Assembly (NCBI RefSeq): GCF_000744285.1
Contig: NZ_JQLQ01000002.1
Coordinates: 1,674,001-1,738,000, forward strand
From: Carnobacterium pleistocenium FTR1
GTDB lineage: Bacteria; Bacillota; Bacilli; Lactobacillales; Carnobacteriaceae
Reading direction: 5' to 3'
Length of the DNA stretch: 64,000 nucleotides
How positions within the stretch are numbered: the first letter of the stretch is position 1; each line of letters begins with the position of its first letter. Below are positions 1-64,000 of this stretch, piece after piece. The notes under the pieces were generated by a model, which saw nothing but the letters and a program-made list of their open reading frames with translations, searched no databases and was not told the origin of the DNA. A program made the position numbers and the translations under genes.

Positions 1-1
1 T

Positions 2-469
2 GATGAAGCTGAAAAAGCCATCACAGGTATTGAACCTGGTTCTGGTATCGTCACCGCAACTCAAACAGCTTTAGAAGTATACCCAAACTTGAGTGATTGG
101 GAAATTAAAACTTCTTCATCTGGTGCAATGGCAATTGAGTTAGGTCAAGCAATTTCAAATGAAGAAGAAATTGTTATTACTGGTTGGTCGCCACACTGGA
201 TGTTCGCCACTTATGACTTGAAATATCTTGAAGATCCTGAAGGAGCATTTGGTGGAGCAGAAACAATCAACACTATGGCTCGTGAAGGTTTAGAAGAAGA
301 TATGCCTGAAGCTTATCAAGTATTAGATCAATTTAACTGGAGCTCTGAAGAAGTTGAAAGCCTTATGTTAGTTATTTCAGAAGGTGAAGATCCTGAAGAT
401 GCTGCAGAAGCTTGGATTGAAGAGAATCCAGACCGTGTTGCTGAATGGACTGAAGGCGTAGTAGAATAA
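2..469 (+). CDS. glycine betaine/proline-type ABC transporter substrate-binding protein, 3' part (upstream tandem copy)
   Basis: The open frame enters from the left edge and stops at 467-469, so only the C-terminal 155 residues are visible. It is nearly the same as the C-terminal half of the gene at 607-1497, for example in the shared NPDRVAEWTEGV ending and the GWSPHWMF segment typical of OpuAC-type quaternary-amine receptors. The protein would capture a compatible solute such as glycine betaine for an ABC importer. An internal ATG at 89 opens a frame, but the homology clearly continues upstream of it, so it is not the start. No terminator is visible before the next copy. Confidence 0.85.
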   Translation, partial: DEAEKAITGIEPGSGIVTATQTALEVYPNLSDWEIKTSSSGAMAIELGQAISNEEEIVITGWSPHWMFATYDLKYLEDPEGAFGGAETINTMAREGLEEDMPEAYQVLDQFNWSSEEVESLMLVISEGEDPEDAAEAWIEENPDRVAEWTEGVVE

Positions 470-606
470 TCTTCTTCGTCCAGACCACTGCTTAATTTAT
501 CAAAGGTTGGTATTACTCAAATCAGTAAAAACTTCATTTCCGTCTTAATCACTACTATCTATTGCTCAAAAAATTTGATTTAATTATAAAGGAGAGATTT
601 ATCAGT

Positions 607-1497
607 ATGAAAAAATTAAACTGGAAATATTTAGGTCTTTCAGCGGGTCTAGGATTATCATTAGTCGCTGCAGGTTGTTCAACAGAACCATCAGAAGATG
701 TATCAGAAACTGTTGGTCAAGGACAAGAAATTGAATTATCATATGTAGAATGGGATACTGAAGTTGCTTCTACTAACGTTGTTGGTAAAGTTTTAGAAAA
801 CTTAGGTTATGATGTAACATTAACACCATTAGATAATGCTGTAATGTGGCAAGCCGTAGCTAGTGGCGATGCTGATGCAATGGTAGCTGCTTGGCTACCC
901 GCAACTCATGGTTCTCAATTTGAAGAATATGGTGACCAAATGGTTAATCTAGGAGCTAACTTAGAAGGCGCAGTAGTTGGTTTAGTTGTTCCTGAATACA
1001 TGGATGTTGACTCTATCGCTGATCTTAGTGATGAAGCTGGAAAAACTATCACAGGTATTGAACCTGGTGCTGGTGTTGTTGCAGCAGCTGAAACGGCTGT
1101 AGAAACTTACCCTAACTTGAGTGATTGGGAACTTAAAACTTCTTCATCTGGTGCAATGACTGTTGAATTAGGTCAAGCTATTTCAAATGAAGAAGAAATT
1201 GTCATCACTGGTTGGTCTCCACACTGGATGTTCGCCACTTATGACTTGAAATATCTTGAAGATCCTGAAGGAGCATTTGGTGAAGAAGAAACAATCAACA
1301 CTATGGCTCGTGAAGGCTTAGAAGAAGATATGCCTGAAGCTTATCAAGTATTAGATCAATTTAACTGGACAACTGAAGAAATGGAAAGCCTAATGCTAGC
1401 TATTTCTGAAGGTGAAGACCCTGAAGATGCAGCAGAAACTTGGATTGAAGAAAATCCAGACCGTGTTGCCGAATGGACTGAAGGCGTAACTGAATAA
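607..1497 (+). CDS. glycine betaine/proline-type ABC transporter substrate-binding lipoprotein
   Basis: A 296-residue receptor of the OpuAC family. The start at 607 is preferred over an in-frame codon at 562 because GGAG lies at 591-594 and the protein then begins with a clean lipoprotein signal: basic MKK, a hydrophobic stretch and a lipobox ending LVAAGC with the lipidated Cys at residue 24. The mature domain binds the solute and hands it to a membrane permease/ATPase pair that is not seen here and probably lies left of the window. It is the second of two near-identical tandem copies. Substrate choice (glycine betaine, proline betaine, carnitine or choline) cannot be read from the sequence. 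Confidence 0.88.
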   Translation: MKKLNWKYLGLSAGLGLSLVAAGCSTEPSEDVSETVGQGQEIELSYVEWDTEVASTNVVGKVLENLGYDVTLTPLDNAVMWQAVASGDADAMVAAWLPATHGSQFEEYGDQMVNLGANLEGAVVGLVVPEYMDVDSIADLSDEAGKTITGIEPGAGVVAAAETAVETYPNLSDWELKTSSSGAMTVELGQAISNEEEIVITGWSPHWMFATYDLKYLEDPEGAFGEEETINTMAREGLEEDMPEAYQVLDQFNWTTEEMESLMLAISEGEDPEDAAETWIEENPDRVAEWTEGVTE

Positions 1498-1516
1498 TCT
1501 TTTTATTAAGAAAATT

Positions 1517-1547
1517 AAAGAGCATTCACATTTTGTGAGTGCTCTTT
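1517..1547 (+). terminator. hairpin after the binding-protein gene
   Basis: AAAGAGCATTCACA pairs with the TGAGTGCTCTTT arm across a short loop, 19 bases after the stop codon. It is followed by a short T-rich stretch. It is probably the first of two stacked terminators for the rightward gene. Confidence 0.6.
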
Positions 1548-1554
1548 CTTATTG

Positions 1555-1601
1555 CAAAAAAAGCTCTGATTGCCTTTAAAAAGGCAATCAGAGCTTTTTT
1601 A
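1555..1601. terminator. bidirectional terminator between convergent genes
   Basis: A perfect inverted repeat (AAAAAAGCTCTGATTGCC and its complement) encloses a short loop and is flanked by A-run and T-run. It can therefore stop transcription from the binding-protein gene on the left and from rnjB on the right. Confidence 0.85.
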
Positions 1602-1606
1602 TCTAT

Positions 1607-3286
1607 TTAATTTCTACGGTTACGTGAACTTGTTTCCATAATAATTGGCAAAATAACTGGCCGTCTACGTGTTTGTTCAAAAAGATGTTTATTTAAAGCA
1701 TCTCTAATTTCTTGTTTTAGACGACTCCATTCAAATTCTTTTCGGTTTAGGTTTTCTTCGACTACTTTTCTAATAATTTCATTGCTTTGATTGACTAAAT
1801 CAGTATTGTCTTTAACATAGACAAAACCTCTCGTCATAACTTCAGGTCCTGAGATAATTTTGCTCTTTCTACGATTAATCGTAACTACCGCTACAAATAT
1901 ACCGTCTTCAGATAGCAATTTACGGTCACGTAAAACAATATTTCCAATATCGCCTATTCCAATACCATCGACCATCGTATTGCCTACAGTCACTTGACCA
2001 GCTACATGCATGCGACCATTTTTATATTCCATGATATCGCCTTTGCCTGGTATGAATATATTTTTATAAGACATTCCTACCTCATGTGCAAGTTTCGCGT
2101 GAGCGGTTAGCATGCGGTATTGTCCTTGAACCGGAATGAAATAAGTTGGTTTGATCAAATTGATCATTAATTTTAAATCATTAGGAGTAGCATGACCAGA
2201 TGCTTTCAAATTATCAGAAATATGTTTTACCGTTCCACCTGCTCGATAGATCATATTTTCTGTTTGAGCAACGGTTACTTCCATTGCTGTTGAAGGACTT
2301 GTTATGATATAAACTAAATCGCCTTCTTTTATGTTTACTTGAGTGTGCTTCCCTTTCGCCATACGCGATAAAGTTTTAATCGGTTCGCCTGTAGCACCAG
2401 TTTCTAGCACAACTATGTTTGAATCATCGTATTTTTCAATTTCCTCTATAGGAACAATTAAATCTTCACTTGGCAATTGAAGCTTATTCAACTGTAAGGC
2501 AATTTGAACGATTTCTTCAAGATTGCTCCCAGTAATAAAAATTTTCTTATGAGATTTGTGAGCAGCATCTAAAACTTGTTGAATACGTAAAATATTGCTT
2601 GCCACACTCGCAACGATAATACGACCACTAGCATTTTGGAATGTATCTAACACTTCTTCAGCTGCTTTTAAATCACTTATATTCTCAACTGGACTTTCAG
2701 CTTCACTTGAATCACTTAATAATGCCAAGACATGTCCTTTACCAATATCAGCTATTCGTGTTAAGTTACTTTGATACATTGGTTTAGCACTATGATCAAA
2801 TTTAAAATCACCAGTGTAAACAATGCTTCCTTCAGTTGTTTTAAGAGCTATTCCAACAGAATCAGGAATGGTATGAGTTGTCCTAAAGAAGCTAGCAATC
2901 ACATCTCCAAATTCTATTTCGGTATTTTCATCAATAATGTGGTAATCATCAAATGTACTTACTTGACTACCTTTTTCAACAGAAAGTTTTGCAAATGCAA
3001 TCGTTAATTCAGTTCCAAATACTGGAACATCAAATTTTTGAAGAAAGTAAGGTAACGCTCCAATTGCATCCTCATGTCCATGTGTTAAAAATACACCAGT
3101 AACGCGGTTTATGTTTTCTTCTAAATAACTAAAATCAGGAATGACTACATCGATTCCTAGTAATTCTGTTTCGGGATACATCAATCCACAATCTAAAACA
3201 AATATGTCTTCATCTACTTCAACAGCGTACATATTTTTTCCGTTTTCGCGGACGCCACCTAGTGGAATAATTTTTATTGTACTCAT
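1607..3286 (-). CDS. rnjB: ribonuclease J2
   Basis: 559-residue metallo-beta-lactamase/beta-CASP RNase. The catalytic motif at residues 69-74 reads HGHEDA, whereas the RNase J1 of this window has HGHEDH. Loss of the last His is typical of the J2 paralogue, which has weak activity and works in complex with J1 in mRNA and rRNA processing. The ribosome-binding site AGAGAGGTGAAG precedes the ATG. It follows dapA by 33 bases and probably closes an asd-dapA-rnjB operon, the same neighbourhood as in Bacillus. A bidirectional hairpin follows the stop codon. Confidence 0.93.
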   Translation of the reverse strand: MSTIKIIPLGGVRENGKNMYAVEVDEDIFVLDCGLMYPETELLGIDVVIPDFSYLEENINRVTGVFLTHGHEDAIGALPYFLQKFDVPVFGTELTIAFAKLSVEKGSQVSTFDDYHIIDENTEIEFGDVIASFFRTTHTIPDSVGIALKTTEGSIVYTGDFKFDHSAKPMYQSNLTRIADIGKGHVLALLSDSSEAESPVENISDLKAAEEVLDTFQNASGRIIVASVASNILRIQQVLDAAHKSHKKIFITGSNLEEIVQIALQLNKLQLPSEDLIVPIEEIEKYDDSNIVVLETGATGEPIKTLSRMAKGKHTQVNIKEGDLVYIITSPSTAMEVTVAQTENMIYRAGGTVKHISDNLKASGHATPNDLKLMINLIKPTYFIPVQGQYRMLTAHAKLAHEVGMSYKNIFIPGKGDIMEYKNGRMHVAGQVTVGNTMVDGIGIGDIGNIVLRDRKLLSEDGIFVAVVTINRRKSKIISGPEVMTRGFVYVKDNTDLVNQSNEIIRKVVEENLNRKEFEWSRLKQEIRDALNKHLFEQTRRRPVILPIIMETSSRNRRN

Positions 3287-3319
3287 TTCTTCACCTCTCT
3301 TGCTTTCAATTTATTATTT

Positions 3320-4198
3320 TTATTTTATCCAATTCAATTCTTTCAGTATATACTCTTCTTCTTCTTCTGTACAAGCTACTAGCGGCAATCTTAGCCCACC
3401 TACATCGATTCCCAATTGGTTTAACGCAAACTTCACAGGTGCCGGAGACGGCACAGTGAACAAACTATCCATTTTGGGTACCAGTTCACGGTGTATCTGT
3501 GCTGCTTCAGCCAGAGAACCGTCTTCTAAAAGATCATACATTTTAGAAATATCATTCCCTAAAACATGACTAGCTACAGAAATCACACCTGTTGCTCCGA
3601 TACATTTTGCAGGAAAAGCATTACCGTCTTCACCAGTATATACTAAGAAATCGTCAGAAGTTTCCTTTATTTCCTCACTTACAGCATCTAGACCTAGGCA
3701 TTCTTTTACTCCTATTATGTTTTTAATAGCAGAAAGCTTAATCGTCGTCTTAGGATCAATAGAGACGCTCGTACGACCAGGAACGTTATAGATGATGATT
3801 GGCAAGGTCGTGCTAGTCGCTACTGCTTCAAAATGAGCATATAGACCAGCTTGGTTTGGTTTGCTGTAGTAGGGAACTACTACTAATGCTGCATCAATAC
3901 CTGAAATGGCTTCAACTTCTTTTGTAAAAGCAATCGTTTCAGCCGTGTTGAATGATCCTGTACCAGCAATGATTGGGACACGTCCTGCTGTTAGCTCAAC
4001 TGTTTTACGATACAAGTCTACTTTTTCTGCGTGAGCCAATGTAGGCGATTCTCCGGTTGTTCCTCCAACTACTAGTCCTTCAGTTCCATTTTCAAGCAAG
4101 AAATTAATCAATTTTTCTAATTTCACATAGTCAACTGATCCCTGTTCATTAAATGGTGTCGTCATAGCTGTTATAATACGAGCTTTTTTTAAATCCAT
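3320..4198 (-). CDS. dapA: 4-hydroxy-tetrahydrodipicolinate synthase
   Basis: Condenses pyruvate with aspartate semialdehyde in the lysine/diaminopimelate pathway. It is a full-length (292 aa) aldolase-type TIM barrel with the family motifs GGTTGESPTL and YNVPGRT and the Schiff-base lysine in GVKECLG. The ATG at 4198 is chosen because AAAGGTGA lies seven bases before it; an in-frame GTG at 4207 overlaps that ribosome-binding site. asd ends 33 bases upstream and supplies the substrate. The pair fits an organism with meso-diaminopimelate cell wall. Confidence 0.95.
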   Translation of the reverse strand: MDLKKARIITAMTTPFNEQGSVDYVKLEKLINFLLENGTEGLVVGGTTGESPTLAHAEKVDLYRKTVELTAGRVPIIAGTGSFNTAETIAFTKEVEAISGIDAALVVVPYYSKPNQAGLYAHFEAVATSTTLPIIIYNVPGRTSVSIDPKTTIKLSAIKNIIGVKECLGLDAVSEEIKETSDDFLVYTGEDGNAFPAKCIGATGVISVASHVLGNDISKMYDLLEDGSLAEAAQIHRELVPKMDSLFTVPSPAPVKFALNQLGIDVGGLRLPLVACTEEEEEYILKELNWIK

Positions 4199-4231
4199 TA
4201 AAATCACCTTTCAATCTTAAATTTAACTTTT

Positions 4232-5281
4232 TTAGTTTTTTCCTTTAATCAATCCTAGTTTGTGTAAACTTTCAGCGATTTGAACAGAGTTCCATGCTGC
4301 ACCTTTTAGTAGATTATCAGAAACAATCCACATATGGTAGCCCTTATCATCATCTCTATCTTTACGTATTCTTCCAACAAAAGTTTCTTTCTTGCCTTCT
4401 GCTTCCAAGGCTGTTGGATAAATTTGGTTAGAAGGATCATCTTGAAGTTCTACACCTGGAGCATTTTTCAAAATTTCTTGAATAGCGGCTACACTAGATC
4501 CATCTTCTTTCACTTCAATATACACAGATTCTGAATGCCCTGAAACTACTGGAATACGAACACATGTTGCAGAAATTTTTATTTTGTCATCACCCATAAT
4601 TTTTTTCGTCTCATTGATCATTTTTAATTCTTCAAATGTATACCCATCTTCAGTAAATAAATCAATTTGAGGTAAGGCATTAAAAGCAATTGGAAAATGT
4701 TTTTTGTCCCCACCAGATGGTAAAATAGCTGCTTCATATGGTTCATTGTTTAACATATGTTGTGCTTGTTCTTTCATTTCATTAACCGCAGAGATACCTG
4801 CCCCACTTACGGCTTGATAAGTTGAGACGATGATACGGTCTAATCCAAATTGCTTACGAATCGGTTGTAACGCTACCATCATTTGGATGGTTGAACAGTT
4901 CGGATTAGCGATGATCCCATTGTGAGAACGGATTGCTTCTTCATTTACTTCCGGAACCACTAAAGGAACTTCTGGATCCATTCTATACGCGCTCGTATTA
5001 TCAATGACAACTGCACCATGTTTTACAGCTTCAGGAGCAAATTGTTTTGAAATTGGTCCGCCAGCACTAAACAATGCAATATCAACGTTTTCAAAAGATT
5101 CAGCTGTTGTTTCTTGAATTTCTGCTTCTTCACCTTTAAAAAGTATTTTTTTTCCAGCAGATCGTTTAGAAGCTAAAAATTTCACACTTTTTATTGGAAA
5201 GTCTGCTTGTTCTAACATTTCAATCATTTTTGTTCCTACCGCTCCAGTTGCTCCCACAACTGCAATAGTATATCCAGTCAT
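4232..5281 (-). CDS. asd: aspartate-semialdehyde dehydrogenase
   Basis: Reduces aspartyl phosphate to aspartate semialdehyde with NADPH, feeding dapA directly downstream. The N-terminus has the Rossmann motif VVGATGAVG. The catalytic cysteine lies in the NPNCSTIQM motif. The ATG at 5281 gives 349 residues and is preceded by AGGAGAGA; a longer frame to 5308 would place that ribosome-binding site inside the gene. It is the first gene of the asd-dapA(-rnjB) block, transcribed away from the divergent hydrolase gene. Confidence 0.95.
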
Positions 5282-5348
5282 TTTTATCTCTCCTACTATG
5301 ATTTTCATTTTTTATATTATCTATTAACTACATGTACTCCCAATATAC

Positions 5349-5357
5349 ATTTTAGCA
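5349..5357 (-). promoter_or_regulatory. extended -10 element of the asd promoter
   Basis: On the minus strand this reads TGCTAAAAT, an extended -10 of the TGnTAnAAT kind, about 68 bases before the asd start. The -35 region is weak. There is no room for a lysine riboswitch in this 205-base intergenic stretch and I see none. Confidence 0.45.
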
Positions 5358-5486
5358 CAATTTCAAAGTAATTTATACAAATGTAGGTTATTCACCCTCA
5401 TTTGTTTTATTTATCTAACGAATGAAAAGAAATTATGCTACACTTTTTTATGTGTTCTTATCTAAATGAATTTGAAAGGAGAATTT

Positions 5487-6236
5487 ATGAAACAAAAATA
5501 TAAATTTTTAATTGCTGGTTTGATTTTGTTACTAATGATTTTTTTAGGCGGTTTATTCTTTGTCCATTCCAAGACCTATCAACCTTTAAATGAAGCATTA
5601 AACGAGGCTCACTCTACCAGTCAATATACAGTTGAAGAAACGTCAAAGTCGATTATTTTTCTTCCATTAAAAAATCAACAAAAGATTTCTGTTCTATTTT
5701 ATCAAGGTGGGCTCGTAGAAGAAAAAAGCTATAGTTCGATTGCGGCTAAGCTCGCTAAAGAAGGCTATCCTGTTTACCTTGTTAAACATACTTTAAATCT
5801 TGCCGTTACCGATAAAAATAAAGCGACTACTATCATCGCTGACGAAAAAATTGAAAATTATGTTATTGGTGGTCATTCCTTAGGTGGTGTCATGGCTAGC
5901 CAGTTTGCAAGTGAATCAAGTACTAAACAATTAAAAGGTGTCTTTCTATTGGCCAGCTACACTGATGAAAAAAACAAGCTAAATAATCTGCCTATATCTG
6001 TTATCTCAATTATTGGTTCTAATGATGGACTGATTAATAAAGAGGCTTACCAAAATGGAAAAGATTATCTACCTGACTCTACTTTATTTCATACTATTGA
6101 AGGTGGCAACCATGCTGGATTTGGCGATTACGGAAACCAAGAAGGCGATAAACCTGCCAGCATCTTCCCTGAAGAACAACAAGAAGAAACTGTTCAACTA
6201 CTGGTGGAATGGTTAGGTTCAATAGAGGCAAACTAA
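5487..6236 (+). CDS. membrane-anchored alpha/beta hydrolase
   Basis: 249 residues. One N-terminal hydrophobic segment (about residues 6-26) anchors or exports the protein, followed by an alpha/beta hydrolase fold with the nucleophile elbow GHSLGG, a likely acid in IIGSNDG and a likely catalytic His in GGNHAGFG. The ATG at 5487 has AAAGGAG eight bases upstream, so the longer frame from 5466 is not used. The substrate cannot be inferred; the family includes carboxylesterases and related lipases. It stands alone between divergent asd and convergent pnp. Confidence 0.8.
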   Translation: MKQKYKFLIAGLILLLMIFLGGLFFVHSKTYQPLNEALNEAHSTSQYTVEETSKSIIFLPLKNQQKISVLFYQGGLVEEKSYSSIAAKLAKEGYPVYLVKHTLNLAVTDKNKATTIIADEKIENYVIGGHSLGGVMASQFASESSTKQLKGVFLLASYTDEKNKLNNLPISVISIIGSNDGLINKEAYQNGKDYLPDSTLFHTIEGGNHAGFGDYGNQEGDKPASIFPEEQQEETVQLLVEWLGSIEAN

Positions 6237-6244
6237 TTTCAAAA

Positions 6245-6278
6245 AAAAGAACCCAATTTTTTAAAATTGAGTTCTTTT
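6245..6278. terminator. bidirectional terminator between hydrolase gene and pnp
   Basis: AAGAACCCAATTTT at 6247-6260 pairs with AAAATTGAGTTCTT at 6263-6276 with one mismatch. It is flanked by an A-run on the left and a T-run on the right, so it can serve both convergent genes. Confidence 0.75.
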
Positions 6279-6288
6279 TTCTATTCTC

Positions 6289-8397
6289 TTATTTTTCTTC
6301 ACTTTTTAATAATACCTTACGAGAAAGATTGATTCTTCCTTGTTTATCGATTTCAATAACTTTAACATCAAATTGTTCGCCTAAAGAGATAACATCCTCA
6401 ACATTGGCAACCCGTTCATTTGCTAATTCAGAAATATGGACTAAACCATCTTTTCCTTTAGCAATCTCAACAAATGCTCCGAATTTCTCAATTCGTTTCA
6501 CTTTCCCTGAGTAAACTTTTCCAACTTCAATATCTTTTGTTAATTCTTCAATAATTTCTTTGGCACGTTTGATCATAGATGCATCTTCAGATGCAATACT
6601 GATATTTCCTTCTTGATCTATATCGATTTTAACGCCTGTTTCTTCAATAATCGAATTGATTTGATCGCCACCACGGCCAATAACAACTTTAATTTTTTCC
6701 GGTTTGATTTGCATCATTTCAATTTTAGGAGCATATGCACTTAATTCTTTATGCGGCTCAGCAATTGTAGAAGTTAATTCATTCAAAATTTCCATTCTGG
6801 CTTTTTTGGCTTGAATTAAGGCTTCTTCTAAAATTTTTTCCGTGATACCTTCAATTTTGATATCCATTTGAAGAGCAGTAATACCTTTGCTTGTACCAGC
6901 TACTTTAAAGTCCATATCGCCTAAATGATCTTCTAACCCTTGAATATCAGTTAAGACAGTATAATTTTCGCCTTCTTTAACAAGACCCATAGCGATTCCA
7001 GCTACAGGAGCCTTGATTGGTACACCCGCATCCATTAAAGCTAATGTGCCGGCACAGATACTTGCTTGCGATGAAGAACCATTTGATTCAAGAACTTCAG
7101 CAACTAGACGAATCATGTAAGGGAAATCTTCTTCACTTGGAATAACTTGTGCTAATGCACGTTCTCCTAATGCTCCATGCCCAATTTCTCGACGGCCTGG
7201 TCCACGTGATGGTCCAGTGCTTCCTACAGAGTATTGAGGGAAGTTATAGTGATGAATAAAACGTTTGCTATTCTCGACTCCAAGACCATCAATAATTTGA
7301 TGTTCGCCTAGTGGAGCTAAAGTAGCTATTGACAATGCTTGAGTTTGTCCACGTGTGAACAAACCAGATCCATGTGCTCTTGGCAAAAGTCCAATTTCTG
7401 AAGATAAAGAACGAATTTCATCGATTTTACGACCATCCGGTCTGATTTTATCAACTGTAATTAAACGACGCACTTCATTTTTTTCCATATCTTCAACAAT
7501 TTGTTTTACTTCTTTATTGATTCGCTTAATATCAGCGTCATCTTGATATTTTTCTGCATAGAAAGCCATTGCTTCATCTTTAATATCTTCAATATTTTCT
7601 TCGCGAGCTAGTTTTTCTTCTGTTTGAATAGCTGCTATCATTTTAGCTTGAAAAGCATCATTCACTTCTTTTTCTAACTCTGAATCAATTTGCAATAATT
7701 GAATCGTCATTTTTTCTTTTCCAACAACAGCTACGATTTCTTCCTGGAAAGCGACTAATTCTTGAATTGCTTTATGACCAAACATCAAAGCACCGAGCAT
7801 ATCTTCTTCTGAGACTTCAGCAGCGCCACTTTCAACCATGTTAATGGCCTCTTTTGTGCCTGCAACTGTTAAATGAATATCTGACAATACATCTTGCTCA
7901 AGAGTTGGGTTAATAATGTATTCTCCGTCTACACGGCCTACATCAACACTTGCAATAGGTCCATTAAATGGGATATCAGAAATAGCAAGAGACAAAGAAG
8001 AACCGAACATCGCTGAAAAAGCAGGAGAACAATTTCGGTCTACTGACATAACAGTATTCGTGATTTGAACTTCATTACGAAATCCCTCTGCAAACATAGG
8101 ACGAATTGGACGGTCAATTAAGCGAGCTGTTAATGTAGCATTTTCACTTGGACGTGCTTCTCTTTTAATAAATCCACCCGGGATTTTACCAATTGAATAC
8201 ATTTTTTCATCATAATTTACAGTTAAAGGAAAGAAATCAACATCTTTCGCTTTTTTGCTAGCTACTGCTGCAGTTAACACAACAGTATCATTATAGCGAA
8301 TTAAAGTTGCTCCATTAGCTTGTTTTGCTAATTGCCCGATTTCAACGGTTAATGTACGTCCTGCCCATTCTTTAGTAAAAACCTGTTTCTCTGTCAT
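6289..8397 (-). CDS. pnp: polyribonucleotide nucleotidyltransferase (PNPase)
   Basis: Phosphorolytic 3'-5' exoribonuclease of the RNA degradosome. Two RNase PH-like domains are followed by a KH domain ([10 protein letters not shown]) and an S1 domain near the C-terminus ([16 protein letters not shown]). GGAG is only two bases from the ATG at 8406 but 11 from the ATG at 8397, so the latter (702 aa) is preferred. It follows rpsO as in many bacteria, but an intrinsic terminator stands between them. Confidence 0.95.
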
Positions 8398-8546
8398 TTT
8401 GTGCATTTCTCCTTTTTTTGAAGCCTTTATTCGTTATTTCCAAACAGACTACTAAACAAATGTCAAAATTCAATTTTATTTAAATACTCACATTTGTATA
8501 GTAGGATGGACAACAAAATAAAAAGCTTTTTTTACATACAAAAAAT

Positions 8547-8574
8547 GAAGCGAGATTCCTTAGAACCTCGCTTC
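8547..8574 (-). terminator. rpsO terminator
   Basis: GAAGCGAG and CTCGCTTC form an eight-base stem 19 bases after the rpsO stop codon, followed on the minus strand by ATTTTTTG. It could act as an attenuator between rpsO and pnp. Confidence 0.8.
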
Positions 8575-8592
8575 TAAATAGACTACGATAAA

Positions 8593-8862
8593 TTAACGAC
8601 GTAGACCTAATCTTTGAATCAATTCACGGTAACGAGTAATATCTTTGTTGCGCAGGTACGCAAGCAAGTTACGACGGTGACCAATTTTTTTCATAAGTCC
8701 ACGGTAAGAATGGTGGTCTTTTTTGTGAATACGTGCATGTTCGTTTAAGTGATTGATCTCAGCTGTTAATACAGCAACTTGTACTTCGGGAGAACCTGTA
8801 TCTCCTTCGTGAATTGCGTATTCTTTGATGATCTCATTTTTGTTTTCTTTAGAAATTGACAT
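8593..8862 (-). CDS. rpsO: 30S ribosomal protein S15
   Basis: 89 residues, the usual length. The conserved S15 segments [18 protein letters not shown]-like [10 protein letters not shown] and the RRNLLAYL helix are all present. It binds 16S rRNA in the platform of the small subunit. The ribosome-binding site AGAGGTG precedes the ATG. The roughly 90-base leader upstream contains a TTTTAC/GTAAAA hairpin, and S15 commonly represses its own mRNA through such leaders, but I cannot show that here. Confidence 0.97.
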
Positions 8863-8956
8863 TTCTAAACACCTCTTCCTCTTTTTTTCCTCTTACTGAG
8901 TAGACGTTGGTGAGTCGTTTTACCAAGTAAAAGGTGTGTGTTTAATACACTCTTAA

Positions 8957-8985
8957 ATTTTACTAGAGTCAACAGGAAAATGCAA
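8957..8985 (-). promoter_or_regulatory. rpsO promoter
   Basis: Minus-strand TTGCAT (8980-8985) and TAAAAT (8957-8962) are separated by 17 bases, a good sigma-A type match about 95 bases before the rpsO ATG. Confidence 0.65.
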
Positions 8986-9006
8986 GTTTTTCTTTGATAG
9001 ACTAGC

Positions 9007-11001
9007 TTATTTCAATTTATATTGCGCAGTTATTTCTAGTACCATATCTCTTAAATTAGCTGCTTTTTCAAAGTTTAGTTCTTTTGCAGCTCGTTTCATT
9101 TCTAATTCCAAGCCATCAATTACTTCTAATCGCTGTGCTCTAGTCATTTTAGCAATATTTTCTATGCCTAATGCGCCCTCTTCTTTTCCTTTTATTACAG
9201 AAGTGATTGAAATCAAATCGCGAATATCTTTGATGATTGTTTTAGGTGTGATCCCATATTTTTCATTATATGCTTCCTGCGTTTCGCGACGTCTTTCTGT
9301 CTCTGATATAGCTGCACGCATAGAATCTGTAATGCGATCTGCATACATAATAACTTTCCCATTTTCATTACGCGCAGCCCGTCCCATAGTCTGAACAAGC
9401 GCACGTTCACTTCTTAGGAATCCTTCTTTATCTGCATCTAAGATAATAACCAATGATACTTCCGGTACATCGATACCTTCACGCAATAAGTTGATCCCAA
9501 TCAACACATCATACACACCTAAACGTAAGTTTCGAATAATTTCTGTTCGTTCAAGCGTTTTTATTTCACTGTGCAGATACGCTACTTTGATGCCAACTTC
9601 TTTCAAATAATCCGTTAGATCTTCCGACATTTTTTTTGTCAATGTCGTGATAAAGACACGTTCATTCTTTTCAGAACGTTCATTTATTTCATCAATTAAA
9701 TCATCAATTTGACCTTTAATTGGACGAACTTCGATGATTGGATCTAGCAATCCAGTAGGACGAATGATTTGCTCAATTACTTCTGGAGCTCTTTCCAGTT
9801 CATATGGTCCCGGTGTCGCTGAAATGTACATAATTTGATTGACATGTTTCTCAAATTCTTCCAAACGAAGTGGTCTATTATCCAAAGCACTCGGCAATCT
9901 GAAACCATAATTAATTAATTGTTCTTTTCTAGCTCTATCGCCATTATACATCCCTCGAATTTGAGACATAGTGATATGAGACTCATCTATTACGATCAAA
10001 AAATCATCTGGAAAGAAATCAATTAATGTATACGGTGACTCTCCAGGTTTACGTCCATCCATATGTCTAGAATAATTCTCAATACCTGAACAATAGCCCA
10101 TTTCTAACAACATTTCCAAATCATAATTTGTCCGTTGCTCTAATCGCTGTGCTTCAATCAATTTATCTTCAGCACGTAAAACCTTTAATCGTTGTTCCAG
10201 TTCTTCTTGAATATTTTTTATAGCTATCCTTGTTTGTTCATCATTAGCTACAAAGTGAGTTGCTGGAAAGATAGGAACATGTTGAACATCCGCTTTAACT
10301 TCACCTGTCAACACATCTACTTCTCTTATGCGGTCGATTTCATCACCAAAGAACTCTACACGAATTGCTTCACTGTCGCGAGAGGCTAAAAATATTTCTA
10401 CTACATCTCCCCTGACACGGAAACGTCCACGCTGAAAATCGATATCATTTCGTTCAAATTGCATATCTACTAAACGGCGCAACATCTCATCTCGATTCAT
10501 TTCACTACCTACACGTAAAGAAAGTACGTGATCTCGGTAATCTTTAGGATTGACCAATCCATAAATACAAGAAACGGAAGCCACTACAATAACATCTCTT
10601 CTTTCTAATAGAGAACTTGTCGCAGAATGGCGCAATTTATCTATCTCATCATTAACACTTGATTCTTTTTCAATAAAGGTATCGCTTGAAGGAACATAAG
10701 CTTCTGGTTGATAGTAATCATAGTAACTAACGAAATATTCTACAGCATTATTCGGGAAAAATTCTTTGAATTCTCCGTATAATTGACCTGCTAAAGTTTT
10801 ATTATGTGCAATAACTAGCGTTGGTTTATTTACTTTTTCAATTACATTTGAGACTGTAAATGTTTTTCCAGTTCCTGTGGCACCTAATAATGTTTGTTCT
10901 TTTTCCCCTGCTTCTAAACCTGCAATTAATTTTTTGATTGCAGCCGGTTGATCACCACTAGGCTGATATTTAGAAACCAATTCAAATTGGTCTTTTGGCA
11001 T
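9007..11001 (-). CDS. uvrB: excinuclease ABC subunit B
   Basis: DNA-damage recognition helicase of nucleotide excision repair. It has Walker A GATGTGKT, the damage-wedging beta-hairpin region [12 protein letters not shown], the helicase motif QTMGRAARN and a C-terminal UVR domain (about the last 40 residues) for UvrA/UvrC contact. AGGAGG is three bases from an ATG at 11007 and nine from the ATG at 11001; I choose the latter (664 aa). The upstream promoter carries a LexA box, so it should be SOS-inducible. uvrA is not in the window. Confidence 0.95.
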
Positions 11002-11084
11002 TTTCATTTACCTCCTTGCACTTCTATTAAACTTAAAACAGATTCTATCTAGTATAAGACGTATCATTTTAATGCTACTTTATT

Positions 11085-11113
11085 ATCTTATCATTGAACG
11101 TGTGTTCTTACAA
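11085..11113 (-). promoter_or_regulatory. uvrB promoter with LexA (DinR) box in the spacer
   Basis: Minus-strand TTGTAA (11108-11113) and TAAGAT (11085-11090) are 17 bases apart. The spacer holds GAACACACGTTC at 11096-11107, a GAAC-N4-GTTC core as in the Gram-positive SOS box. A repressor bound there would block RNA polymerase. It lies about 90 bases before uvrB. Confidence 0.75.
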
Positions 11114-11265
11114 CTAATTAGGTGAGGTTGCACGAATAATTAAAAGACTTATTTAACAACTAAATAAGGATAATGATTTTCCATTCAAACCTTTAAAAAT
11201 AGCTGTGTTGCTTTTTTTAGTTAATTATCAGATAGTGTTGGGTTATCAAAAAATATTTGCAAAAT

Positions 11266-11310
11266 AAAAAAACCACAAGACCTGACTAATCAGGAACTTA
11301 CGGCTTTTTT
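11266..11310 (-). terminator. rpsT terminator
   Basis: An imperfect stem built on CCTGA/TCAGG with flanking CAAG/CTTA arms, with T-run on both strands. It lies just after the rpsT stop. Between this and the uvrB promoter (11114-11265) I see no gene. Confidence 0.75.
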
Positions 11311-11325
11311 AATAACAATGATCTC

Positions 11326-11580
11326 TTATTTAGCTAATTTAGCAGATAAACGAGATTTATCACGGTTAGCTTTATTTTTATGAATCAATCCTTTAGATGC
11401 AGCCATGTCAATTGATTTGATTGCTTCTTTAAGTAATTGTTCAGAGTTTTCGTTACCTGCTTCAATAGCTTGAACGTATTTTTTAATAGCAGTACGCATT
11501 GAACTTTTTTGAACGTTGTTTTGTACAGCTGATTTTTCAGAAGTACGGACACGTTTGATTGCAGCTTCGATGTTTGGCAT
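11326..11580 (-). CDS. rpsT: 30S ribosomal protein S20
   Basis: 84 residues, Lys/Arg-rich and helical, with the family pattern [13 protein letters not shown] at the start and the [19 protein letters not shown] segment at the end. It binds the 5' domain and helix 44 region of 16S rRNA. GGGGTGA lies six bases before the ATG at 11580; a GTG at 11589 overlaps that site and is rejected. It is transcribed away from holA's start side and ends in its own terminator. Confidence 0.96.
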
Positions 11581-11727
11581 TTGATTCACCCCACTTTCAA
11601 TTATTTACAACTTAAAATAGTCTATTCCAGTTGTTTCAACAAATCTAATTATACATAAAGATACTCTCCAATGCAATAAAAATGTGTAAAGTTTTTTTAC
11701 TTGATAGCTATATACTCTCAAATCTCT

Positions 11728-12771
11728 TTATACATGTTTATTTGCTGACCTTTTTTGCGCATACTGTAGAACAAATAGCTCAAACTGCATTTCTTTATCG
11801 CCTATTCCTGTTTTCAAACGATACTCAGCATCAATTAATCCATTATAGGCATCTAATAATGCGTACTCCTCGATTTTCCTCATTTGCTGAAAAGCTAATT
11901 TCACACGGTAAGGATGGGTTTTTAACTGCTTAGCAATATCCCCTTGCTGATAGCCCTTTTTCTCTAAAATTTTAACTTGAATCAGTAATCGAAATTGAGA
12001 AGTCATGATTGCATTTATTTTAATTGGATCTTCTTTTTGCAACAGCAAGTCTTGATATAAAGTAAGCGCTTGTCCTACATCTTTTTTCAGGACATATTCA
12101 TTTAACGCAAAAATATTTTGTTCTAACGATTTAACTATTAATTCTTGAACAGCTTCTTTCGTAATAAATTTAGTATCTTGCGCATAAAGAAAAAGCTTGG
12201 GCAACTCCCCCATTGCCACAGATAGCTTAGCATCTGTTAATTGAATAAATAATTCAAACGCTTCTGGAGAGTAACGGTACTCTTCATTTGCAATTGTCTC
12301 TTTAATATATTTTCGCATCTCTTTTTCTGATAAGGTACTTACTTCAAGTATAGTAGCTGTTTTTTTTAGTAACTTCGTAATTTTTTTACGTTCATCTAAT
12401 TTTTCGTATGGCGCAAAGAATACAAGTGTCGTTGACTCAGAAGGGTGGGTCAAATAATCTTCTAGCCACTTTAGATCATGCTCTAACTTTGTTTTTGTTT
12501 TTTCACCCGTTAAGAAAAAAGGTCTGTCCACGAAAACAACACGACGGTCGCCAAAAAAAGGAATAGATTCTGCATCTTCTAAGGCAGTACCGACGGACAC
12601 TTCTTCCATATCATAGGCCCCATAGTTCAGTTCTAATTCTTCTGCATTTAATAAAGAATCAAGCAGCGTTTTTCTAGCTATGCTTGCCAAGTAGGTCTCT
12701 GTCCCTAATACGACGTAAATGCGAGCAATAGTCCCTTTTTTTATTTTTGCTAGCTCTGATACAAAATCCAC
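11728..12771 (-). CDS. holA: DNA polymerase III delta subunit
   Basis: Clamp-loader wrench subunit that opens the beta clamp. The 347-residue length from the GTG at 12771 equals the Bacillus protein YqeN, and GGTGG precedes that codon; the frame is open further to 12810 but without a good start. Family features include the YVVLGTETYLASIARK N-terminus and the FFGDRRVVFVDRPFF region. It follows comEC, as in many Firmicutes, where holA is downstream of the competence operon and upstream of rpsT. Confidence 0.9.
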   Translation of the reverse strand: MDFVSELAKIKKGTIARIYVVLGTETYLASIARKTLLDSLLNAEELELNYGAYDMEEVSVGTALEDAESIPFFGDRRVVFVDRPFFLTGEKTKTKLEHDLKWLEDYLTHPSESTTLVFFAPYEKLDERKKITKLLKKTATILEVSTLSEKEMRKYIKETIANEEYRYSPEAFELFIQLTDAKLSVAMGELPKLFLYAQDTKFITKEAVQELIVKSLEQNIFALNEYVLKKDVGQALTLYQDLLLQKEDPIKINAIMTSQFRLLIQVKILEKKGYQQGDIAKQLKTHPYRVKLAFQQMRKIEEYALLDAYNGLIDAEYRLKTGIGDKEMQFELFVLQYAQKRSANKHV

Positions 12772-12843
12772 TCTGTCCCACCACTTTCTTCTATTGTCTC
12801 TATGGTACAAAGCATTAAATCATTTTGCAAGACTATTAATGAT

Positions 12844-15192
12844 TTATTCTAGAATTGTTTGAAAGTCTTTCCTTGTCTTATCATTCAAATAGTTGGAATA
12901 CGTGTACCTAAAACTACCCTGTAGATCGGTTCGATAAATAGTTGTATCTAAATCAGCTAATCGGCCCAAAACATCTCCATTAGGATGATTGTAGCGGTTA
13001 TTCAATCCGCATGATATTAATGCTATTTTTGGTTTTATTTGTTGAATAAATTTTTCGCTAGTGGACGTTTGGCTTCCATGGTGTCCAACTTTTAAGATAT
13101 CTACTTTTAAATGGGGGTAAAAAGCTACTAATTCCAATTCTCCTGCTTCTTCAACGTCTCCAGTAAACAACCAATAGTAGTTTCCTACTTTGCCATACAA
13201 CACCAATGAATCATTGTTTCCGCCTTCTCCAACTTCTATTGGCCATAATACTGTTAATGAGGGCCCAAAAAGTTGCTTTTGATTATTTTTAGCTGTGATT
13301 GCTTTTAATTTCACGCCGTTTTTTTCTAATATTTTTGCTGTGTCATAAAAGAGCTGTTTTTTTGTTGTACCTTCAGGGAAAATTAATTCTTTGACTGTAA
13401 TACTCTGAGCTAATTCCTCTAATTCACCCATGTGGTCCTCATCACCATGGGTAATAAAAACTTGATCTATTTGTGTTACACCTAGAGACTTAATGACTGG
13501 TATCAAAACGCGACTCGCCACAGTTGACTGATTTTCTCTTATTTGCCAATCTTCTTTTTCAAATGCTACTTTCCCGCCAGTATCAATCAAATATACGCCA
13601 GCTCCAAAAGGTTCTTTAATTAAAATAGCATCTCCTTGACCAACATCTAACATAAGAACTTCTCCAAAGGGGTCGTATTTTTGGTAATAAATAAAAATAG
13701 TAAAAACAATTATTAGTAAAACAAGCGAACGATTTATTTTTTTTTGTTCTTCCAATGCTATCAGAAAAATTATTACTACAATTATTGTCAAAATGAATAA
13801 ACCAAAAGGAACTTTCCCCGTGACAAATGTACTGTATGGAAAAAGACTAATTTTTGAAACTGTCCATTCTATTATCTCCAACAATTTTTCTGTTAAATTC
13901 ATAGAAAGATGAAAAAGTAACGTCCCTGAAAATAGATAGGAACTAATAAAAAGCATAATAGTCAAAGGCATAACGATCCAAGTGAATAAAGGAACAAAAA
14001 TTAAATTAGCTACTATTCCCATCCAAGAGAATTCAAAAAAATGAAAGCTGAGAATTGGAATAGAAATAAGGGTTAAAACAGAAGAAATATACAAACCGTT
14101 CACACTATTGGATTTTGATCGATTGAACAAAGATTTAGAAAATAAAATTAGTGTTAAACTAAGCAAATAACTTAACTGAAAGCCGATAGAAAAGATTTGA
14201 TAAGGATCTATCCATAATCCAATGATCAATGTCCAGGACCACGTATCGAGACCTGAGATAGGTCTACGAATATATGAACCCGTTTGACTAATCAAACTCG
14301 TTACGATAGCTCTAAAAATACTTATTCCCCATCCAGTCAAACTTCCATAGACTGGCAGGAAAAGCACTAGAAACAAATATGTTTTTTCTCGTGTAACGCC
14401 TATTCGCCAAAAGATATACGTTAACCCTGCTATAAAAAATTGAATGTGTAAACCAGAAATACTCAATAAATGAATGATGCCAATTTCTTTGTACCCACTC
14501 ATCACTTGATCATCAATAGAACTAGTGTCCGCAAATAAAAGTGTTTTAATATAACTCGAAACCCTATTTGTTGTTGCTTTTTCAATATGGACTAAAATAG
14601 CCTGTCTTATATTTTTTACATTTAATCTATCAAAAAAAGTTTGCCTTTGAATATTAGAATAAGTGTCAATAGTTTCAGCTTCTAATGTCCAATGGATTTT
14701 ATTTCGGTGTAAATACTGTTGATAATCAAATTGATTTAAGTTTCTATTTTTCTCAGGTTTAGTCAAAGAACCTGTCACTATAAATTCTTCTACTTCTTTT
14801 TTCTTTTCCCAACTATTTTTTTCTTCTTCATCAGATAGTCGATAAAAAACAATGATTTTTTCAGAAATAGCTGAGTTTTCTCCAGCTTTTTTAACTGTGC
14901 CGCCAAACTGGATTTGATCTCCATCGATTTTCAACTTGTTTGGATCAAGTTCAATTAAAAATAATTGTTCTCCTATTAGGAGGTTAGTTTGATTGTTGTA
15001 CTTTTCTATTCCTACAAAAAGAACAGTTACGCTCATTAGCAAGCAAGAATAAATGATCAATTTTTTTCTACGAGTACTTATCAATCGGATCAACCACATG
15101 AAAAGCAAGAAAAAACCTACCCAATGAGTTGTTAATAAAACAATAGTGCAAAATAAACAGGAAATAGCTGAAAAAAGAACGTATCCTTTCAA
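12844..15192 (-). CDS. comEC: DNA uptake channel ComEC/Rec2
   Basis: 782 residues. The N-terminus has several membrane segments and a DUF4131-like soluble part, the centre has the polytopic Competence domain with LLSISGLHIQFF, and the C-terminal third is a metallo-beta-lactamase-like domain beginning MLDVGQGDAILI and containing HGDEDHMGEL. It forms the channel that carries single-stranded DNA across the membrane. The start appears to be the TTG directly abutting the comEB stop, without a clear ribosome-binding site, which suggests coupling to comEB translation. Confidence 0.9.
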   Translation of the reverse strand: MKGYVLFSAISCLFCTIVLLTTHWVGFFLLFMWLIRLISTRRKKLIIYSCLLMSVTVLFVGIEKYNNQTNLLIGEQLFLIELDPNKLKIDGDQIQFGGTVKKAGENSAISEKIIVFYRLSDEEEKNSWEKKKEVEEFIVTGSLTKPEKNRNLNQFDYQQYLHRNKIHWTLEAETIDTYSNIQRQTFFDRLNVKNIRQAILVHIEKATTNRVSSYIKTLLFADTSSIDDQVMSGYKEIGIIHLLSISGLHIQFFIAGLTYIFWRIGVTREKTYLFLVLFLPVYGSLTGWGISIFRAIVTSLISQTGSYIRRPISGLDTWSWTLIIGLWIDPYQIFSIGFQLSYLLSLTLILFSKSLFNRSKSNSVNGLYISSVLTLISIPILSFHFFEFSWMGIVANLIFVPLFTWIVMPLTIMLFISSYLFSGTLLFHLSMNLTEKLLEIIEWTVSKISLFPYSTFVTGKVPFGLFILTIIVVIIFLIALEEQKKINRSLVLLIIVFTIFIYYQKYDPFGEVLMLDVGQGDAILIKEPFGAGVYLIDTGGKVAFEKEDWQIRENQSTVASRVLIPVIKSLGVTQIDQVFITHGDEDHMGELEELAQSITVKELIFPEGTTKKQLFYDTAKILEKNGVKLKAITAKNNQKQLFGPSLTVLWPIEVGEGGNNDSLVLYGKVGNYYWLFTGDVEEAGELELVAFYPHLKVDILKVGHHGSQTSTSEKFIQQIKPKIALISCGLNNRYNHPNGDVLGRLADLDTTIYRTDLQGSFRYTYSNYLNDKTRKDFQTILE

Positions 15193-15705
15193 TTATTGAA
15201 TAGACGTGTGTCCATCACTATGGCTTAAACTAGTTTGTATATTGGTATTGAAATCTAGTTTTTGAAAAAAATCTTTTGGAAGTGTAACCTTTTGACATTG
15301 AACGTGGGCTTGTTCAATCAATTTCAATGCATAAGCATTATTATGATAATCTTCTAAATAATTTATTTTTGTTATACCAGCTTGGATAATCATTTTTGTG
15401 CACTGTAAGCAAGGAAAATGGGTAACATATATTTCAGCACCTTGAGTTTGCGCACCAAATTTTGCACATTGAAGAATGGCATTCATCTCAGCATGGATGG
15501 TTCGTAGACAATGACCTTCAACTACATAGCAACCTTCATCTATGCAGTGTACATCCCCGCTAACCGACCCGTTGTAGCCCCCTGCGATGATTCTTTTTTC
15601 TCTTACGATTGTTGCTCCAACCGTTAAGCGTGTACATGTGCTTCGTAAAGATAGTAATAAGCTTTGAGACATAAAATATTGATCCCATGGTATGCGTTCA
15701 GCCAT
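15193..15705 (-). CDS. comEB: dCMP deaminase family protein ComEB
   Basis: 170 residues. The zinc-binding cytidine-deaminase signatures are complete: HAEMNAI for the first ligand and proton shuttle, and FPCLQC for the two cysteines. It deaminates dCMP to dUMP for thymidylate synthesis; its link to competence is mainly by position. GGAGGATAAAT precedes the ATG. It lies between comEA and comEC in the usual order. Confidence 0.93.
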   Translation of the reverse strand: MAERIPWDQYFMSQSLLLSLRSTCTRLTVGATIVREKRIIAGGYNGSVSGDVHCIDEGCYVVEGHCLRTIHAEMNAILQCAKFGAQTQGAEIYVTHFPCLQCTKMIIQAGITKINYLEDYHNNAYALKLIEQAHVQCQKVTLPKDFFQKLDFNTNIQTSLSHSDGHTSIQ

Positions 15706-15818
15706 ATTTATCCTCCTACAAATTTATCTGTTAAGCTGTTTTATTATCTTAACTATTTTCTCAAGTATACAAAAGGCCGTAACGACTTTCAACACTTCAT
15801 TTTTAACTATTGCTCACT

Positions 15819-16523
15819 CTATTCATTGCCCACTGTTACACTCGCTTTTAAGGCTTCAAAAGTTTTCTCACCAATGCCGGACACATTTTTCAAATCTTCA
15901 ATCGTTTGAAAGGAACCATTTTCTTGTCTATAGATTACGATTTGTTCTGCTTTCTTTTCTCCAATCCCCGATAATTGCTGCAACTCAATGGCGTCTGCAA
16001 GATTAATATTTACTTTTGTTGAATCTGTCAGTTTCTCAGTATCTTCAGGAACCGTAACGACATTTTCTTCCAATGAAACTGCTGAACTTTCTTGGAACGG
16101 TTCGTCTATATCAGTTTCTCCAATTTCCGGAATAAATATAACCATCTGATCGGTTAGTTTTAACGATAAATTCACCGGCTTTTGATTAGCCTTTTCACTA
16201 AAACCACCTGCTAAATTGATTGCATCAATTAACCGCATATCACTTGTCACTTCATATACCCCTGGAAGGTAAACCGAACCTTTGACATCAACATAAATTT
16301 TCTCTGTTTGGCTTTCAGAAATTTGCTTTATTTGAGTCGAATCTATTGATGTATTACTCTCACTTTCCAAATAGCTCATCATTGCTGAGGGTTCTTCTAC
16401 TGGATCTGCATTTCTAAAAAACATAAAACTAGTGCCAACTATACTTAAAATCAGGCAACTAAGCATGCCGATTTCAATAAATAAACGTTGCTTTATTAGC
16501 CACTCTTTGCTAGTTTTCAACAT
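15819..16523 (-). CDS. comEA: competence DNA receptor ComEA
   Basis: 234 residues. A single membrane segment (about residues 15-36) is followed by an SLBB-type domain (VDVKGSVYLPGVYEV) and, at the C-terminus, a double helix-hairpin-helix (LQQLSGIGEKKAEQI and LKNVSGIGEKTFEAL) that binds double-stranded DNA outside the membrane. AGAGGAG lies 10 bases before the ATG and a second GAGGAG abuts it. 113 bases separate it from comEB. A possible late-competence promoter element is described separately. Confidence 0.93.
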   Translation of the reverse strand: MLKTSKEWLIKQRLFIEIGMLSCLILSIVGTSFMFFRNADPVEEPSAMMSYLESESNTSIDSTQIKQISESQTEKIYVDVKGSVYLPGVYEVTSDMRLIDAINLAGGFSEKANQKPVNLSLKLTDQMVIFIPEIGETDIDEPFQESSAVSLEENVVTVPEDTEKLTDSTKVNINLADAIELQQLSGIGEKKAEQIVIYRQENGSFQTIEDLKNVSGIGEKTFEALKASVTVGNE

Positions 16524-16560
16524 CTCCTCACGGCTCCTCTTTGAGTCCTTCTAAAACTAA

Positions 16561-16568
16561 TATGCGTA
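16561..16568 (-). promoter_or_regulatory. possible ComX/SigH-type competence promoter element before comEA
   Basis: The minus strand reads TACGCATA, one mismatch from the TACGAATA combox used by the streptococcal competence sigma factor. Its distance of 38 bases from the comEA ATG suits a -10 element. Whether this organism uses that box is unknown. Confidence 0.3.
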
Positions 16569-16669
16569 TAAACTGCCTTTTTCTTTTAATTAGTTGCTTT
16601 AATTTATTTACTTTCAAGGTTGTAGTGTGGTTGAATAGGTTAAAGAACTATTACTTAAGGGGTGATAAA

Positions 16670-17416
16670 ATGACTATTGGAAAACAGTTTAGATTATATG
16701 CAGCTTATGGAATAATGATTGCTGTAAACGCTCTGGCAAATATCCTTCCAATAAATGGGTATCAAACAGGAGAGATTTCAGATATGCATGATGTTTTTTT
16801 TACTCCTGCGGGTTTCATTTTTAGTATTTGGGGAGTTATTTATCTTGCACTATTATCATGGCTGTTAAGTTTTAGTTTTAAAAAACAATCTTTAAGTCCT
16901 TCACAAAGTTGGGGATTTTTATTGACTTGTGTACTCAATATCATTTGGATTCTAGCCTGGCATTTTCTTTTAGACGGGATTGCTCTTATTGTTATTTTCT
17001 TACTGCTTTTATCGCTTATCTTTTTATATCAAACTCAAAGGAAAGCTACTTCTTCCAAAATCTACCTCATTCCTATTTCACTTTACTTAGGTTGGATCAT
17101 CGTTGCTACAATCACCAATTTTAATTATTGGTTGGTTGCTACTGTTGGAATCGATGTAAATCTCCAAGTATTGTTAACTTATATATCCTTAGCCTTGACG
17201 ACTCTTGTAGGCTTAAGGGTTGCCTTCTACTTAAAAGACTGGGCTATCATAGTGGTATTTATTTGGGCAATGTATGGGATATTCACAAAAAATTTGCCTG
17301 ATCATCGCTTAATAGCAATCGTCACTATTTTTTTGGCAAGTATCCTTCTAATAGGAATGCTCTTATCATTAGTGATTGATCAAAAACCAAATAAGAAAAA
17401 CTCTATCTTTTTTTAA
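16670..17416 (+). CDS. TspO/MBR-like tryptophan-rich membrane protein
   Basis: 248 residues with about seven hydrophobic segments. The N-terminus carries the segment NALANILPINGYQTGEISD and the tract FTPAGFIFSIWGVIY that I associate with proteins annotated as tryptophan-rich sensory (TspO/MBR-like) in lactic acid bacteria. AAGGGGTGATAAA precedes the ATG at 16670, so the frame upstream to 16541 is untranslated. Ligand and role are unknown; TspO proteins bind porphyrins and similar compounds in other organisms. It is monocistronic and ends in a strong terminator. Confidence 0.7.
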   Translation: MTIGKQFRLYAAYGIMIAVNALANILPINGYQTGEISDMHDVFFTPAGFIFSIWGVIYLALLSWLLSFSFKKQSLSPSQSWGFLLTCVLNIIWILAWHFLLDGIALIVIFLLLLSLIFLYQTQRKATSSKIYLIPISLYLGWIIVATITNFNYWLVATVGIDVNLQVLLTYISLALTTLVGLRVAFYLKDWAIIVVFIWAMYGIFTKNLPDHRLIAIVTIFLASILLIGMLLSLVIDQKPNKKNSIFF

Positions 17417-17423
17417 AACTATT

Positions 17424-17465
17424 GAAAAAGGGCTAGGACAAAATAAATTGTCCTAGCCCTTTTTC
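17424..17465. terminator. bidirectional terminator
   Basis: A perfect 18-base inverted repeat (GAAAAAGGGCTAGGACAA and complement) around a six-base loop, with A/T runs in the arms. It serves the TspO-like gene and the convergent ylbL-type gene. Confidence 0.85.
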
Positions 17466-17494
17466 ATTCTAGAATACTTTTTTGATTTACCCGT

Positions 17495-18538
17495 TTATAG
17501 ACTTTCTAAATAATCAATTGCATCTTGAAATGTTTTAACAGGTATAATTTTCATCTCTGTATCTATTTTTTCTGCAGCTTCGAGGGCTTCTTGATAATTA
17601 GAAGTCAACTCTGGATAATTAGCTTGTATGACTGGATCAATGGTGTCATCTGGAGCAAAAAAGAACGTCGCCCCTTCTTCACTAGCTGCAACAACCTTTT
17701 TATCGATTCCGCCGATTCGACCGATCGTCCCATCTGATTCTATCGTTCCAGTGCCAGCAATTTCGCTTCCCTCGCGCAAATCCTTGTCGATCAATTGCGT
17801 ATAAATCTGTAGTGCAAACATAAAGCCAGCAGATGGACCACCAATTTCTCCAGCATTTATAGCTACTGGAATATCGGTTTTAATCGAGGTATTATCTACT
17901 AAGGAAATACCTAGACCTGCTTTTTTAGTCTCATTCATCTCCATTAATTTATTAGAAATTGTCTGTTTTTCGCCATTGCGTTCATAGGTTACTTCGATTG
18001 TTTGACCAACTTTTTGTTGTTGCACATAGTCAATAAATTCAACTGAACTATCAAAGGATTGTCCATCAAGAGAAAGAATCGTATCCCCAATTGCTAGCTG
18101 TCCATCAAAATTAGAACCTTCTAATATAGACATGATATAAACGCCATTATACGTCAACTGATAACCTTTTCCAGCAGTATCATACGCCAATTCAATAGCT
18201 GAATTAATTGAACTCGTCATATAATAATTTTGTAAATTCGTATACTCTGCATCAGAAGTACCTGTCCCAAAAAGCTCTTCTCTAGTCAGTCCTTCATGAA
18301 AAGGCATGTACTTCATAAAATAGGTCAAGGGTGTAGCTCTTCGAATAGCAACAGTAGTCAACATAAAATGCCCTTCTTCTTGATCCTTTTCATTATTGAC
18401 TTCTACCAATTCATTTAGTTGAACAGCCGAACCAGGTCCTTCTATATAATAAGGTATAGGTAGAAACATTCCTGTAAGAATGAATATGATCAGCACAATA
18501 AAGAGTTTCTTATGATTTCTTTTTCCTTTGGGATTCAT
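17495..18538 (-). CDS. membrane-anchored PDZ/Lon-type (S16) protease, YlbL/SepM family
   Basis: 347 residues. An N-terminal membrane anchor (about 11-28) is followed by a PDZ domain (about 120-200) and a Lon-like serine protease domain with the Ser236/Lys281 dyad in GGPSAGFM and IGGIDKK. In streptococci SepM trims a competence peptide; in Bacillus YlbL is linked to DNA-damage checkpoint recovery. The ATG at 18538 has AAAGG nine bases upstream; the ATG at 18547 abuts it. It lies downstream of rsmD-coaD as in Bacillus. Confidence 0.9.
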   Translation of the reverse strand: MNPKGKRNHKKLFIVLIIFILTGMFLPIPYYIEGPGSAVQLNELVEVNNEKDQEEGHFMLTTVAIRRATPLTYFMKYMPFHEGLTREELFGTGTSDAEYTNLQNYYMTSSINSAIELAYDTAGKGYQLTYNGVYIMSILEGSNFDGQLAIGDTILSLDGQSFDSSVEFIDYVQQQKVGQTIEVTYERNGEKQTISNKLMEMNETKKAGLGISLVDNTSIKTDIPVAINAGEIGGPSAGFMFALQIYTQLIDKDLREGSEIAGTGTIESDGTIGRIGGIDKKVVAASEEGATFFFAPDDTIDPVIQANYPELTSNYQEALEAAEKIDTEMKIIPVKTFQDAIDYLESL

Positions 18539-18585
18539 TTCATTCATCCTTTGTGTGCATAATTTTACTCACTAGTTGACTCTCT

Positions 18586-19071
18586 TTAGTTTTTATACTT
18601 TCTTTTTATGGCTTCATTAACACCTACTGGAACAAGACTAGAAACATCTCCTCCGAACATCGCCACCTCTTTGATCAAACTTGAACTTAAAAAACGGTAT
18701 TTTTCATTTGACATTAAAAATATCGTTTCTATGTCCTTGTGCTGAATTTTATTCATTGTTGCAATAGTTGATTCATACTCAAAATCAGAATTATTGCGCA
18801 ACCCTCTTAATAACGTTACCGCTCCAATTCTCTTTGCTAAATCAACAGTCAGCCCGCCACTATGCTCAGTTACACTTATGTTTTCAATATGTGCTACTGC
18901 ATTTGTTATAAATGTCATTTTCTCTTCTAAAGAAAACAAAGCATTTTTTGAGGTATTAGTACTAACGGCAATTACGACTTGATCAAATAACTTTGAAGCT
19001 CTTTCTACCGTATCTAAATGCCCATTCGTAAATGGATCGAAACTTCCTGGAAATAAGGCTATTCTATTCAT
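18586..19071 (-). CDS. coaD: phosphopantetheine adenylyltransferase
   Basis: 161 residues. Transfers AMP from ATP to 4'-phosphopantetheine in coenzyme A synthesis. The nucleotidyltransferase motif [11 protein letters not shown] is at the N-terminus, and the late motif [10 protein letters not shown] is present. AGGGTGAG precedes the ATG at 19071, which overlaps the end of rsmD by eight bases, so the two are translationally coupled. The frame is open further upstream, but that is inside rsmD. Confidence 0.95.
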
Positions 19072-19636
19072 TTTTCTCACCCTGATCACTGTTGTATTCA
19101 TACATAACGATTTGGCTTGATCCATAAATTTCATTTCTAAAAGCAGTTGCTCCTCCAATTTTTTCTTTTAGATGTGTCCGCTTATCTAGCTCACAGATAA
19201 TAATAGCCTCATCATTTAGTAAATCAGAATTTATTATTTTTTCAATTTGTTTTTCAATTTCTTGTTCAGCATAAGGAGGGTCTAAAAATAACAGATCAAA
19301 CTTTTTATTGCCTTTCAACAAATCTATAGCTCGATTAGCGTCATTTCGATAAATCTCAAATTTCCCAGATTCTTTTGTAACGCTAATATTTTCTTTAATC
19401 GTTTTAATGGCTAACGGATCTTGATCAATCAATACAGCTTTGACCATACCACGGGAAACAGCTTCAATTGCTAATCCTCCGCTTCCAGCAAATAAATCCA
19501 AACAAGCTCCTCCATCAAAATATGGTCCGATAATATTAAAGATAGATTCTTTCACTTTATCTGTCGTGGGTCTCGTATTGTTTCCGGGAACAGCCTTTAA
19601 TTTTCTGCCTCCATATTCACCTGTAATAATTCGCAT
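19064..19636 (-). CDS. rsmD: 16S rRNA (guanine-966-N2)-methyltransferase
   Basis: 190 residues. Rossmann-type SAM methyltransferase with the SAM loop [14 protein letters not shown] and the catalytic LDPPYAEQ motif characteristic of N2-guanine methylation. The N-terminus [18 protein letters not shown] is typical. AAAGGAAG precedes the ATG. It heads a coupled pair with coaD. Confidence 0.94.
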
Positions 19637-19744
19637 ATTTAATCTTCCTTTCGTTTTTCACTCTACTTTACTAGTAGAAACAGATTTTATAATACTAAAT
19701 GCTAAACAAGCCGATATATGTATCGACTTATTCAGCATTTGTGA

Positions 19745-20058
19745 TTAAAAGACGGTCTCGCTAGATTTATTCTCTTCAATATGCTCTTTATTATTAGCAC
19801 TCTTTTTTTCTTTCCCAAAAAAATCTTTAAAATCTAAACTAATAAGAGGTCTATAAGATAGTTCTACTTTTCGAACGAAATGTAGTTCGCTTAATTTTTT
19901 TGCGTCATTTCTACATCAGATTGATTGATGTACATGACAACATATTTCATTCGTCGAGAGGCATAATGAATCAACCCAAAACGTTTAAGTGTTTTAAAGT
20001 GCCTTAAACTGTATACCCAAACTATGATCCCTTGTCTTTCATTTGTGGTTAACTCCAT
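19745..20058 (-). pseudogene. ylbG: YlbG-family (DUF2129) gene with a one-base frameshift
   Basis: From the ATG at 20058 (with AAAAGGAG upstream) the frame reads MELTTNERQGIIVWVYSLRH and continues to a TAA at 19891, only 55 residues. One base earlier in phase the homology resumes as LSELHFVRKVELSYRP and runs to a stop at 19745. From my memory of Bacillus YlbG the two parts match one continuous protein of about 90 residues, and here they would make 104. The break falls in a run of seven A within CAAAAAAATTAA. Possible causes are a real loss, polymerase slippage, a -1 ribosomal shift on A-AAA-AAT, or a sequencing error. It sits between the ylbC-like gene and rsmD, as in Bacillus. Confidence 0.75.
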
Positions 20059-20098
20059 GTCTTTGCTCCTTTTTCTATTAACTTTTATTTATTGTGTT

Positions 20099-21265
20099 TC
20101 ATTGAAGAATGAGTAAGATGTCTCTATCGCGATAGGCTACCCCAATTTCTGTCATCTTAGCATTCATTAGAAATTTTCGTTCAATTTCTAGGGTAAGCCA
20201 ATTCGTTACTAACCAAGTCATATCAGTTTTCTGGTTGGAATATAAAATACTCACTTCAGCTGATTTTAGATTTGTTCCTTGCAAAGTTCGTTCTATTTGC
20301 TCACTAGTGAGCGGTGGAGAATGTTGATTTGTATTGTTCTCACCGTATCTAGAATCATCATCAAAGATATACGTTTCACTGGAGGATAAACTGTTAGATT
20401 CGGTAAAGCTACTTTCTTCTTCAACTTGCCCACTAGATGTTTGTTGTGTCTCTTGATCTATAAAAATGGTTTGAGCTGCCTCAGACAGAGCATCATTTGG
20501 GCTTAAAACAGTAAGTCCATTCCTTTGACGCAATATATTTACTAGCTCGTACACTTGTCTCTTATTAGCTTCACTAATAGTTTTTTGCTCTGCTTCATCT
20601 ACAGCTATAGAATAATCTTCATCTTCTGCAGAACCATCATCATACACTCCTAAACGAAGCAAGGATGAAGAATCTAAATAACGGATCGCATTAATCTTAT
20701 TTGTCGAACGATCCATCATTAATACCGCAAATGCTTGGTTATCAAAAGCAACTAGCGGGCGATAGTTTAAATCACTTTCTGTTAATTCCAATGTTACTTG
20801 TTTGTCTTGACTCTCTACAGAATAAGTTGGATAAAAACTAGCAATTTGAAATACTTCTGTGATAGACATACCAATTTTAAAAGGAGCAACATTTAAATCA
20901 GAGCCCAACGCAAATAATTCAGTTATGACCCCATTATCTACTCCCAGTTGAATATAATCTGTTTCATCTTCTCCAAAAATCCACTGTTCACTACCATAAA
21001 TGGTTGGATCTATTCGCTTTGGGTCCCCAAAATTCTTTGTAAAACTTTCAACGTTTTTACCTATATAACTACCTAACCCTAAAACACGGAGCTGTTCAGG
21101 CTCTAATTCAGTTGTTTGGTAATCAAAGGACCCCGATTCAATAGATGCACTTTCTTCTTTTGGTGTGATAATATCTGTTTGGTTTTTTGAAATAATTTCC
21201 GGCAAATAATAAATGGCCAGAAGCATAATAAAAATCAATGGTATAGCTCTTAAAAATGTTTTCAC
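20099..21265 (-). CDS. CAP-associated domain protein, YlbC-like
   Basis: 388 residues with an N-terminal membrane/signal segment (about residues 5-23). A CAP-associated domain with two repeats follows (GLGSYIGKNVESFTKNFGDP, then a similar GMSITEVFQ unit). The C-terminal part looks like a degenerate CAP/SCP domain: the leading helix ELVNILRQRNGL and the final GVAYRDRD strand are recognisable. The central part is replaced by a Ser/Glu-rich linker and I do not see the usual His/Glu pocket. Start is a GTG with AGGAGG eight bases upstream; a nearby ATG is out of frame. Function unknown. Confidence 0.75.
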   Translation of the reverse strand: MKTFLRAIPLIFIMLLAIYYLPEIISKNQTDIITPKEESASIESGSFDYQTTELEPEQLRVLGLGSYIGKNVESFTKNFGDPKRIDPTIYGSEQWIFGEDETDYIQLGVDNGVITELFALGSDLNVAPFKIGMSITEVFQIASFYPTYSVESQDKQVTLELTESDLNYRPLVAFDNQAFAVLMMDRSTNKINAIRYLDSSSLLRLGVYDDGSAEDEDYSIAVDEAEQKTISEANKRQVYELVNILRQRNGLTVLSPNDALSEAAQTIFIDQETQQTSSGQVEEESSFTESNSLSSSETYIFDDDSRYGENNTNQHSPPLTSEQIERTLQGTNLKSAEVSILYSNQKTDMTWLVTNWLTLEIERKFLMNAKMTEIGVAYRDRDILLILQ

Positions 21266-21375
21266 TCATTTAGCCTCCTAAATTTGGTAGCTAAAGTATT
21301 CTAAACCAATATTTTGCTATATTTCAATAATTAAATAAGCCTTTTTTTGTAGTCTAGTCTATCTATACTTAAAAA

Positions 21376-24300
21376 TTATTTAGCTTCTATCTCAATTAAT
21401 AAATCTCCTGTTTCAATAACATCATTATTTTCAACGTAAATCTGATCGATGATTCCTTCTATATTTGCTTTAATTGTCGTTTCCATTTTCATAGCTTCCG
21501 TTATAATAATTGGTTGACCTTGGACTACCCGATCCCCTTTTTGGACCAATATTTCAAGAACAGACCCTGGCATAGTAGCACCAATATGTTCTTTATTTGT
21601 AGGCTCCGCCTTTTTTCGAACAGCTTTTGTACTCGTGATACTGTAATCTTTTACAACGACTTCTCTTCCTTGACCATTTAAATCGAAATACAAAATACGC
21701 ATTCCTTCAGAATTAGGTTCTCCAATTTGATTTAACTTTATAATCAATGTTTTTCCTTTTTCAATCTGAACTTCAATCGATTCTCCAGTTCGCATGCCAT
21801 GGAAGAATGTCATTGTGTCCAATAATGTTACCTCACCGAAATTTTCAAGATTTTTACGATAATCTAAAAATACTTGTGGATACATGATATAGCTGAGCAC
21901 ATCTTCTTGGGTTGGCTCTACTTGTATTTTAGCAGCTAGTTCTTTTTTGATTTCGTTAAAGTCAACTGACTTAGCTAGACTGCCTGGACGAACAGTTATT
22001 GGTTCTTTTCCCTTTAATATAATGCGTTGAAGTTCTTTAGGAAAACCACCAACAGGTTGGCCTAAGTCTCCCATAAAGAAACTGATAACCGATTCAGGGA
22101 AATCAATAGACATTCCTTTTTCATAGACATCTTCTTCTGACAACTTATTTTGAACCATAAATAAAGCCATATCTCCAACGACTTTTGATGAAGGTGTTAC
22201 TTTAATGATGTCTCCAAACATTTGGTTAACTGTTGCATACATTGTTTTGACTTCATCCCATTGTTCTACTAATCCTACTGCTTTGGATTGTTGTTGTAAA
22301 TTAGTGTATTGTCCACCTGGCATTTCATGTTGGTAGACTTCAGTTGAAGGGGCACTAATACCTACTTCAAAATCGCTGTAATGCGAACGAATATCTTCCC
22401 AATAGTGATTGATTTGTTGAACGTTCTCGATTGAAATATCTGGAACTCGCTCTGCATTTACTAATGCATAATACAAGCTATTCATACTTGGTTGGCTAGT
22501 TGCTCCACTAACAGCGCTCATCGCAACGTCTACAATGTCTACACCTGCTTTTACTGCCGCTGCATAAGTAAAGATTCCATTTCCACTAGTGTCATGTGTG
22601 TGTAAATGAATGGGTACATTTACAGTCTCTTTTAATTCACTGATTAATCGATATGCTGCTTGTGGCATTAATATGCCAGACATATCTTTTACTGCAATTA
22701 TATGAGCACCTTGGTTTTCTAATTCTCTTGCCATATTTTTATAGTATTCTATTGTGTATTTATCTCTTGAGGGATCATTAATATTTCCTGTATAACAAAT
22801 GGCCGCTTCAGCAATCTTTCCATTGTCGCGCACACTTTGAATGCTTTTTTCCATTTGTTGGATCCAGTTTAAGCTGTCAAAAATACGAAATACATCAATG
22901 CCATTTTGTGCTGCTTGTTGAATAAAAGCCTCAATAACATTATCAGGATAATTTTGGTAGCCAACCGCATTTGAGCCTCTAAATAACATTTGGAGTAACG
23001 TATCCGGCATTTTATTGCGCAATTTTGCCAATCTTTCCCAAGGATCTTCATTTAAAAAGCGATAAGCTACATCAAATGTCGCTCCTCCCCACATTTCTGA
23101 AGAGAACAATTGTGGAATACCCTTTTGAGTCTCTTCAGCAATATTTAAAAAGTCTTGCGTTCTCACACGAGTAGCTAATAGACTTTGATGTGCATCCCTA
23201 AAAGTTGTATCTGTCAGCAATACTTCTTGTTTATTTTTGATCCACTCAACGACTGCATCTGGACCATTTTTATCTAACACTTTTTTTGCACTTTCATAGT
23301 CATTTTCTAAAGTCAGTAATTTAGCAGGTTTTCTTGCTGGTGTAAAGAATTTTTTATCTCTTTTCTCAATTCCAGGAAAGCCATTTACTGTAATATTTCC
23401 AACATACTGCATCATTTTATTTCCACGGTCTCGAACTTTTGAGAATTCAAATAATTCAGGCGTTGTATCAATAAAAGTTGTTTTAGCTTCACCTGATAGA
23501 AAAACAGGATGAGAAATAACATTTTGCATAAATGGAATATTTGTTTTTACACCTCGAATGCGAAATTCTTTTAGTGCACGTGCCATTTTTTGAACGGCCA
23601 ATTCAAAAGTTGATGCGTGGACACAAGCCTTAACTAACAGCGAATCAAAGAAAGGTGTCACAACACTCCCTTGGAATCCATTTCCTGCATCGAGACGAAT
23701 ACCAAATCCACCTGGAGAACGATAGGTATTAATCTTACCAGTATCTGGCAAAAAATTGTTCATAGGGTCTTCTGTTGTAATACGACATTGGATTGCTGCT
23801 CCAATTAATGGAATATCATTTTGCTGCGGTACTCGAATATCTTTATGCAAATCTTTACCTTGAGCAATTAAAATTTGGGCTTGAACAATATCTATTCCTG
23901 TAATCATTTCAGTAATGGTGTGCTCAACTTGGACACGAGGGTTAACTTCGATAAAGTAAAAGTTGTCACCTTCTAATAAAAATTCGACCGTTCCAGCGTT
24001 CACATAGCCGACATGTTCCATTAATTGTACAGCCGATTGACACATTTCCATTCTTAATTTTTCTGAAATGGACACGCACGGAGCAACTTCAACGACTTTT
24101 TGATGGCGTCGTTGAACTGAACAGTCTCTTTCATATAGATGCACGATGTTTCCATGTGTATCTCCTAGAATTTGGACTTCTATATGCTTTGGATCTTGTA
24201 TATAACGTTCCACATAAATCTCGCTACTACCAAATGCTGCTTTAGCTTCACTTCTTGCTCGTTCAAAGCTATCTTTTACATCTGCTTCACTGTTGGCAAC

Positions 24301-24807
24301 ACGCATTCCTCGTCCGCCACCACCAAGTGCAGCTTTAATGATAATTGGATAGCCGTATTTTTTCCCAAACTCTTTAACACCTTCTAAGTCAGCTACTGGA
24401 CCGTCAGATCCTGGAATAGATTGGATGCCAGCTGCAATTGCTGCTTCCTTGGCTTTGATTTTATCCCCAAAAATGTCTAAGTGATGCAGTTTAGGTCCAA
24501 TAAAAGTAATATTTTCTTCTTCACAACGTCTAGCAAAGTCAATATTTTCAGATAAAAATCCATATCCTGGATGAATAGCATCCACTTCTGAATCTTTAGC
24601 AATACGAATTAAGTCTTCAATATCTAAATAAGCATCAATTGGCTTTTTACCTTTTCCTACTAAATAGGCCTCATCTGCTTTAAAACGATGGACGGACCCT
24701 TCATCTTCTTGTGCATAAACTGCTACCGTTTCAATGGCTAACTCTGTTAATGCTCTAAAAATACGAATGGCAATTTCACCACGGTTTGCTACTAATACTT
24801 TTTTCAT
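21376..24807 (-). CDS. pyc: pyruvate carboxylase
   Basis: 1143 residues, full length. Carboxylates pyruvate to oxaloacetate. The biotin carboxylase domain comes first (KVLVANRGEIAIRIFRA; GGGGRGMR ATP-grasp loop), then the carboxyltransferase TIM barrel (LLTDTTFRDAHQSLLATR from about residue 530) and the biotinyl domain, with EAMKMET and the biotin-carrying Lys1107. It supplies aspartate, and so the asd-dapA pathway, from pyruvate. The ftsW-pyc order is as in Bacillus. TAGGAGTGAC precedes the ATG. Confidence 0.97.
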   Translation of the reverse strand: MKKVLVANRGEIAIRIFRALTELAIETVAVYAQEDEGSVHRFKADEAYLVGKGKKPIDAYLDIEDLIRIAKDSEVDAIHPGYGFLSENIDFARRCEEENITFIGPKLHHLDIFGDKIKAKEAAIAAGIQSIPGSDGPVADLEGVKEFGKKYGYPIIIKAALGGGGRGMRVANSEADVKDSFERARSEAKAAFGSSEIYVERYIQDPKHIEVQILGDTHGNIVHLYERDCSVQRRHQKVVEVAPCVSISEKLRMEMCQSAVQLMEHVGYVNAGTVEFLLEGDNFYFIEVNPRVQVEHTITEMITGIDIVQAQILIAQGKDLHKDIRVPQQNDIPLIGAAIQCRITTEDPMNNFLPDTGKINTYRSPGGFGIRLDAGNGFQGSVVTPFFDSLLVKACVHASTFELAVQKMARALKEFRIRGVKTNIPFMQNVISHPVFLSGEAKTTFIDTTPELFEFSKVRDRGNKMMQYVGNITVNGFPGIEKRDKKFFTPARKPAKLLTLENDYESAKKVLDKNGPDAVVEWIKNKQEVLLTDTTFRDAHQSLLATRVRTQDFLNIAEETQKGIPQLFSSEMWGGATFDVAYRFLNEDPWERLAKLRNKMPDTLLQMLFRGSNAVGYQNYPDNVIEAFIQQAAQNGIDVFRIFDSLNWIQQMEKSIQSVRDNGKIAEAAICYTGNINDPSRDKYTIEYYKNMARELENQGAHIIAVKDMSGILMPQAAYRLISELKETVNVPIHLHTHDTSGNGIFTYAAAVKAGVDIVDVAMSAVSGATSQPSMNSLYYALVNAERVPDISIENVQQINHYWEDIRSHYSDFEVGISAPSTEVYQHEMPGGQYTNLQQQSKAVGLVEQWDEVKTMYATVNQMFGDIIKVTPSSKVVGDMALFMVQNKLSEEDVYEKGMSIDFPESVISFFMGDLGQPVGGFPKELQRIILKGKEPITVRPGSLAKSVDFNEIKKELAAKIQVEPTQEDVLSYIMYPQVFLDYRKNLENFGEVTLLDTMTFFHGMRTGESIEVQIEKGKTLIIKLNQIGEPNSEGMRILYFDLNGQGREVVVKDYSITSTKAVRKKAEPTNKEHIGATMPGSVLEILVQKGDRVVQGQPIIITEAMKMETTIKANIEGIIDQIYVENNDVIETGDLLIEIEAK

Positions 24808-24929
24808 TATGTCACTCCTAATCTTCGTATTTTTCTACTCGTTTTAGATAGCAGAATGAAACGTTTTATTAAAAATAGTGAAGTAAATAATCGTTTACTT
24901 TATCCCTATAAGGATATTTTCTTGTTTCA

Positions 24930-26072
24930 TTAACTCACTATTCTTTTATCTGCTGCACTGACATTTAATACTAAACCAATAGAGATGGTCAGCACAATCG
25001 TACTTGATCCTCCATAACTGATAAACGGAAAGGTTACTCCAGTAATAGGCATTAACCCAATTACTCCACCCAAATTAACTAGCCCTTGGACTAATAACAT
25101 AGTGGCAATTCCGATACAAAGCAATGATCCAAATGAATCCTTCGCCCTAATACCAACTAGATAAATTCGCAAGATCAATAAACCAAATAAAGCAATGATA
25201 ACTAATATACCAACAAATCCCATTTCTTCACCAATTATAGACATGATGAAGTCTGTATACGGCTCAGGAAGATAGCCTGTTTTCTGAATGCTTTCGCCAA
25301 TACCTACTCCAAAGAGTCCTCCACGCCTTAAAGCATAATATGAATTCACTAATTGAAGTCCCGCACTTTCAGAAACAGCAAAAGGATCCCAAAAAGCTAA
25401 AAAACGATCATATTGGTATTTTTCTATTAATGGCAAACTCATACCAAATGTACGGACAAGAGCGAGTATTCCGCCTATTAAAGCAATCCCTAATGCTCCA
25501 ACAGTTGCTGCTAATTTTGTCGAAACCCCACTCGCTAAAATCATGATAGTTCCAGTAACAAGTAATATAGCAGCTCCACCTACATCAGGTTGTAAAAGAA
25601 TCAATAGCAGATAAAATCCAAATAGTGTTAACGGTGGAGTTACCGTTTCTTTAAAGTTATGCACTAACTGATTTTGCTTTTTTGAAAAAATATAAGCAAA
25701 ATACCAAATAACAACTATTTTTGCAAACTCAGCCGGTTGAAATCCAAAACCTAAAATAAAGATCCAACCTTTTGCTCCATTTGTAACTTTTCCAAAGAAG
25801 AATAAATAAATAAGTAATACCGCTATTAAACCGCTAGCGATTACTAAGAATCGTTTATTTTTCAATAATTTATATTTGAATAAAAAAACAAACATACTTG
25901 TAACCAATCCCAAAATGACAAAAAACGCTTGTCTAATGAAATAACGTTGGGAGTCATCGTATTGGCTAATGGCAATATAACTACTAGCGCTGTAGACCAT
26001 TAGTATCCCTATTATGGATAAAACTAAGTAAGGGATGAAAATATAATAATCAAGGTATTTAAATTTTTTCAT
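24930..26072 (-). CDS. ftsW: FtsW/RodA/SpoVE-family peptidoglycan glycosyltransferase
   Basis: SEDS polymerase with about ten membrane segments and the family motifs YSASSY, GFQPAEFAK and the C-terminal PFISYGGSS. It polymerises lipid II at the division septum with a class B PBP. The ATG at 26072 gives 380 residues beginning MKKFKYLDYY, but the only good ribosome-binding site (AAAGGAGG) lies 25 bases upstream. The segment between can fold as GGCTA/TAGCC and might bring the two together. A longer frame to a TTG at 26132 lacks support. Confidence 0.85.
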   Translation of the reverse strand: MKKFKYLDYYIFIPYLVLSIIGILMVYSASSYIAISQYDDSQRYFIRQAFFVILGLVTSMFVFLFKYKLLKNKRFLVIASGLIAVLLIYLFFFGKVTNGAKGWIFILGFGFQPAEFAKIVVIWYFAYIFSKKQNQLVHNFKETVTPPLTLFGFYLLLILLQPDVGGAAILLVTGTIMILASGVSTKLAATVGALGIALIGGILALVRTFGMSLPLIEKYQYDRFLAFWDPFAVSESAGLQLVNSYYALRRGGLFGVGIGESIQKTGYLPEPYTDFIMSIIGEEMGFVGILVIIALFGLLILRIYLVGIRAKDSFGSLLCIGIATMLLVQGLVNLGGVIGLMPITGVTFPFISYGGSSTIVLTISIGLVLNVSAADKRIVS

Positions 26073-26258
26073 ATTTACGGCTAAAAGAAGCCTATAGCCT
26101 CCTTTATTCTCTAATTTCATTCGTGTTGACAAATTAGTTAGTCTTCTAAAACTATTGATTATTTCGCAACACTATTATTATAGCAACAAAATATCTATCC
26201 AACAATAACAAAGGGTGCTAATTTAGTTTAATCACTTATTTTAATGAAGGATTTCTAT

Positions 26259-26311
26259 AAAAAAAGACAGTTTCCAAAAATGATTACCCATTTTTGGAAA
26301 ACTGTCTTTTT
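26259..26311. terminator. typA terminator
   Basis: A long inverted repeat: AAAAAAGACAGTTTCC at the left pairs with the GGAAAACTGTCTTTTTT arm, with an inner CAAAAATG/CATTTTTG stem. T-run follows on both strands. It isolates typA from ftsW. Confidence 0.85.
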
Positions 26312-26322
26312 TAATTTTAGTT

Positions 26323-28164
26323 TTAGATTTGTGATGATTTATTTTTCTTAGCAGATCTTTCACGTTCACTTTTATTTAATACTTGTTTACGTAAACGAAC
26401 ACTTTCAGGAGTGATTTCACAATACTCATCATCAGTTATGAATTCTAATGATTCTTCAAGTGTTAAATGACGAGGTGCTTTGATTACGTTAGTTTGGTCT
26501 TTATTAGCAGAACGAACGTTAGTTTTTTGTTTAGCTTTTGTGATATTTACAGTAATATCATTATCACGAGCGTTTTCTCCAACGATCATACCTTCATAAA
26601 TTTCAGTACTTGGTTCAATGAAAATTGTTCCACGGTCTTCAACACCCATGATACCATAAGTTGTTGTTTTACCAGTTTCAGTTGAAACTAAAGCACCATT
26701 GCGACGTCCACCAATTTTAGTTTTCAAACGTGGCAAGTATTGATCAAATGTATGGTTCATAATTCCATATCCACGAGTCATTGAAAGGAATTCTGTAGAA
26801 TAACCAATTAATCCACGAGCTGGAGCTAGGAAAGTCAATTTAACTTGACCATTTCCGTTATTGATCATATCTTTCATTTCGCCTTTACGAGCACTTAGAG
26901 ATTCAATAATTGAACCCATGTATTCTTCCGGAGTATCAATTTGAACTAATTCAAATGGTTCACATTGAACACCATCAAAGTCTCTCAAGATAACTTCTGG
27001 ACGAGAAACTTGTAATTCATAGCCTTCACGACGCATATTTTCAATAAGAATTGCCAAATGTAATTCTCCACGTCCTGAAACGATCCATGCATCTGGAGAA
27101 TCAGTATTTTCAATACGTAATGAAACATCTGTATGCAATTCAGACATTAAGCGTTCTTCAATTTTACGTGAAGTCACCCATTTACCTTCGCGACCTGCGA
27201 AAGGAGAATTGTTTACTAAGAAAGTCATTTGTAATGTTGGTTCGTCAATGTGAAGAATTGGTAATGGATCAACGTGATCAACTGGTGTAACCGTTTCTCC
27301 AACAAAGATATCTTCCATACCTGAAACAGCAATTAAATCTCCTGCTTTAGCTTCTTGGATTTCAACACGGTCTAAACCAAAGAATCCTAAAAGTTTTGTT
27401 ACTCGGAAGTTTTTAGTTGAACCATCTAATTTACTTAAAGTTACAGCATCTCCAACTTTAATTGTTCCACGGAATACACGTCCGATACCAATACGTCCAA
27501 CATAATCATTGTAATCTAATAATGATACTTGAAATTGTAAAGGTTCATCAGAGTTATCGATTGGAGCAGGGATTTCTGAAAGAATCGTATCAAAGATGTA
27601 GTTCATTGTTGGTTCTTGATCTTCTTTATCATCTGATAAACTAGATGTTCCATTCATTGCTGAAGCATAGATAACTGGAAAATCTAATTGATCATCATTC
27701 GCACCTAATTCAATAAATAATTCTAATACTTCGTCAACTACTTCTGCTGGACGGGCTGAATCTTTATCAATTTTGTTTACAACAACAATCGGAACACAAT
27801 TTTGCTCCAAGGCTTTTTTCAATACGAATCGTGTTTGTGGCATTGTTCCTTCATAAGAATCGACAACTAAAATAACGCCATCTACCATTTTCATGATACG
27901 TTCAACTTCTCCACCAAAGTCAGCATGTCCTGGTGTATCCAAGATATTGATATTAGTATCTTGGTATCTAACAGCAGTATTTTTAGCTAAGATTGTGATT
28001 CCACGTTCTTGCTCTAATGCATTTGAATCCATTGCACGTTCTGACAATTGACTATGTCCTTCTAATGTATCTGATTGCTTTAGTAATTCATCAACTAAGG
28101 TTGTTTTACCATGGTCGACATGGGCAATAATAGCAATATTTCTAAGATTTTCTCTTCTTTTCAT
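26323..28164 (-). CDS. typA: GTP-binding translational regulator TypA/BipA
   Basis: 613 residues. Ribosome-associated translational GTPase related to EF-G. G1 AHVDHGKTTL near residue 14, G3 DTPGHADFGGEVERIM and G4 NKID are intact, and the C-terminal EF-G-like and BipA-specific domains follow. BipA assists 50S assembly and growth under stress such as cold. TTGGAGG precedes the ATG. Confidence 0.96.
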   Translation of the reverse strand: MKRRENLRNIAIIAHVDHGKTTLVDELLKQSDTLEGHSQLSERAMDSNALEQERGITILAKNTAVRYQDTNINILDTPGHADFGGEVERIMKMVDGVILVVDSYEGTMPQTRFVLKKALEQNCVPIVVVNKIDKDSARPAEVVDEVLELFIELGANDDQLDFPVIYASAMNGTSSLSDDKEDQEPTMNYIFDTILSEIPAPIDNSDEPLQFQVSLLDYNDYVGRIGIGRVFRGTIKVGDAVTLSKLDGSTKNFRVTKLLGFFGLDRVEIQEAKAGDLIAVSGMEDIFVGETVTPVDHVDPLPILHIDEPTLQMTFLVNNSPFAGREGKWVTSRKIEERLMSELHTDVSLRIENTDSPDAWIVSGRGELHLAILIENMRREGYELQVSRPEVILRDFDGVQCEPFELVQIDTPEEYMGSIIESLSARKGEMKDMINNGNGQVKLTFLAPARGLIGYSTEFLSMTRGYGIMNHTFDQYLPRLKTKIGGRRNGALVSTETGKTTTYGIMGVEDRGTIFIEPSTEIYEGMIVGENARDNDITVNITKAKQKTNVRSANKDQTNVIKAPRHLTLEESLEFITDDEYCEITPESVRLRKQVLNKSERERSAKKNKSSQI

Positions 28165-28497
28165 TAATGTATTCCTCCAAGATTCTTCTAGTTATTTCAA
28201 TGCTACTGAATCGCTATCTACGAATAAAAATTTGTCCAATACATTTTTTTTGCACTTGAACTATCCATAAGTTTTTTTGCAATTATTTAATGAAAACGCA
28301 TTGAAAACTTATGAAGACAACTATCAACTTATCTATTCTAACACTTATAGGAGCAATTGGAAAGAAAAAAGAGAAGATAACGACATTTTTTTATTGAAAG
28401 CGATTTATTTATCAGCTGGTTCACATCTCTATTTTTGTGAATAATCAATCAATATTTGACTAGATAACTAACCATGCAACTTGATTTTCTACTTATC
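28165..28497. other. intergenic region before typA, no gene seen
   Basis: 333 AT-rich bases without a supported gene. On the minus strand a weak extended -10 (TGTTAGAAT, about 28335-28343) could serve typA. TGAAAACGCATTGA at 28291-28304 resembles a catabolite-responsive element with two mismatches. Neither is firm. Confidence 0.3.
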
Positions 28498-29283
28498 CTA
28501 TTTTTTTCCAGTCTTCAATAGTGCACTAATTTCTTTATGCGCTGTAGGAGGAGCAACAAGAGTAGGGTTTTTTTGCAGCAAATCAATCTTCTCACCGTTT
28601 AGCTTTGTATAAACTAAGCCAACCTCTTCAGCAATTACTTTGCCCGCAGCAATATCCCAAGGGGCTAAATATGCTGCCAAATATCCGATTAATCTTCCTG
28701 AAGCCACATGAGCTGTTTCGATACCTGCTGAACCGATTAAACGAACACCAGAACTCGCTCTACCAACCGTTCTGGCTAAACCTTCTTCTTTTGACATCAG
28801 AGCACTACTAATAGCTACTAGGCCTTCTTTTAAAGGCTTGTCTTCAATAATAGGGAGCAGGACATCATTGCAATATGCTCCTTTACCAACTTGAGCAGAA
28901 TACAATTTATCTTGCATCACATCATAAATATATCCTAATTGACCTTTTCCATTTTCGTAAATAGCTATCATAATAGCAAAATCAGATTGTTGTTTGATGA
29001 AATTTAAGGTTCCATCAATGGGGTCTATGATCCATACAACGCCATCTAGATGATTAATATCATCTCCGAATCCTTCTTCTCCTAAGATATGTTCTCCAGG
29101 AAAGAACTGATGGATCTTTTCGATAAATTGTTTCTCGATAGTTTTATCCATGTTTGTAACTAAATCGTTTCGATTTGATTTTCGCTCGATATCTAATTTA
29201 TCATTGAATGATTCTTTTATTATTGCCGCAGCAGCATAAATCCATTTTTTTATTAATTGGTCTCTTTCTATAACCTGATTCAA
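28498..29283 (-). CDS. inositol monophosphatase family protein
   Basis: 261 residues. Metal-dependent sugar-phosphate phosphatase fold. The metal-binding motif WIIDPIDGTLNF and the second signature PWDIAAGKVIAEEVG are complete, with GEEGFG providing the Glu ligand. Substrate in Gram-positives is uncertain: it could be inositol phosphate, PAP or NADP-like. It probably forms an operon with the UPF0223 gene upstream, 57 bases away. Confidence 0.88.
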   Translation of the reverse strand: MNQVIERDQLIKKWIYAAAAIIKESFNDKLDIERKSNRNDLVTNMDKTIEKQFIEKIHQFFPGEHILGEEGFGDDINHLDGVVWIIDPIDGTLNFIKQQSDFAIMIAIYENGKGQLGYIYDVMQDKLYSAQVGKGAYCNDVLLPIIEDKPLKEGLVAISSALMSKEEGLARTVGRASSGVRLIGSAGIETAHVASGRLIGYLAAYLAPWDIAAGKVIAEEVGLVYTKLNGEKIDLLQKNPTLVAPPTAHKEISALLKTGKK

Positions 29284-29340
29284 AAGAATCGCTTCCTTTC
29301 AAAAGTAACTATTTTTAGTTTGCCAAAAAGATCAAACACC

Positions 29341-29622
29341 TTACCTTTCGATTAGGTGGATTTTCTTTTTAGTCGTTGTTTTTGCTTCTTTTACTACCTG
29401 ATACAAAGAATAGTTTGAGAGAGCTTGAAATTTGTTTCCCCATCTTTTTTCTTCACCAATAGCAGGAATAACCTTTTTAAATTTGCTATACTTCACTAAA
29501 AATTCTTCACGATCGATTTCTTTTTCGTAAGCTAATTCTACCATTCGCCAAATATTTACTACATCTTCCATTTGTTCCTTTGTCCATTCATAATCAATTG
29601 GATAACTATAATTTTTTTCCAT
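29341..29622 (-). CDS. UPF0223 family protein
   Basis: 93 residues. Small acidic helical protein with the pattern YSYPIDYEWTKEQMEDVV at the start and GNKFQALSNYSLYQVVKEAK near the end, as in Bacillus YktA. Function is not known. GGAGGGCACA precedes the ATG at 29622; the ATG at 29634 overlaps that ribosome-binding site. It begins 14 bases after the degenerate dehydrogenase gene and is probably co-transcribed with it. Confidence 0.85.
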   Translation of the reverse strand: MEKNYSYPIDYEWTKEQMEDVVNIWRMVELAYEKEIDREEFLVKYSKFKKVIPAIGEEKRWGNKFQALSNYSLYQVVKEAKTTTKKKIHLIER

Positions 29623-29636
29623 TGTGCCCTCCATAT

Positions 29637-30575
29637 TTACCCTTGTTCTATCCAGTCTAGCTGACTTCTAATTTCTTTAGCAGTAGTCAATAGTTCTTTT
29701 TGTTCCATTTCAGAGAAATTCAAACCACTAATTTGTCTGATACCATTTTCTCCCAACAATACAGGTATAGATAAAGGTATGTCTTTTATTTCTCCTATAT
29801 CCATCAGATGGACAAGTGGAACAACAGCTTTTTCATTTGTTAGAATAAACTGTACCAATTTAAGCACTGCTGTTGAGGTTGTCACGGTTAAATCTCCATC
29901 TTCATTTATTTGATTCTGTTTACTTAGTTTTTCTTCGATTTCGAGTATACTTTCTTGGCTGATTGTGGTGCTCGGATCCATTATTAAACCCAACAGCGAG
30001 TTACCTCCAATGCTTGAACGGCTCCAAGCCACAGTTTTATGCATGGGTTTTCTACCCCCGATAATATAACCTTTAATATCGCAAAAAGAAACCTCTAATG
30101 TGTCACTTAATAATTTTTGAAAATAAACCGTATCGATATACGTTCCTATCCCAAAAATTTTATATTTAGGTAGGCCGGAAAATTTCCATACCAAATATGT
30201 AAATAAATCGTTCAACTCATTTGCAACTAAAATTAATCCATTAAATCCTGAAGCCATAGCTTGATTAATGATTTTACGTACCAATAAAATGTTTCTCCTA
30301 ATATAATCTGATTCTTGTTCATTTTCAAGTCTAGTCTCTCTAGCGGTTAAAATTAAAATATCAGCAGCTGCATAATCTTTTTCATTTCCAATTTTCAGTT
30401 CACTCATAGAGAATAATTTAGACGCATATTGCAAATCAACCATCTTGTTGTCTAGCTGAGTTGAAGATGGGATCAAATAAACTTCTTTTAACTGTAGTGT
30501 AATCATACTCAAGAAACAAATATGATAGGCTAAATCATCAGAACCGACTACTATTATTTTTTTATCACTTTTCAT
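29637..30575 (-). CDS. lactate/malate dehydrogenase-like protein lacking catalytic residues
   Basis: 312 residues with the LDH/HicDH layout, but degenerate at several key places. The dinucleotide loop is VVGSDDLAYH rather than GxGxxG. The DxxR substrate pair reads DTVY in GIGTYIDTVYF, so the substrate-binding Arg is Tyr. The catalytic His motif GEHGD is replaced by GGRKPM. The active-site loop ETR is kept. The frame is intact and the start has TTGGAGG, so it looks like an expressed pseudoenzyme rather than a dead gene. It might retain a structural or regulatory role. Confidence 0.75.
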   Translation of the reverse strand: MKSDKKIIVVGSDDLAYHICFLSMITLQLKEVYLIPSSTQLDNKMVDLQYASKLFSMSELKIGNEKDYAAADILILTARETRLENEQESDYIRRNILLVRKIINQAMASGFNGLILVANELNDLFTYLVWKFSGLPKYKIFGIGTYIDTVYFQKLLSDTLEVSFCDIKGYIIGGRKPMHKTVAWSRSSIGGNSLLGLIMDPSTTISQESILEIEEKLSKQNQINEDGDLTVTTSTAVLKLVQFILTNEKAVVPLVHLMDIGEIKDIPLSIPVLLGENGIRQISGLNFSEMEQKELLTTAKEIRSQLDWIEQG

Positions 30576-30641
30576 TTATTTTCCTCCAAGTGTCGTACAT
30601 ACTTGCTTCGTTTCTTTATTTAGCAACACCTTAATAAACCT

Positions 30642-30650
30642 AGTATAACA
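30642..30650 (-). promoter_or_regulatory. extended -10 element before the LDH-like gene
   Basis: Minus-strand TGTTATACT, a TGn extended -10, lies about 70 bases before the start at 30575. The -35 is weak. From here to the hairpin at 30818 no gene is seen. Confidence 0.45.
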
Positions 30651-30817
30651 AAACAGACAGTTCAAGTGGCTATAATTATACTACACTTCATCATTCTTTT
30701 TAAAATGAGTCTATAATTTATAGTGCCGATAGATTTAATCCGATTTCTTATCCAAAATTTCAGATGAAATTTTATTTTGAATTATCCACATTACTTGATT
30801 TAGAGCTTTTAAAAATT

Positions 30818-30859
30818 AAAAAGAGCCTCTCATTCCACTTAGAATGAGAGGCTCTTTTT
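30818..30859. terminator. pdh operon terminator
   Basis: A perfect 18-base arm (AAAAAGAGCCTCTCATTC) and its complement enclose a six-base loop, with T-run at the end. It lies about 60 bases after pdhD. Confidence 0.85.
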
Positions 30860-30921
30860 CAGTATGGACACATCCTAACTGGAACAATTAAGATGACTAC
30901 TAATACAGAGTAGATTTTTTA

Positions 30922-32328
30922 TTACATATGAATTGGTAAACCTAATGCCAATTCAGCAGCATCCATTGATACTTCAGCTAAAGATGGGTGAGCATGAATA
31001 GTTGAAGCAATATCTTCTGCAACCATTCCGGATTCAACTGCTAAAGCAAGTTCAGCAATAACATCACTAGCACTAACACCAGCGATTTGAGCTCCTACAA
31101 GAACTCCATCAGCTTTAGTTGTAACTAAACGGACAAAACCTTCTGTAGCATTTAAAGATAATGCACGGCCATTTCCAGCTAATGGGAATTTAGATGTTTT
31201 TACATCCAATCCTTTTTCTTTAGCATCTGCAGCAGTTAAACCAACAACAGCTAATTCAGGATCTGTAAACGCAACAGCAGGCATAGCTCTGTAATCAATA
31301 GCTACTTTTTTACCAGAAATTGCTTCAGCAGCAATTTTTGCTTCATAACTAGCTTTATGAGCTAAAGCTGCCCCTGGAGTGATATCTCCAATAGCATAGA
31401 TATTTTTAACGTTTGTACGGCCTTGTGCGTCAACTTTAACTAAACCACGGTCATTAAGTTCAATACCAGCTAATTCCAAGCCCATTTCATCCGTATTTGG
31501 ACGACGACCAACTGTTACCATTACGTAATCAGCTTCAATAGTCTTTTCTTCGCCTTTAACTTCATAAGTGACAGAAACGCCATTTTCAGTTTCAACAGCA
31601 TGTTTAGCCATAGCACCGTTTTCAATCGTAACATTTTTCTTTTTAAAGTTATCTGTAACTAATTTAACCATATCTTTTTCAAATGTTGGTAAAATAGATG
31701 GTGCAAATTCAAGAATCGTTACTTCAGCTCCTAAGTTTACATAAGCTCCAGCTAATTCACTCCCGATATAACCGCCACCAACAACAATAAGTTTTTTGGG
31801 AACTTCTGGTAAAGCTAATCCACCAGTTGAGTCGATTACACGTTTACCGAATTTGAATCCTTTGATTTCGATAGGACGGCTACCAGTTGCCACAATTGCA
31901 TTTTTAAATGAATACGTTTGAGCAGCTACTTCAGTCATCACACGTAAAGTATGTTCATCGTTGAAGTAAGCTTCACCACGAAGAATCTCTACTTTATTTT
32001 TTTTCAATAAGCCTTCAACACCCTTAGTTAGGGTTGATACGACTTTATTGTTTTTCCATTCTTGCGTTTTAGCAAAATCTAAAACTACATTTTCAGCAGT
32101 TACTCCGAAAACAGATGAATCTAAAGCTTCTTGATAGTGGTGTCCAGCACTGATTAGTGCTTTTGAAGGAATACATCCAACATTAAGACAAACTCCACCG
32201 ATATATTCTTTTTCTATAATTGCAACTTTTTGTCCCATTTGAGCAGCGCGAATGGCTGCTACATATCCTCCTGGACCAGAACCAATTATAACTGTGTCTA
32301 ACTCTATTGCGAAATCTCCTACTACCAT
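30922..32328 (-). CDS. pdhD: dihydrolipoamide dehydrogenase (E3)
   Basis: 468 residues. Re-oxidises dihydrolipoyl groups of E2 with FAD and NAD. FAD motif [14 protein letters not shown], redox-active disulfide [15 protein letters not shown] motif [10 protein letters not shown], and the C-terminal His-Glu pair in HAHPSLAE are all seen. It is the last gene of the pdh operon, 12 bases after pdhC, with GGTGG before the start. Confidence 0.96.
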
Positions 32329-32340
32329 TTTAAATCCACC

Positions 32341-33966
32341 TTACCCTTCCATTAATAATAATTCTGGATCAGCAAGCAATGCTTTTAACTCGTTCATTGC
32401 TTTTTGTGCAGTTGCTCCATCAATGATACGGTGGTCAAAACTTAATGACAATTGCATAACTGGTGCTACAACAATTTCGTCATCTGCGTTAACAATTGCT
32501 TTTTTAGCGATACGACCAACACCTAAAATAGCAACTTCAGGATAGTTGATTACTGGAGTAAACCAGCCGCCACCGATTGAACCGATATTACTGATTGAAA
32601 TAGAACCATTGCTCATTTCATTAGGTGCTAACTTACCTGCTGTAGCTTTACCAGAAAGTTCGGTAATTTCGCCAGCGATAGAGAAAATACTCTTAGCATC
32701 TGCATCTTTGACAACTGGTACAAATAAACCACGATCAGTATCTGTAGCAATACCAACGTTGAAGTAATGTTTGTAAACAACTTCATTCGTTGAATCATCA
32801 ATTGAAGCATTCATTGCAGGGTATTTACGCAGTACTGAAACGATAGCTTTAACAACATAAGGCAAGAATGTTAATTTAACACCTTTGCTAGCTGCGATAT
32901 CTTTAAAGTGTTTACGGTGAGCCATCAACTTAGTTGAGTCCACTTCATCAAACAGCGTTACATGTGGAGCAGTTGCTTTGCTGTTTACCATTGCTTTAGC
33001 AATAGCTTTACGCATTGGAGTCATTGCTTCACGAGTTTCAAGTTCAGCTTGATTAGATTTGAACGCTTTAGCTGGTGCAGTTGCTTTTTTAGCTGCTGGC
33101 GCTTTAGTTTCAACTGTTTTTTCAGCTGCTGGTGCTTTAGCTTCAGTTGCTTTTCCACCATTAGCTGTAAAGTTTTCAATATCTTCTTTTGTTGTACGAC
33201 CGTTTTTACCAGTAGCAGCAACTTGAGTGATATCTACATCATTTTCACGAGCGAATTGGCGAACAGATGGCATAGCTAAAACATTTTCATTTGAAACAGG
33301 TGCTACTACTGCAGACTCATTTGATGCTGCTGGAGTTACTGGAGCTTGATTTGATGATGGTTCAGCAACAGGAGCTGCGCCTTCAGTGTTATGTTCTGGA
33401 GAGTCGATTTCTAATAATGCTTGACCTACCAAAGCAACGGTTCCTTCTGCAACCAATATTTTTTTGATTGTTCCTGAAACAGGTGTTGCAATTTCTTCTA
33501 CAGATTTATCGTTTTGAATTTCTGCAACTGAATCTTCTTCATTAACAGTATCGCCTTCAGCTACTAACCATTTTACGATTTCGCCTTCTGCCATTCCTTC
33601 GCCAACATCTGGCATTTTGAATTGGAAGAAAGAAGTTCCTGTTGAAGCTTTTGGTGTTGGAGCTGGAGCAACTGCTGCGGGTGCTTCAGGTGAAGTTGCT
33701 GGAACTGATTCTTCCTCTTCTTCATGTCCTGGAGCATCAATTTCAACAATAACTTGTCCAACTGTTGCTACAGTTCCTTCTGCAACCATGATTTTTTTGA
33801 TTGTTCCTGAAACAGGTGTTGCAATTTCTTCTACAGATTTGTCATTTTGAATTTCTACAATTGAGTCTTCTTCTTCAACTGTATCGCCTTCAGCTACTAA
33901 CCATTTTACGATTTCGCCTTCTGCCATTCCTTCGCCAACATCTGGTAATTTAAATTTAAATGCCAT
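32341..33966 (-). CDS. pdhC: dihydrolipoyl transacetylase (E2) with two lipoyl domains
   Basis: 541 residues. Two nearly identical lipoyl domains (about residues 1-78 and 112-190) each carry [16 protein letters not shown] with the lipoyl Lys. Ala/Pro-rich linkers follow, then a peripheral-subunit-binding domain ([15 protein letters not shown]) and the catalytic domain with the acetyltransferase motif DHRIIDGA. It forms the core of the pyruvate dehydrogenase complex. The two lipoyl modules are also close repeats at DNA level. Confidence 0.96.
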
Positions 33967-34037
33967 TTTTTACATCTTCCCTTCTTTAATTAGCTATTCC
34001 TTTGGAAATAGTTCTCAGGTTTTAATAATATAAGAAA

Positions 34038-34072
34038 CAAACGCAATAATTTTTATAAAATCATCGCATTTG
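34038..34072. other. intercistronic hairpin between pdhB and pdhC
   Basis: An imperfect stem with about 13 of 16 pairs (CAAACGCAATAATTTT against AAAATCATCGCATTTG) in the 125-base gap. It could be an mRNA processing or stability hairpin that sets E1:E2 ratios. It is not followed by a strong T-run. Confidence 0.4.
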
Positions 34073-34091
34073 CTATTTCAATTTGAATAGA

Positions 34092-35069
34092 TTAGAAATT
34101 ATAAGCTGCTCTTACTTTATCAGCGATATCAGTTGCGTTTGGCAACCATGCATTTTCTGCTAAACCAAATGGGAAAATTGTATCTGGTGCGGAAACACGT
34201 CCAATTGGAGCTTTTAATGAAAGGATAGCACGTTCAGAAATTTCTGACATAACCATAGCAGCAACACCTGCTTGACGTTGTGCTTCTTGAACAACTACAA
34301 CACGTCCAGTTTTTCCAACTGAAGCAATGATTGTTTCAATATCTAAAGGAGAAATCGTTCTTAGATCAACGATTTCTGTAGAAATACCTTCTTTTTCTAA
34401 TTCATCTGCAGCTTTGATTGCTTCACGTACCATAGCTCCGTAAGTGATAACAGAAACATCAGTACCTTCACGAGTAATACCTGCTTTGCCTAGAGGAATC
34501 GTATAAGATTCTTCAGGAACTTCTTCACGGAACGAACGATATAGTTTCATGTGTTCCATGAAGACAACTGGATCGTTATCACGTAATGAAGCAATTAATA
34601 AACCTTTTGCATCATATGGATTTGATGGAACTACCACTTTGATACCAGGAGATTGAGCAAGAAGACCTTCAAGATTATCTGAATGCATTTCTGGAGTATG
34701 AACTCCTCCACCGAATGGTGTACGGAAAGTGATTGGCATAGTGCGGGTACTGCTCATACGGTAACGAGTACGTGCAGCTTGTCCAACGACTGAGTCTAAT
34801 ACTTCAAATAGGAATCCAATGAATTGGATTTCTGGAACAGGACGAAAACCTTGAAAAGCAAGTCCAATAGCTAATCCACCGATGGCTGATTCAGAAAGAG
34901 GTGTATCTGAAACGCGTTCTTCGCCATATTTCTCTTGAAGACCAGCGGTTGCACGAAATACACCACCATTTTTACCTACATCTTCACCGAAAATCATTAT
35001 ATCTTGATCGCGTTCCATTTCTTGGTCAAGCGCTTCAGTGATCGCTTCGATCATTGTTTTTTGTGCCAT
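34092..35069 (-). CDS. pdhB: pyruvate dehydrogenase E1 component, beta subunit
   Basis: 325 residues. Partner of the alpha subunit in the thiamine-diphosphate-dependent decarboxylation of pyruvate. Family segments include [17 protein letters not shown], the catalytic-pocket EIQFIGF and [16 protein letters not shown]. It starts two bases after the pdhA stop, with GGAGAG before the ATG. Confidence 0.96.
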
Positions 35070-35071
35070 GT

Positions 35072-36693
<1,622 letters not shown>

Positions 36694-36728
36694 AAAAAAG
36701 AGAAGCCGAATGAACGGTTTCTCTTTTT
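36694..36728 (-). terminator. gdhA terminator
   Basis: AAAAAGAGAAGCC pairs with GGTTTCTCTTTTT across an eight-base loop just after the gdhA stop, with T/A runs on either side. Confidence 0.85.
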
Positions 36729-36732
36729 TTTC

Positions 36733-38091
<1,359 letters not shown>

Positions 38092-38293
38092 TCAAAATTT
38101 CGATTTAGAACCACTTTCCATTCCATACTCATCATTATCTCATAATCTATTTGTAAAAAAAAGTTTTTTTTAGTATTTTTATACCTCGTGCAAATTTGTA
38201 CGTTTACTGATAAAATACATAAGAAGAATTAGATTAAATAATTTATCTTATGTAGAAAATTACTATAAGAAACACTATTAGGAGTGAACTTTT

Positions 38294-38854
38294 ATGATTA
38301 CAATGAAAGACATTATTAAAGAGGGCCACCCTACTCTTAGAATGGTCGCTAAAGAATTAACTTTACCAATCAGTGATGAAGAAAAACAATTAGGTAAAGA
38401 TATGCTGCAATTTCTTAAAAATAGCCAAGATACAGAGATTGCTGAAGAATACAGTTTAAGAGCTGGAGTGGGCCTTGCAGCACCGCAATTAGATATTTCA
38501 AAACGCATGATTGCTGTTCATATTCCAGGTGTTGAAGAAACCGACGAACCGATCATTAGTACAGTTATGATCAACCCAAAAATTGTCAGCCACTCTGTTC
38601 AAAGTGCTTGTTTGACTGAAGGAGAAGGTTGCTTATCTGTTGATCGTGAAGTTCCTGGCTATGTTCCTCGTCACAGTCGTATCACGCTTACTTACTATGA
38701 CTTAGAGGGTAATTCTCATAAAATGCGTTTGAAAAACTATCAAGCAATTGTTATTCAGCATGAAATCGACCACATCAACGGTATTATGTTCTATGATCAT
38801 ATCAATAAAGAACATCCATTTAAAATCGATGACGCTGTAAAAGTTATTTCTTAA
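38294..38854 (+). CDS. def: peptide deformylase
   Basis: 186 residues. Removes the formyl group from nascent proteins. All three motifs are complete: [14 protein letters not shown] with metal ligand Cys113, and QHEIDHING with His156, Glu157 and His160. It has the Gram-positive (type II) insertion near the first motif. GGAGTGAAC precedes the ATG, and TGATAAAAT about 90 bases upstream may be an extended -10. Confidence 0.96.
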
Positions 38855-38886
38855 TACTGAAAAGCAGATATTGGGACTATTGATAT

Positions 38887-38932
38887 CCTCCCCTTAAAGT
38901 AGACACTAAAAAGCAAACTACTTTAGGGGAGG
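38887..38932 (+). terminator. hairpin after def, related to two other hairpins in the window
   Basis: The arms CCTCCCCTTAAAGTAG and CTACTTTAGGGGAGG pair over 15 bases and a T-run follows, so it can end def transcripts. The loop contains GACACTAAAAAGC, which matches the loops at 42596-42639 and 63198-63241. That points to a common insertion-sequence-end origin. Confidence 0.6.
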
Positions 38933-38937
38933 TTTTT

Positions 38938-39181
38938 ATGCGTTCAAATATTAAACAGACAATTATAGATCTAGAACAATATATTCAACTGTATCTCAAT
39001 GAAGGTATTATAAAAAGACATTGAGAGGTATATTAAGTTTTATAATACCAAGAGAGCAACGTTAAAAACGGATTTATTCATACGTATCTATTATTTAAGC
39101 AGCGGTCGCCCGTTTAACTATTCCAATATCAAATACCATCATGAAGAAGCTCAGTTCTTTATGCAAGGGAATAATTTTTAA
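38938..39181 (+). pseudogene. decayed fragment, possibly insertion-sequence remnant
   Basis: Directly after the hairpin a 28-codon frame at 38938-39024 (MRSNIKQTIIDLEQYIQLYL and on) resembles the extreme C-terminus of IS3-family transposases. A second open stretch without a start ends at 39181 and I do not recognise it. The remaining bases up to 39235 hold only the ribosome-binding region of the SEC-C gene. Confidence 0.35.
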
Positions 39182-39235
39182 GTTAGATTTGAATGATTAA
39201 TATAAACAAATACTTTTCTAAAGGAGACAGACTAA

Positions 39236-40432
39236 ATGACAGAAGAACTTACTCAAGAAATACGTGACGATCTATATGACCTTGTCCTTATTTTGCATAA
39301 GCCAGTCTTTTCTTTTACGGAATGCTTAACAACTTATTCAAAAGAAGATATGATCGCACTAGCTAACGATCTTCGGTATAAAGTGCGACGCAGTAAAACA
39401 AAAACCGTTATTGCCGAAGATTTCTTCAAAGAATTATTATTTAAAAGCCAACATCAATTATCTTTTCAACCAAAAGAGAACGTTCACCTCTTAAAAGAAC
39501 TGATGAATGGACCGAAAAAAATCGATTTTCTACCTTTCACTCGCAAAAATCCGGAATTATTTGATTTACTTTATTTTCGTTGGGTGTTCTTATTTTATTA
39601 CGAAGATACTTATACCCTAGTACTGCCAAATGAGTCCAAAGAGTTGCTGATTAGTTTTATTGATGATCCTGATTTCAAAGAAGAACATAAAAGGAAAAGT
39701 CTGCTCCATGGATATGCAGAGGCTTTTATGAACCTGTATGGGGCTTTTGAAACTGACTTTTTCTTAAAAGTATGGAATCAACACAACAAACAGTACCCAT
39801 TAGAACTTAATGGATTATTGACTGAATTAATTGGGTTAGCTTGGTTTAATGAACGACTACGTTTTACAGATAGCTTAGAATATATTTTTGATAACTCTTT
39901 TTTAGATGAAAATGATGTACCTATTTTCTTATCGAGTTCTTCACACCACGATTATTACCAACCTACAAAAGCTGATATTAACTATTTTGCTAAACACAAA
40001 TTCGACGAGCGAACTGCTCAATACAAGAAAATGAGCCCATTTTTCGCTAAGAAGTTGAATTCACAAAAACTTAAAGATGTCATGGATCTGATTATGATTT
40101 ATATTAAACTGGATTTAGGCCTGCAGGATTTATTGGGAGAACTAAACAGTCAATTTGGTATTGTTTTTGATAGTGCGAAAGACGTAGAAGAATTTAGCTA
40201 CCTATACTTAAACTTAAACAACTATTCACGCAAATTGTCTAACAAAGGTCATACGCCAAAAGAACTAACTAAACATCATAATAATACATTATCCTTGCTT
40301 CCTAATAATGTTGTTCCTTTTACTAATAAGAGCACAGGAAAGCAAGAACCTATCCGAGTAAACAAAGTTGGCCGAAACGAGCCTTGTCCGTGCGATAGTG
40401 GGAAGAAATACAAACATTGTCATGGGAAATAA
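39236..40432 (+). CDS. SEC-C metal-binding domain protein of unknown function
   Basis: 398 residues. The last 21 residues form a SEC-C zinc motif as at the C-terminus of SecA, with Cys384, Cys386, Cys395 and His396 in the order CxC...CH. The preceding 370 residues are mostly helical, without membrane segments, and I do not recognise a domain. AAAGGAGACAG precedes the ATG. SEC-C tails often contact ribosomes or SecB-like partners; that role is an inference. The gene is isolated, with its own terminator. Confidence 0.75.
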
Positions 40433-40440
40433 CTGTTAAC

Positions 40441-40478
40441 AAAAAGCCAATAGACAATTTTCTGCTTATTGGATTTTT
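40441..40478 (+). terminator. terminator of the SEC-C gene
   Basis: CCAATA and TATTGG pair within AAAAAGCC...GGATTTTT just after the stop codon. Confidence 0.6.
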
Positions 40479-40538
40479 AAACACTACTCCTCTTCAAAGT
40501 CAGTATATCTAGTTATCGGGTAATTTCTTCTGCCTAAC

Positions 40539-40581
40539 AAAAAAAGGTAAGTCACTATAACATAGCGACTTACCTTTTTAT
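40539..40581. terminator. pyruvate oxidase terminator
   Basis: AAAAAGGTAAGTC pairs with GACTTACCTTTTT, with an inner CTAT/ATAG stem. T-runs stand on both strands. Confidence 0.85.
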
Positions 40582-40607
40582 TAAACTATAAATTATATAC
40601 CAGAAAA

Positions 40608-42389
40608 TTACTTAGCTACTTTAGATTCAAGACCTTCAGCTTTTAAGAATTCACTAAATGGTACTAATTCTTCAGCTTCATATTTTTCTTTGTACGCTTT
40701 AATTTCTTCTGCACTATACAATGAAGGGTCTAATTTCAATGTTTCCACCGGAATTGGACGTTCTTTTGTAATCTTAGCATCGATTACTACTGTTTTACCT
40801 TCTTTAGAAGCTTTAACAGCATCTGCCATTACTTGATCCATATCTTCAATACGTCTCACTGTGAAACCAACTGCTCCTTGTGCATCTGCAATTTTTGCGT
40901 AGTCTACATCAGTAAATTCAGTACCAAACGTATTTTTGTTTGTATCTTCATATTTGTTCTTAATGAATCCATATTCAGTGTTTGTGAATACTACATTGAT
41001 AACAGGCAAGTTGTAACGTACGTTAGTAACAACATCGGGATAGTTCATTGAAAACGCACCATCACCCATTAAGTTAAAAGCTTGACGATTAGGATATACG
41101 TTCTTAGCAGCGATACCACCAGGAAGTGCAATACCCATAGAAGCAAACAATGGAGAAGTTCTCCACATATTCTTAGGAGTCATGTGTAAGTGACGAATAG
41201 ATGTTTGAGTTGAGTTACCAACGTCAATTGAATAGATTGCATCTTCGTCAGCATGTTTGTTGATAGCATTGTATACTTGATAAAGTTGTAATGGACCACT
41301 TTCTTTTGTTTCCAACTTAGTCATGTAGTCACGCCAGTTTTGAATGTTTTTCAAGTTAGCATTCCACCAAGCTGATTCTTCAACAGGTGTTACTTTTTCT
41401 AGTAATGAATGAACTGCTTCACCAGCATCTCCAAGAATAGCAACATCTGCATTATGCCGTTTCCCAAGCATTGTTGGGTTGTTGTCGATTTGGATGAAGT
41501 TTTCAACATTTGCGAAAGTATTTTCTACTTCAGCAAATGGGAAGTTTGAACCAACGAAAAGAACTGTATCTGCTTCTTTAACAGCTTCGTTAGCTGGTTT
41601 CCAACCGACACGATATGTTGAACCAGTTAATCCTTCAAAGTTATAATCGAAAGTTTCAAAGTTTTTACCAGTTGTAATAACTGGAGCTTTAAGTTTTCGA
41701 GATAATTCTTGAACCGCTGGACCGTGTCCCATAGTTCCGATACCTGCATAAATAACAGCACGTTTAGAATTATTTAATACTTCAACAGCTGCGTCAATAT
41801 CTGCTTCGTTGATTGCAGAAGAAACGTAATCACGGAAGCTGTGGCCTGAAGAATAGAATGCATCGTTATCGATTTCATGGTAACCGAAATCACCAGGCAC
41901 TTCTAATACAGCTACTCCACGTTTAGAGATAGCAGTACGAATTGCGTCGTCTATCAATTTTGGTAATTGTTCAGCGTAAGCAACACGACGGTTGTATACT
42001 GCGATATGATCAAACATTGGATTTTGATTCAATTCTTGGAACGCGTCCATATTTAATTCTCTTTGAGGACGAGATCCTAAGATAGCTAAAACTGGTGTAT
42101 TATCCATCGCTGCATCATAAAGACCATTGATTAAGTGAGAAGCACCAGGACCACCTGATCCAACACAAACACCCAATTTTCCACCGAATTTCCATTGCAT
42201 TACAGCTGCCATTGCTCCAACTTCTTCATGTTTTACTTGAAGGAATTTGATATCTGTTTCTTTTTGATCACCTAAAGCTTCCATTAAAGGGGCTAAAGTT
42301 CCTGAAGGGATTCCATAAATTGTATCTATTCCCCATCCTGCCATCACTTTTAGTGAAGCTGTACTAATATTAGTTTTACCTTTTGTCAT
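40608..42389 (-). CDS. pyruvate oxidase (acetyl-phosphate and H2O2 forming)
   Basis: 593 residues, the length of SpxB/Pox enzymes of lactic acid bacteria. Uses thiamine diphosphate and FAD to turn pyruvate, phosphate and oxygen into acetyl phosphate, CO2 and hydrogen peroxide. The N-terminal domain has the catalytic Glu in [10 protein letters not shown]; the thiamine motif [15 protein letters not shown] lies in the C-terminal third. The neighbouring family acetolactate synthase is the alternative, but the length and C-terminus fit pyruvate oxidase. AGGAGG precedes the ATG. Gene is monocistronic and borders the mobile island. Confidence 0.9.
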
Positions 42390-42595
42390 TTTAATAATCC
42401 TCCTAGATTAATTTCAAAAATAAATACCCTTACAATTTTAGCACGTTTAAGTTAAGAATCAAGAACTAATTCCCTTTAAAATACTTTTCTGTGAAAAAAT
42501 GTACAGTTTTTTAATCTAATCAAATCAAAAGCTCAAAAACTATTCTTTTTTTGTAATCTATCTATGAAAAAATCCATTTCTTTAGTATTAAAATG
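42390..42595. other. pyruvate oxidase upstream region, no gene seen
   Basis: AT-rich stretch between the pyruvate oxidase start and the hairpin at 42596. No coding frame or convincing promoter can be supported. Confidence 0.3.
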
Positions 42596-42639
42596 TACCC
42601 TATAAGATTGACACTAAAAAAAGTTTCTCTTATGGGGTA
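42596..42639. repeat. second copy of the GACACTAAAAA hairpin element
   Basis: TACCCTATAAGA pairs with TCTTATGGGGTA around a loop containing TTGACACTAAAAAAAG. It shares its loop core and its CCCTATA arm with the element before the transposase at 63198-63241. No transposase follows here, so it looks like a solo end. Confidence 0.55.
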
Positions 42640-42716
42640 AATTTTAATTAAGAGATAGGGCTTTGTTGTTATATCAATTCTTTCAAGTCCGTGCAACTAA
42701 ATTGCAATTAACTTAA

Positions 42717-42785
42717 AATTTTGCAATCTATGTAGATTTCTACCAATAGTTGTGAAATGAAAAAAACAGCCGTTAAAACGTCTTA
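42717..42785 (+). pseudogene. 3' remnant of a second satellite integrase gene and its downstream sequence
   Basis: The frame at 42720-42749 reads FAIYVDFYQ and a stop, matching the FANYVNF ending of the integrase at 54896-56044. The following 35 bases (42751-42785) equal the 35 bases at 56064-56098 with two differences. They lead into the same att core. This is the right end of an earlier, related element. Confidence 0.7.
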
Positions 42786-42799
42786 TTATAAAATATGTA

Positions 42800-42813
42800 A
42801 TGGAGTCTACGGG
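42800..42813. repeat. left attachment repeat of the satellite
   Basis: ATGGAGTCTACGGG, identical to 56146-56159, where it forms the 3' end of the tRNA gene. It marks the left junction of the island. Confidence 0.75.
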
Positions 42814-42920
42814 TTTAGCAAATCGTTATTTAATCAATTTCAACTACTAACAAATATATGCTTTATTATATAGTAGAAACTTTTTAAAGTGTCAAGCAAT
42901 CTCAAACGATTGAAATCAAT

Positions 42921-42962
42921 TAGACGTGCAAGTAGACGTGAAAATATCCACGGGGAACGTGG
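42921..42962. other. candidate integrase arm sites and a GC-rich hairpin at the left end
   Basis: TAGACGTG occurs at 42921-42928 and 42933-42940, starting 12 bases apart. At the right end TAGACGTG and TAGTCGTG start at 56048 and 56060, again 12 apart and in the same orientation. Directly after the left pair lies CCACG-GGGAA-CGTGG (42948-42962), a five-base-stem hairpin. Its left 12 bases recur inverted at about 54868-54879, before the integrase gene. Confidence 0.5.
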
Positions 42963-42975
42963 TAATAATATAGTA

Positions 42976-43003
42976 AGCTACTCAATGGAGAGTGGCTTTT
43001 TTT
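42976..43003 (+). terminator. rightward terminator at the left end
   Basis: AGCTACTC pairs with GAGAGTGGCT around AATG and is followed by seven T. It would stop chromosomal transcripts entering the island. From here to the abi stop at 43268 I see no gene. Confidence 0.6.
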
Positions 43004-43267
43004 ATTACTCCCTAGTTAATACAGAATAGTTTTAAGCATGCTACATACAGTGACAAGCAAATTAGTATGAAACCGTCTTAGAATGTTCCTGTATAGATAT
43101 TGTATTTATTAAAAATACTTAAAATAGACAATAAAAAACTACCTAATGCAAACCGGCAAGAATGGCTTGAATTAAATAGTTTATTATAAAAAATGTATAA
43201 ACACACTCAAATCTCTTTAAGTGTACCCAACGATCGAATCGTTGTTCCTATGTATGTATATTACCAA

Positions 43268-44263
43268 TTATTCTCCATAGTTGTCAATAGTTAACTTTAA
43301 GATTTTAAAAAAATATAAAATTTCACTATCTTTATCTAAATATGAAAAACGCTCAATACTTTTTTCAACTAATGAACTTAAAGATTCTATTCTATAACGT
43401 CGTGAGCCTTCACCATTAACAAATCTATCATGTGCATATAAAACACACAGTATATCGTGTATTTTAGGAGCAGAATAGAAAGTCCTTTTTACTCCACATC
43501 TTTGTAGATATTTTTTTAAATCAGAATTCACTGAACTTATATTACCCTTACTCAAGTTAAATAAATAAGGATTATTATGCACACTAATATTTCTTATAAC
43601 TCTCACCCCAGTTAGGAGTCCTCTAATTGAGTTAATATCAATATCATCTTCAGGATACCTTCTAAAATAATACAAGAATAGATTGATTAAATCACCAAAT
43701 GACATAACTTCAATAGCTGCCCAAATTGGAGGACAATCTTTATGAGTTAGGTACAAGCTATGTTGATAACTAGCAGGATTTCTCGCTTTCTTAAATAAAT
43801 ATTCTTTTGTTAATGGAATAGTCGATCTTTCAGTAGATTGTATAAACCCTTCTATAACATCGTAGCCATCTGTTTCTTGGTTATCTGTAACTCTTTTCAT
43901 TAGCAATGTTTTTAAACTATGCTCAATATCTAAAGTAAAAGAAGCTAGAATATATCTAAGTTGCATATCAACACTTGCTATGTCACTTAAATAAGAGAAC
44001 TCTAAATTAATATAGTTTCTTTGTGCATTTTTTTTGAAATTTCTTTTATAGACTGTGATTTTATAGAAGTAATTTAATTCTTCAAGAATTTCTTTTGCTT
44101 CAGACCGATTTTTAATATTAAAACCTACGCCACGTTCTTCTAAACTATCCAGCAATAAATCTAGTTCTTTCTTTGGATATATAGACTTATGCGCTTTGAT
44201 AACCTCTAAAATTCTTTTTTTTTCTTCTTCATCTTCAAAAAGCTGCTCAACTTGGTTAGTCAT
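43268..44263 (-). CDS. Abi_2 family abortive-infection protein (AbiD/AbiF-like)
   Basis: 331 residues. The profile fits the Abi_2 phage-defence family: a central segment ASVDMQLRYILASFTLDIEHSL and, near residues 224-229, RNISVH, an R-x4-H motif of HEPN ribonucleases. Such proteins are thought to act as RNases that halt infected cells. The ATG at 44263 has GGGAG nine bases upstream; a GTG at 44281 lies before that site. It has its own sigma-A-like promoter, so it can be expressed in the dormant state. It lies at the island edge, the usual cargo place. Confidence 0.8.
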   Translation of the reverse strand: MTNQVEQLFEDEEEKKRILEVIKAHKSIYPKKELDLLLDSLEERGVGFNIKNRSEAKEILEELNYFYKITVYKRNFKKNAQRNYINLEFSYLSDIASVDMQLRYILASFTLDIEHSLKTLLMKRVTDNQETDGYDVIEGFIQSTERSTIPLTKEYLFKKARNPASYQHSLYLTHKDCPPIWAAIEVMSFGDLINLFLYYFRRYPEDDIDINSIRGLLTGVRVIRNISVHNNPYLFNLSKGNISSVNSDLKKYLQRCGVKRTFYSAPKIHDILCVLYAHDRFVNGEGSRRYRIESLSSLVEKSIERFSYLDKDSEILYFFKILKLTIDNYGE

Positions 44264-44295
44264 TTGCACATTCTCCCACACATCTTTTTATTACT

Positions 44296-44324
44296 ATTAT
44301 ACTTTTGCTAATCTTGTAACGCAA
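44296..44324 (-). promoter_or_regulatory. promoter of the abi gene
   Basis: Minus-strand TTGCGT (44319-44324) and a perfect TATAAT (44296-44301) are 17 bases apart. The -10 ends about 32 bases before the ATG. Confidence 0.75.
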
Positions 44325-44428
44325 GCGCTCTATCATGTTATGGCTGTATCCAAATGTTATATTTATTAGACAATTAACGTAAACTACCACAAGAAGCCTT
44401 CATGAGTGTTAAAAATCCTCTTAACTGA

Positions 44429-44713
44429 TTATTTCTCTTTTTTATATACGCCTGCTAACCATTTATCTAATTCATAACGGTTAAAGCGGTAAATACGACC
44501 TACATTAACTCCTGGTATCTCTTTGTTGTCCAACATGTCTTTGATAGTAGGTTCGCTTACACCAATGTATTTGGAAGCTTCCTTCATAGTCATCGCTGGG
44601 CTTTCTGCATCATATTTTTTGATAACTTCTACTTGCATTTCTTGAAGCAGTTCACGCAATTGAGTTTTATTTGTGACAATTAAATCATCAGATACTTGTA
44701 ATTGGATTGACAT
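44429..44713 (-). CDS. excisionase-family helix-turn-helix protein
   Basis: 94 residues. The C-terminal half is a winged/MerR-like HTH of the excisionase type: MTMKEASKYIGVSEPTIKDM followed by VNVGRIYRFNRYELDKWL. The N-terminal half is a short helix. AGGAGGTATAAAA precedes the ATG at 44713. It lies far from the integrase and beside the abi gene, so it could be a recombination directionality factor for the left end or a local regulator. A second HTH protein of this type is at 53391. Confidence 0.75.
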   Translation of the reverse strand: MSIQLQVSDDLIVTNKTQLRELLQEMQVEVIKKYDAESPAMTMKEASKYIGVSEPTIKDMLDNKEIPGVNVGRIYRFNRYELDKWLAGVYKKEK

Positions 44714-44967
44714 TTTTATACCTCCTAAATTGATTTTACTCAATTGTACTTCTTTTTCAAACTAATACATACAACATAGATCTTACTAATTTGGTAACCC
44801 CATGTTTTTACTATACTGCCATCAAAAGAAAGTCATTTCAGCTGGCTCCCAATGTTAAACTTAGACCGTCAAATATAGTGTCAATCAGAGGTGTTCTAAG
44901 CACGTTACTAATAAATTTATGTATGACTATCTATACAAGTCCCTTATAACAAGCCATCTTGAAGTCA
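44714..44967. other. intergenic region before the excisionase-like gene, no gene seen
   Basis: About 250 AT-rich bases holding the start region of the 44429-44713 gene. No coding frame can be supported, and I cannot name a clear promoter. Confidence 0.3.
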
Positions 44968-45003
44968 AAAAAAGCCACCTCATTTAAGAGATAGCTTTTT
45001 TTA
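44968..45003 (-). terminator. terminator of the leftward satellite operon
   Basis: AGCTATCTC and the GAGGTGGCT arm pair around a short loop just after the tape-measure stop codon, with T-run on both strands. It separates the operon from the excisionase/abi unit. Confidence 0.75.
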
Positions 45004-45017
45004 AACTGAGATAGGAA

Positions 45018-47123
45018 CTAATACATTCTGCCGCGCATCTGTCTTTGAGCATTCCAAGCTAATGCTACATCCATACCTTGCGAAGTAGCCTGTACAATCT
45101 CTTTACCATCAATTTGTACAGAAGTTTGAATTGGTCTGCTAGCTAATCTTTCAATTGCACTTAAAATGGCCTTAAAATCGCTATTATGACTAGTAGAGTT
45201 ATTATAATTTTGGTTATTTAACCTAGCAGATTCTCCCATAATACTGCTTGCAGCGATAGCACTTGGAGTATCAGTCACAACACTTGCCATTCCCATTGAA
45301 ACATTGAAATTGTCAGATAAGCCACTGGCCATCCCGCTAACTGTTTTTTGAACATTTTTAAATTTGTCCTGCAACCCTTTATCCAAACCGTTCATAATTG
45401 CATTACCTGCTGGGATTAGTAGCTTTCTATCATATTCGATTGGCCCTTTATTGTCAGCTATCCAATCAGCAATACCACTTACAAATTTCTTAACACCTTC
45501 ATAAGCAGATTTAAGCCCTTTTAAAAAACCTTCTATGATAGCTTTACCTGCATCACGCAAGTTTATTTCTGAAACAGAATTGATGATGGTACTAGCAACA
45601 TCAGCAACCGCACTCAGTACATCAGGTATCATTTTGATAAGTCCCGAAACTAATTTTCCAATAATTTCTTTCCCTGTAGAAATAATTTCAGGAAGTTTAG
45701 ATATGATATAGTTCACAAATTTACCCATGATATCCATCGCTGCAGCAGCCATTTTTGGCGCATTTTCTGAAATTGTTGACACTAGTTGACCCAACAACTT
45801 GATACCGGTATCTACTAACTGAGGTAAATTTTCAAGAAGTAAATCAACTAATTTCTTCATCACGCTTAGTGCTGCTTCCCCAATTTTAGGCAATGCTGAA
45901 ATAATACCTTGTTGTAAATTATCTAGTAGCTCGATTCCTTTTTCCATAATTAACGGCATATTTTCTTTTATAAATCCGATAAATGTTTCGATTATAGAAC
46001 CCGCCGTTGTAATAATTTGTGGAATAGATTGGAGAATACCATTAGCTAGACTGGTCAGAATTTGAATCCCAGAATTTAGTAAAGTTGGTAAATTTTCAGT
46101 AACCCAAGTGGATATGCTGGTTATGATTCCTTGAAATGAAGTTATGAAATTAGGAATTCCTGTGGTAATACCATTAGACATTTGTGTAAGCATCTCGCTA
46201 CCTGCTTCTAGGAACATCGGCGCCGATGTGGTTATAAACGTAGTAAGTGCTCCTGGAAGCGCCTTTAGAATATTCCCAACCATTGGGAGAAAATTTTCAA
46301 ATAAGAATGTAGATGTAGTTGTGGCCAAAGCTTGTAATGCTGGTTGAATATCTTGACCTAGTGATAAACCACCCAAAACGTTAGCAAAGGCTGCTTTCAT
46401 AGAAGCTAATGATCCACTAAATGTTTCAGCTGATTCTTTTGCCGTTGTTCCTGTAATCCCCATTTCTTCTTGGACTGCATGAATAGCACTGTAAACGTCA
46501 TCCAAGTTGCTAATATCGTACTTGACACCAGTTAATGCAGTAGCATCCGCTAGCAATCTTTCCATTTCTGTTTTCGTCCCACCATAACCAAGTGAAAGGT
46601 TATCTAACATCGTATAGTTTTGCTTCGCAAATCCTTTATAAGCATCTTGGATACTCTCCATATTGGATCCCATTTTGTTAGCATTATCGGACATATCTAT
46701 TAAAGCCATATTTGCTTTATCTGCTGCTGCTTCAGTATCTCCGCCCATAGATTGCAAAAGACTTGCACTAAAGCTTGTAACACTTTCCATATACGCATTT
46801 GAAGACAATCCAGCTGTTTTATAAGCTTCATTTGCATAGGCTTTAACTTTGTCAGCACTACCTTTAAATAACGTTTCAATCCCGCCTAAAGATTGTTGGA
46901 GAGCTGCACCTTCTGTCAAAGATTTTCCAATGATTGCACCCAAAGCAACTCCTGCGGCGGCAATTGATGCTGCTGCAGCTACTTTTAATCCCGCACCTAA
47001 TTTACTACCTGCGCTTTTACCTGCAGAAGTCGCTTCGGGATCAAATTGTTTTTGAATTGATCCTTGTATACCTTTAGCTGAAGGCATAATTTGTATATAT
47101 GCTTGACCTAATTCTGTTGCCAT
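45018..47123 (-). CDS. phage tail tape-measure protein
   Basis: 701 residues. The N-terminus [19 protein letters not shown], a hydrophobic Ala/Gly stretch (about 48-65), repeated amphipathic helices of about 35 residues through the middle (leading residues of the type [16 protein letters not shown]) and the C-terminal [18 protein letters not shown] segment are typical of siphophage tape-measure proteins. These proteins set tail length and reach the host membrane. AAAGGTGATAATAA precedes the ATG and the frame is intact. It is the only recognisable virion gene in the island. The 90 bases upstream hold only a short start-less open tail (ending KAIGREEGKKKKER) that may be left from a neighbouring phage gene. 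Confidence 0.9.
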
Positions 47124-47213
47124 TTATTATCACCTTTCTTTCTTTTTTTTGCCTTCCTCCCGCCCAATTGCTTTTAAACCACATCCTTTCAGGTAAAATA
47201 AAAAAGGCGCTAT

Positions 47214-47774
47214 TTATTTATGTTTCTGTGAAATCAATCGGCCATAAATCCTGCCCTCTACTTTTATACTTTCCAATACTTTCTCCACAAAATTTTCTTC
47301 AAAGATACTAACTTCATTAATCAATCTTATTGTCTTAGTATTCCATTTATTGTAATAGTCAATTTCACTTTCTTGGTAGGCTTCCCAATATTCTTTACTG
47401 TTGGGTTTTGCCAAGCTCATACGGGCTTCTGGATCGCCATTCTTTGCCTTTATCTCTAGTTCATTATTTCTCTGATCACGTTGTTTTTCTGTTCGCTGTT
47501 TTAGTTCAGCTTTTTTCAATCGTATTCGTTCTAATTCTTCAGCAGTTTGTACTTCCTTTTTCTGTTGCCTTTGAACCGTTTTATTAATACGTTGCTTTTC
47601 TTTATAGTTTGTTTCTGTTTCCCAATTCTTACGCCTGTTTTTTCTTCCTTGGTTCCTGCATTCGTCACTACAATATTTATTATTCGAGTGTTTAGATTCA
47701 AAAGATTGATTGCATATAGTACAAATTAAAGTACGTATAATGTACCCTCCTTTCATTCCAATTTGTGTTGGCAT
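47214..47774 (-). CDS. Cys4 zinc-finger, coiled-coil protein of unknown function
   Basis: 186 residues. The N-terminus carries CTIC...CSDEC, a four-cysteine zinc finger seen in phage and plasmid proteins, followed by a charged Lys/Glu/Arg helix (about 45-115) and a mixed C-terminal part. The start is uncertain: the ATG at 47774 lacks a ribosome-binding site, while a strong AAAGGAGGG stands six bases before an ATA codon at 47738, just ahead of the zinc finger. A mutated or non-AUG start is possible. It is 90 bases upstream of the tape-measure gene. Confidence 0.6.
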   Translation of the reverse strand: MPTQIGMKGGYIIRTLICTICNQSFESKHSNNKYCSDECRNQGRKNRRKNWETETNYKEKQRINKTVQRQQKKEVQTAEELERIRLKKAELKQRTEKQRDQRNNELEIKAKNGDPEARMSLAKPNSKEYWEAYQESEIDYYNKWNTKTIRLINEVSIFEENFVEKVLESIKVEGRIYGRLISQKHK

Positions 47775-47865
47775 AGTTATTCAATATAAACCCTATAAAC
47801 CACTACACGTCTACTTTATGCCTCTGGTAAACTCTTAATAAGTTGGGACACGAGGAAATTCGTAC

Positions 47866-47954
47866 AGTGACAGCGTGAAGGACGAATGAAAGACAAGAGG
47901 GGTACCCATGCCCCCATCATTTATCTCGTCTACTAACTTATATTTGCTGTCACT
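47866..47954. other. structured non-coding segment with GC-rich core
   Basis: AGTGACAGC (47866-47874) and GCTGTCACT (47946-47954) form a perfect nine-base outer inverted repeat. Between them lies GGGGTACCCATGCCCCC (about 47899-47915), one of the few GC-rich spots in the AT-rich island. No gene covers it. It could be a structured RNA, a packaging (cos-like) site or a protein-binding site. A single CACGTCTA, the complement of the arm site, lies nearby at 47806-47813. Confidence 0.4.
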
Positions 47955-47990
47955 ATCACTTAATTTTTTATTTAATTTAATTTTTTTATT

Positions 47991-48411
<421 letters not shown>

Positions 48412-48450
48412 TATTTATTTCCTCCTTTTACTCGTTCTAATTGGTTCTTA

Positions 48451-48804
48451 TTATCTATTACGTTCGTTTATTTCTTTTACCATTTCTCTTATATCTGCGT
48501 CTTCATCTACTGTACTCAATCTGTTTTTCTTTCTAATTATCTCAATTTCTGCCTGTGCCTTTTCGGTTTCTTCTTTGATTTCCATTTCAATTTTAGCTTC
48601 TCGTTCTTTCCTTGCTCGCTCCCCGTCTTTAGCTAACAATTCATTCCATGCTTTAGATTCAGCTTCTTGAGCTACTACTTGTTTCTCTCTAATTTTCTCT
48701 TGGTATTCAGCACGTTCTTCTTGTTCACGTTGTGCTCCTTTATAGATTGCTTCAACGTCTAGCCTGTTAACGTTTCTTTCTAATTGTTCTGCTAGTTTGC
48801 TCAT
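48451..48804 (-). CDS. charged coiled-coil protein of unknown function
   Basis: 117 residues, about half of them Glu, Lys, Arg or Gln, probably one long helix. The N-terminal LDVEAIYKGAQREQEERAE is shared with the broken paralogue at 48012-48411. The ATG overlaps the stop of the upstream gene as TAATG, so the two are translationally coupled. I do not recognise a family. The position just before late genes would suit a small virion-modifying or scaffolding-like protein, but this is a guess. Confidence 0.6.
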   Translation of the reverse strand: MSKLAEQLERNVNRLDVEAIYKGAQREQEERAEYQEKIREKQVVAQEAESKAWNELLAKDGERARKEREAKIEMEIKEETEKAQAEIEIIRKKNRLSTVDEDADIREMVKEINERNR

Positions 48805-49421
48805 TACTTATCTTCTCCTTTTGTATTAATAATTTGAGTAGCGTGGCTATTAATAAGGTACTCAATACCTTGTAAGATTGAGTTATCTTTGTATTCATTT
48901 CTTAATCTATCCGCACTAATCGACGTTTTATTCTTTCGAGCGTCCGCCATTTGTTTTTCATAACTGTTTTTGTAGATATTATTTTGCAAGTGACTTAGTA
49001 ATTGATTTGCCTTCGTATATGGTGGAACAATTTCATCTTTAATTGCTTCTAATTCCTGCAATAATTTACTTGCTCGCTTCGCCATTTCTTCATTAATTTT
49101 ATCCATTTCTGACTTAATTTGTTTTGTATAATCGTTGTATTCTGCTTCTGTGATGTATGGATTGTTTTTCAGCTCTTCAATTTTACCTGTGTAGTATTCT
49201 GCAATATCGCTTGCTGTACGCTTATCAGCAATAACTTTTGCATATGCTTTTGGGTCACTTCCTTGTTTCGCTTTGATAACGGCTCTATTTGCTTCATTTT
49301 CGCTTTCTGTAGCTGTTTCTACTTCTTGAAGGTATTCCTGTTCTTTCTGTTTTCCGTCCGTTAAAATTGCTTGTAATTCTTCCTCAATCTTGTTTAATTC
49401 TTGCATAGTTTTATTTGTCAT
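48804..49421 (-). CDS. helical coiled-coil protein of unknown function
   Basis: 205 residues. Two predicted helical, Glu/Lys-rich regions (about 5-75 and 95-135) flank a short PYITEAEYNDY turn. No signal peptide or membrane segment. AAAAGGAG precedes the ATG. It is the first of a coupled pair with 48451-48804. I do not recognise it; similarity in style to phage scaffold or minor structural proteins is only general. Confidence 0.6.
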   Translation of the reverse strand: MTNKTMQELNKIEEELQAILTDGKQKEQEYLQEVETATESENEANRAVIKAKQGSDPKAYAKVIADKRTASDIAEYYTGKIEELKNNPYITEAEYNDYTKQIKSEMDKINEEMAKRASKLLQELEAIKDEIVPPYTKANQLLSHLQNNIYKNSYEKQMADARKNKTSISADRLRNEYKDNSILQGIEYLINSHATQIINTKGEDK

Positions 49422-49447
49422 TTTTAAAATCTCCTTTTGTTTTAAAT

Positions 49448-49846
49448 TTATTTTTTAAGTTCAATTGAATTAAATCTTTCGCCATATAAGCATTTATTAT
49501 CCTCAACAACTTCATTAATAATATCTACAATAGTTGCTCCACTTGATAGAGGCTTTTTGGATACTACAACATGTTTATTTAACTTAATCTCAATCGCTTG
49601 TCTTTTCTTATAGTAGTCGGATTTATCTATACCGTATTTTTCAGCCATAACTTTGTCACTGTCAGGTCTTTTTCCAGTAGATAAGTAATATTTATCCCAC
49701 AATAAACGATATTCATATTCAGTTAATTCTTTAAGCCCTACATATAAAGATTTTAAATTCTCTTTGTCCTCTGCGTTCATTCTTTCAGTCATTTTACGCC
49801 AATTTGCTAACAACCGAGATAAGCTTAATTTGCTAATCATTTCCAT
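49448..49846 (-). CDS. sigma-factor-like phage regulator (ArpU/RinA-like)
   Basis: 132 residues. The central part LTEYEYRLLWDKYYLSTGKR...VMAEKYGIDKSDYYKKRQAIEIKL looks like a sigma-70 region-4 type helix-turn-helix, as in late-gene activators of Gram-positive prophages. If so, it could switch on the promoter of the downstream coiled-coil, zinc-finger and tape-measure genes. GGAGG precedes the ATG. It begins two bases after the stop of the 49849 gene. Family assignment is tentative. Confidence 0.5.
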   Translation of the reverse strand: MEMISKLSLSRLLANWRKMTERMNAEDKENLKSLYVGLKELTEYEYRLLWDKYYLSTGKRPDSDKVMAEKYGIDKSDYYKKRQAIEIKLNKHVVVSKKPLSSGATIVDIINEVVEDNKCLYGERFNSIELKK

Positions 49847-49848
49847 TT

Positions 49849-50346
49849 TTAAACCTCCAATAGTTTAAGCATTTGATTTAAACTTTCGTTCGGATCTGAT
49901 TCATCAACTAGTTTATTAGTCAGTATAATAGGTATGACCCCACTTATTTGATACGAGGCAGCTTCTTCAATCTCGCTAACTTCATCAAATATTAAGTTAT
50001 CAAGTTTATCATTAAATGTTTCTTTACGGCGTTTGTAGCGGTTTGAATAGTATTCTTTATCCGAACTGCTTAACTCCATCCAAAACCTTTCAAAGTGCTT
50101 TAATTTGAACCGCAGCGTCTTTATATGCTGTTCGGCCACTTCAATAGCAGCAACATGATTCGTTACTTCTTTTTCTAATCTGAAAGCGACTGTTGTCATT
50201 TCTTCATATCTTTCTTGAATGCAGGTATAAAAGTTTTTGTTATTAAAGTCTTGTTCGTATTCTTCAATACGTTCTTTAGCTCTATCAATTCTTTGTTGGA
50301 TGTAAAAATAAGTAGAAACAAGATCTTCATTGTCCAAGTTTGCCAA
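49849..50346 (-). CDS. phage-type helical protein, possible regulator
   Basis: 165 residues starting at a TTG with GGAGG nine bases upstream. Long helices in the first 100 residues, then LSSSDKEYYSNRYKRRKETF, which has the look of a sigma-like DNA-recognition segment. Phages often encode two consecutive proteins of this kind before late genes. I do not recognise a named family. Two bases separate it from the next gene. Confidence 0.5.
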   Translation of the reverse strand: MANLDNEDLVSTYFYIQQRIDRAKERIEEYEQDFNNKNFYTCIQERYEEMTTVAFRLEKEVTNHVAAIEVAEQHIKTLRFKLKHFERFWMELSSSDKEYYSNRYKRRKETFNDKLDNLIFDEVSEIEEAASYQISGVIPIILTNKLVDESDPNESLNQMLKLLEV

Positions 50347-50378
50347 TAATCACCACCTCCAAAAACTGTAAAGCCTGT

Positions 50379-50561
50379 TTATTTCAATTTAATGTAGTAC
50401 CCAGTGCTTATAAAAGGAGAGTTTGATTTCTCCTCACAGTGTGCAACTCGTGAACCCTCTACCATGCCATGGTAATGATATTTAGAACAATACGGACACC
50501 ATACTTTAACCTGGTATTTGGTTGTAGGTTCCGCTAGTAATATGGGTTGTTTATTTTTCAT
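50379..50561 (-). CDS. small zinc-ribbon-like phage protein
   Basis: 60 residues. WCPYCSKYHYHG and RVAHC supply Cys and His residues in a pattern that recurs in small phage proteins of actinobacteria and firmicutes. Function unknown. A GGAGCTGACC ribosome-binding region precedes the ATG. It is separated from the replication genes by an AT-rich 294-base gap. Confidence 0.6.
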   Translation of the reverse strand: MKNKQPILLAEPTTKYQVKVWCPYCSKYHYHGMVEGSRVAHCEEKSNSPFISTGYYIKLK

Positions 50562-50855
50562 TGGTCAGCTCCTTTATATAATTTGAAAATATATCGTCTA
50601 CATAAAAACTTTGGTTGGGGCTGTATATAAAATTTAAATGTTTGTACCTTTTTTTGTGAAAATTACTGAACTCCTCTAAAAGGTTACCGAACTCTTTTTA
50701 ATTTTTAGCTGGTGTACTTTTCAGTAATAAATGAGTAACTAAGTAACTTTTTAACTTGCTATCTCAATTCTGGCATTAACTAAACAAATACAGGTTTTTT
50801 CTTTTGACGGTACTTCATTTTTTTAAGTGGAACATGTACAGAACAAGCGGAATAA
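50562..50855. other. AT-rich gap beside replication genes, possible origin
   Basis: No start-bearing gene. It contains short repeats such as GTAACT (twice around 50733-50750) and GAACTC (twice at 50669-50696), and a start-less 48-codon open stretch. Satellite origins usually lie next to the initiator gene, so this is a candidate replication origin, but the repeats are weak. Confidence 0.3.
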
Positions 50856-51683
50856 CTATACTTTTAGACCATCCATTCTTTTGTCTACAGTTTTTTTAAA
50901 TATTACTGTTTTCATATTTTTACTCATTCTTGAAATTAATTTTCCGTCATACATTTCTTCCAGCTCTTTCCAAGATAAATTAGTTGTAAATATGGTACTT
51001 TTATCTTGTCTTTGATCCATTACGCTATATAAAACCCTATGAGAGAAATCGCTCGCTCTCTTTGTGGTACCAACAGCTCCGACAGAACTTCCGATATCAT
51101 CAAGTACTAAATATTCAACTTTCCCTAATAGGTTTATAAAATAATCTTCTGTATATTTAGATTGGTTATCAGAAAAGCTAGCTCTAATCTTTCTTAGCAT
51201 TGCTACTTCACTTACATAAAGACAAGATTTATTTTTACCTTCAGATTCATTAAGATTTTTCAATGTAGCCATGCTTAAATGTGATTTTCCAACTCCTGGT
51301 TGCCCCATTAAAAATAGATTGAACACTTCATTATTTTGGCATCTTTTTACTACATCAATCATTATCTGTTTGTTACTTTGTTCTTCATCCGTTTTGGTAA
51401 TGTAATTTTTGAATCCTGCGTTTAATAAAGTCATATCTCCTACTACTGATTTTTCTAAAAATACTCTATGTTTTATTTTATTTTCCCTCTTTTGAAATAT
51501 ACCTTGATTATCAAGTTCGATTTGTTTGTTTTTCTTTTCTACTTCACACTTAGGACAAATAATTTCGCCATTCCTAAGTTCCATTAGTTCATACTTTTCA
51601 TGGCCTTCTACTTTACAATGCTCAGAAAGGTAAGTAGTCTTCGTTCTTTCCATGATTGGTTTCATCATTTCTTGTAAGTTCAT
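50856..51683 (-). CDS. DnaC/DnaI-like helicase loader ATPase
   Basis: 275 residues from the ATG at 51683, which has AAAGGAG before it. A putative Cys-rich N-terminal zinc module (EHCKVEGHE, CPKC) is followed by an AAA+ domain with Walker A GQPGVGKS at 127-134 and Walker B LVLDD at 192-196. It would load the host replicative helicase at the satellite origin. Its start lies inside the 3' end of the replisome-organiser gene (62-base overlap), linking their translation. Confidence 0.85.
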   Translation of the reverse strand: MNLQEMMKPIMERTKTTYLSEHCKVEGHEKYELMELRNGEIICPKCEVEKKNKQIELDNQGIFQKRENKIKHRVFLEKSVVGDMTLLNAGFKNYITKTDEEQSNKQIMIDVVKRCQNNEVFNLFLMGQPGVGKSHLSMATLKNLNESEGKNKSCLYVSEVAMLRKIRASFSDNQSKYTEDYFINLLGKVEYLVLDDIGSSVGAVGTTKRASDFSHRVLYSVMDQRQDKSTIFTTNLSWKELEEMYDGKLISRMSKNMKTVIFKKTVDKRMDGLKV

Positions 51684-52485
51684 TACTAGCACTCCTTTCG
51701 TTTATGAACGGATCATCATACTTATTTTCATTTTGATTTATTCTATTAGTTTTAGTTTTTTTATCATATTCATCATTCCACCGTTCTTTTCGGAACCATC
51801 TGCCACCATCCATTGGTTTTAACCAATCTTTGTTTGCTTCAAGGTGGTTAACATATCTTTCAACACCCTTTTTTATATCATCAATAGATGTTCCGTTTTT
51901 AATTACTTTCTTAAATGCAGCTTCCGCATCTTTCTTAGCAGTTTTTTTAGGATATAATTTCCAAGCTTCTTCAAAAGAATGAGTAATCAAATCTTGATTC
52001 GAAGTATTTTCTTTTACTTGTTTATCATTGTTATCATTGTTTAAAGATTGTTGTTTGTGGTCAACTCGCTGGTCACTTGTTGGACGGTCGCTGGACGTTT
52101 GATGGTCAATGACTTGGTCGTTTACTTTTTTTGTGTCTTGATAATCGTTGTAATGGCATATAGTTATAAGAGTATAGTTGTTGGTCGTTTGCTTGGTTAA
52201 AAAACCATACTTTTCTAATTTATCCAAAGTTGTTCGGATTTTTCGCTCGGTCACTTCATTGTCCTTTTTAAACCATTCTTTTATCTTTGCTCTCGAAGTA
52301 ACAAGCTGACCTCGCTTAATTTCTACGGAAATATCTTTGTAAATATCGTGCCACGTATTATCTTTGTGATTCGCATTTAGCACTAGGTAGATAGCAATAA
52401 TTCTTTGAATAGCGGTCAAGCGGTTAAACGTATCACTATTCATTAATTTTCTATGCAGTGCTATCCAACCGCTATTCTCTGGCAT
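51622..52485 (-). CDS. phage replisome organiser (DnaD-like initiator)
   Basis: 287 residues. The N-terminal 110 residues form the winged-helix origin-binding domain of phage replisome organisers (GWIALHRKLMNSDTFNRLT). A Gln/Asn/Asp-rich linker follows, then a helical segment EEAWKLYPKKTAKKDAEAAF found in DnaD-like or replication proteins of phages. AGCGGTGATTAA precedes the ATG. With the loader it makes a two-gene initiation module for autonomous replication. Confidence 0.8.
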   Translation of the reverse strand: MPENSGWIALHRKLMNSDTFNRLTAIQRIIAIYLVLNANHKDNTWHDIYKDISVEIKRGQLVTSRAKIKEWFKKDNEVTERKIRTTLDKLEKYGFLTKQTTNNYTLITICHYNDYQDTKKVNDQVIDHQTSSDRPTSDQRVDHKQQSLNNDNNDKQVKENTSNQDLITHSFEEAWKLYPKKTAKKDAEAAFKKVIKNGTSIDDIKKGVERYVNHLEANKDWLKPMDGGRWFRKERWNDEYDKKTKTNRINQNENKYDDPFINERSASNELTRNDETNHGKNEDYLPF

Positions 52486-52499
52486 TTAATCACCGCTTT

Positions 52500-52781
52500 C
52501 TATACTAGTTCTCTTCCAATTTTTGTAATATCATCTAAAACTTTTGAATTCTTCTCTTCAATATCCTTAGCTAAAGTAATAAGCATGGAAAAAAGAGTCT
52601 CTGTTCTCTCTAAAACCCTCTCAACTTCATAACGTGTTAATTGTCCAGTAGCATCTCTTTTGTTTATGCTTGAAAGTCCATCCCAATTTTCATTTAGCAC
52701 TGATGAAATTGCTTTTATTTGTTGGTTATTCTCACTAATTTCTTGCAACTGATCCTCTAATTGACTTAATGTTTTTTTCAA
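52500..52781 (-). CDS. small helical protein of unknown function
   Basis: 93 residues from a TTG start with TTTAGGAA close by. Mostly helical with a possible coiled coil in the first 30 residues. It ends 14 bases before the replisome organiser and is probably co-transcribed. Not recognised. Confidence 0.5.
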   Translation of the reverse strand: MKKTLSQLEDQLQEISENNQQIKAISSVLNENWDGLSSINKRDATGQLTRYEVERVLERTETLFSMLITLAKDIEEKNSKVLDDITKIGRELV

Positions 52782-52844
52782 TTCCTAAACCCCACTTGTT
52801 TAATTTTTTGTTAATGATATATAATGAATATAAGATTCTATGAG

Positions 52845-53021
52845 TTATACTCTATTCCCACTGTTGGATGTCCGTCCTTCAGTGGCTTTTTTTTGTTCTT
52901 TTTTAATATAATTAATAACTGTTTCTAATTCTTTTCTTGAAACAGTAACCATTACCATTTCTGGATAGTTCCAAAGCTCGAACTTCAAACTTTCAAATGC
53001 TTTCTTTTCTTCGGACGTCAT
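52845..53021 (-). CDS. 58-residue protein of unknown function
   Basis: The frame starts MTSEEKKAFESLKFELWNYP and ends at 52845. GGAGGAGAAATGAT precedes the ATG. Its first codon overlaps the stop of the 31-codon frame before it (ATGA-type), so translation is coupled. Not recognised. Confidence 0.55.
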   Translation of the reverse strand: MTSEEKKAFESLKFELWNYPEMVMVTVSRKELETVINYIKKEQKKATEGRTSNSGNRV

Positions 53022-53113
53022 ATCATTTCTCCTCCTCTAAAACTTCCATAAGCAATTTGTAACCAGTTTTGAAACCATCCCACAATTAAAGACATTGTTA
53101 TAACTGCACTCAT
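53018..53113 (-). CDS. 31-residue hydrophobic micro-protein
   Basis: The frame begins MSAVITMSLIVGWFQNWLQI and could form one membrane helix. Its ATG overlaps the stop of 53110-53343 and its own stop overlaps the next start, so both junctions are ATGA-type. That arrangement is the main support. Not recognised. Confidence 0.45.
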   Translation of the reverse strand: MSAVITMSLIVGWFQNWLQIAYGSFRGGEMI

Positions 53114-53343
53114 AAGGTTTCACTCTCCTCAACTACTTCACTCAAAATTGCTAACTCTATTTCTATTACATAAATTTCCTGAGTTAGAACTACCATTTTT
53201 TTAGCTTTTTCTTTATCACTCATCTGTTTTGGTTCTTCTGAAAATACTGATTCTGTATTGTAAGAGTTAAATAAGTTGCTTAATTCAAGTACCAATTCAT
53301 CAATTCTTGTGTATCTTTTTTCAGTTTCTTGTTCAAAATTCAT
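53110..53343 (-). CDS. 77-residue acidic protein of unknown function
   Basis: Acidic, helical, without cysteines. AGGAGGAAAATAAA precedes the ATG. It lies between the HTH protein and the micro-protein in the early satellite operon. Small acidic early proteins are common in phages; no function can be given. Confidence 0.55.
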   Translation of the reverse strand: MNFEQETEKRYTRIDELVLELSNLFNSYNTESVFSEEPKQMSDKEKAKKMVVLTQEIYVIEIELAILSEVVEESETL

Positions 53344-53390
53344 TTTATTTTCCTCCTAATTTTTTTCTTCTCGTTCCCCAACGGCTTTTT

Positions 53391-53669
53391 TTATATTTGA
53401 TTTTCTTTCAAGAATCGATTGATTTCAGTTTTAGAAATTAACGTGATTCCTTCAACTGTTGCAATCTTTAACCCTTTAGATTTCCATAATTGGATTGTCC
53501 CGTATGATATATTAAGCCACTCACACGCTTCTTTTTGTTTCAGCCACTCTTTGCCGTAACAAGCTTCTTGCTGTTTAGCTGCAGCAATAGCTTCTCTTGC
53601 TGCAATAGTTAGCATTGCTTTGAATTCGTCTTGAAATGTATCTGGTACCGGTATTTGCAGATTTGCCAT
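53391..53669 (-). CDS. excisionase-like helix-turn-helix protein
   Basis: 92 residues. The second half, WLKQKEACEWLNISYGTIQLW followed by KIATVEGITLISKTEINRFL, is a MerR/excisionase-type winged helix. The first half is a helix rich in Ala. AAAAGGAGG precedes the ATG. Second gene of the leftward operon, a typical place for a satellite excisionase or early regulator. Confidence 0.7.
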   Translation of the reverse strand: MANLQIPVPDTFQDEFKAMLTIAAREAIAAAKQQEACYGKEWLKQKEACEWLNISYGTIQLWKSKGLKIATVEGITLISKTEINRFLKENQI

Positions 53670-53696
53670 ATTTAAACCTCCTTTTAAAAAAACGTG

Positions 53697-53882
53697 TTAT
53701 TTCTTTTGTTCAGTAGCTTTACGAATAGCATTAAGCACACGTACACGCTTTTTTTCTTCCATAGGCTCTCTTAACCATACTGTTAGTGTTGTAGGCGCTA
53801 TACCGACTTCTTTGGCAACTTCCCAATACCTTAATCCATTAATTACAATTGCTTTTCGAATTTCTGTATTCGCTTTAACCAT
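53697..53882 (-). CDS. Cro-like HTH regulator
   Basis: 61 residues with a small helix-turn-helix: LRYWEVAKEVGIAPTTLTVWL. First gene of the leftward operon, divergent from the repressor-like gene at 54082. AAGAGGTGAG precedes the ATG. Probably represses one arm of the switch. Confidence 0.7.
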   Translation of the reverse strand: MVKANTEIRKAIVINGLRYWEVAKEVGIAPTTLTVWLREPMEEKKRVRVLNAIRKATEQKK

Positions 53883-53914
53883 AAATACTCACCTCTTTTC
53901 ACAACATAATTTTA

Positions 53915-54038
53915 GTAGCGTTTTAAAACAAAATATTATAACGTTGTACGCTACATATTTATAAACTTAGTTTACTACATGTGCTACAATAACACAACAA
54001 CAATATTGTTGTTATTAATAAACGGTTTATGCTACACT
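53915..54038. promoter_or_regulatory. divergent switch region with operator array
   Basis: Leftward -10 TATAAT at 53935-53940 lies inside an inverted repeat GTAGCG (53915-53920) / CGCTAC (53949-53954). The rightward promoter has TTGTTA (54009-54014) and TACACT (54033-54038), 18 apart. An 18-base perfect palindrome AACAACAATATTGTTGTT (53996-54013) overlaps that -35. Two further dyads, TAAAC-TTA-GTTTA (53962-53974) and ATAAAC-G-GTTTAT (54018-54030), are each followed by GCTAC (53983, 54031). Confidence 0.6.
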
Positions 54039-54081
54039 ATATTTGTATTTAAAATGCAGATCTAAAAGGATGGTATTTTAC

Positions 54082-54837
54082 ATGATAAAATTAAATTTAG
54101 ATTCCATTATGAAAGAAAAAAACCTTAGTATTAGTGATATTAGTAAAGATACCGGCATTGCTAGAAGTACATTAACCCCTATAGTAAAAAATCCCGATGA
54201 TGTAAAGTCAGTCAGATTTGATACTTTAGATAAGCTGTGTGGATACTTAGATGTAGATCTATCCGATTTATTAATTTATTCTCCTAACAAAACTGGTATG
54301 AAATTAATTAAGATGTGGATTTCTAAAAATCGAGAATTTGGAATTTTTGAAATTAAAAGAATTACTACATTCTCTGAAAAGTCTGCGTTTGTTTCATTTG
54401 GTATCGGCCATTCAGATAGTGAGAATCATTTGAAAGTTGCTCTTGAGATTATGGATAATCACGAATTAAGTATTTTAAACAACAAAGTTAAAGGATTCGA
54501 AATAAAAAATTCATTAGAGCCAATGGAACAAAAAGACTTTAAACAGATTATTCAAAATGCAAGTAGAAAAGAACTTTTTGAATTAACTTTACAAATCGCT
54601 ATATCTTTCTTTACTACAAAGCAACATGACTACGATGCAAGTACTATAGAATTATATTGGGCTGTAGGTAGCTTGTTTTTAGATGGTGTTAAAAATACAT
54701 TTATTTTTGATCATGATAAAATTAATGAAAATATATATGATATTAGCGATTACAATGATGCTGTTAATACAATCAGAACTAATAGCAATATAAGTTATTT
54801 AGATAGTGAAGACTTTAAAATATTTTTCGAAAAATAA
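54082..54837 (+). CDS. satellite repressor-like protein (XRE-type HTH, Stl-like position)
   Basis: 251 residues from the ATG at 54082. The N-terminal 65 residues are an XRE helix-turn-helix (ISDISKDTGIARSTLTPIVK). The remaining 185 residues are mixed alpha/beta and I do not recognise them. In staphylococcal satellites the equivalent gene encodes Stl, the master repressor whose C-terminal part is bound by a helper-phage protein; the same role is likely by position only. AAAAGG stands 12 bases before the start. Confidence 0.7.
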   Translation: MIKLNLDSIMKEKNLSISDISKDTGIARSTLTPIVKNPDDVKSVRFDTLDKLCGYLDVDLSDLLIYSPNKTGMKLIKMWISKNREFGIFEIKRITTFSEKSAFVSFGIGHSDSENHLKVALEIMDNHELSILNNKVKGFEIKNSLEPMEQKDFKQIIQNASRKELFELTLQIAISFFTTKQHDYDASTIELYWAVGSLFLDGVKNTFIFDHDKINENIYDISDYNDAVNTIRTNSNISYLDSEDFKIFFEK

Positions 54838-54895
54838 AAATTCAGACAAATCCCTCTTACCCCCGTTCCCCGTGGTAGAAAAGAGGAGCAACACA

Positions 54896-56044
54896 ATGGC
54901 AAATATTAGAAAATACACTAAAAAAGATGGTACTGCTGCTTATATGTTTCAAGCTTATCTTGGTACTGATTCAGCTACGGGCAAACGTATTAGAGTAACT
55001 AGACAAGGTTTTATCACAAAAAAAGAAGCCCAACTCTCACTATCTCGCTTGAAAATCGAGATTGAGGAGCAAGGCTATAAAAAGAACAAACGATATAAAT
55101 TTAATGAAGTATACGAGTTATGGCTAGAACAATATAAGAATACTGTAAAAGAAAGCACGTTAAATAAAACTATTGAAATCTTTAATTACCATATTTTGCC
55201 TTTGTATGGCCACTTATATATGGATAAGATCACGGTAGTATTCTGTCAAGAAGCTGTAAACAAATGGTATAAGAGTGTTCAAAAATTTAAAGCTATAAGC
55301 AACTATGCTTCCCGGGTATTCGATTATGCTATCACAATTGGCATATTAGAGAAAAACCCTGTTAAAAAGATTAGTATGCCAACTAAGAAAGTAAATGTAC
55401 AAGAAGATAAAATTTTGAACTTTTACGATAAAGAAGAACTAACTCAATTCTTTAATTGTTTAAAAAAAGAAGATGACCCTGTACAACTAGCACTATTTAG
55501 AACGTTAGCATTCTCTGGTGCACGTAAAGGCGAAATTTTAGCCCTGCAATGGCGTGATATTAATTTTACAGATAACTACATTAAAATAAATAAAACTGTC
55601 ACATTCGGCTTAAATAACGTTTTAATCATACAAACTCCTAAAACAAAAACTTCTGTCCGTACTATCTCAATGGATGCTCAAACAATGGCTATTCTTAAAT
55701 CATGGAAAAAAATACAAAAAGAAGATTACTTGAAGTTAGGCTTCAATACATTAAACCCTACTCAATTAGTTTTTCCTAGTACTAAAAATACCATTATGCA
55801 GCCACCTAAAGTTGGAAAATACCTGGATCGTATTATAGAAAGATACGAACTAAAGAGAATCACAACTCATGGGCTTAGACATAGCCATTGCTCGATATTA
55901 TTTGAAGCTGGTGCAACAATTAAAGAAGTACAAGACAGACTAGGCCATTCAGATATTCATACCACCATGAACATCTACGCACATGTATCTAAAAAGGCTA
56001 AAGAAAACACCGCTGAAAAATTCGCAAACTATGTAAATTTCTAA
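54896..56044 (+). CDS. int: tyrosine recombinase integrase
   Basis: 382 residues. An AP2-like arm-binding domain (about 1-60), a SAM-like core-binding domain (about 70-160) and the catalytic domain with Arg210, the HGLRH box (His325, Arg328), His351 and the nucleophile Tyr361. GAGGAG precedes the ATG at 54896. The gene points toward the tRNA attachment site about 100 bases downstream. The sequence before it holds CGTTCCCCGTGG, an inverted copy of the left-end hairpin arm. Confidence 0.92.
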   Translation: MANIRKYTKKDGTAAYMFQAYLGTDSATGKRIRVTRQGFITKKEAQLSLSRLKIEIEEQGYKKNKRYKFNEVYELWLEQYKNTVKESTLNKTIEIFNYHILPLYGHLYMDKITVVFCQEAVNKWYKSVQKFKAISNYASRVFDYAITIGILEKNPVKKISMPTKKVNVQEDKILNFYDKEELTQFFNCLKKEDDPVQLALFRTLAFSGARKGEILALQWRDINFTDNYIKINKTVTFGLNNVLIIQTPKTKTSVRTISMDAQTMAILKSWKKIQKEDYLKLGFNTLNPTQLVFPSTKNTIMQPPKVGKYLDRIIERYELKRITTHGLRHSHCSILFEAGATIKEVQDRLGHSDIHTTMNIYAHVSKKAKENTAEKFANYVNF

Positions 56045-56047
56045 CAA

Positions 56048-56067
56048 TAGACGTGGAATTAGTCGTG
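56048..56067. other. right-end candidate integrase arm sites
   Basis: TAGACGTG at 56048-56055 and TAGTCGTG at 56060-56067, starting 12 bases apart, mirror the pair at the left end in sequence, spacing and orientation. They lie directly after the integrase stop. Confidence 0.5.
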
Positions 56068-56083
56068 AAATGAAAAAAATAGC

Positions 56084-56126
56084 CGTTAAAACGTCTTAAA
56101 GATACTGTTGTATCAACGTTTTAACG
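56084..56126. terminator. integrase terminator or cruciform
   Basis: CGTTAAAACGT (56084-56094) pairs perfectly with ACGTTTTAACG (56116-56126), with an inner GATAC/GTATC stem. It lies between integrase and att. In the left-junction relic only the first arm remains. Confidence 0.6.
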
Positions 56127-56146
56127 ACTTATCATAAATCACAGTA

Positions 56147-56217
56147 TGGAGTCTACGGGAATTGAACCCGTATTAACTGGCTGCCAGCCAGTCGTAATCC
56201 CATTATACCAAGACCCC
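56147..56217 (-). tRNA. tRNA-Ala (GGC), attachment site of the satellite
   Basis: The minus strand folds as a 71-nt cloverleaf: acceptor GGGGTCT/AGACTCC with the G3-U70 wobble that marks alanine tRNAs, anticodon stem ACTGG/CCAGT, loop CTGGCAG (anticodon GGC), T-stem ACGGG/CCCGT with loop TTCAATT, and discriminator A. The D-arm is short (GTA/TAC) and the 3' CCA is not encoded, so the molecule is unusual. The att repeat is its 3' end. Confidence 0.6.
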
Positions 56218-56228
56218 AGAGTAGAACG

Positions 56229-56265
56229 CTGTCAGTTAAACGCTCTCACAGCTGAGCTATACTCC
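56229..56265 (-). pseudogene. 5' half of a tRNA-Val (GAC), truncated
   Basis: The minus strand begins GGAGTAT, then a normal D-arm (AGCTCAGCTGTGAGAGC), a half-stem TTTAA and the loop CTGACAG (anticodon GAC). The complementary half-stem, T-arm and 3' acceptor do not follow. The sequence runs instead into the tRNA-Ala 12 bases further. It ends in the gap between the island tRNA and the HAD gene. Confidence 0.5.
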
Positions 56266-56270
56266 TAGTA

Positions 56271-57050
56271 TTATATCAAATTTAGTTCTTTCAATGCAAT
56301 ATAAATTCCATCTTCATTGCAACTTTTCGTTACTTTATCCGCTCTTAATTTTACACTTTCTAAAGCATTTCCCATAGCAACTCCGGTACCTACTTTTTCA
56401 ATCATCTCTAAATCGTTTAAACCGTCTCCGAATGCAATTGTATCTGCTACACCATAGCCATTCTCTAAGGCGACTCTTAAAACAGTATTAGCTTTGGAAC
56501 CATCATGAGGCAGAACATCAACCCCTGAATCATGCCAGCGCACAAAACGAAATTTTGAAAATTGACTACTTTCATAAAGTTGCTTTTCATCTTCACGATA
56601 AAAAAGCAAACATTGAACCAATGAATTGTGTTGATAGAAATCTCGATCAAACTTAGGAACACCATAACCGACAGATTTCATTGCCGTTGTTATTCGAACA
56701 TCTGCTACTTCATTTCTTCTTCTTAACTTAACTGGCGTTTCATAGATGATTTGATGGTTATTTGAATCTGCTACTTTAATGAGCTTCTCTAGTTGAGCCG
56801 GATCCAACGGGTTTTCGTAAACTTGTTCCTTATGTAAATATCCTGCTGCTCCATTACAAACAACATAATGACTGATTTCCAATTCATCAATTATATTTTG
56901 AGCCATAAATAAATTTCTTCCGGTAGCAATTGCCACTTCATGACCATTTTCTTTAAGCTTTTTAATAGCTAATTTAGTACTATCTGGAATAATTTTTTGA
57001 TTATTTACTAAAGTACCATCGATATCAAAAAAAATCATTTTCTTTTGCAT
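56271..57050 (-). CDS. Cof-type HAD-superfamily phosphatase
   Basis: 259 residues. HAD motif I FFDIDGTLVNNQ with the nucleophile Asp, motif II in IATGRN, motif III Lys in DGSKANTV and motif IV GDGLNDLEMI are all present, with a C2-type cap between. Such enzymes dephosphorylate sugar phosphates, FMN or pyridoxal phosphate; the substrate is not predictable. GGGGAGAAC precedes the ATG. Confidence 0.88.
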   Translation of the reverse strand: MQKKMIFFDIDGTLVNNQKIIPDSTKLAIKKLKENGHEVAIATGRNLFMAQNIIDELEISHYVVCNGAAGYLHKEQVYENPLDPAQLEKLIKVADSNNHQIIYETPVKLRRRNEVADVRITTAMKSVGYGVPKFDRDFYQHNSLVQCLLFYREDEKQLYESSQFSKFRFVRWHDSGVDVLPHDGSKANTVLRVALENGYGVADTIAFGDGLNDLEMIEKVGTGVAMGNALESVKLRADKVTKSCNEDGIYIALKELNLI

Positions 57051-57132
57051 GTTTAAGTTCTCCCCTTCTTATTCATACTTCTAAAGCAATTGTACCTTTT
57101 TATACCTTAGACTACCAGACTGAAAAATAAAA

Positions 57133-57167
57133 ATCATGAAGTTCCAGTATTACTAGACCTTCATGAT
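57133..57167. terminator. terminator of the ABC exporter pair
   Basis: ATCATGAAG and CTTCATGAT pair around a 17-base loop just after the stop at 57186; a T-rich stretch follows on the minus strand. Confidence 0.65.
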
Positions 57168-57185
57168 TTTCTTTATTGCTTTATT

Positions 57186-58961
57186 TTACTCTTCTTCACT
57201 AAATTGACTATTATAGAGTTTTTCATAAAATGCCCCTTTTTCAAGCAGCTCTTCATGTGTTCCTTGTTCAATGATTTGACCTTGATCCATCACTAAAATC
57301 AGATCAGAATCTCGAATTGTAGATAAGCGATGGGCAATGACAAAACTCGTCCGGCCTTCCATGACTTTTTTCATGGCTTTTTGGATCAAACTTTCTAACC
57401 GTGTATCTACAGAACTGGTCGCTTCATCCAATATTAATATTTTCGGGTCAGAAATAATGGCACGCGCAATCGTTAGCAGTTGTTTTTGCCCTAAAGATAC
57501 GTTGGAAGCTTCTTTGTTTAACTTCATATTGTACCCCTCTGGCAACGTTCGAATAAAGTGATCCACGTTCGCAGTTTTTGCCGCTTCTATAACTTCTTCA
57601 TCTGTAGCGTCAAGCTTACCAAACCGAATATTTTCAGCAATCGTCCCACTGTAGACCCAAGCATCTTGCAAAACCATTCCAAATAAAGAACGAACATCTT
57701 GTCTGGACATTGATTTCGTATCGATTCCGTCAATTTTGATTGTTCCTTTATCCACATCATAAAAGCGCATCAATAAATTGATCAATGTGGTTTTCCCTGC
57801 TCCTGTTGGACCAACAACGGCAACCGTCTGACCTTTTTTTACCGATACATTTAAATCAGTAATAAGCGGTTTTTCTCTATCGTAGCCAAAAGACACCTGT
57901 TCAAAAGTTACATATCCTTCTACAGTAGCTGGCAACGGGTACTCTGTTTTATTTAGAAGTTCTTCTGGTTCATCCAAAATTTCAAATACCCGATCAATTG
58001 CCGCCGCCGCGCTTTGTATCACCCCAGAAAGTTGTGTAATTTGAGAAATGGGCTGATTGACTTGCCAAATATACTGTGTAAAAGCTTGTAAATTCCCTAG
58101 AGATAAACTTCCCGCAATGACCAAGAATCCTCCACCTACTGCCACACCAAAATAAGCTAAATTAGATACAAATCCCACTAAAGGATTCATAGTACCTGAA
58201 ATAAACGCTGCTTTAAAACCATGGTCAGTTAAATTTGCGTTGATTTCTTTAAATTCTTCTAGTTTGTCTCTTTCTTTTCCATACAGTTTAATTTCAGTGA
58301 AGCCACTAAAACTTTCTTGGACATGGCCATTCATCGCTCCTAAAGATTCTTGTTGCCCTTTAAAGTATGGTTGCGATTTTTTTATAATTGCCTTAGAAAT
58401 CATAAAAGATAACGGGATAGTAAAGATAATAACTAAAGCTAACGGGACAGAAAGATAAAACATCATTGTTACAGCAAATACAATTCCCATAAACGAATTT
58501 GCCATTTGAATAAGACTTTGTTGCATTGCATTGCTGATTGAATCAACATCATTTGTTACACGACTCAAAATATTTCCTTGCTGATTCCGATCAAAATAAG
58601 ATACAGGAAGACGATTGATTTTTTCTTCAATTTTGTTTCTCAAATCGCGCATGGTATTTTGGACCACATTTGTCATGATATATGAGGATAAATACAATGT
58701 GATTTGGTAGATCCCTGCCATTGCTAAGCTAATAGCGACGATAGTTCGAAGATATGAAAAATTAACGCCTGCATTTGGAACATTGTTTAGCATATCAGCC
58801 ACATTTTTTCCTAATTCGGTCACAGCCAGTCCAATTATATAAGGTTGTAAAGCATTGACTATCATACAAACGACCGTTAATGCAATAGCAGATAGAAAGC
58901 TAATTTTATAAGGTTTGATATATTGCCAAATTCGACGTAACGAATCTTTCATATGACTCAT
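57186..58961 (-). CDS. multidrug ABC exporter subunit (LmrD-like)
   Basis: 591 residues: a six-helix membrane domain (about 1-320) fused to an ATPase domain. Walker A VVGPTGAGKTT and Walker B ILILDEATSS with the catalytic Glu are canonical, but the signature reads SLGQKQ in place of SGGQ. This is the pattern of one half of heterodimeric exporters such as LmrCD or BmrCD. Its ATG overlaps the stop of the partner gene by four bases (ATGA). Confidence 0.9.
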   Translation of the reverse strand: MSHMKDSLRRIWQYIKPYKISFLSAIALTVVCMIVNALQPYIIGLAVTELGKNVADMLNNVPNAGVNFSYLRTIVAISLAMAGIYQITLYLSSYIMTNVVQNTMRDLRNKIEEKINRLPVSYFDRNQQGNILSRVTNDVDSISNAMQQSLIQMANSFMGIVFAVTMMFYLSVPLALVIIFTIPLSFMISKAIIKKSQPYFKGQQESLGAMNGHVQESFSGFTEIKLYGKERDKLEEFKEINANLTDHGFKAAFISGTMNPLVGFVSNLAYFGVAVGGGFLVIAGSLSLGNLQAFTQYIWQVNQPISQITQLSGVIQSAAAAIDRVFEILDEPEELLNKTEYPLPATVEGYVTFEQVSFGYDREKPLITDLNVSVKKGQTVAVVGPTGAGKTTLINLLMRFYDVDKGTIKIDGIDTKSMSRQDVRSLFGMVLQDAWVYSGTIAENIRFGKLDATDEEVIEAAKTANVDHFIRTLPEGYNMKLNKEASNVSLGQKQLLTIARAIISDPKILILDEATSSVDTRLESLIQKAMKKVMEGRTSFVIAHRLSTIRDSDLILVMDQGQIIEQGTHEELLEKGAFYEKLYNSQFSEEE

Positions 58962-60688
58962 GCCAATTCCTCCTTTGACAGTTGTGATGAAGCAATGTCA
59001 TAATAGACATCAGAAGTTTTCAATAGTTCATCATGTGTGCCTTGTGCAACTACAACACCTTTATTTAAAACGATAATGTTATCTGCATGCATGATCGTAC
59101 CGACTCGTTGTGCGACAATTAAAACAGCTGCTTTTTTTGTTTCTAATTTTAACCGCGCTCTTAATTTTGAATCTGTTTGATAATCCAATGCAGAAAAGCT
59201 ATCATCAAATATATAAATATCTGGTTTTTTTATGATTGCGCGCGCGATTGACAGTCGTTGTTTTTGACCACCAGACATGTTGCCTCCACCTTCTGATAAA
59301 AACTCATCGAATTGATTTGGTTTTTTTAAAATAAAATCTTTCGCTTGTGAAATATCAGAAGCTTCTTCAATTTCTTTGTCATCAGCATCCCATTTTCCAT
59401 AAAGCATGTTATCAGTGATCGTTCCAGTAAATAACAAGGCCTTTTGAGGAATATAGCCAATTTTTTGACGCAACGCACTTAATTTGTACTCCCTAACGTC
59501 CACTCCATCTACTAGAATCCGTCCCTTCGTAACATCGTAGAATCGGGGAATGAGTTGGATCAAACTTGATTTACCACTACCTGTGCTCCCAATAAAAGCA
59601 GCTGTTTCTCCCGGTTTGACAGTGAAGCTAACATTTTCAATAACCGGTTCTTCTGTGTCTCCAGGATATGCAAATGTGACATTCTCAAACGTTAAATAAC
59701 CATTTGTTTCTGTTTCCGTTATACCATTCGCGTTTTCTGTTATTGAGGGTTCAGTATTTAAAATCTCTTCGATTCGTCTAGCGGATACAGCAGCTCTTGG
59801 GTACATCGTAAAAATATTAGCAAACATCATAAAGGAAAAGAGTGCATGAAAGATGTATTCAATAAAAGCAATCAAGCTCCCAACTTGAAGATTCCCATTA
59901 TCTATTTCTACGGCTCCTAACCAAATGACTACCACAAGAATAATGTTAAATATGATAGAAAAAGCAGGCATGGCCAAAGCCATTAATTTAAATAATTTTT
60001 TAGAAACGTTCATATAGCTGTCATTTACTTTATAAAATCGGCTCTCTTGAAACTTTTCTTGCACAAATGCACGAATAACTCTTAAGCCTGTCAAATTTTC
60101 TCGTAAGTTTAAATTGATTTCATCTAAATTTATTTGTTGCTTATTTGACAGTGGTGCTGAATACTTTCCAATAAAGTATACGATACCAATCAAAAAAGGC
60201 ACAGCAATCAGTACGACATAGGATAACGATGGGCTTGTTCGAATAATCATGATGAAGCTAGCGATGAACATAAGCGGTGTCATCATTCCTATTCTAAGAA
60301 CCATTTGCATAAATACCATAATTTGAAAGGCATCATTCGTTGTACGTGTCACTAAAGATGAAACACCAAATTCATTGTATTCTTTATGTGAAAATGATTG
60401 AACTTTTCCAAAAATGTCATTACGAATATCACGAACGAGCCTTGTAGTGATTTTACTTACAGTGTAAGCCAAGCCAATTAAACCAATCAAGCCGATAATA
60501 GAAATAACGATCATCCATGTTCCATAATAAGTCACTACATCAAAATCATTAATGATTAAACCTTCATTAATCAATTGGGCCAATAAAGTTGGCAACCCCA
60601 ATTCGATTAAAATAAAACCAAAAACATAAAAAAAGTTTAATAATACTAATTTTTTATATTTCATGGTGTATCTCCACATTAAATTCAT
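58958..60688 (-). CDS. multidrug ABC exporter subunit (LmrC-like)
   Basis: 576 residues with the same layout as its partner. Here the signature SGGQKQRLS is canonical, but the Walker B ends IYIFDDS, with Asp in the place of the catalytic Glu, giving the degenerate ATP site of the heterodimer. Together the two halves would export drugs, lipids or toxic peptides. AAGGAG stands eight bases before the ATG. A palindromic AT-rich operator candidate lies upstream at 60797-60822. Confidence 0.9.
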   Translation of the reverse strand: MNLMWRYTMKYKKLVLLNFFYVFGFILIELGLPTLLAQLINEGLIINDFDVVTYYGTWMIVISIIGLIGLIGLAYTVSKITTRLVRDIRNDIFGKVQSFSHKEYNEFGVSSLVTRTTNDAFQIMVFMQMVLRIGMMTPLMFIASFIMIIRTSPSLSYVVLIAVPFLIGIVYFIGKYSAPLSNKQQINLDEINLNLRENLTGLRVIRAFVQEKFQESRFYKVNDSYMNVSKKLFKLMALAMPAFSIIFNIILVVVIWLGAVEIDNGNLQVGSLIAFIEYIFHALFSFMMFANIFTMYPRAAVSARRIEEILNTEPSITENANGITETETNGYLTFENVTFAYPGDTEEPVIENVSFTVKPGETAAFIGSTGSGKSSLIQLIPRFYDVTKGRILVDGVDVREYKLSALRQKIGYIPQKALLFTGTITDNMLYGKWDADDKEIEEASDISQAKDFILKKPNQFDEFLSEGGGNMSGGQKQRLSIARAIIKKPDIYIFDDSFSALDYQTDSKLRARLKLETKKAAVLIVAQRVGTIMHADNIIVLNKGVVVAQGTHDELLKTSDVYYDIASSQLSKEELA

Positions 60689-61029
60689 TTTTGCATCTCC
60701 TTGTTTTAAAAATAGTTTATACCACTCGAACTTCTTTTTATCTATGTATGAAATTAAATTATACCTTTATTTTATACAATAACTATAGCAAAAATCATAA
60801 AATATACTATAACATATTTTATAATTTTAAGTCAGTAACTTGTATAGACTTTTTTATAAATCAAAGTTTTACGACTATTTACATATCTGACTATCTTTTC
60901 TGCACAATTCTTATGAGCACATTATGACCACTGACACATTTAAAATCATCCATCATTTTATTAAAGCACGCTCATTTTATGTCAAAACTAACTTTCTATA
61001 CTTAATTAATGAATTATGTTAAAATAAGG
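60689..61029. other. AT-rich region upstream of the exporter, with operator-like dyad
   Basis: No gene seen. ATAAAATAT (60797-60805) and ATATTTTAT (60814-60822) form a perfect nine-base inverted repeat with eight bases between, about 110 bases before the exporter start. It could bind a PadR/TetR/MarR-type repressor. AT richness raises the chance of a fortuitous dyad. Confidence 0.35.
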
Positions 61030-61191
61030 ATAGCTGTTGTGTACTTACCACAACCACTAGTTCGGGAAAAATACTAAACTGAATAGAAGAATGAATCAGA
61101 TTTTTTCTAGTGGCTTTACATTCATGTTAAGGAATTAAACTGACGTGGTTCTTTGATCACCTATGAAGAAACTTCATAGACTGATTTTTTT
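61030..61191 (+). ncRNA. candidate small RNA of about 160 nt
   Basis: A possible -10 (TTAAAAT near 61018-61024) precedes a segment with no coding frame but several pairings: TTGTG/CACAA (61037-61053), CCACTAG/CTAGTGG (61054-61060 and 61107-61113), GTGGT/ATCAC (61145-61160), and a terminal hairpin CTATGAAG-AAA-CTTCATAG (61161-61179) before seven T. I do not recognise a known family. It could also be a leader of rpoY. Confidence 0.4.
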
Positions 61192-61232
61192 GTAGTATAA
61201 AACACTTCACCAATTGTTTATAAAAAATAGAT

Positions 61233-61261
61233 AAACGTTCTTTACAAACTAAAGAACGTTT
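61233..61261 (+). promoter_or_regulatory. hairpin adjoining the rpoY ribosome-binding site
   Basis: AAACGTTCTTT (61233-61243) pairs perfectly with AAAGAACGTTT (61251-61261), and AAAGAGGAGAG follows at once. A stem directly before the ribosome-binding site of rpoY-rnjA could control translation or be a cleavage site for RNase J itself. Confidence 0.5.
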
Positions 61262-61278
61262 AAAGAGGAGAGAAATAA

Positions 61279-61494
61279 ATGATTTTTAAAATCAATTATC
61301 AAGAAACAAAATTAAGAAATCCCAAAAGAGAAGATACAAAATCTCTTTATTTAGAAGCAGAAAGTGAAGTTGAAGCGCGTAATTTAGTTGAACAAAATAC
61401 CCCCTACAATATTGAGTTTGTTCAACCAATTGATGGAAAACATCTTGAATATGAAAAAACTAGTGCAGACTTCAAACTAGTGGAGTTTAGCTAA
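61279..61494 (+). CDS. rpoY: RNA polymerase epsilon subunit
   Basis: 71 residues, full length, of the YkzG/RpoY family ([18 protein letters not shown] at the start). A small accessory subunit of Firmicutes RNA polymerase. GAGGAGAG precedes the ATG. Its stop overlaps the rnjA start as TAATG, the conserved arrangement in Bacilli, so polymerase subunit and RNase J1 are made together. Confidence 0.95.
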
Positions 61495-63164
61495 TGAAAC
61501 CTTCTATAAAAAATAATGAAGCTGCTGTCTTTGCCATTGGGGGTTTAGGGGAAATTGGTAAAAATACCTATGGTGTTCAATTTCAAGATGAAATAATCAT
61601 CGTTGACGCTGGTATTAAATTTCCTGAAGACGATTTATTAGGAATCGATTATGTCATTCCTGATTATAGTTATATTGTACAAAATATTCATAAAGTCAAA
61701 GCTTTAGTAATCACACATGGCCATGAAGATCATATTGGTGGAATTCCTTTCTTATTGAAACAAGCCAACATCCCGGTCTATGCTGGACCACTTGCTTCTG
61801 CTTTGATTCGCAATAAGTTAACCGAACACGGTTTATTGCGTGATACTGAATTACATGAAATTGGTGAAGATGACGTTATTAAATTTCGTAAGACGAGTGT
61901 AAGTTTTTTCAGAACAACTCATAGTATTCCCGAATCTTTTGGTATTGTTGTCAAGACTCCACCTGGTAATATTGTCATAACTGGAGATTTCAAGTTCGAT
62001 TTCACTCCAGTTGGTAAGCCAGCTAACTTACACAGAATGGCTAAAATAGGAGATGAAGGTGTACTAGCTTTACTATCAGATAGTACAAATGCTGAAATCC
62101 CTACCTTTACAAAATCTGAACAAGTAGTTGGAGAATCAATTACAAGTATTATACAAAAAGTAGAAGGACGCATTATATTCGCTACTTTTGCTTCAAATAT
62201 TTCTCGTTTGCAACAAGCTGCAGAGGCAGCAATGAAAACAAACCGAAAAATATCTGTTTTTGGTCGCAGTATGGAATCATCTGTTGCAACAGGCCGTCAA
62301 TTAGGCTATATTACTGCTCCTGAAGAAACATTTGTAGAATCAAGAGAAATCAACCGCCTTCCCGCAAAAGAGAGTCTTATTTTATGTACAGGATCACAAG
62401 GTGAGCCTATGGCAGCCTTGAGCCGTATTGCTAATGGGACCCATCGTCAAATTTCTATCCAACCTGGTGACACAGTAATTTTTTCTAGTTCACCTATTCC
62501 AGGTAATACTTCAAGCGTAAATCGTGTTATTAATTTGCTTTCTGAAGCTGGTGCAAACGTTATTCACGGAAAAATAAATAACGTTCATACCTCTGGACAT
62601 GGTAGCCAACAAGAACAAAAATTGATGCTTCGTTTAATGAAACCTAAATATTTTGTTCCCGTTCATGGTGAGTACAGAATGCAAAAAATCCATGCTGGAC
62701 TTGCTGAATTAGTTGGAATTCCAAAAGAAAATTCGTTCATCCTAGATAACGGAGATGTTGTAGCTTTAACAGCCGATTCTGCCAGAGAAGCTGGACACTT
62801 CGAAGCTGGAGATGTTTATGTTGATGGAAAAGGTATTGGTGATATTGGTAACGTTGTTTTACGAGACCGTAAACTTTTATCTCAAGAAGGTCTAGTCGTT
62901 GTCGTCGTAACAATTGATTACAAGTCTAAAGAAGTACTGGCTGGTCCTGATATTCTTTCTCGCGGTTTTATTTATATGCGTGAATCAGGAGAACTAATCA
63001 ACGATGCACAACAAGTCATGACAAAAAGTTTAAATAAAAGTTTAGCAAATGATAAAGTAACTGAACAATCATTAAAAAATACTATTGTTGAGAGTTTAAA
63101 ACCTTTCTTGTATGAACGTACTGAACGACACCCAATGATTTTACCAGTTATCATGCCTGTTTAA
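61494..63164 (+). CDS. rnjA: ribonuclease J1
   Basis: 556 residues. 5'-3' exonuclease and endonuclease of the metallo-beta-lactamase/beta-CASP class, central to mRNA turnover. The zinc motif HGHEDH at residues 75-80 is complete, in contrast to the paralogue at 1607-3286. The beta-CASP part has [10 protein letters not shown] and the C-terminal segment [15 protein letters not shown] is as expected. Translation is coupled to rpoY. A hairpin shared with insertion-sequence ends follows the stop. Confidence 0.96.
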
Positions 63165-63197
63165 TCTAACAAAAAAGACCATATGTAGACTAAAATG

Positions 63198-63241
63198 GAC
63201 CCTATAGAATGGACACTAAAAAAAGTGCCCTCTATAGGGTC
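63198..63241. repeat. hairpin element at the left of the IS3-family insertion sequence
   Basis: GACCCTATAGA (63198-63208) pairs perfectly with TCTATAGGGTC (63231-63241), with GGACACTAAAAAAAGT in the loop and a T-run after it. It may contain the IS left terminus and also stop rnjA transcription. Confidence 0.6.
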
Positions 63242-63352
63242 TATTTTTGTATACTTATATAGAAAAATATAAGTATAGTTGATTTAAGATTATTCAGTCC
63301 ATTAAAATCGTATTCCACATTAACTGCACTACGTGCAGAAAGGAGCTGCTAA

Positions 63353-64000
63353 ATGTCAAAATTAACATTTACACCAAAACAAATCCAATTTTTAAAGACA
63401 AACCCTTATGTAAAAAATGTATCTGAAAAAAGCATTACTTATTCCGATGAATTCAAACGCCATTTTGTTTCAGAATCATTGGACTCAAAAACGACTAAAC
63501 AAATATTTTTTGAAGCAGGATTTGATTTGGAAATGCTTGGTGAAAGCAGGATGAAAGCATTCTCTAAGAAATGGCGAAAAAGATATCGGGACAATGGCGT
63601 TTTGGCGTTGAAAGACACTCGCCAGGGCCATTCAGGCAGAGTTCGAAAGACAGAACTAACACCTGAGCAACAAATTGAAAAGTTACAATCCAAAATTTCA
63701 TTGTTAGAACAAGAAAATGAATTGTTAAAAAAATCAGAATGGAGCGAAAGGAGGCTAGAAAAAAACGAAAAGACTAGCGAAATCTTCGCAAAAATCCATA
63801 AATTGAAAACAGATGGTTCCTACACAGGAACGATTGTAGATGCATGTGATGTGTTGGAGGTTTCCCGTTCCGGTTACTACAATTATTTGAAGAGTTCAGG
63901 CACTAGGAATGTACGAGATGAGGAAGATCAGGCTTGGAGAACCAAAATTGAAAAAGCTTATAGTTATCGTGGTTACGAGAAAGGCTCTCGAAGCATTGTC
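63353..64000 (+). CDS. IS3-family transposase, 5' part
   Basis: 216 codons are visible; the frame runs off the right edge. It begins with a helix-turn-helix region (about 25-90), then a leucine-zipper-like stretch (about 101-127, LQSKISLLEQENELLKK) and an HTH_21-type segment (about 150-180), and reaches the RGYEKGSRSI sequence before the DDE domain. AAAGGAGC precedes the ATG. The usual orfA/orfB frameshift is not seen: the frame stays open across the A-run at the expected place, so this is a single-ORF member or a fused variant. Confidence 0.85.
   Translation, partial: MSKLTFTPKQIQFLKTNPYVKNVSEKSITYSDEFKRHFVSESLDSKTTKQIFFEAGFDLEMLGESRMKAFSKKWRKRYRDNGVLALKDTRQGHSGRVRKTELTPEQQIEKLQSKISLLEQENELLKKSEWSERRLEKNEKTSEIFAKIHKLKTDGSYTGTIVDACDVLEVSRSGYYNYLKSSGTRNVRDEEDQAWRTKIEKAYSYRGYEKGSRSIV

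Follow-up and report, generated by a model that had tools for sequence, protein, structure and literature searches.

A lone tape-measure gene in an apparent satellite of Carnobacterium pleistocenium, and its recurrence in related elements of the Lactobacillales

The window, i.e. the whole stretch of 64,000 nucleotides analysed here (Carnobacterium pleistocenium FTR1, contig NZ_JQLQ01000002.1, positions 1,674,001 to 1,738,000), contains an island of ~13.35 kb located between two identical 14-bp att cores, ATGGAGTCTACGGG, of which the left one lies at 42800..42813 and the right one at 56146..56159, within the 3'-terminal part of a minus-strand tRNA gene (56146-56218). Reading from the right, the island opens on the plus strand with a tyrosine integrase (54806..56044, PF00589, E 3e-27) and a cI-type repressor (54043..54837), the latter being divergent from the operon. 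The minus strand then carries regulators, including an HTH/excisionase-like one (53391..53669), a replication initiation protein (51622..52485, phrog_270, E 3.3e-28), a DnaC-like helicase loader (50856..51692, phrog_50, E 2.3e-65), the satellite marker protein p165 (49849..50346) and p132 (49448..49846), a 132-aa protein that distantly matches a family of phage transcriptional activators. These are followed by the coiled-coil proteins p205 (205 aa, 48804..49421), which is homologous to Orf14 of bIL311 and to further satellite proteins, and p117 (117 aa, 48451..48804), which has a motif in common with proteins of the elements L120 and L121 (by eye) and no blast match outside the window genome. 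Next come a 62-aa coiled-coil protein (48223..48411), which is a frame-disrupted relative of a 129-aa gene in the satellite L142, a zinc-ribbon protein of 186 aa (47214..47774) with relatives in Lactobacillales satellites and in the Streptococcus satellite phage Javan218, and a tape-measure protein (TMP) of 701 aa (45018..47123). Past the TMP gene lie a terminator-like stem-loop (44960..45012, minus) and, beyond this terminator and still on the minus strand, an excisionase-like HTH protein (44429..44743) and an abortive-infection cargo gene of the Abi_2/AbiD type (43268..44281). Set against the 129-aa satellite coiled-coil homologue, the stretch 48020-48411 shows an out-of-frame continuation after the 62-aa gene. 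The stretch 47775-48222, of which part is this out-of-frame rest, gave short weak matches only when it was checked for a packaging site or helper signal.

An integrase at one end with flanking att repeats, divergent regulators together with an own replication module, and a size of 10-15 kb without recognised capsid, portal and large terminase genes are among the features by which a PICI is recognised, and these are all present here; the island is best read as a helper-dependent satellite of the PICI type. PICIs redirect packaging or capsid assembly with genes such as TerS, Ppi and Cpm. In the PHROG scans of the window island no known family of packaging or capsid-redirecting genes was matched, and coiled-coil genes to which no role could be assigned are present there; TerS families were found in the related satellites L232, L276 and L286. 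The preliminary description had stated that the TMP gene is the only virion gene of the island, and this was borne out, in that the 18 further island ORFs taken as genes had no match to families of tail, capsid, portal or terminase proteins when the integrase was scanned with Pfam and the remaining 17 with PHROGs.

On the outer side of the left att core, positions 42712-42785 are 77% identical to the end of the island integrase gene and are a vestige of an element that sat at this tRNA earlier. A similar 86-bp stretch is found elsewhere in the genome (G000:C2:2241909-2241994). That an older element sat here would suit the view that the island is what deletion left of a prophage formerly equipped with a full tail module. 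Full tail modules in close relatives, which would point to such a remnant, had been named beforehand as a finding that would undo the interpretation as a satellite tool. The island, by contrast, has identical att cores and its own integrase, regulators and replication genes, its marker p165 is absent from phage records, and no tail module was seen in any of the relatives read (see below), so that an origin as a prophage remnant is rejected as highly improbable.

The TMP gene is encoded on the minus strand (47123->45018), while a plus-strand reading of the same stretch contains many stops. It starts with ATG, is preceded by a good ribosome site, AAAGGTGATAATAAATG, and is intact and complete, as had been claimed for it. 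The protein matches the PHROG tape-measure family phrog_58 (E 1.6e-87), its residues 1-216 match positions 21-235 of 235 of phrog_6900 (E 9e-84), and 1687 of 50,697 phage records match it in tblastn, with prophages of S. agalactiae being the best (47% identity over residues 1-699). Thus, the family match extends over the full length in PHROG and phage records, and the protein is full length relative to phage TMPs and of the type found in streptococcal and lactococcal prophages. A position amid tail genes, after the chaperone and before the distal tail genes, was not found for the window TMP, whereas this order is present in the prophages L123 and L312 (by eye). Directly 3' of the gene, the 53 nt at 44960-45012 form a strong terminator-like stem-loop with a T run (-21 kcal/mol, z -6.7; 0 of 200 shuffles were as good), which is not among the 6 sites of a separate terminator consensus scan that would return 5.8 by chance. 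The TMP gene had been described as ending the satellite operon, and it is indeed the last gene of the main operon, but two island genes lie past its terminator. In a PADLOC scan the window TMP had no match, and the TMP of the satellite L232 matched LmuB weakly (E 2e-4 to 3e-4).

The closest kin of the window TMP within the genus is the 800-aa TMP of the G002 prophage L123, where it lies among head and tail genes in the usual order (roles by eye). The identity between the two is unevenly distributed: residues 1-300 have 92, 94 and 83 identical positions per 100 (~90%), followed by 28 and 24 per 100 in residues 301-500, 59 per 100 in 501-600 and 23 per 100 in 601-700, and the prophage protein is 99 aa longer. 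A second pair, from the genome G318, consists of the 765-aa TMP of the satellite L291 and the 790-aa TMP of the prophage L312, which has head and tail genes in the usual order (by eye). These proteins are 58% identical overall, with 82 and 63 per 100 in residues 1-200, then 22, 22 and 41 per 100 in the middle, 90 and 86 per 100 in residues 501-700 and 56 of 65 at the C-terminus, and the satellite protein is 25 aa shorter. Such conserved ends with an exchanged middle would fit a protein that docks with a given helper tail and brings its own ruler. The pattern is suggestive only, because mosaic TMPs may be usual among phages too. The TMP of the resident prophage L127/L128 resembles the window TMP in residues 501-600 only (56 per 100) and does not have its N-terminal type, so that a copy from the resident prophage is rejected as the origin of the window gene. 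Part of this prophage is repeated beside an integrase on a 16-kb contig (G000 C3, L243), which is either another copy of the prophage or an unresolved repeat. Searches with phrog_58 revealed no TMP outside the satellite stretch in 6 of the 12 TMP-satellite genomes (G031, G033, G048, G167, G176, G352) and a single weak match in a seventh (G003); thus about half of these genomes are without a visible resident helper of kindred tail type.

The N-terminal part of the window TMP is under strong constraint, with dN/dS values of 0.07 against the phage fragment L125 (179 codons) and 0.09 against L123 (residues 1-290). When changes were assigned to branches with three outgroups, the satellite branch had 11, 15 and 10 replacement and 21, 24 and 15 silent changes, and the phage branch 16, 15 and 17 replacement and 19, 26 and 23 silent changes. 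The two branches are similar and no relaxation is visible on the satellite branch, although part of the constraint may predate the capture of the gene, and the relaxed selection that had been named as a refuting outcome left no sign at the N-terminus. The C-terminal part is less constrained (dN/dS 0.25-0.87 where not saturated). At L125:9564-12885 (genome G013), an inserted ORF, which by eye resembles an HNH-type gene and lies possibly within an intron, interrupts the prophage TMP gene after codon ~180.

Related satellites were sought with a profile built from three p165 proteins in 395 genomes of the order, which are species representatives drawn evenly from a larger group. The profile gave 31 matches in 27 of the 395 genomes, some of them weak (E up to 7.6e-5), and 30 places were kept after an 84-residue fragment with a stop (G273:C59:45936-46220) had been dropped. 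For the window p165 neither PHROGs nor phage records gave a match, and the scan of viral contigs returned one locus, L274 (see below). An open TMP gene of 694-1644 aa is present at 11 of the 30 places, encoding proteins of 701 aa (window), 1143 aa (L232), 694 aa (L276), 1054 aa (L283), 792 aa (L286), 771 aa (L290), 765 aa (L291), 1644 aa (L292), 962 aa (L294), 793 aa (L296, where N occupies only 17265-20000, outside the TMP) and 782 aa (L298). One further place, L297, has only a C-terminal half of 369 aa, and one, in G127, could not be classified with 7001 N in its first 8 kb. The remaining 17 (in G304, G007, G372, G118, G063, G022, G125, G358, G051, G092, G322, G353, G141 and G152, the second element of G352, and twice in G273) showed no TMP, either in blastp searches with five TMP queries or on inspection of the ORF lists; of the TMPs counted above, the 771-aa protein of L290 was missed by blastp and recognised by eye. 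The TMP is thus not essential to the satellite family. No tail module was seen in the surroundings of any of the 30 places, and no integrase was found within the stretches examined for L283 (an 8.6-kb contig), L291 and L142.

A further TMP satellite, L120 (TMP of 822 aa), was found through its zinc-ribbon gene; its contig ends soon after, so that the right end was not seen. The zinc-ribbon profile matched in 10 of the 395 genomes, several of the matches being weak. The alignment had no relative among viral contigs, and neither the protein nor the island DNA matched plasmids. The window protein is 32% identical to that of Javan218 over 158 aa, and a search with its homologue from L121 matched 14 phage records, 12 of named satellite phages and 2 of phage Str-PAP-1. 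L121 itself (G048:C35, 12.2 kb) is a contig of plasmid-like character which, by eye, encodes ParA- and replication-type proteins. The satellite genes for p169/p181, the coiled-coil and the zinc-ribbon proteins are present on it as well; parts of a single gene lie at its two ends, so that the contig may be circular and a plasmid-satellite hybrid. In L122 (G001:C4:2015000-2034999, positions 6421-10128), a decayed sister island of the same genus, an integrase fragment of 93% identity and a scrap of the zinc-ribbon gene flank a transposase-like gene (by eye).

One of the p165 places is a second satellite in the window genome itself, L232 (G000:C2:650000-669999, element at 100-14710), which contains an integrase, a primase-type protein, a TerS (PF03592), homologues of p165 and p132, and the 1143-aa TMP. 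The latter has the Pfam domain TMP_3, and its phage matches include the Clostridioides phage phiC2 (E 2e-89) and the Streptococcus phages Javan308 and EJ-1, of which phiC2 and EJ-1 are contractile-tailed. The two TMPs of the genome have no blastp match to each other at E 1e-5, and both match phrog_58. Thus, two satellites of one genome each have a TMP as their only recognised tail gene. On the viral contig L274 (IMGVR_UViG_2576861401_000002), the proteins that were compared are 100% identical to those of L232.

On the basis of the PHROG tape-measure families used for assignment, the satellite TMPs are diverse. The best families are phrog_58/6900 for the window and L120, phrog_991 for L290, L291, L296, L297 and L298, phrog_1068 for L232, phrog_1535 for L292, phrog_58/1686 for L286 and L294, and phrog_5493/1204 for L276 and L283, indicating at least five TMP groups within one satellite type. 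L290, a satellite of the window's genus, has an integrase that is 77% identical to that of the window island and the same kind of host gene neighbours, and its TMP belongs to another group. The preliminary description had called for a search for single TMP genes in other Lactobacillales satellites, and with 11 of the 30 p165 places and L120 such genes were found; judging from the gene content of these elements, TMPs that are the sole recognised tail genes are a recurrent and exchangeable feature of a Lactobacillales satellite family.

Other virion-type genes were sought in the TMP satellites besides the window, L232 and L120. From nine of them 136 ORFs of 60-439 aa were picked, of which 110 were run against both Pfam and PHROGs and a further 14 against PHROGs only, the rest being mostly replication proteins; 8 ORFs of L232 and L120 were likewise scanned with PHROGs, as was the L298 capsid homologue again. 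TMPs apart, the scans thus covered ORFs of up to 439 aa and few of the replication proteins. No tube or chaperone was found in the nine satellites, L232 and L120 among the families listed (14 of 14 for Pfam; 25 of 31 and 25 of 29 for PHROG). The sole tail-associated match among them is a DUF6711/phrog_1194 protein in L292, which is 52% identical to the product of the gene 3' of the TMP gene in L231, a resident prophage of the window genome. As to the other virion matches, scaffolds were found in L283 and L286, small terminases (TerS) in L276 and L286, and major-capsid homologues in L286 (phrog_840) and L298 (phrog_10). The major-capsid homologue and the TMP occur together at L286:3493-8427 and L298:3928-7821. 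Satellites without a TMP can have single head genes as well, namely a major-capsid homologue (L275:11406-12575) and prohead proteases (L278:6081-6677 and L282:11510-12106), and by its gene content this satellite region resembles a slot that takes single homologues of virion proteins.

The satellites L296 and L297, from different species (G350 and G222), are 96.6% identical over 7.1 kb and 98.6% identical in the downstream stretch, while their TMP alleles differ and that of G222 is shortened to 369 aa, its first half being lost. This pair represents a natural replacement at the TMP gene and also demonstrates that a satellite TMP gene can decay. The expectation that the gene be free of frame damage in sister islands was thus borne out for the 11 with an open TMP and failed for L297. 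Replacement with loss is also what would be seen if TMP genes were captured from prophages by recombination and had no function in the satellite, and such a passive role could likewise account for the high N-terminal identity to a same-genus phage and for the lack of a TMP at more than half of the places. The N-terminal kinship could stem from a phage origin of the gene, part of the selection having acted before it was captured. However, a TMP was taken repeatedly alone (once with one neighbour) and from at least five TMP groups, the frames are open, N-terminal constraint shows no visible relaxation on the satellite branch, and the window gene has its own ribosome site and a terminator-like stem-loop, so that functionless cargo is considered unlikely.

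It was only in 2026 that satellites were reported to control the tails of their helpers, namely in Vibrio: PLE1, PLE4 and PLE11 of Vibrio cholerae were shown to have their own TMP and chimeric tails (PMC12987554). The PLE TMPs are built into virions with exclusion of the phage TMP, PLE tails are ~10 nm shorter, as predicted, and deletion of tmp lowered transduction by 96% to ~99.9% (PMC12987554). The notion that an isolated TMP would be a strategy unknown before is therefore outdated. In both cases the satellite has its own TMP of another length (a difference of 95 aa for PLE and of 99 aa between the window and the nearest same-genus phage), and most other tail proteins must come from the helper. 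PLEs also encode a tail chaperone, and PLE11 a baseplate hub protein; furthermore, the PLE helper ICP1 is contractile and the PLE TMPs are 20% identical to its TMP (PMC12987554). The pairing of tmp and tac seen in PLE was not found in the window, where the PHROG family scans matched no chaperone family, and the window element differs in being PICI-type, from Lactobacillales and with a TMP of the streptococcal and lactococcal prophage type. Putative tmp genes are also mentioned for cf-PICIs in that report (PMC12987554). These elements are capsid-forming, whereas in the window island Pfam and PHROG scans recognised no capsid gene; the relatives L286 and L298 do have both a major-capsid homologue and a TMP.

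Among known satellites, Javan218, Javan571 and bIL311 have zinc-ribbon and/or coiled-coil proteins in common with the window island and resemble it in how their integrase, repressor, replication, coiled-coil and zinc-ribbon genes are ordered, while the window TMP had no match in their records (tblastn only, E 1e-4). Capsid redirection in SaPIs and PICIs is also carried out by CpmAB. For Ccm and Rcm, as proposed here for the TMP, a single satellite protein is reported to redirect helper assembly, and Ccm is reported as a homologue of a virion protein; these systems target the head, whereas the window case concerns the tail ruler. No report of an own TMP in Lactobacillales satellites was found in the literature searched, which included few subscription papers and no bioRxiv preprints. 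Compared with PLE, what appears to be new here, from gene content and alignments, is thus the occurrence in Lactobacillales of a TMP that is alone, recurrent and exchangeable.

By analogy with PLE, the satellite TMP probably replaces the TMP of the helper in the tails of satellite particles. During growth of a helper phage in its host cell, the satellite would express its own TMP from the main operon, and the conserved ends of this TMP would engage the tail-assembly chaperone, the tip proteins and the tube of the helper, so that satellite particles would receive helper-made tails around the satellite TMP. Use of the helper's chaperone, none being recognised in the island, would explain why the ends are conserved; they would keep compatibility with one helper tail type while the middle differs. 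Tail length corresponds to ~0.15 nm per TMP residue, and for a protein ~100 residues shorter than the nearest same-genus phage TMP tails ~15 nm shorter are predicted. A change in tail length is only one possible use, beside the conceivable change of host range and poisoning of helper tails raised in the preliminary description, because the satellite TMPs span 694-1644 aa and are not uniformly short; a general rule of shorter satellite rulers is rejected on the same grounds, with L291 merely 25 aa shorter than L312. As to the advantage that we infer, a private TMP would allow tails that are less well served by the helper's own TMP, or could escape TMP-targeting immunity; the satellite's tails might also be preferred to those of the helper.

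The match of both the N- and C-terminal parts to phage TMPs would also be expected if the satellite protein acted by interference, i.e. if an excess of TMP titrated chaperone, tube or tip proteins of the helper and cut its progeny, with a use in particles being secondary or absent. There are satellite- or prophage-borne precedents, since Tai (PMC11364771) and likewise Rta (PMC12987554) block tail assembly, and the G222 satellite retains only the C-terminal 369 aa. An inhibitor, however, would need no whole ruler, and 11 of the 12 p165 satellites with any TMP have open full-size genes; moreover, satellites themselves need tails. Interference as the main role is therefore regarded as rather unlikely.

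For the replacement of the helper TMP, the diversity of the satellite genes tentatively suggests a broader reading, which we hold with less confidence than the replacement itself: the family may have an exchangeable “ruler slot,” in which one TMP, drawn from many phage tail types and without chaperone, tube or tip genes, re-specifies helper tails, its ends being compatible with one helper and its middle replaced. If so, single-protein tail piracy would be common in this satellite family and would stand beside the single head genes of its other members. Should lone TMPs function in satellites of the Lactobacillales, a single protein may suffice for tail piracy, which may then be frequent in Gram-positive hosts, and the natural TMP variants would then offer a ready test of TMP roles beyond length, such as the choice of tail partners, the evasion of tail-targeting immunity and DNA entry.
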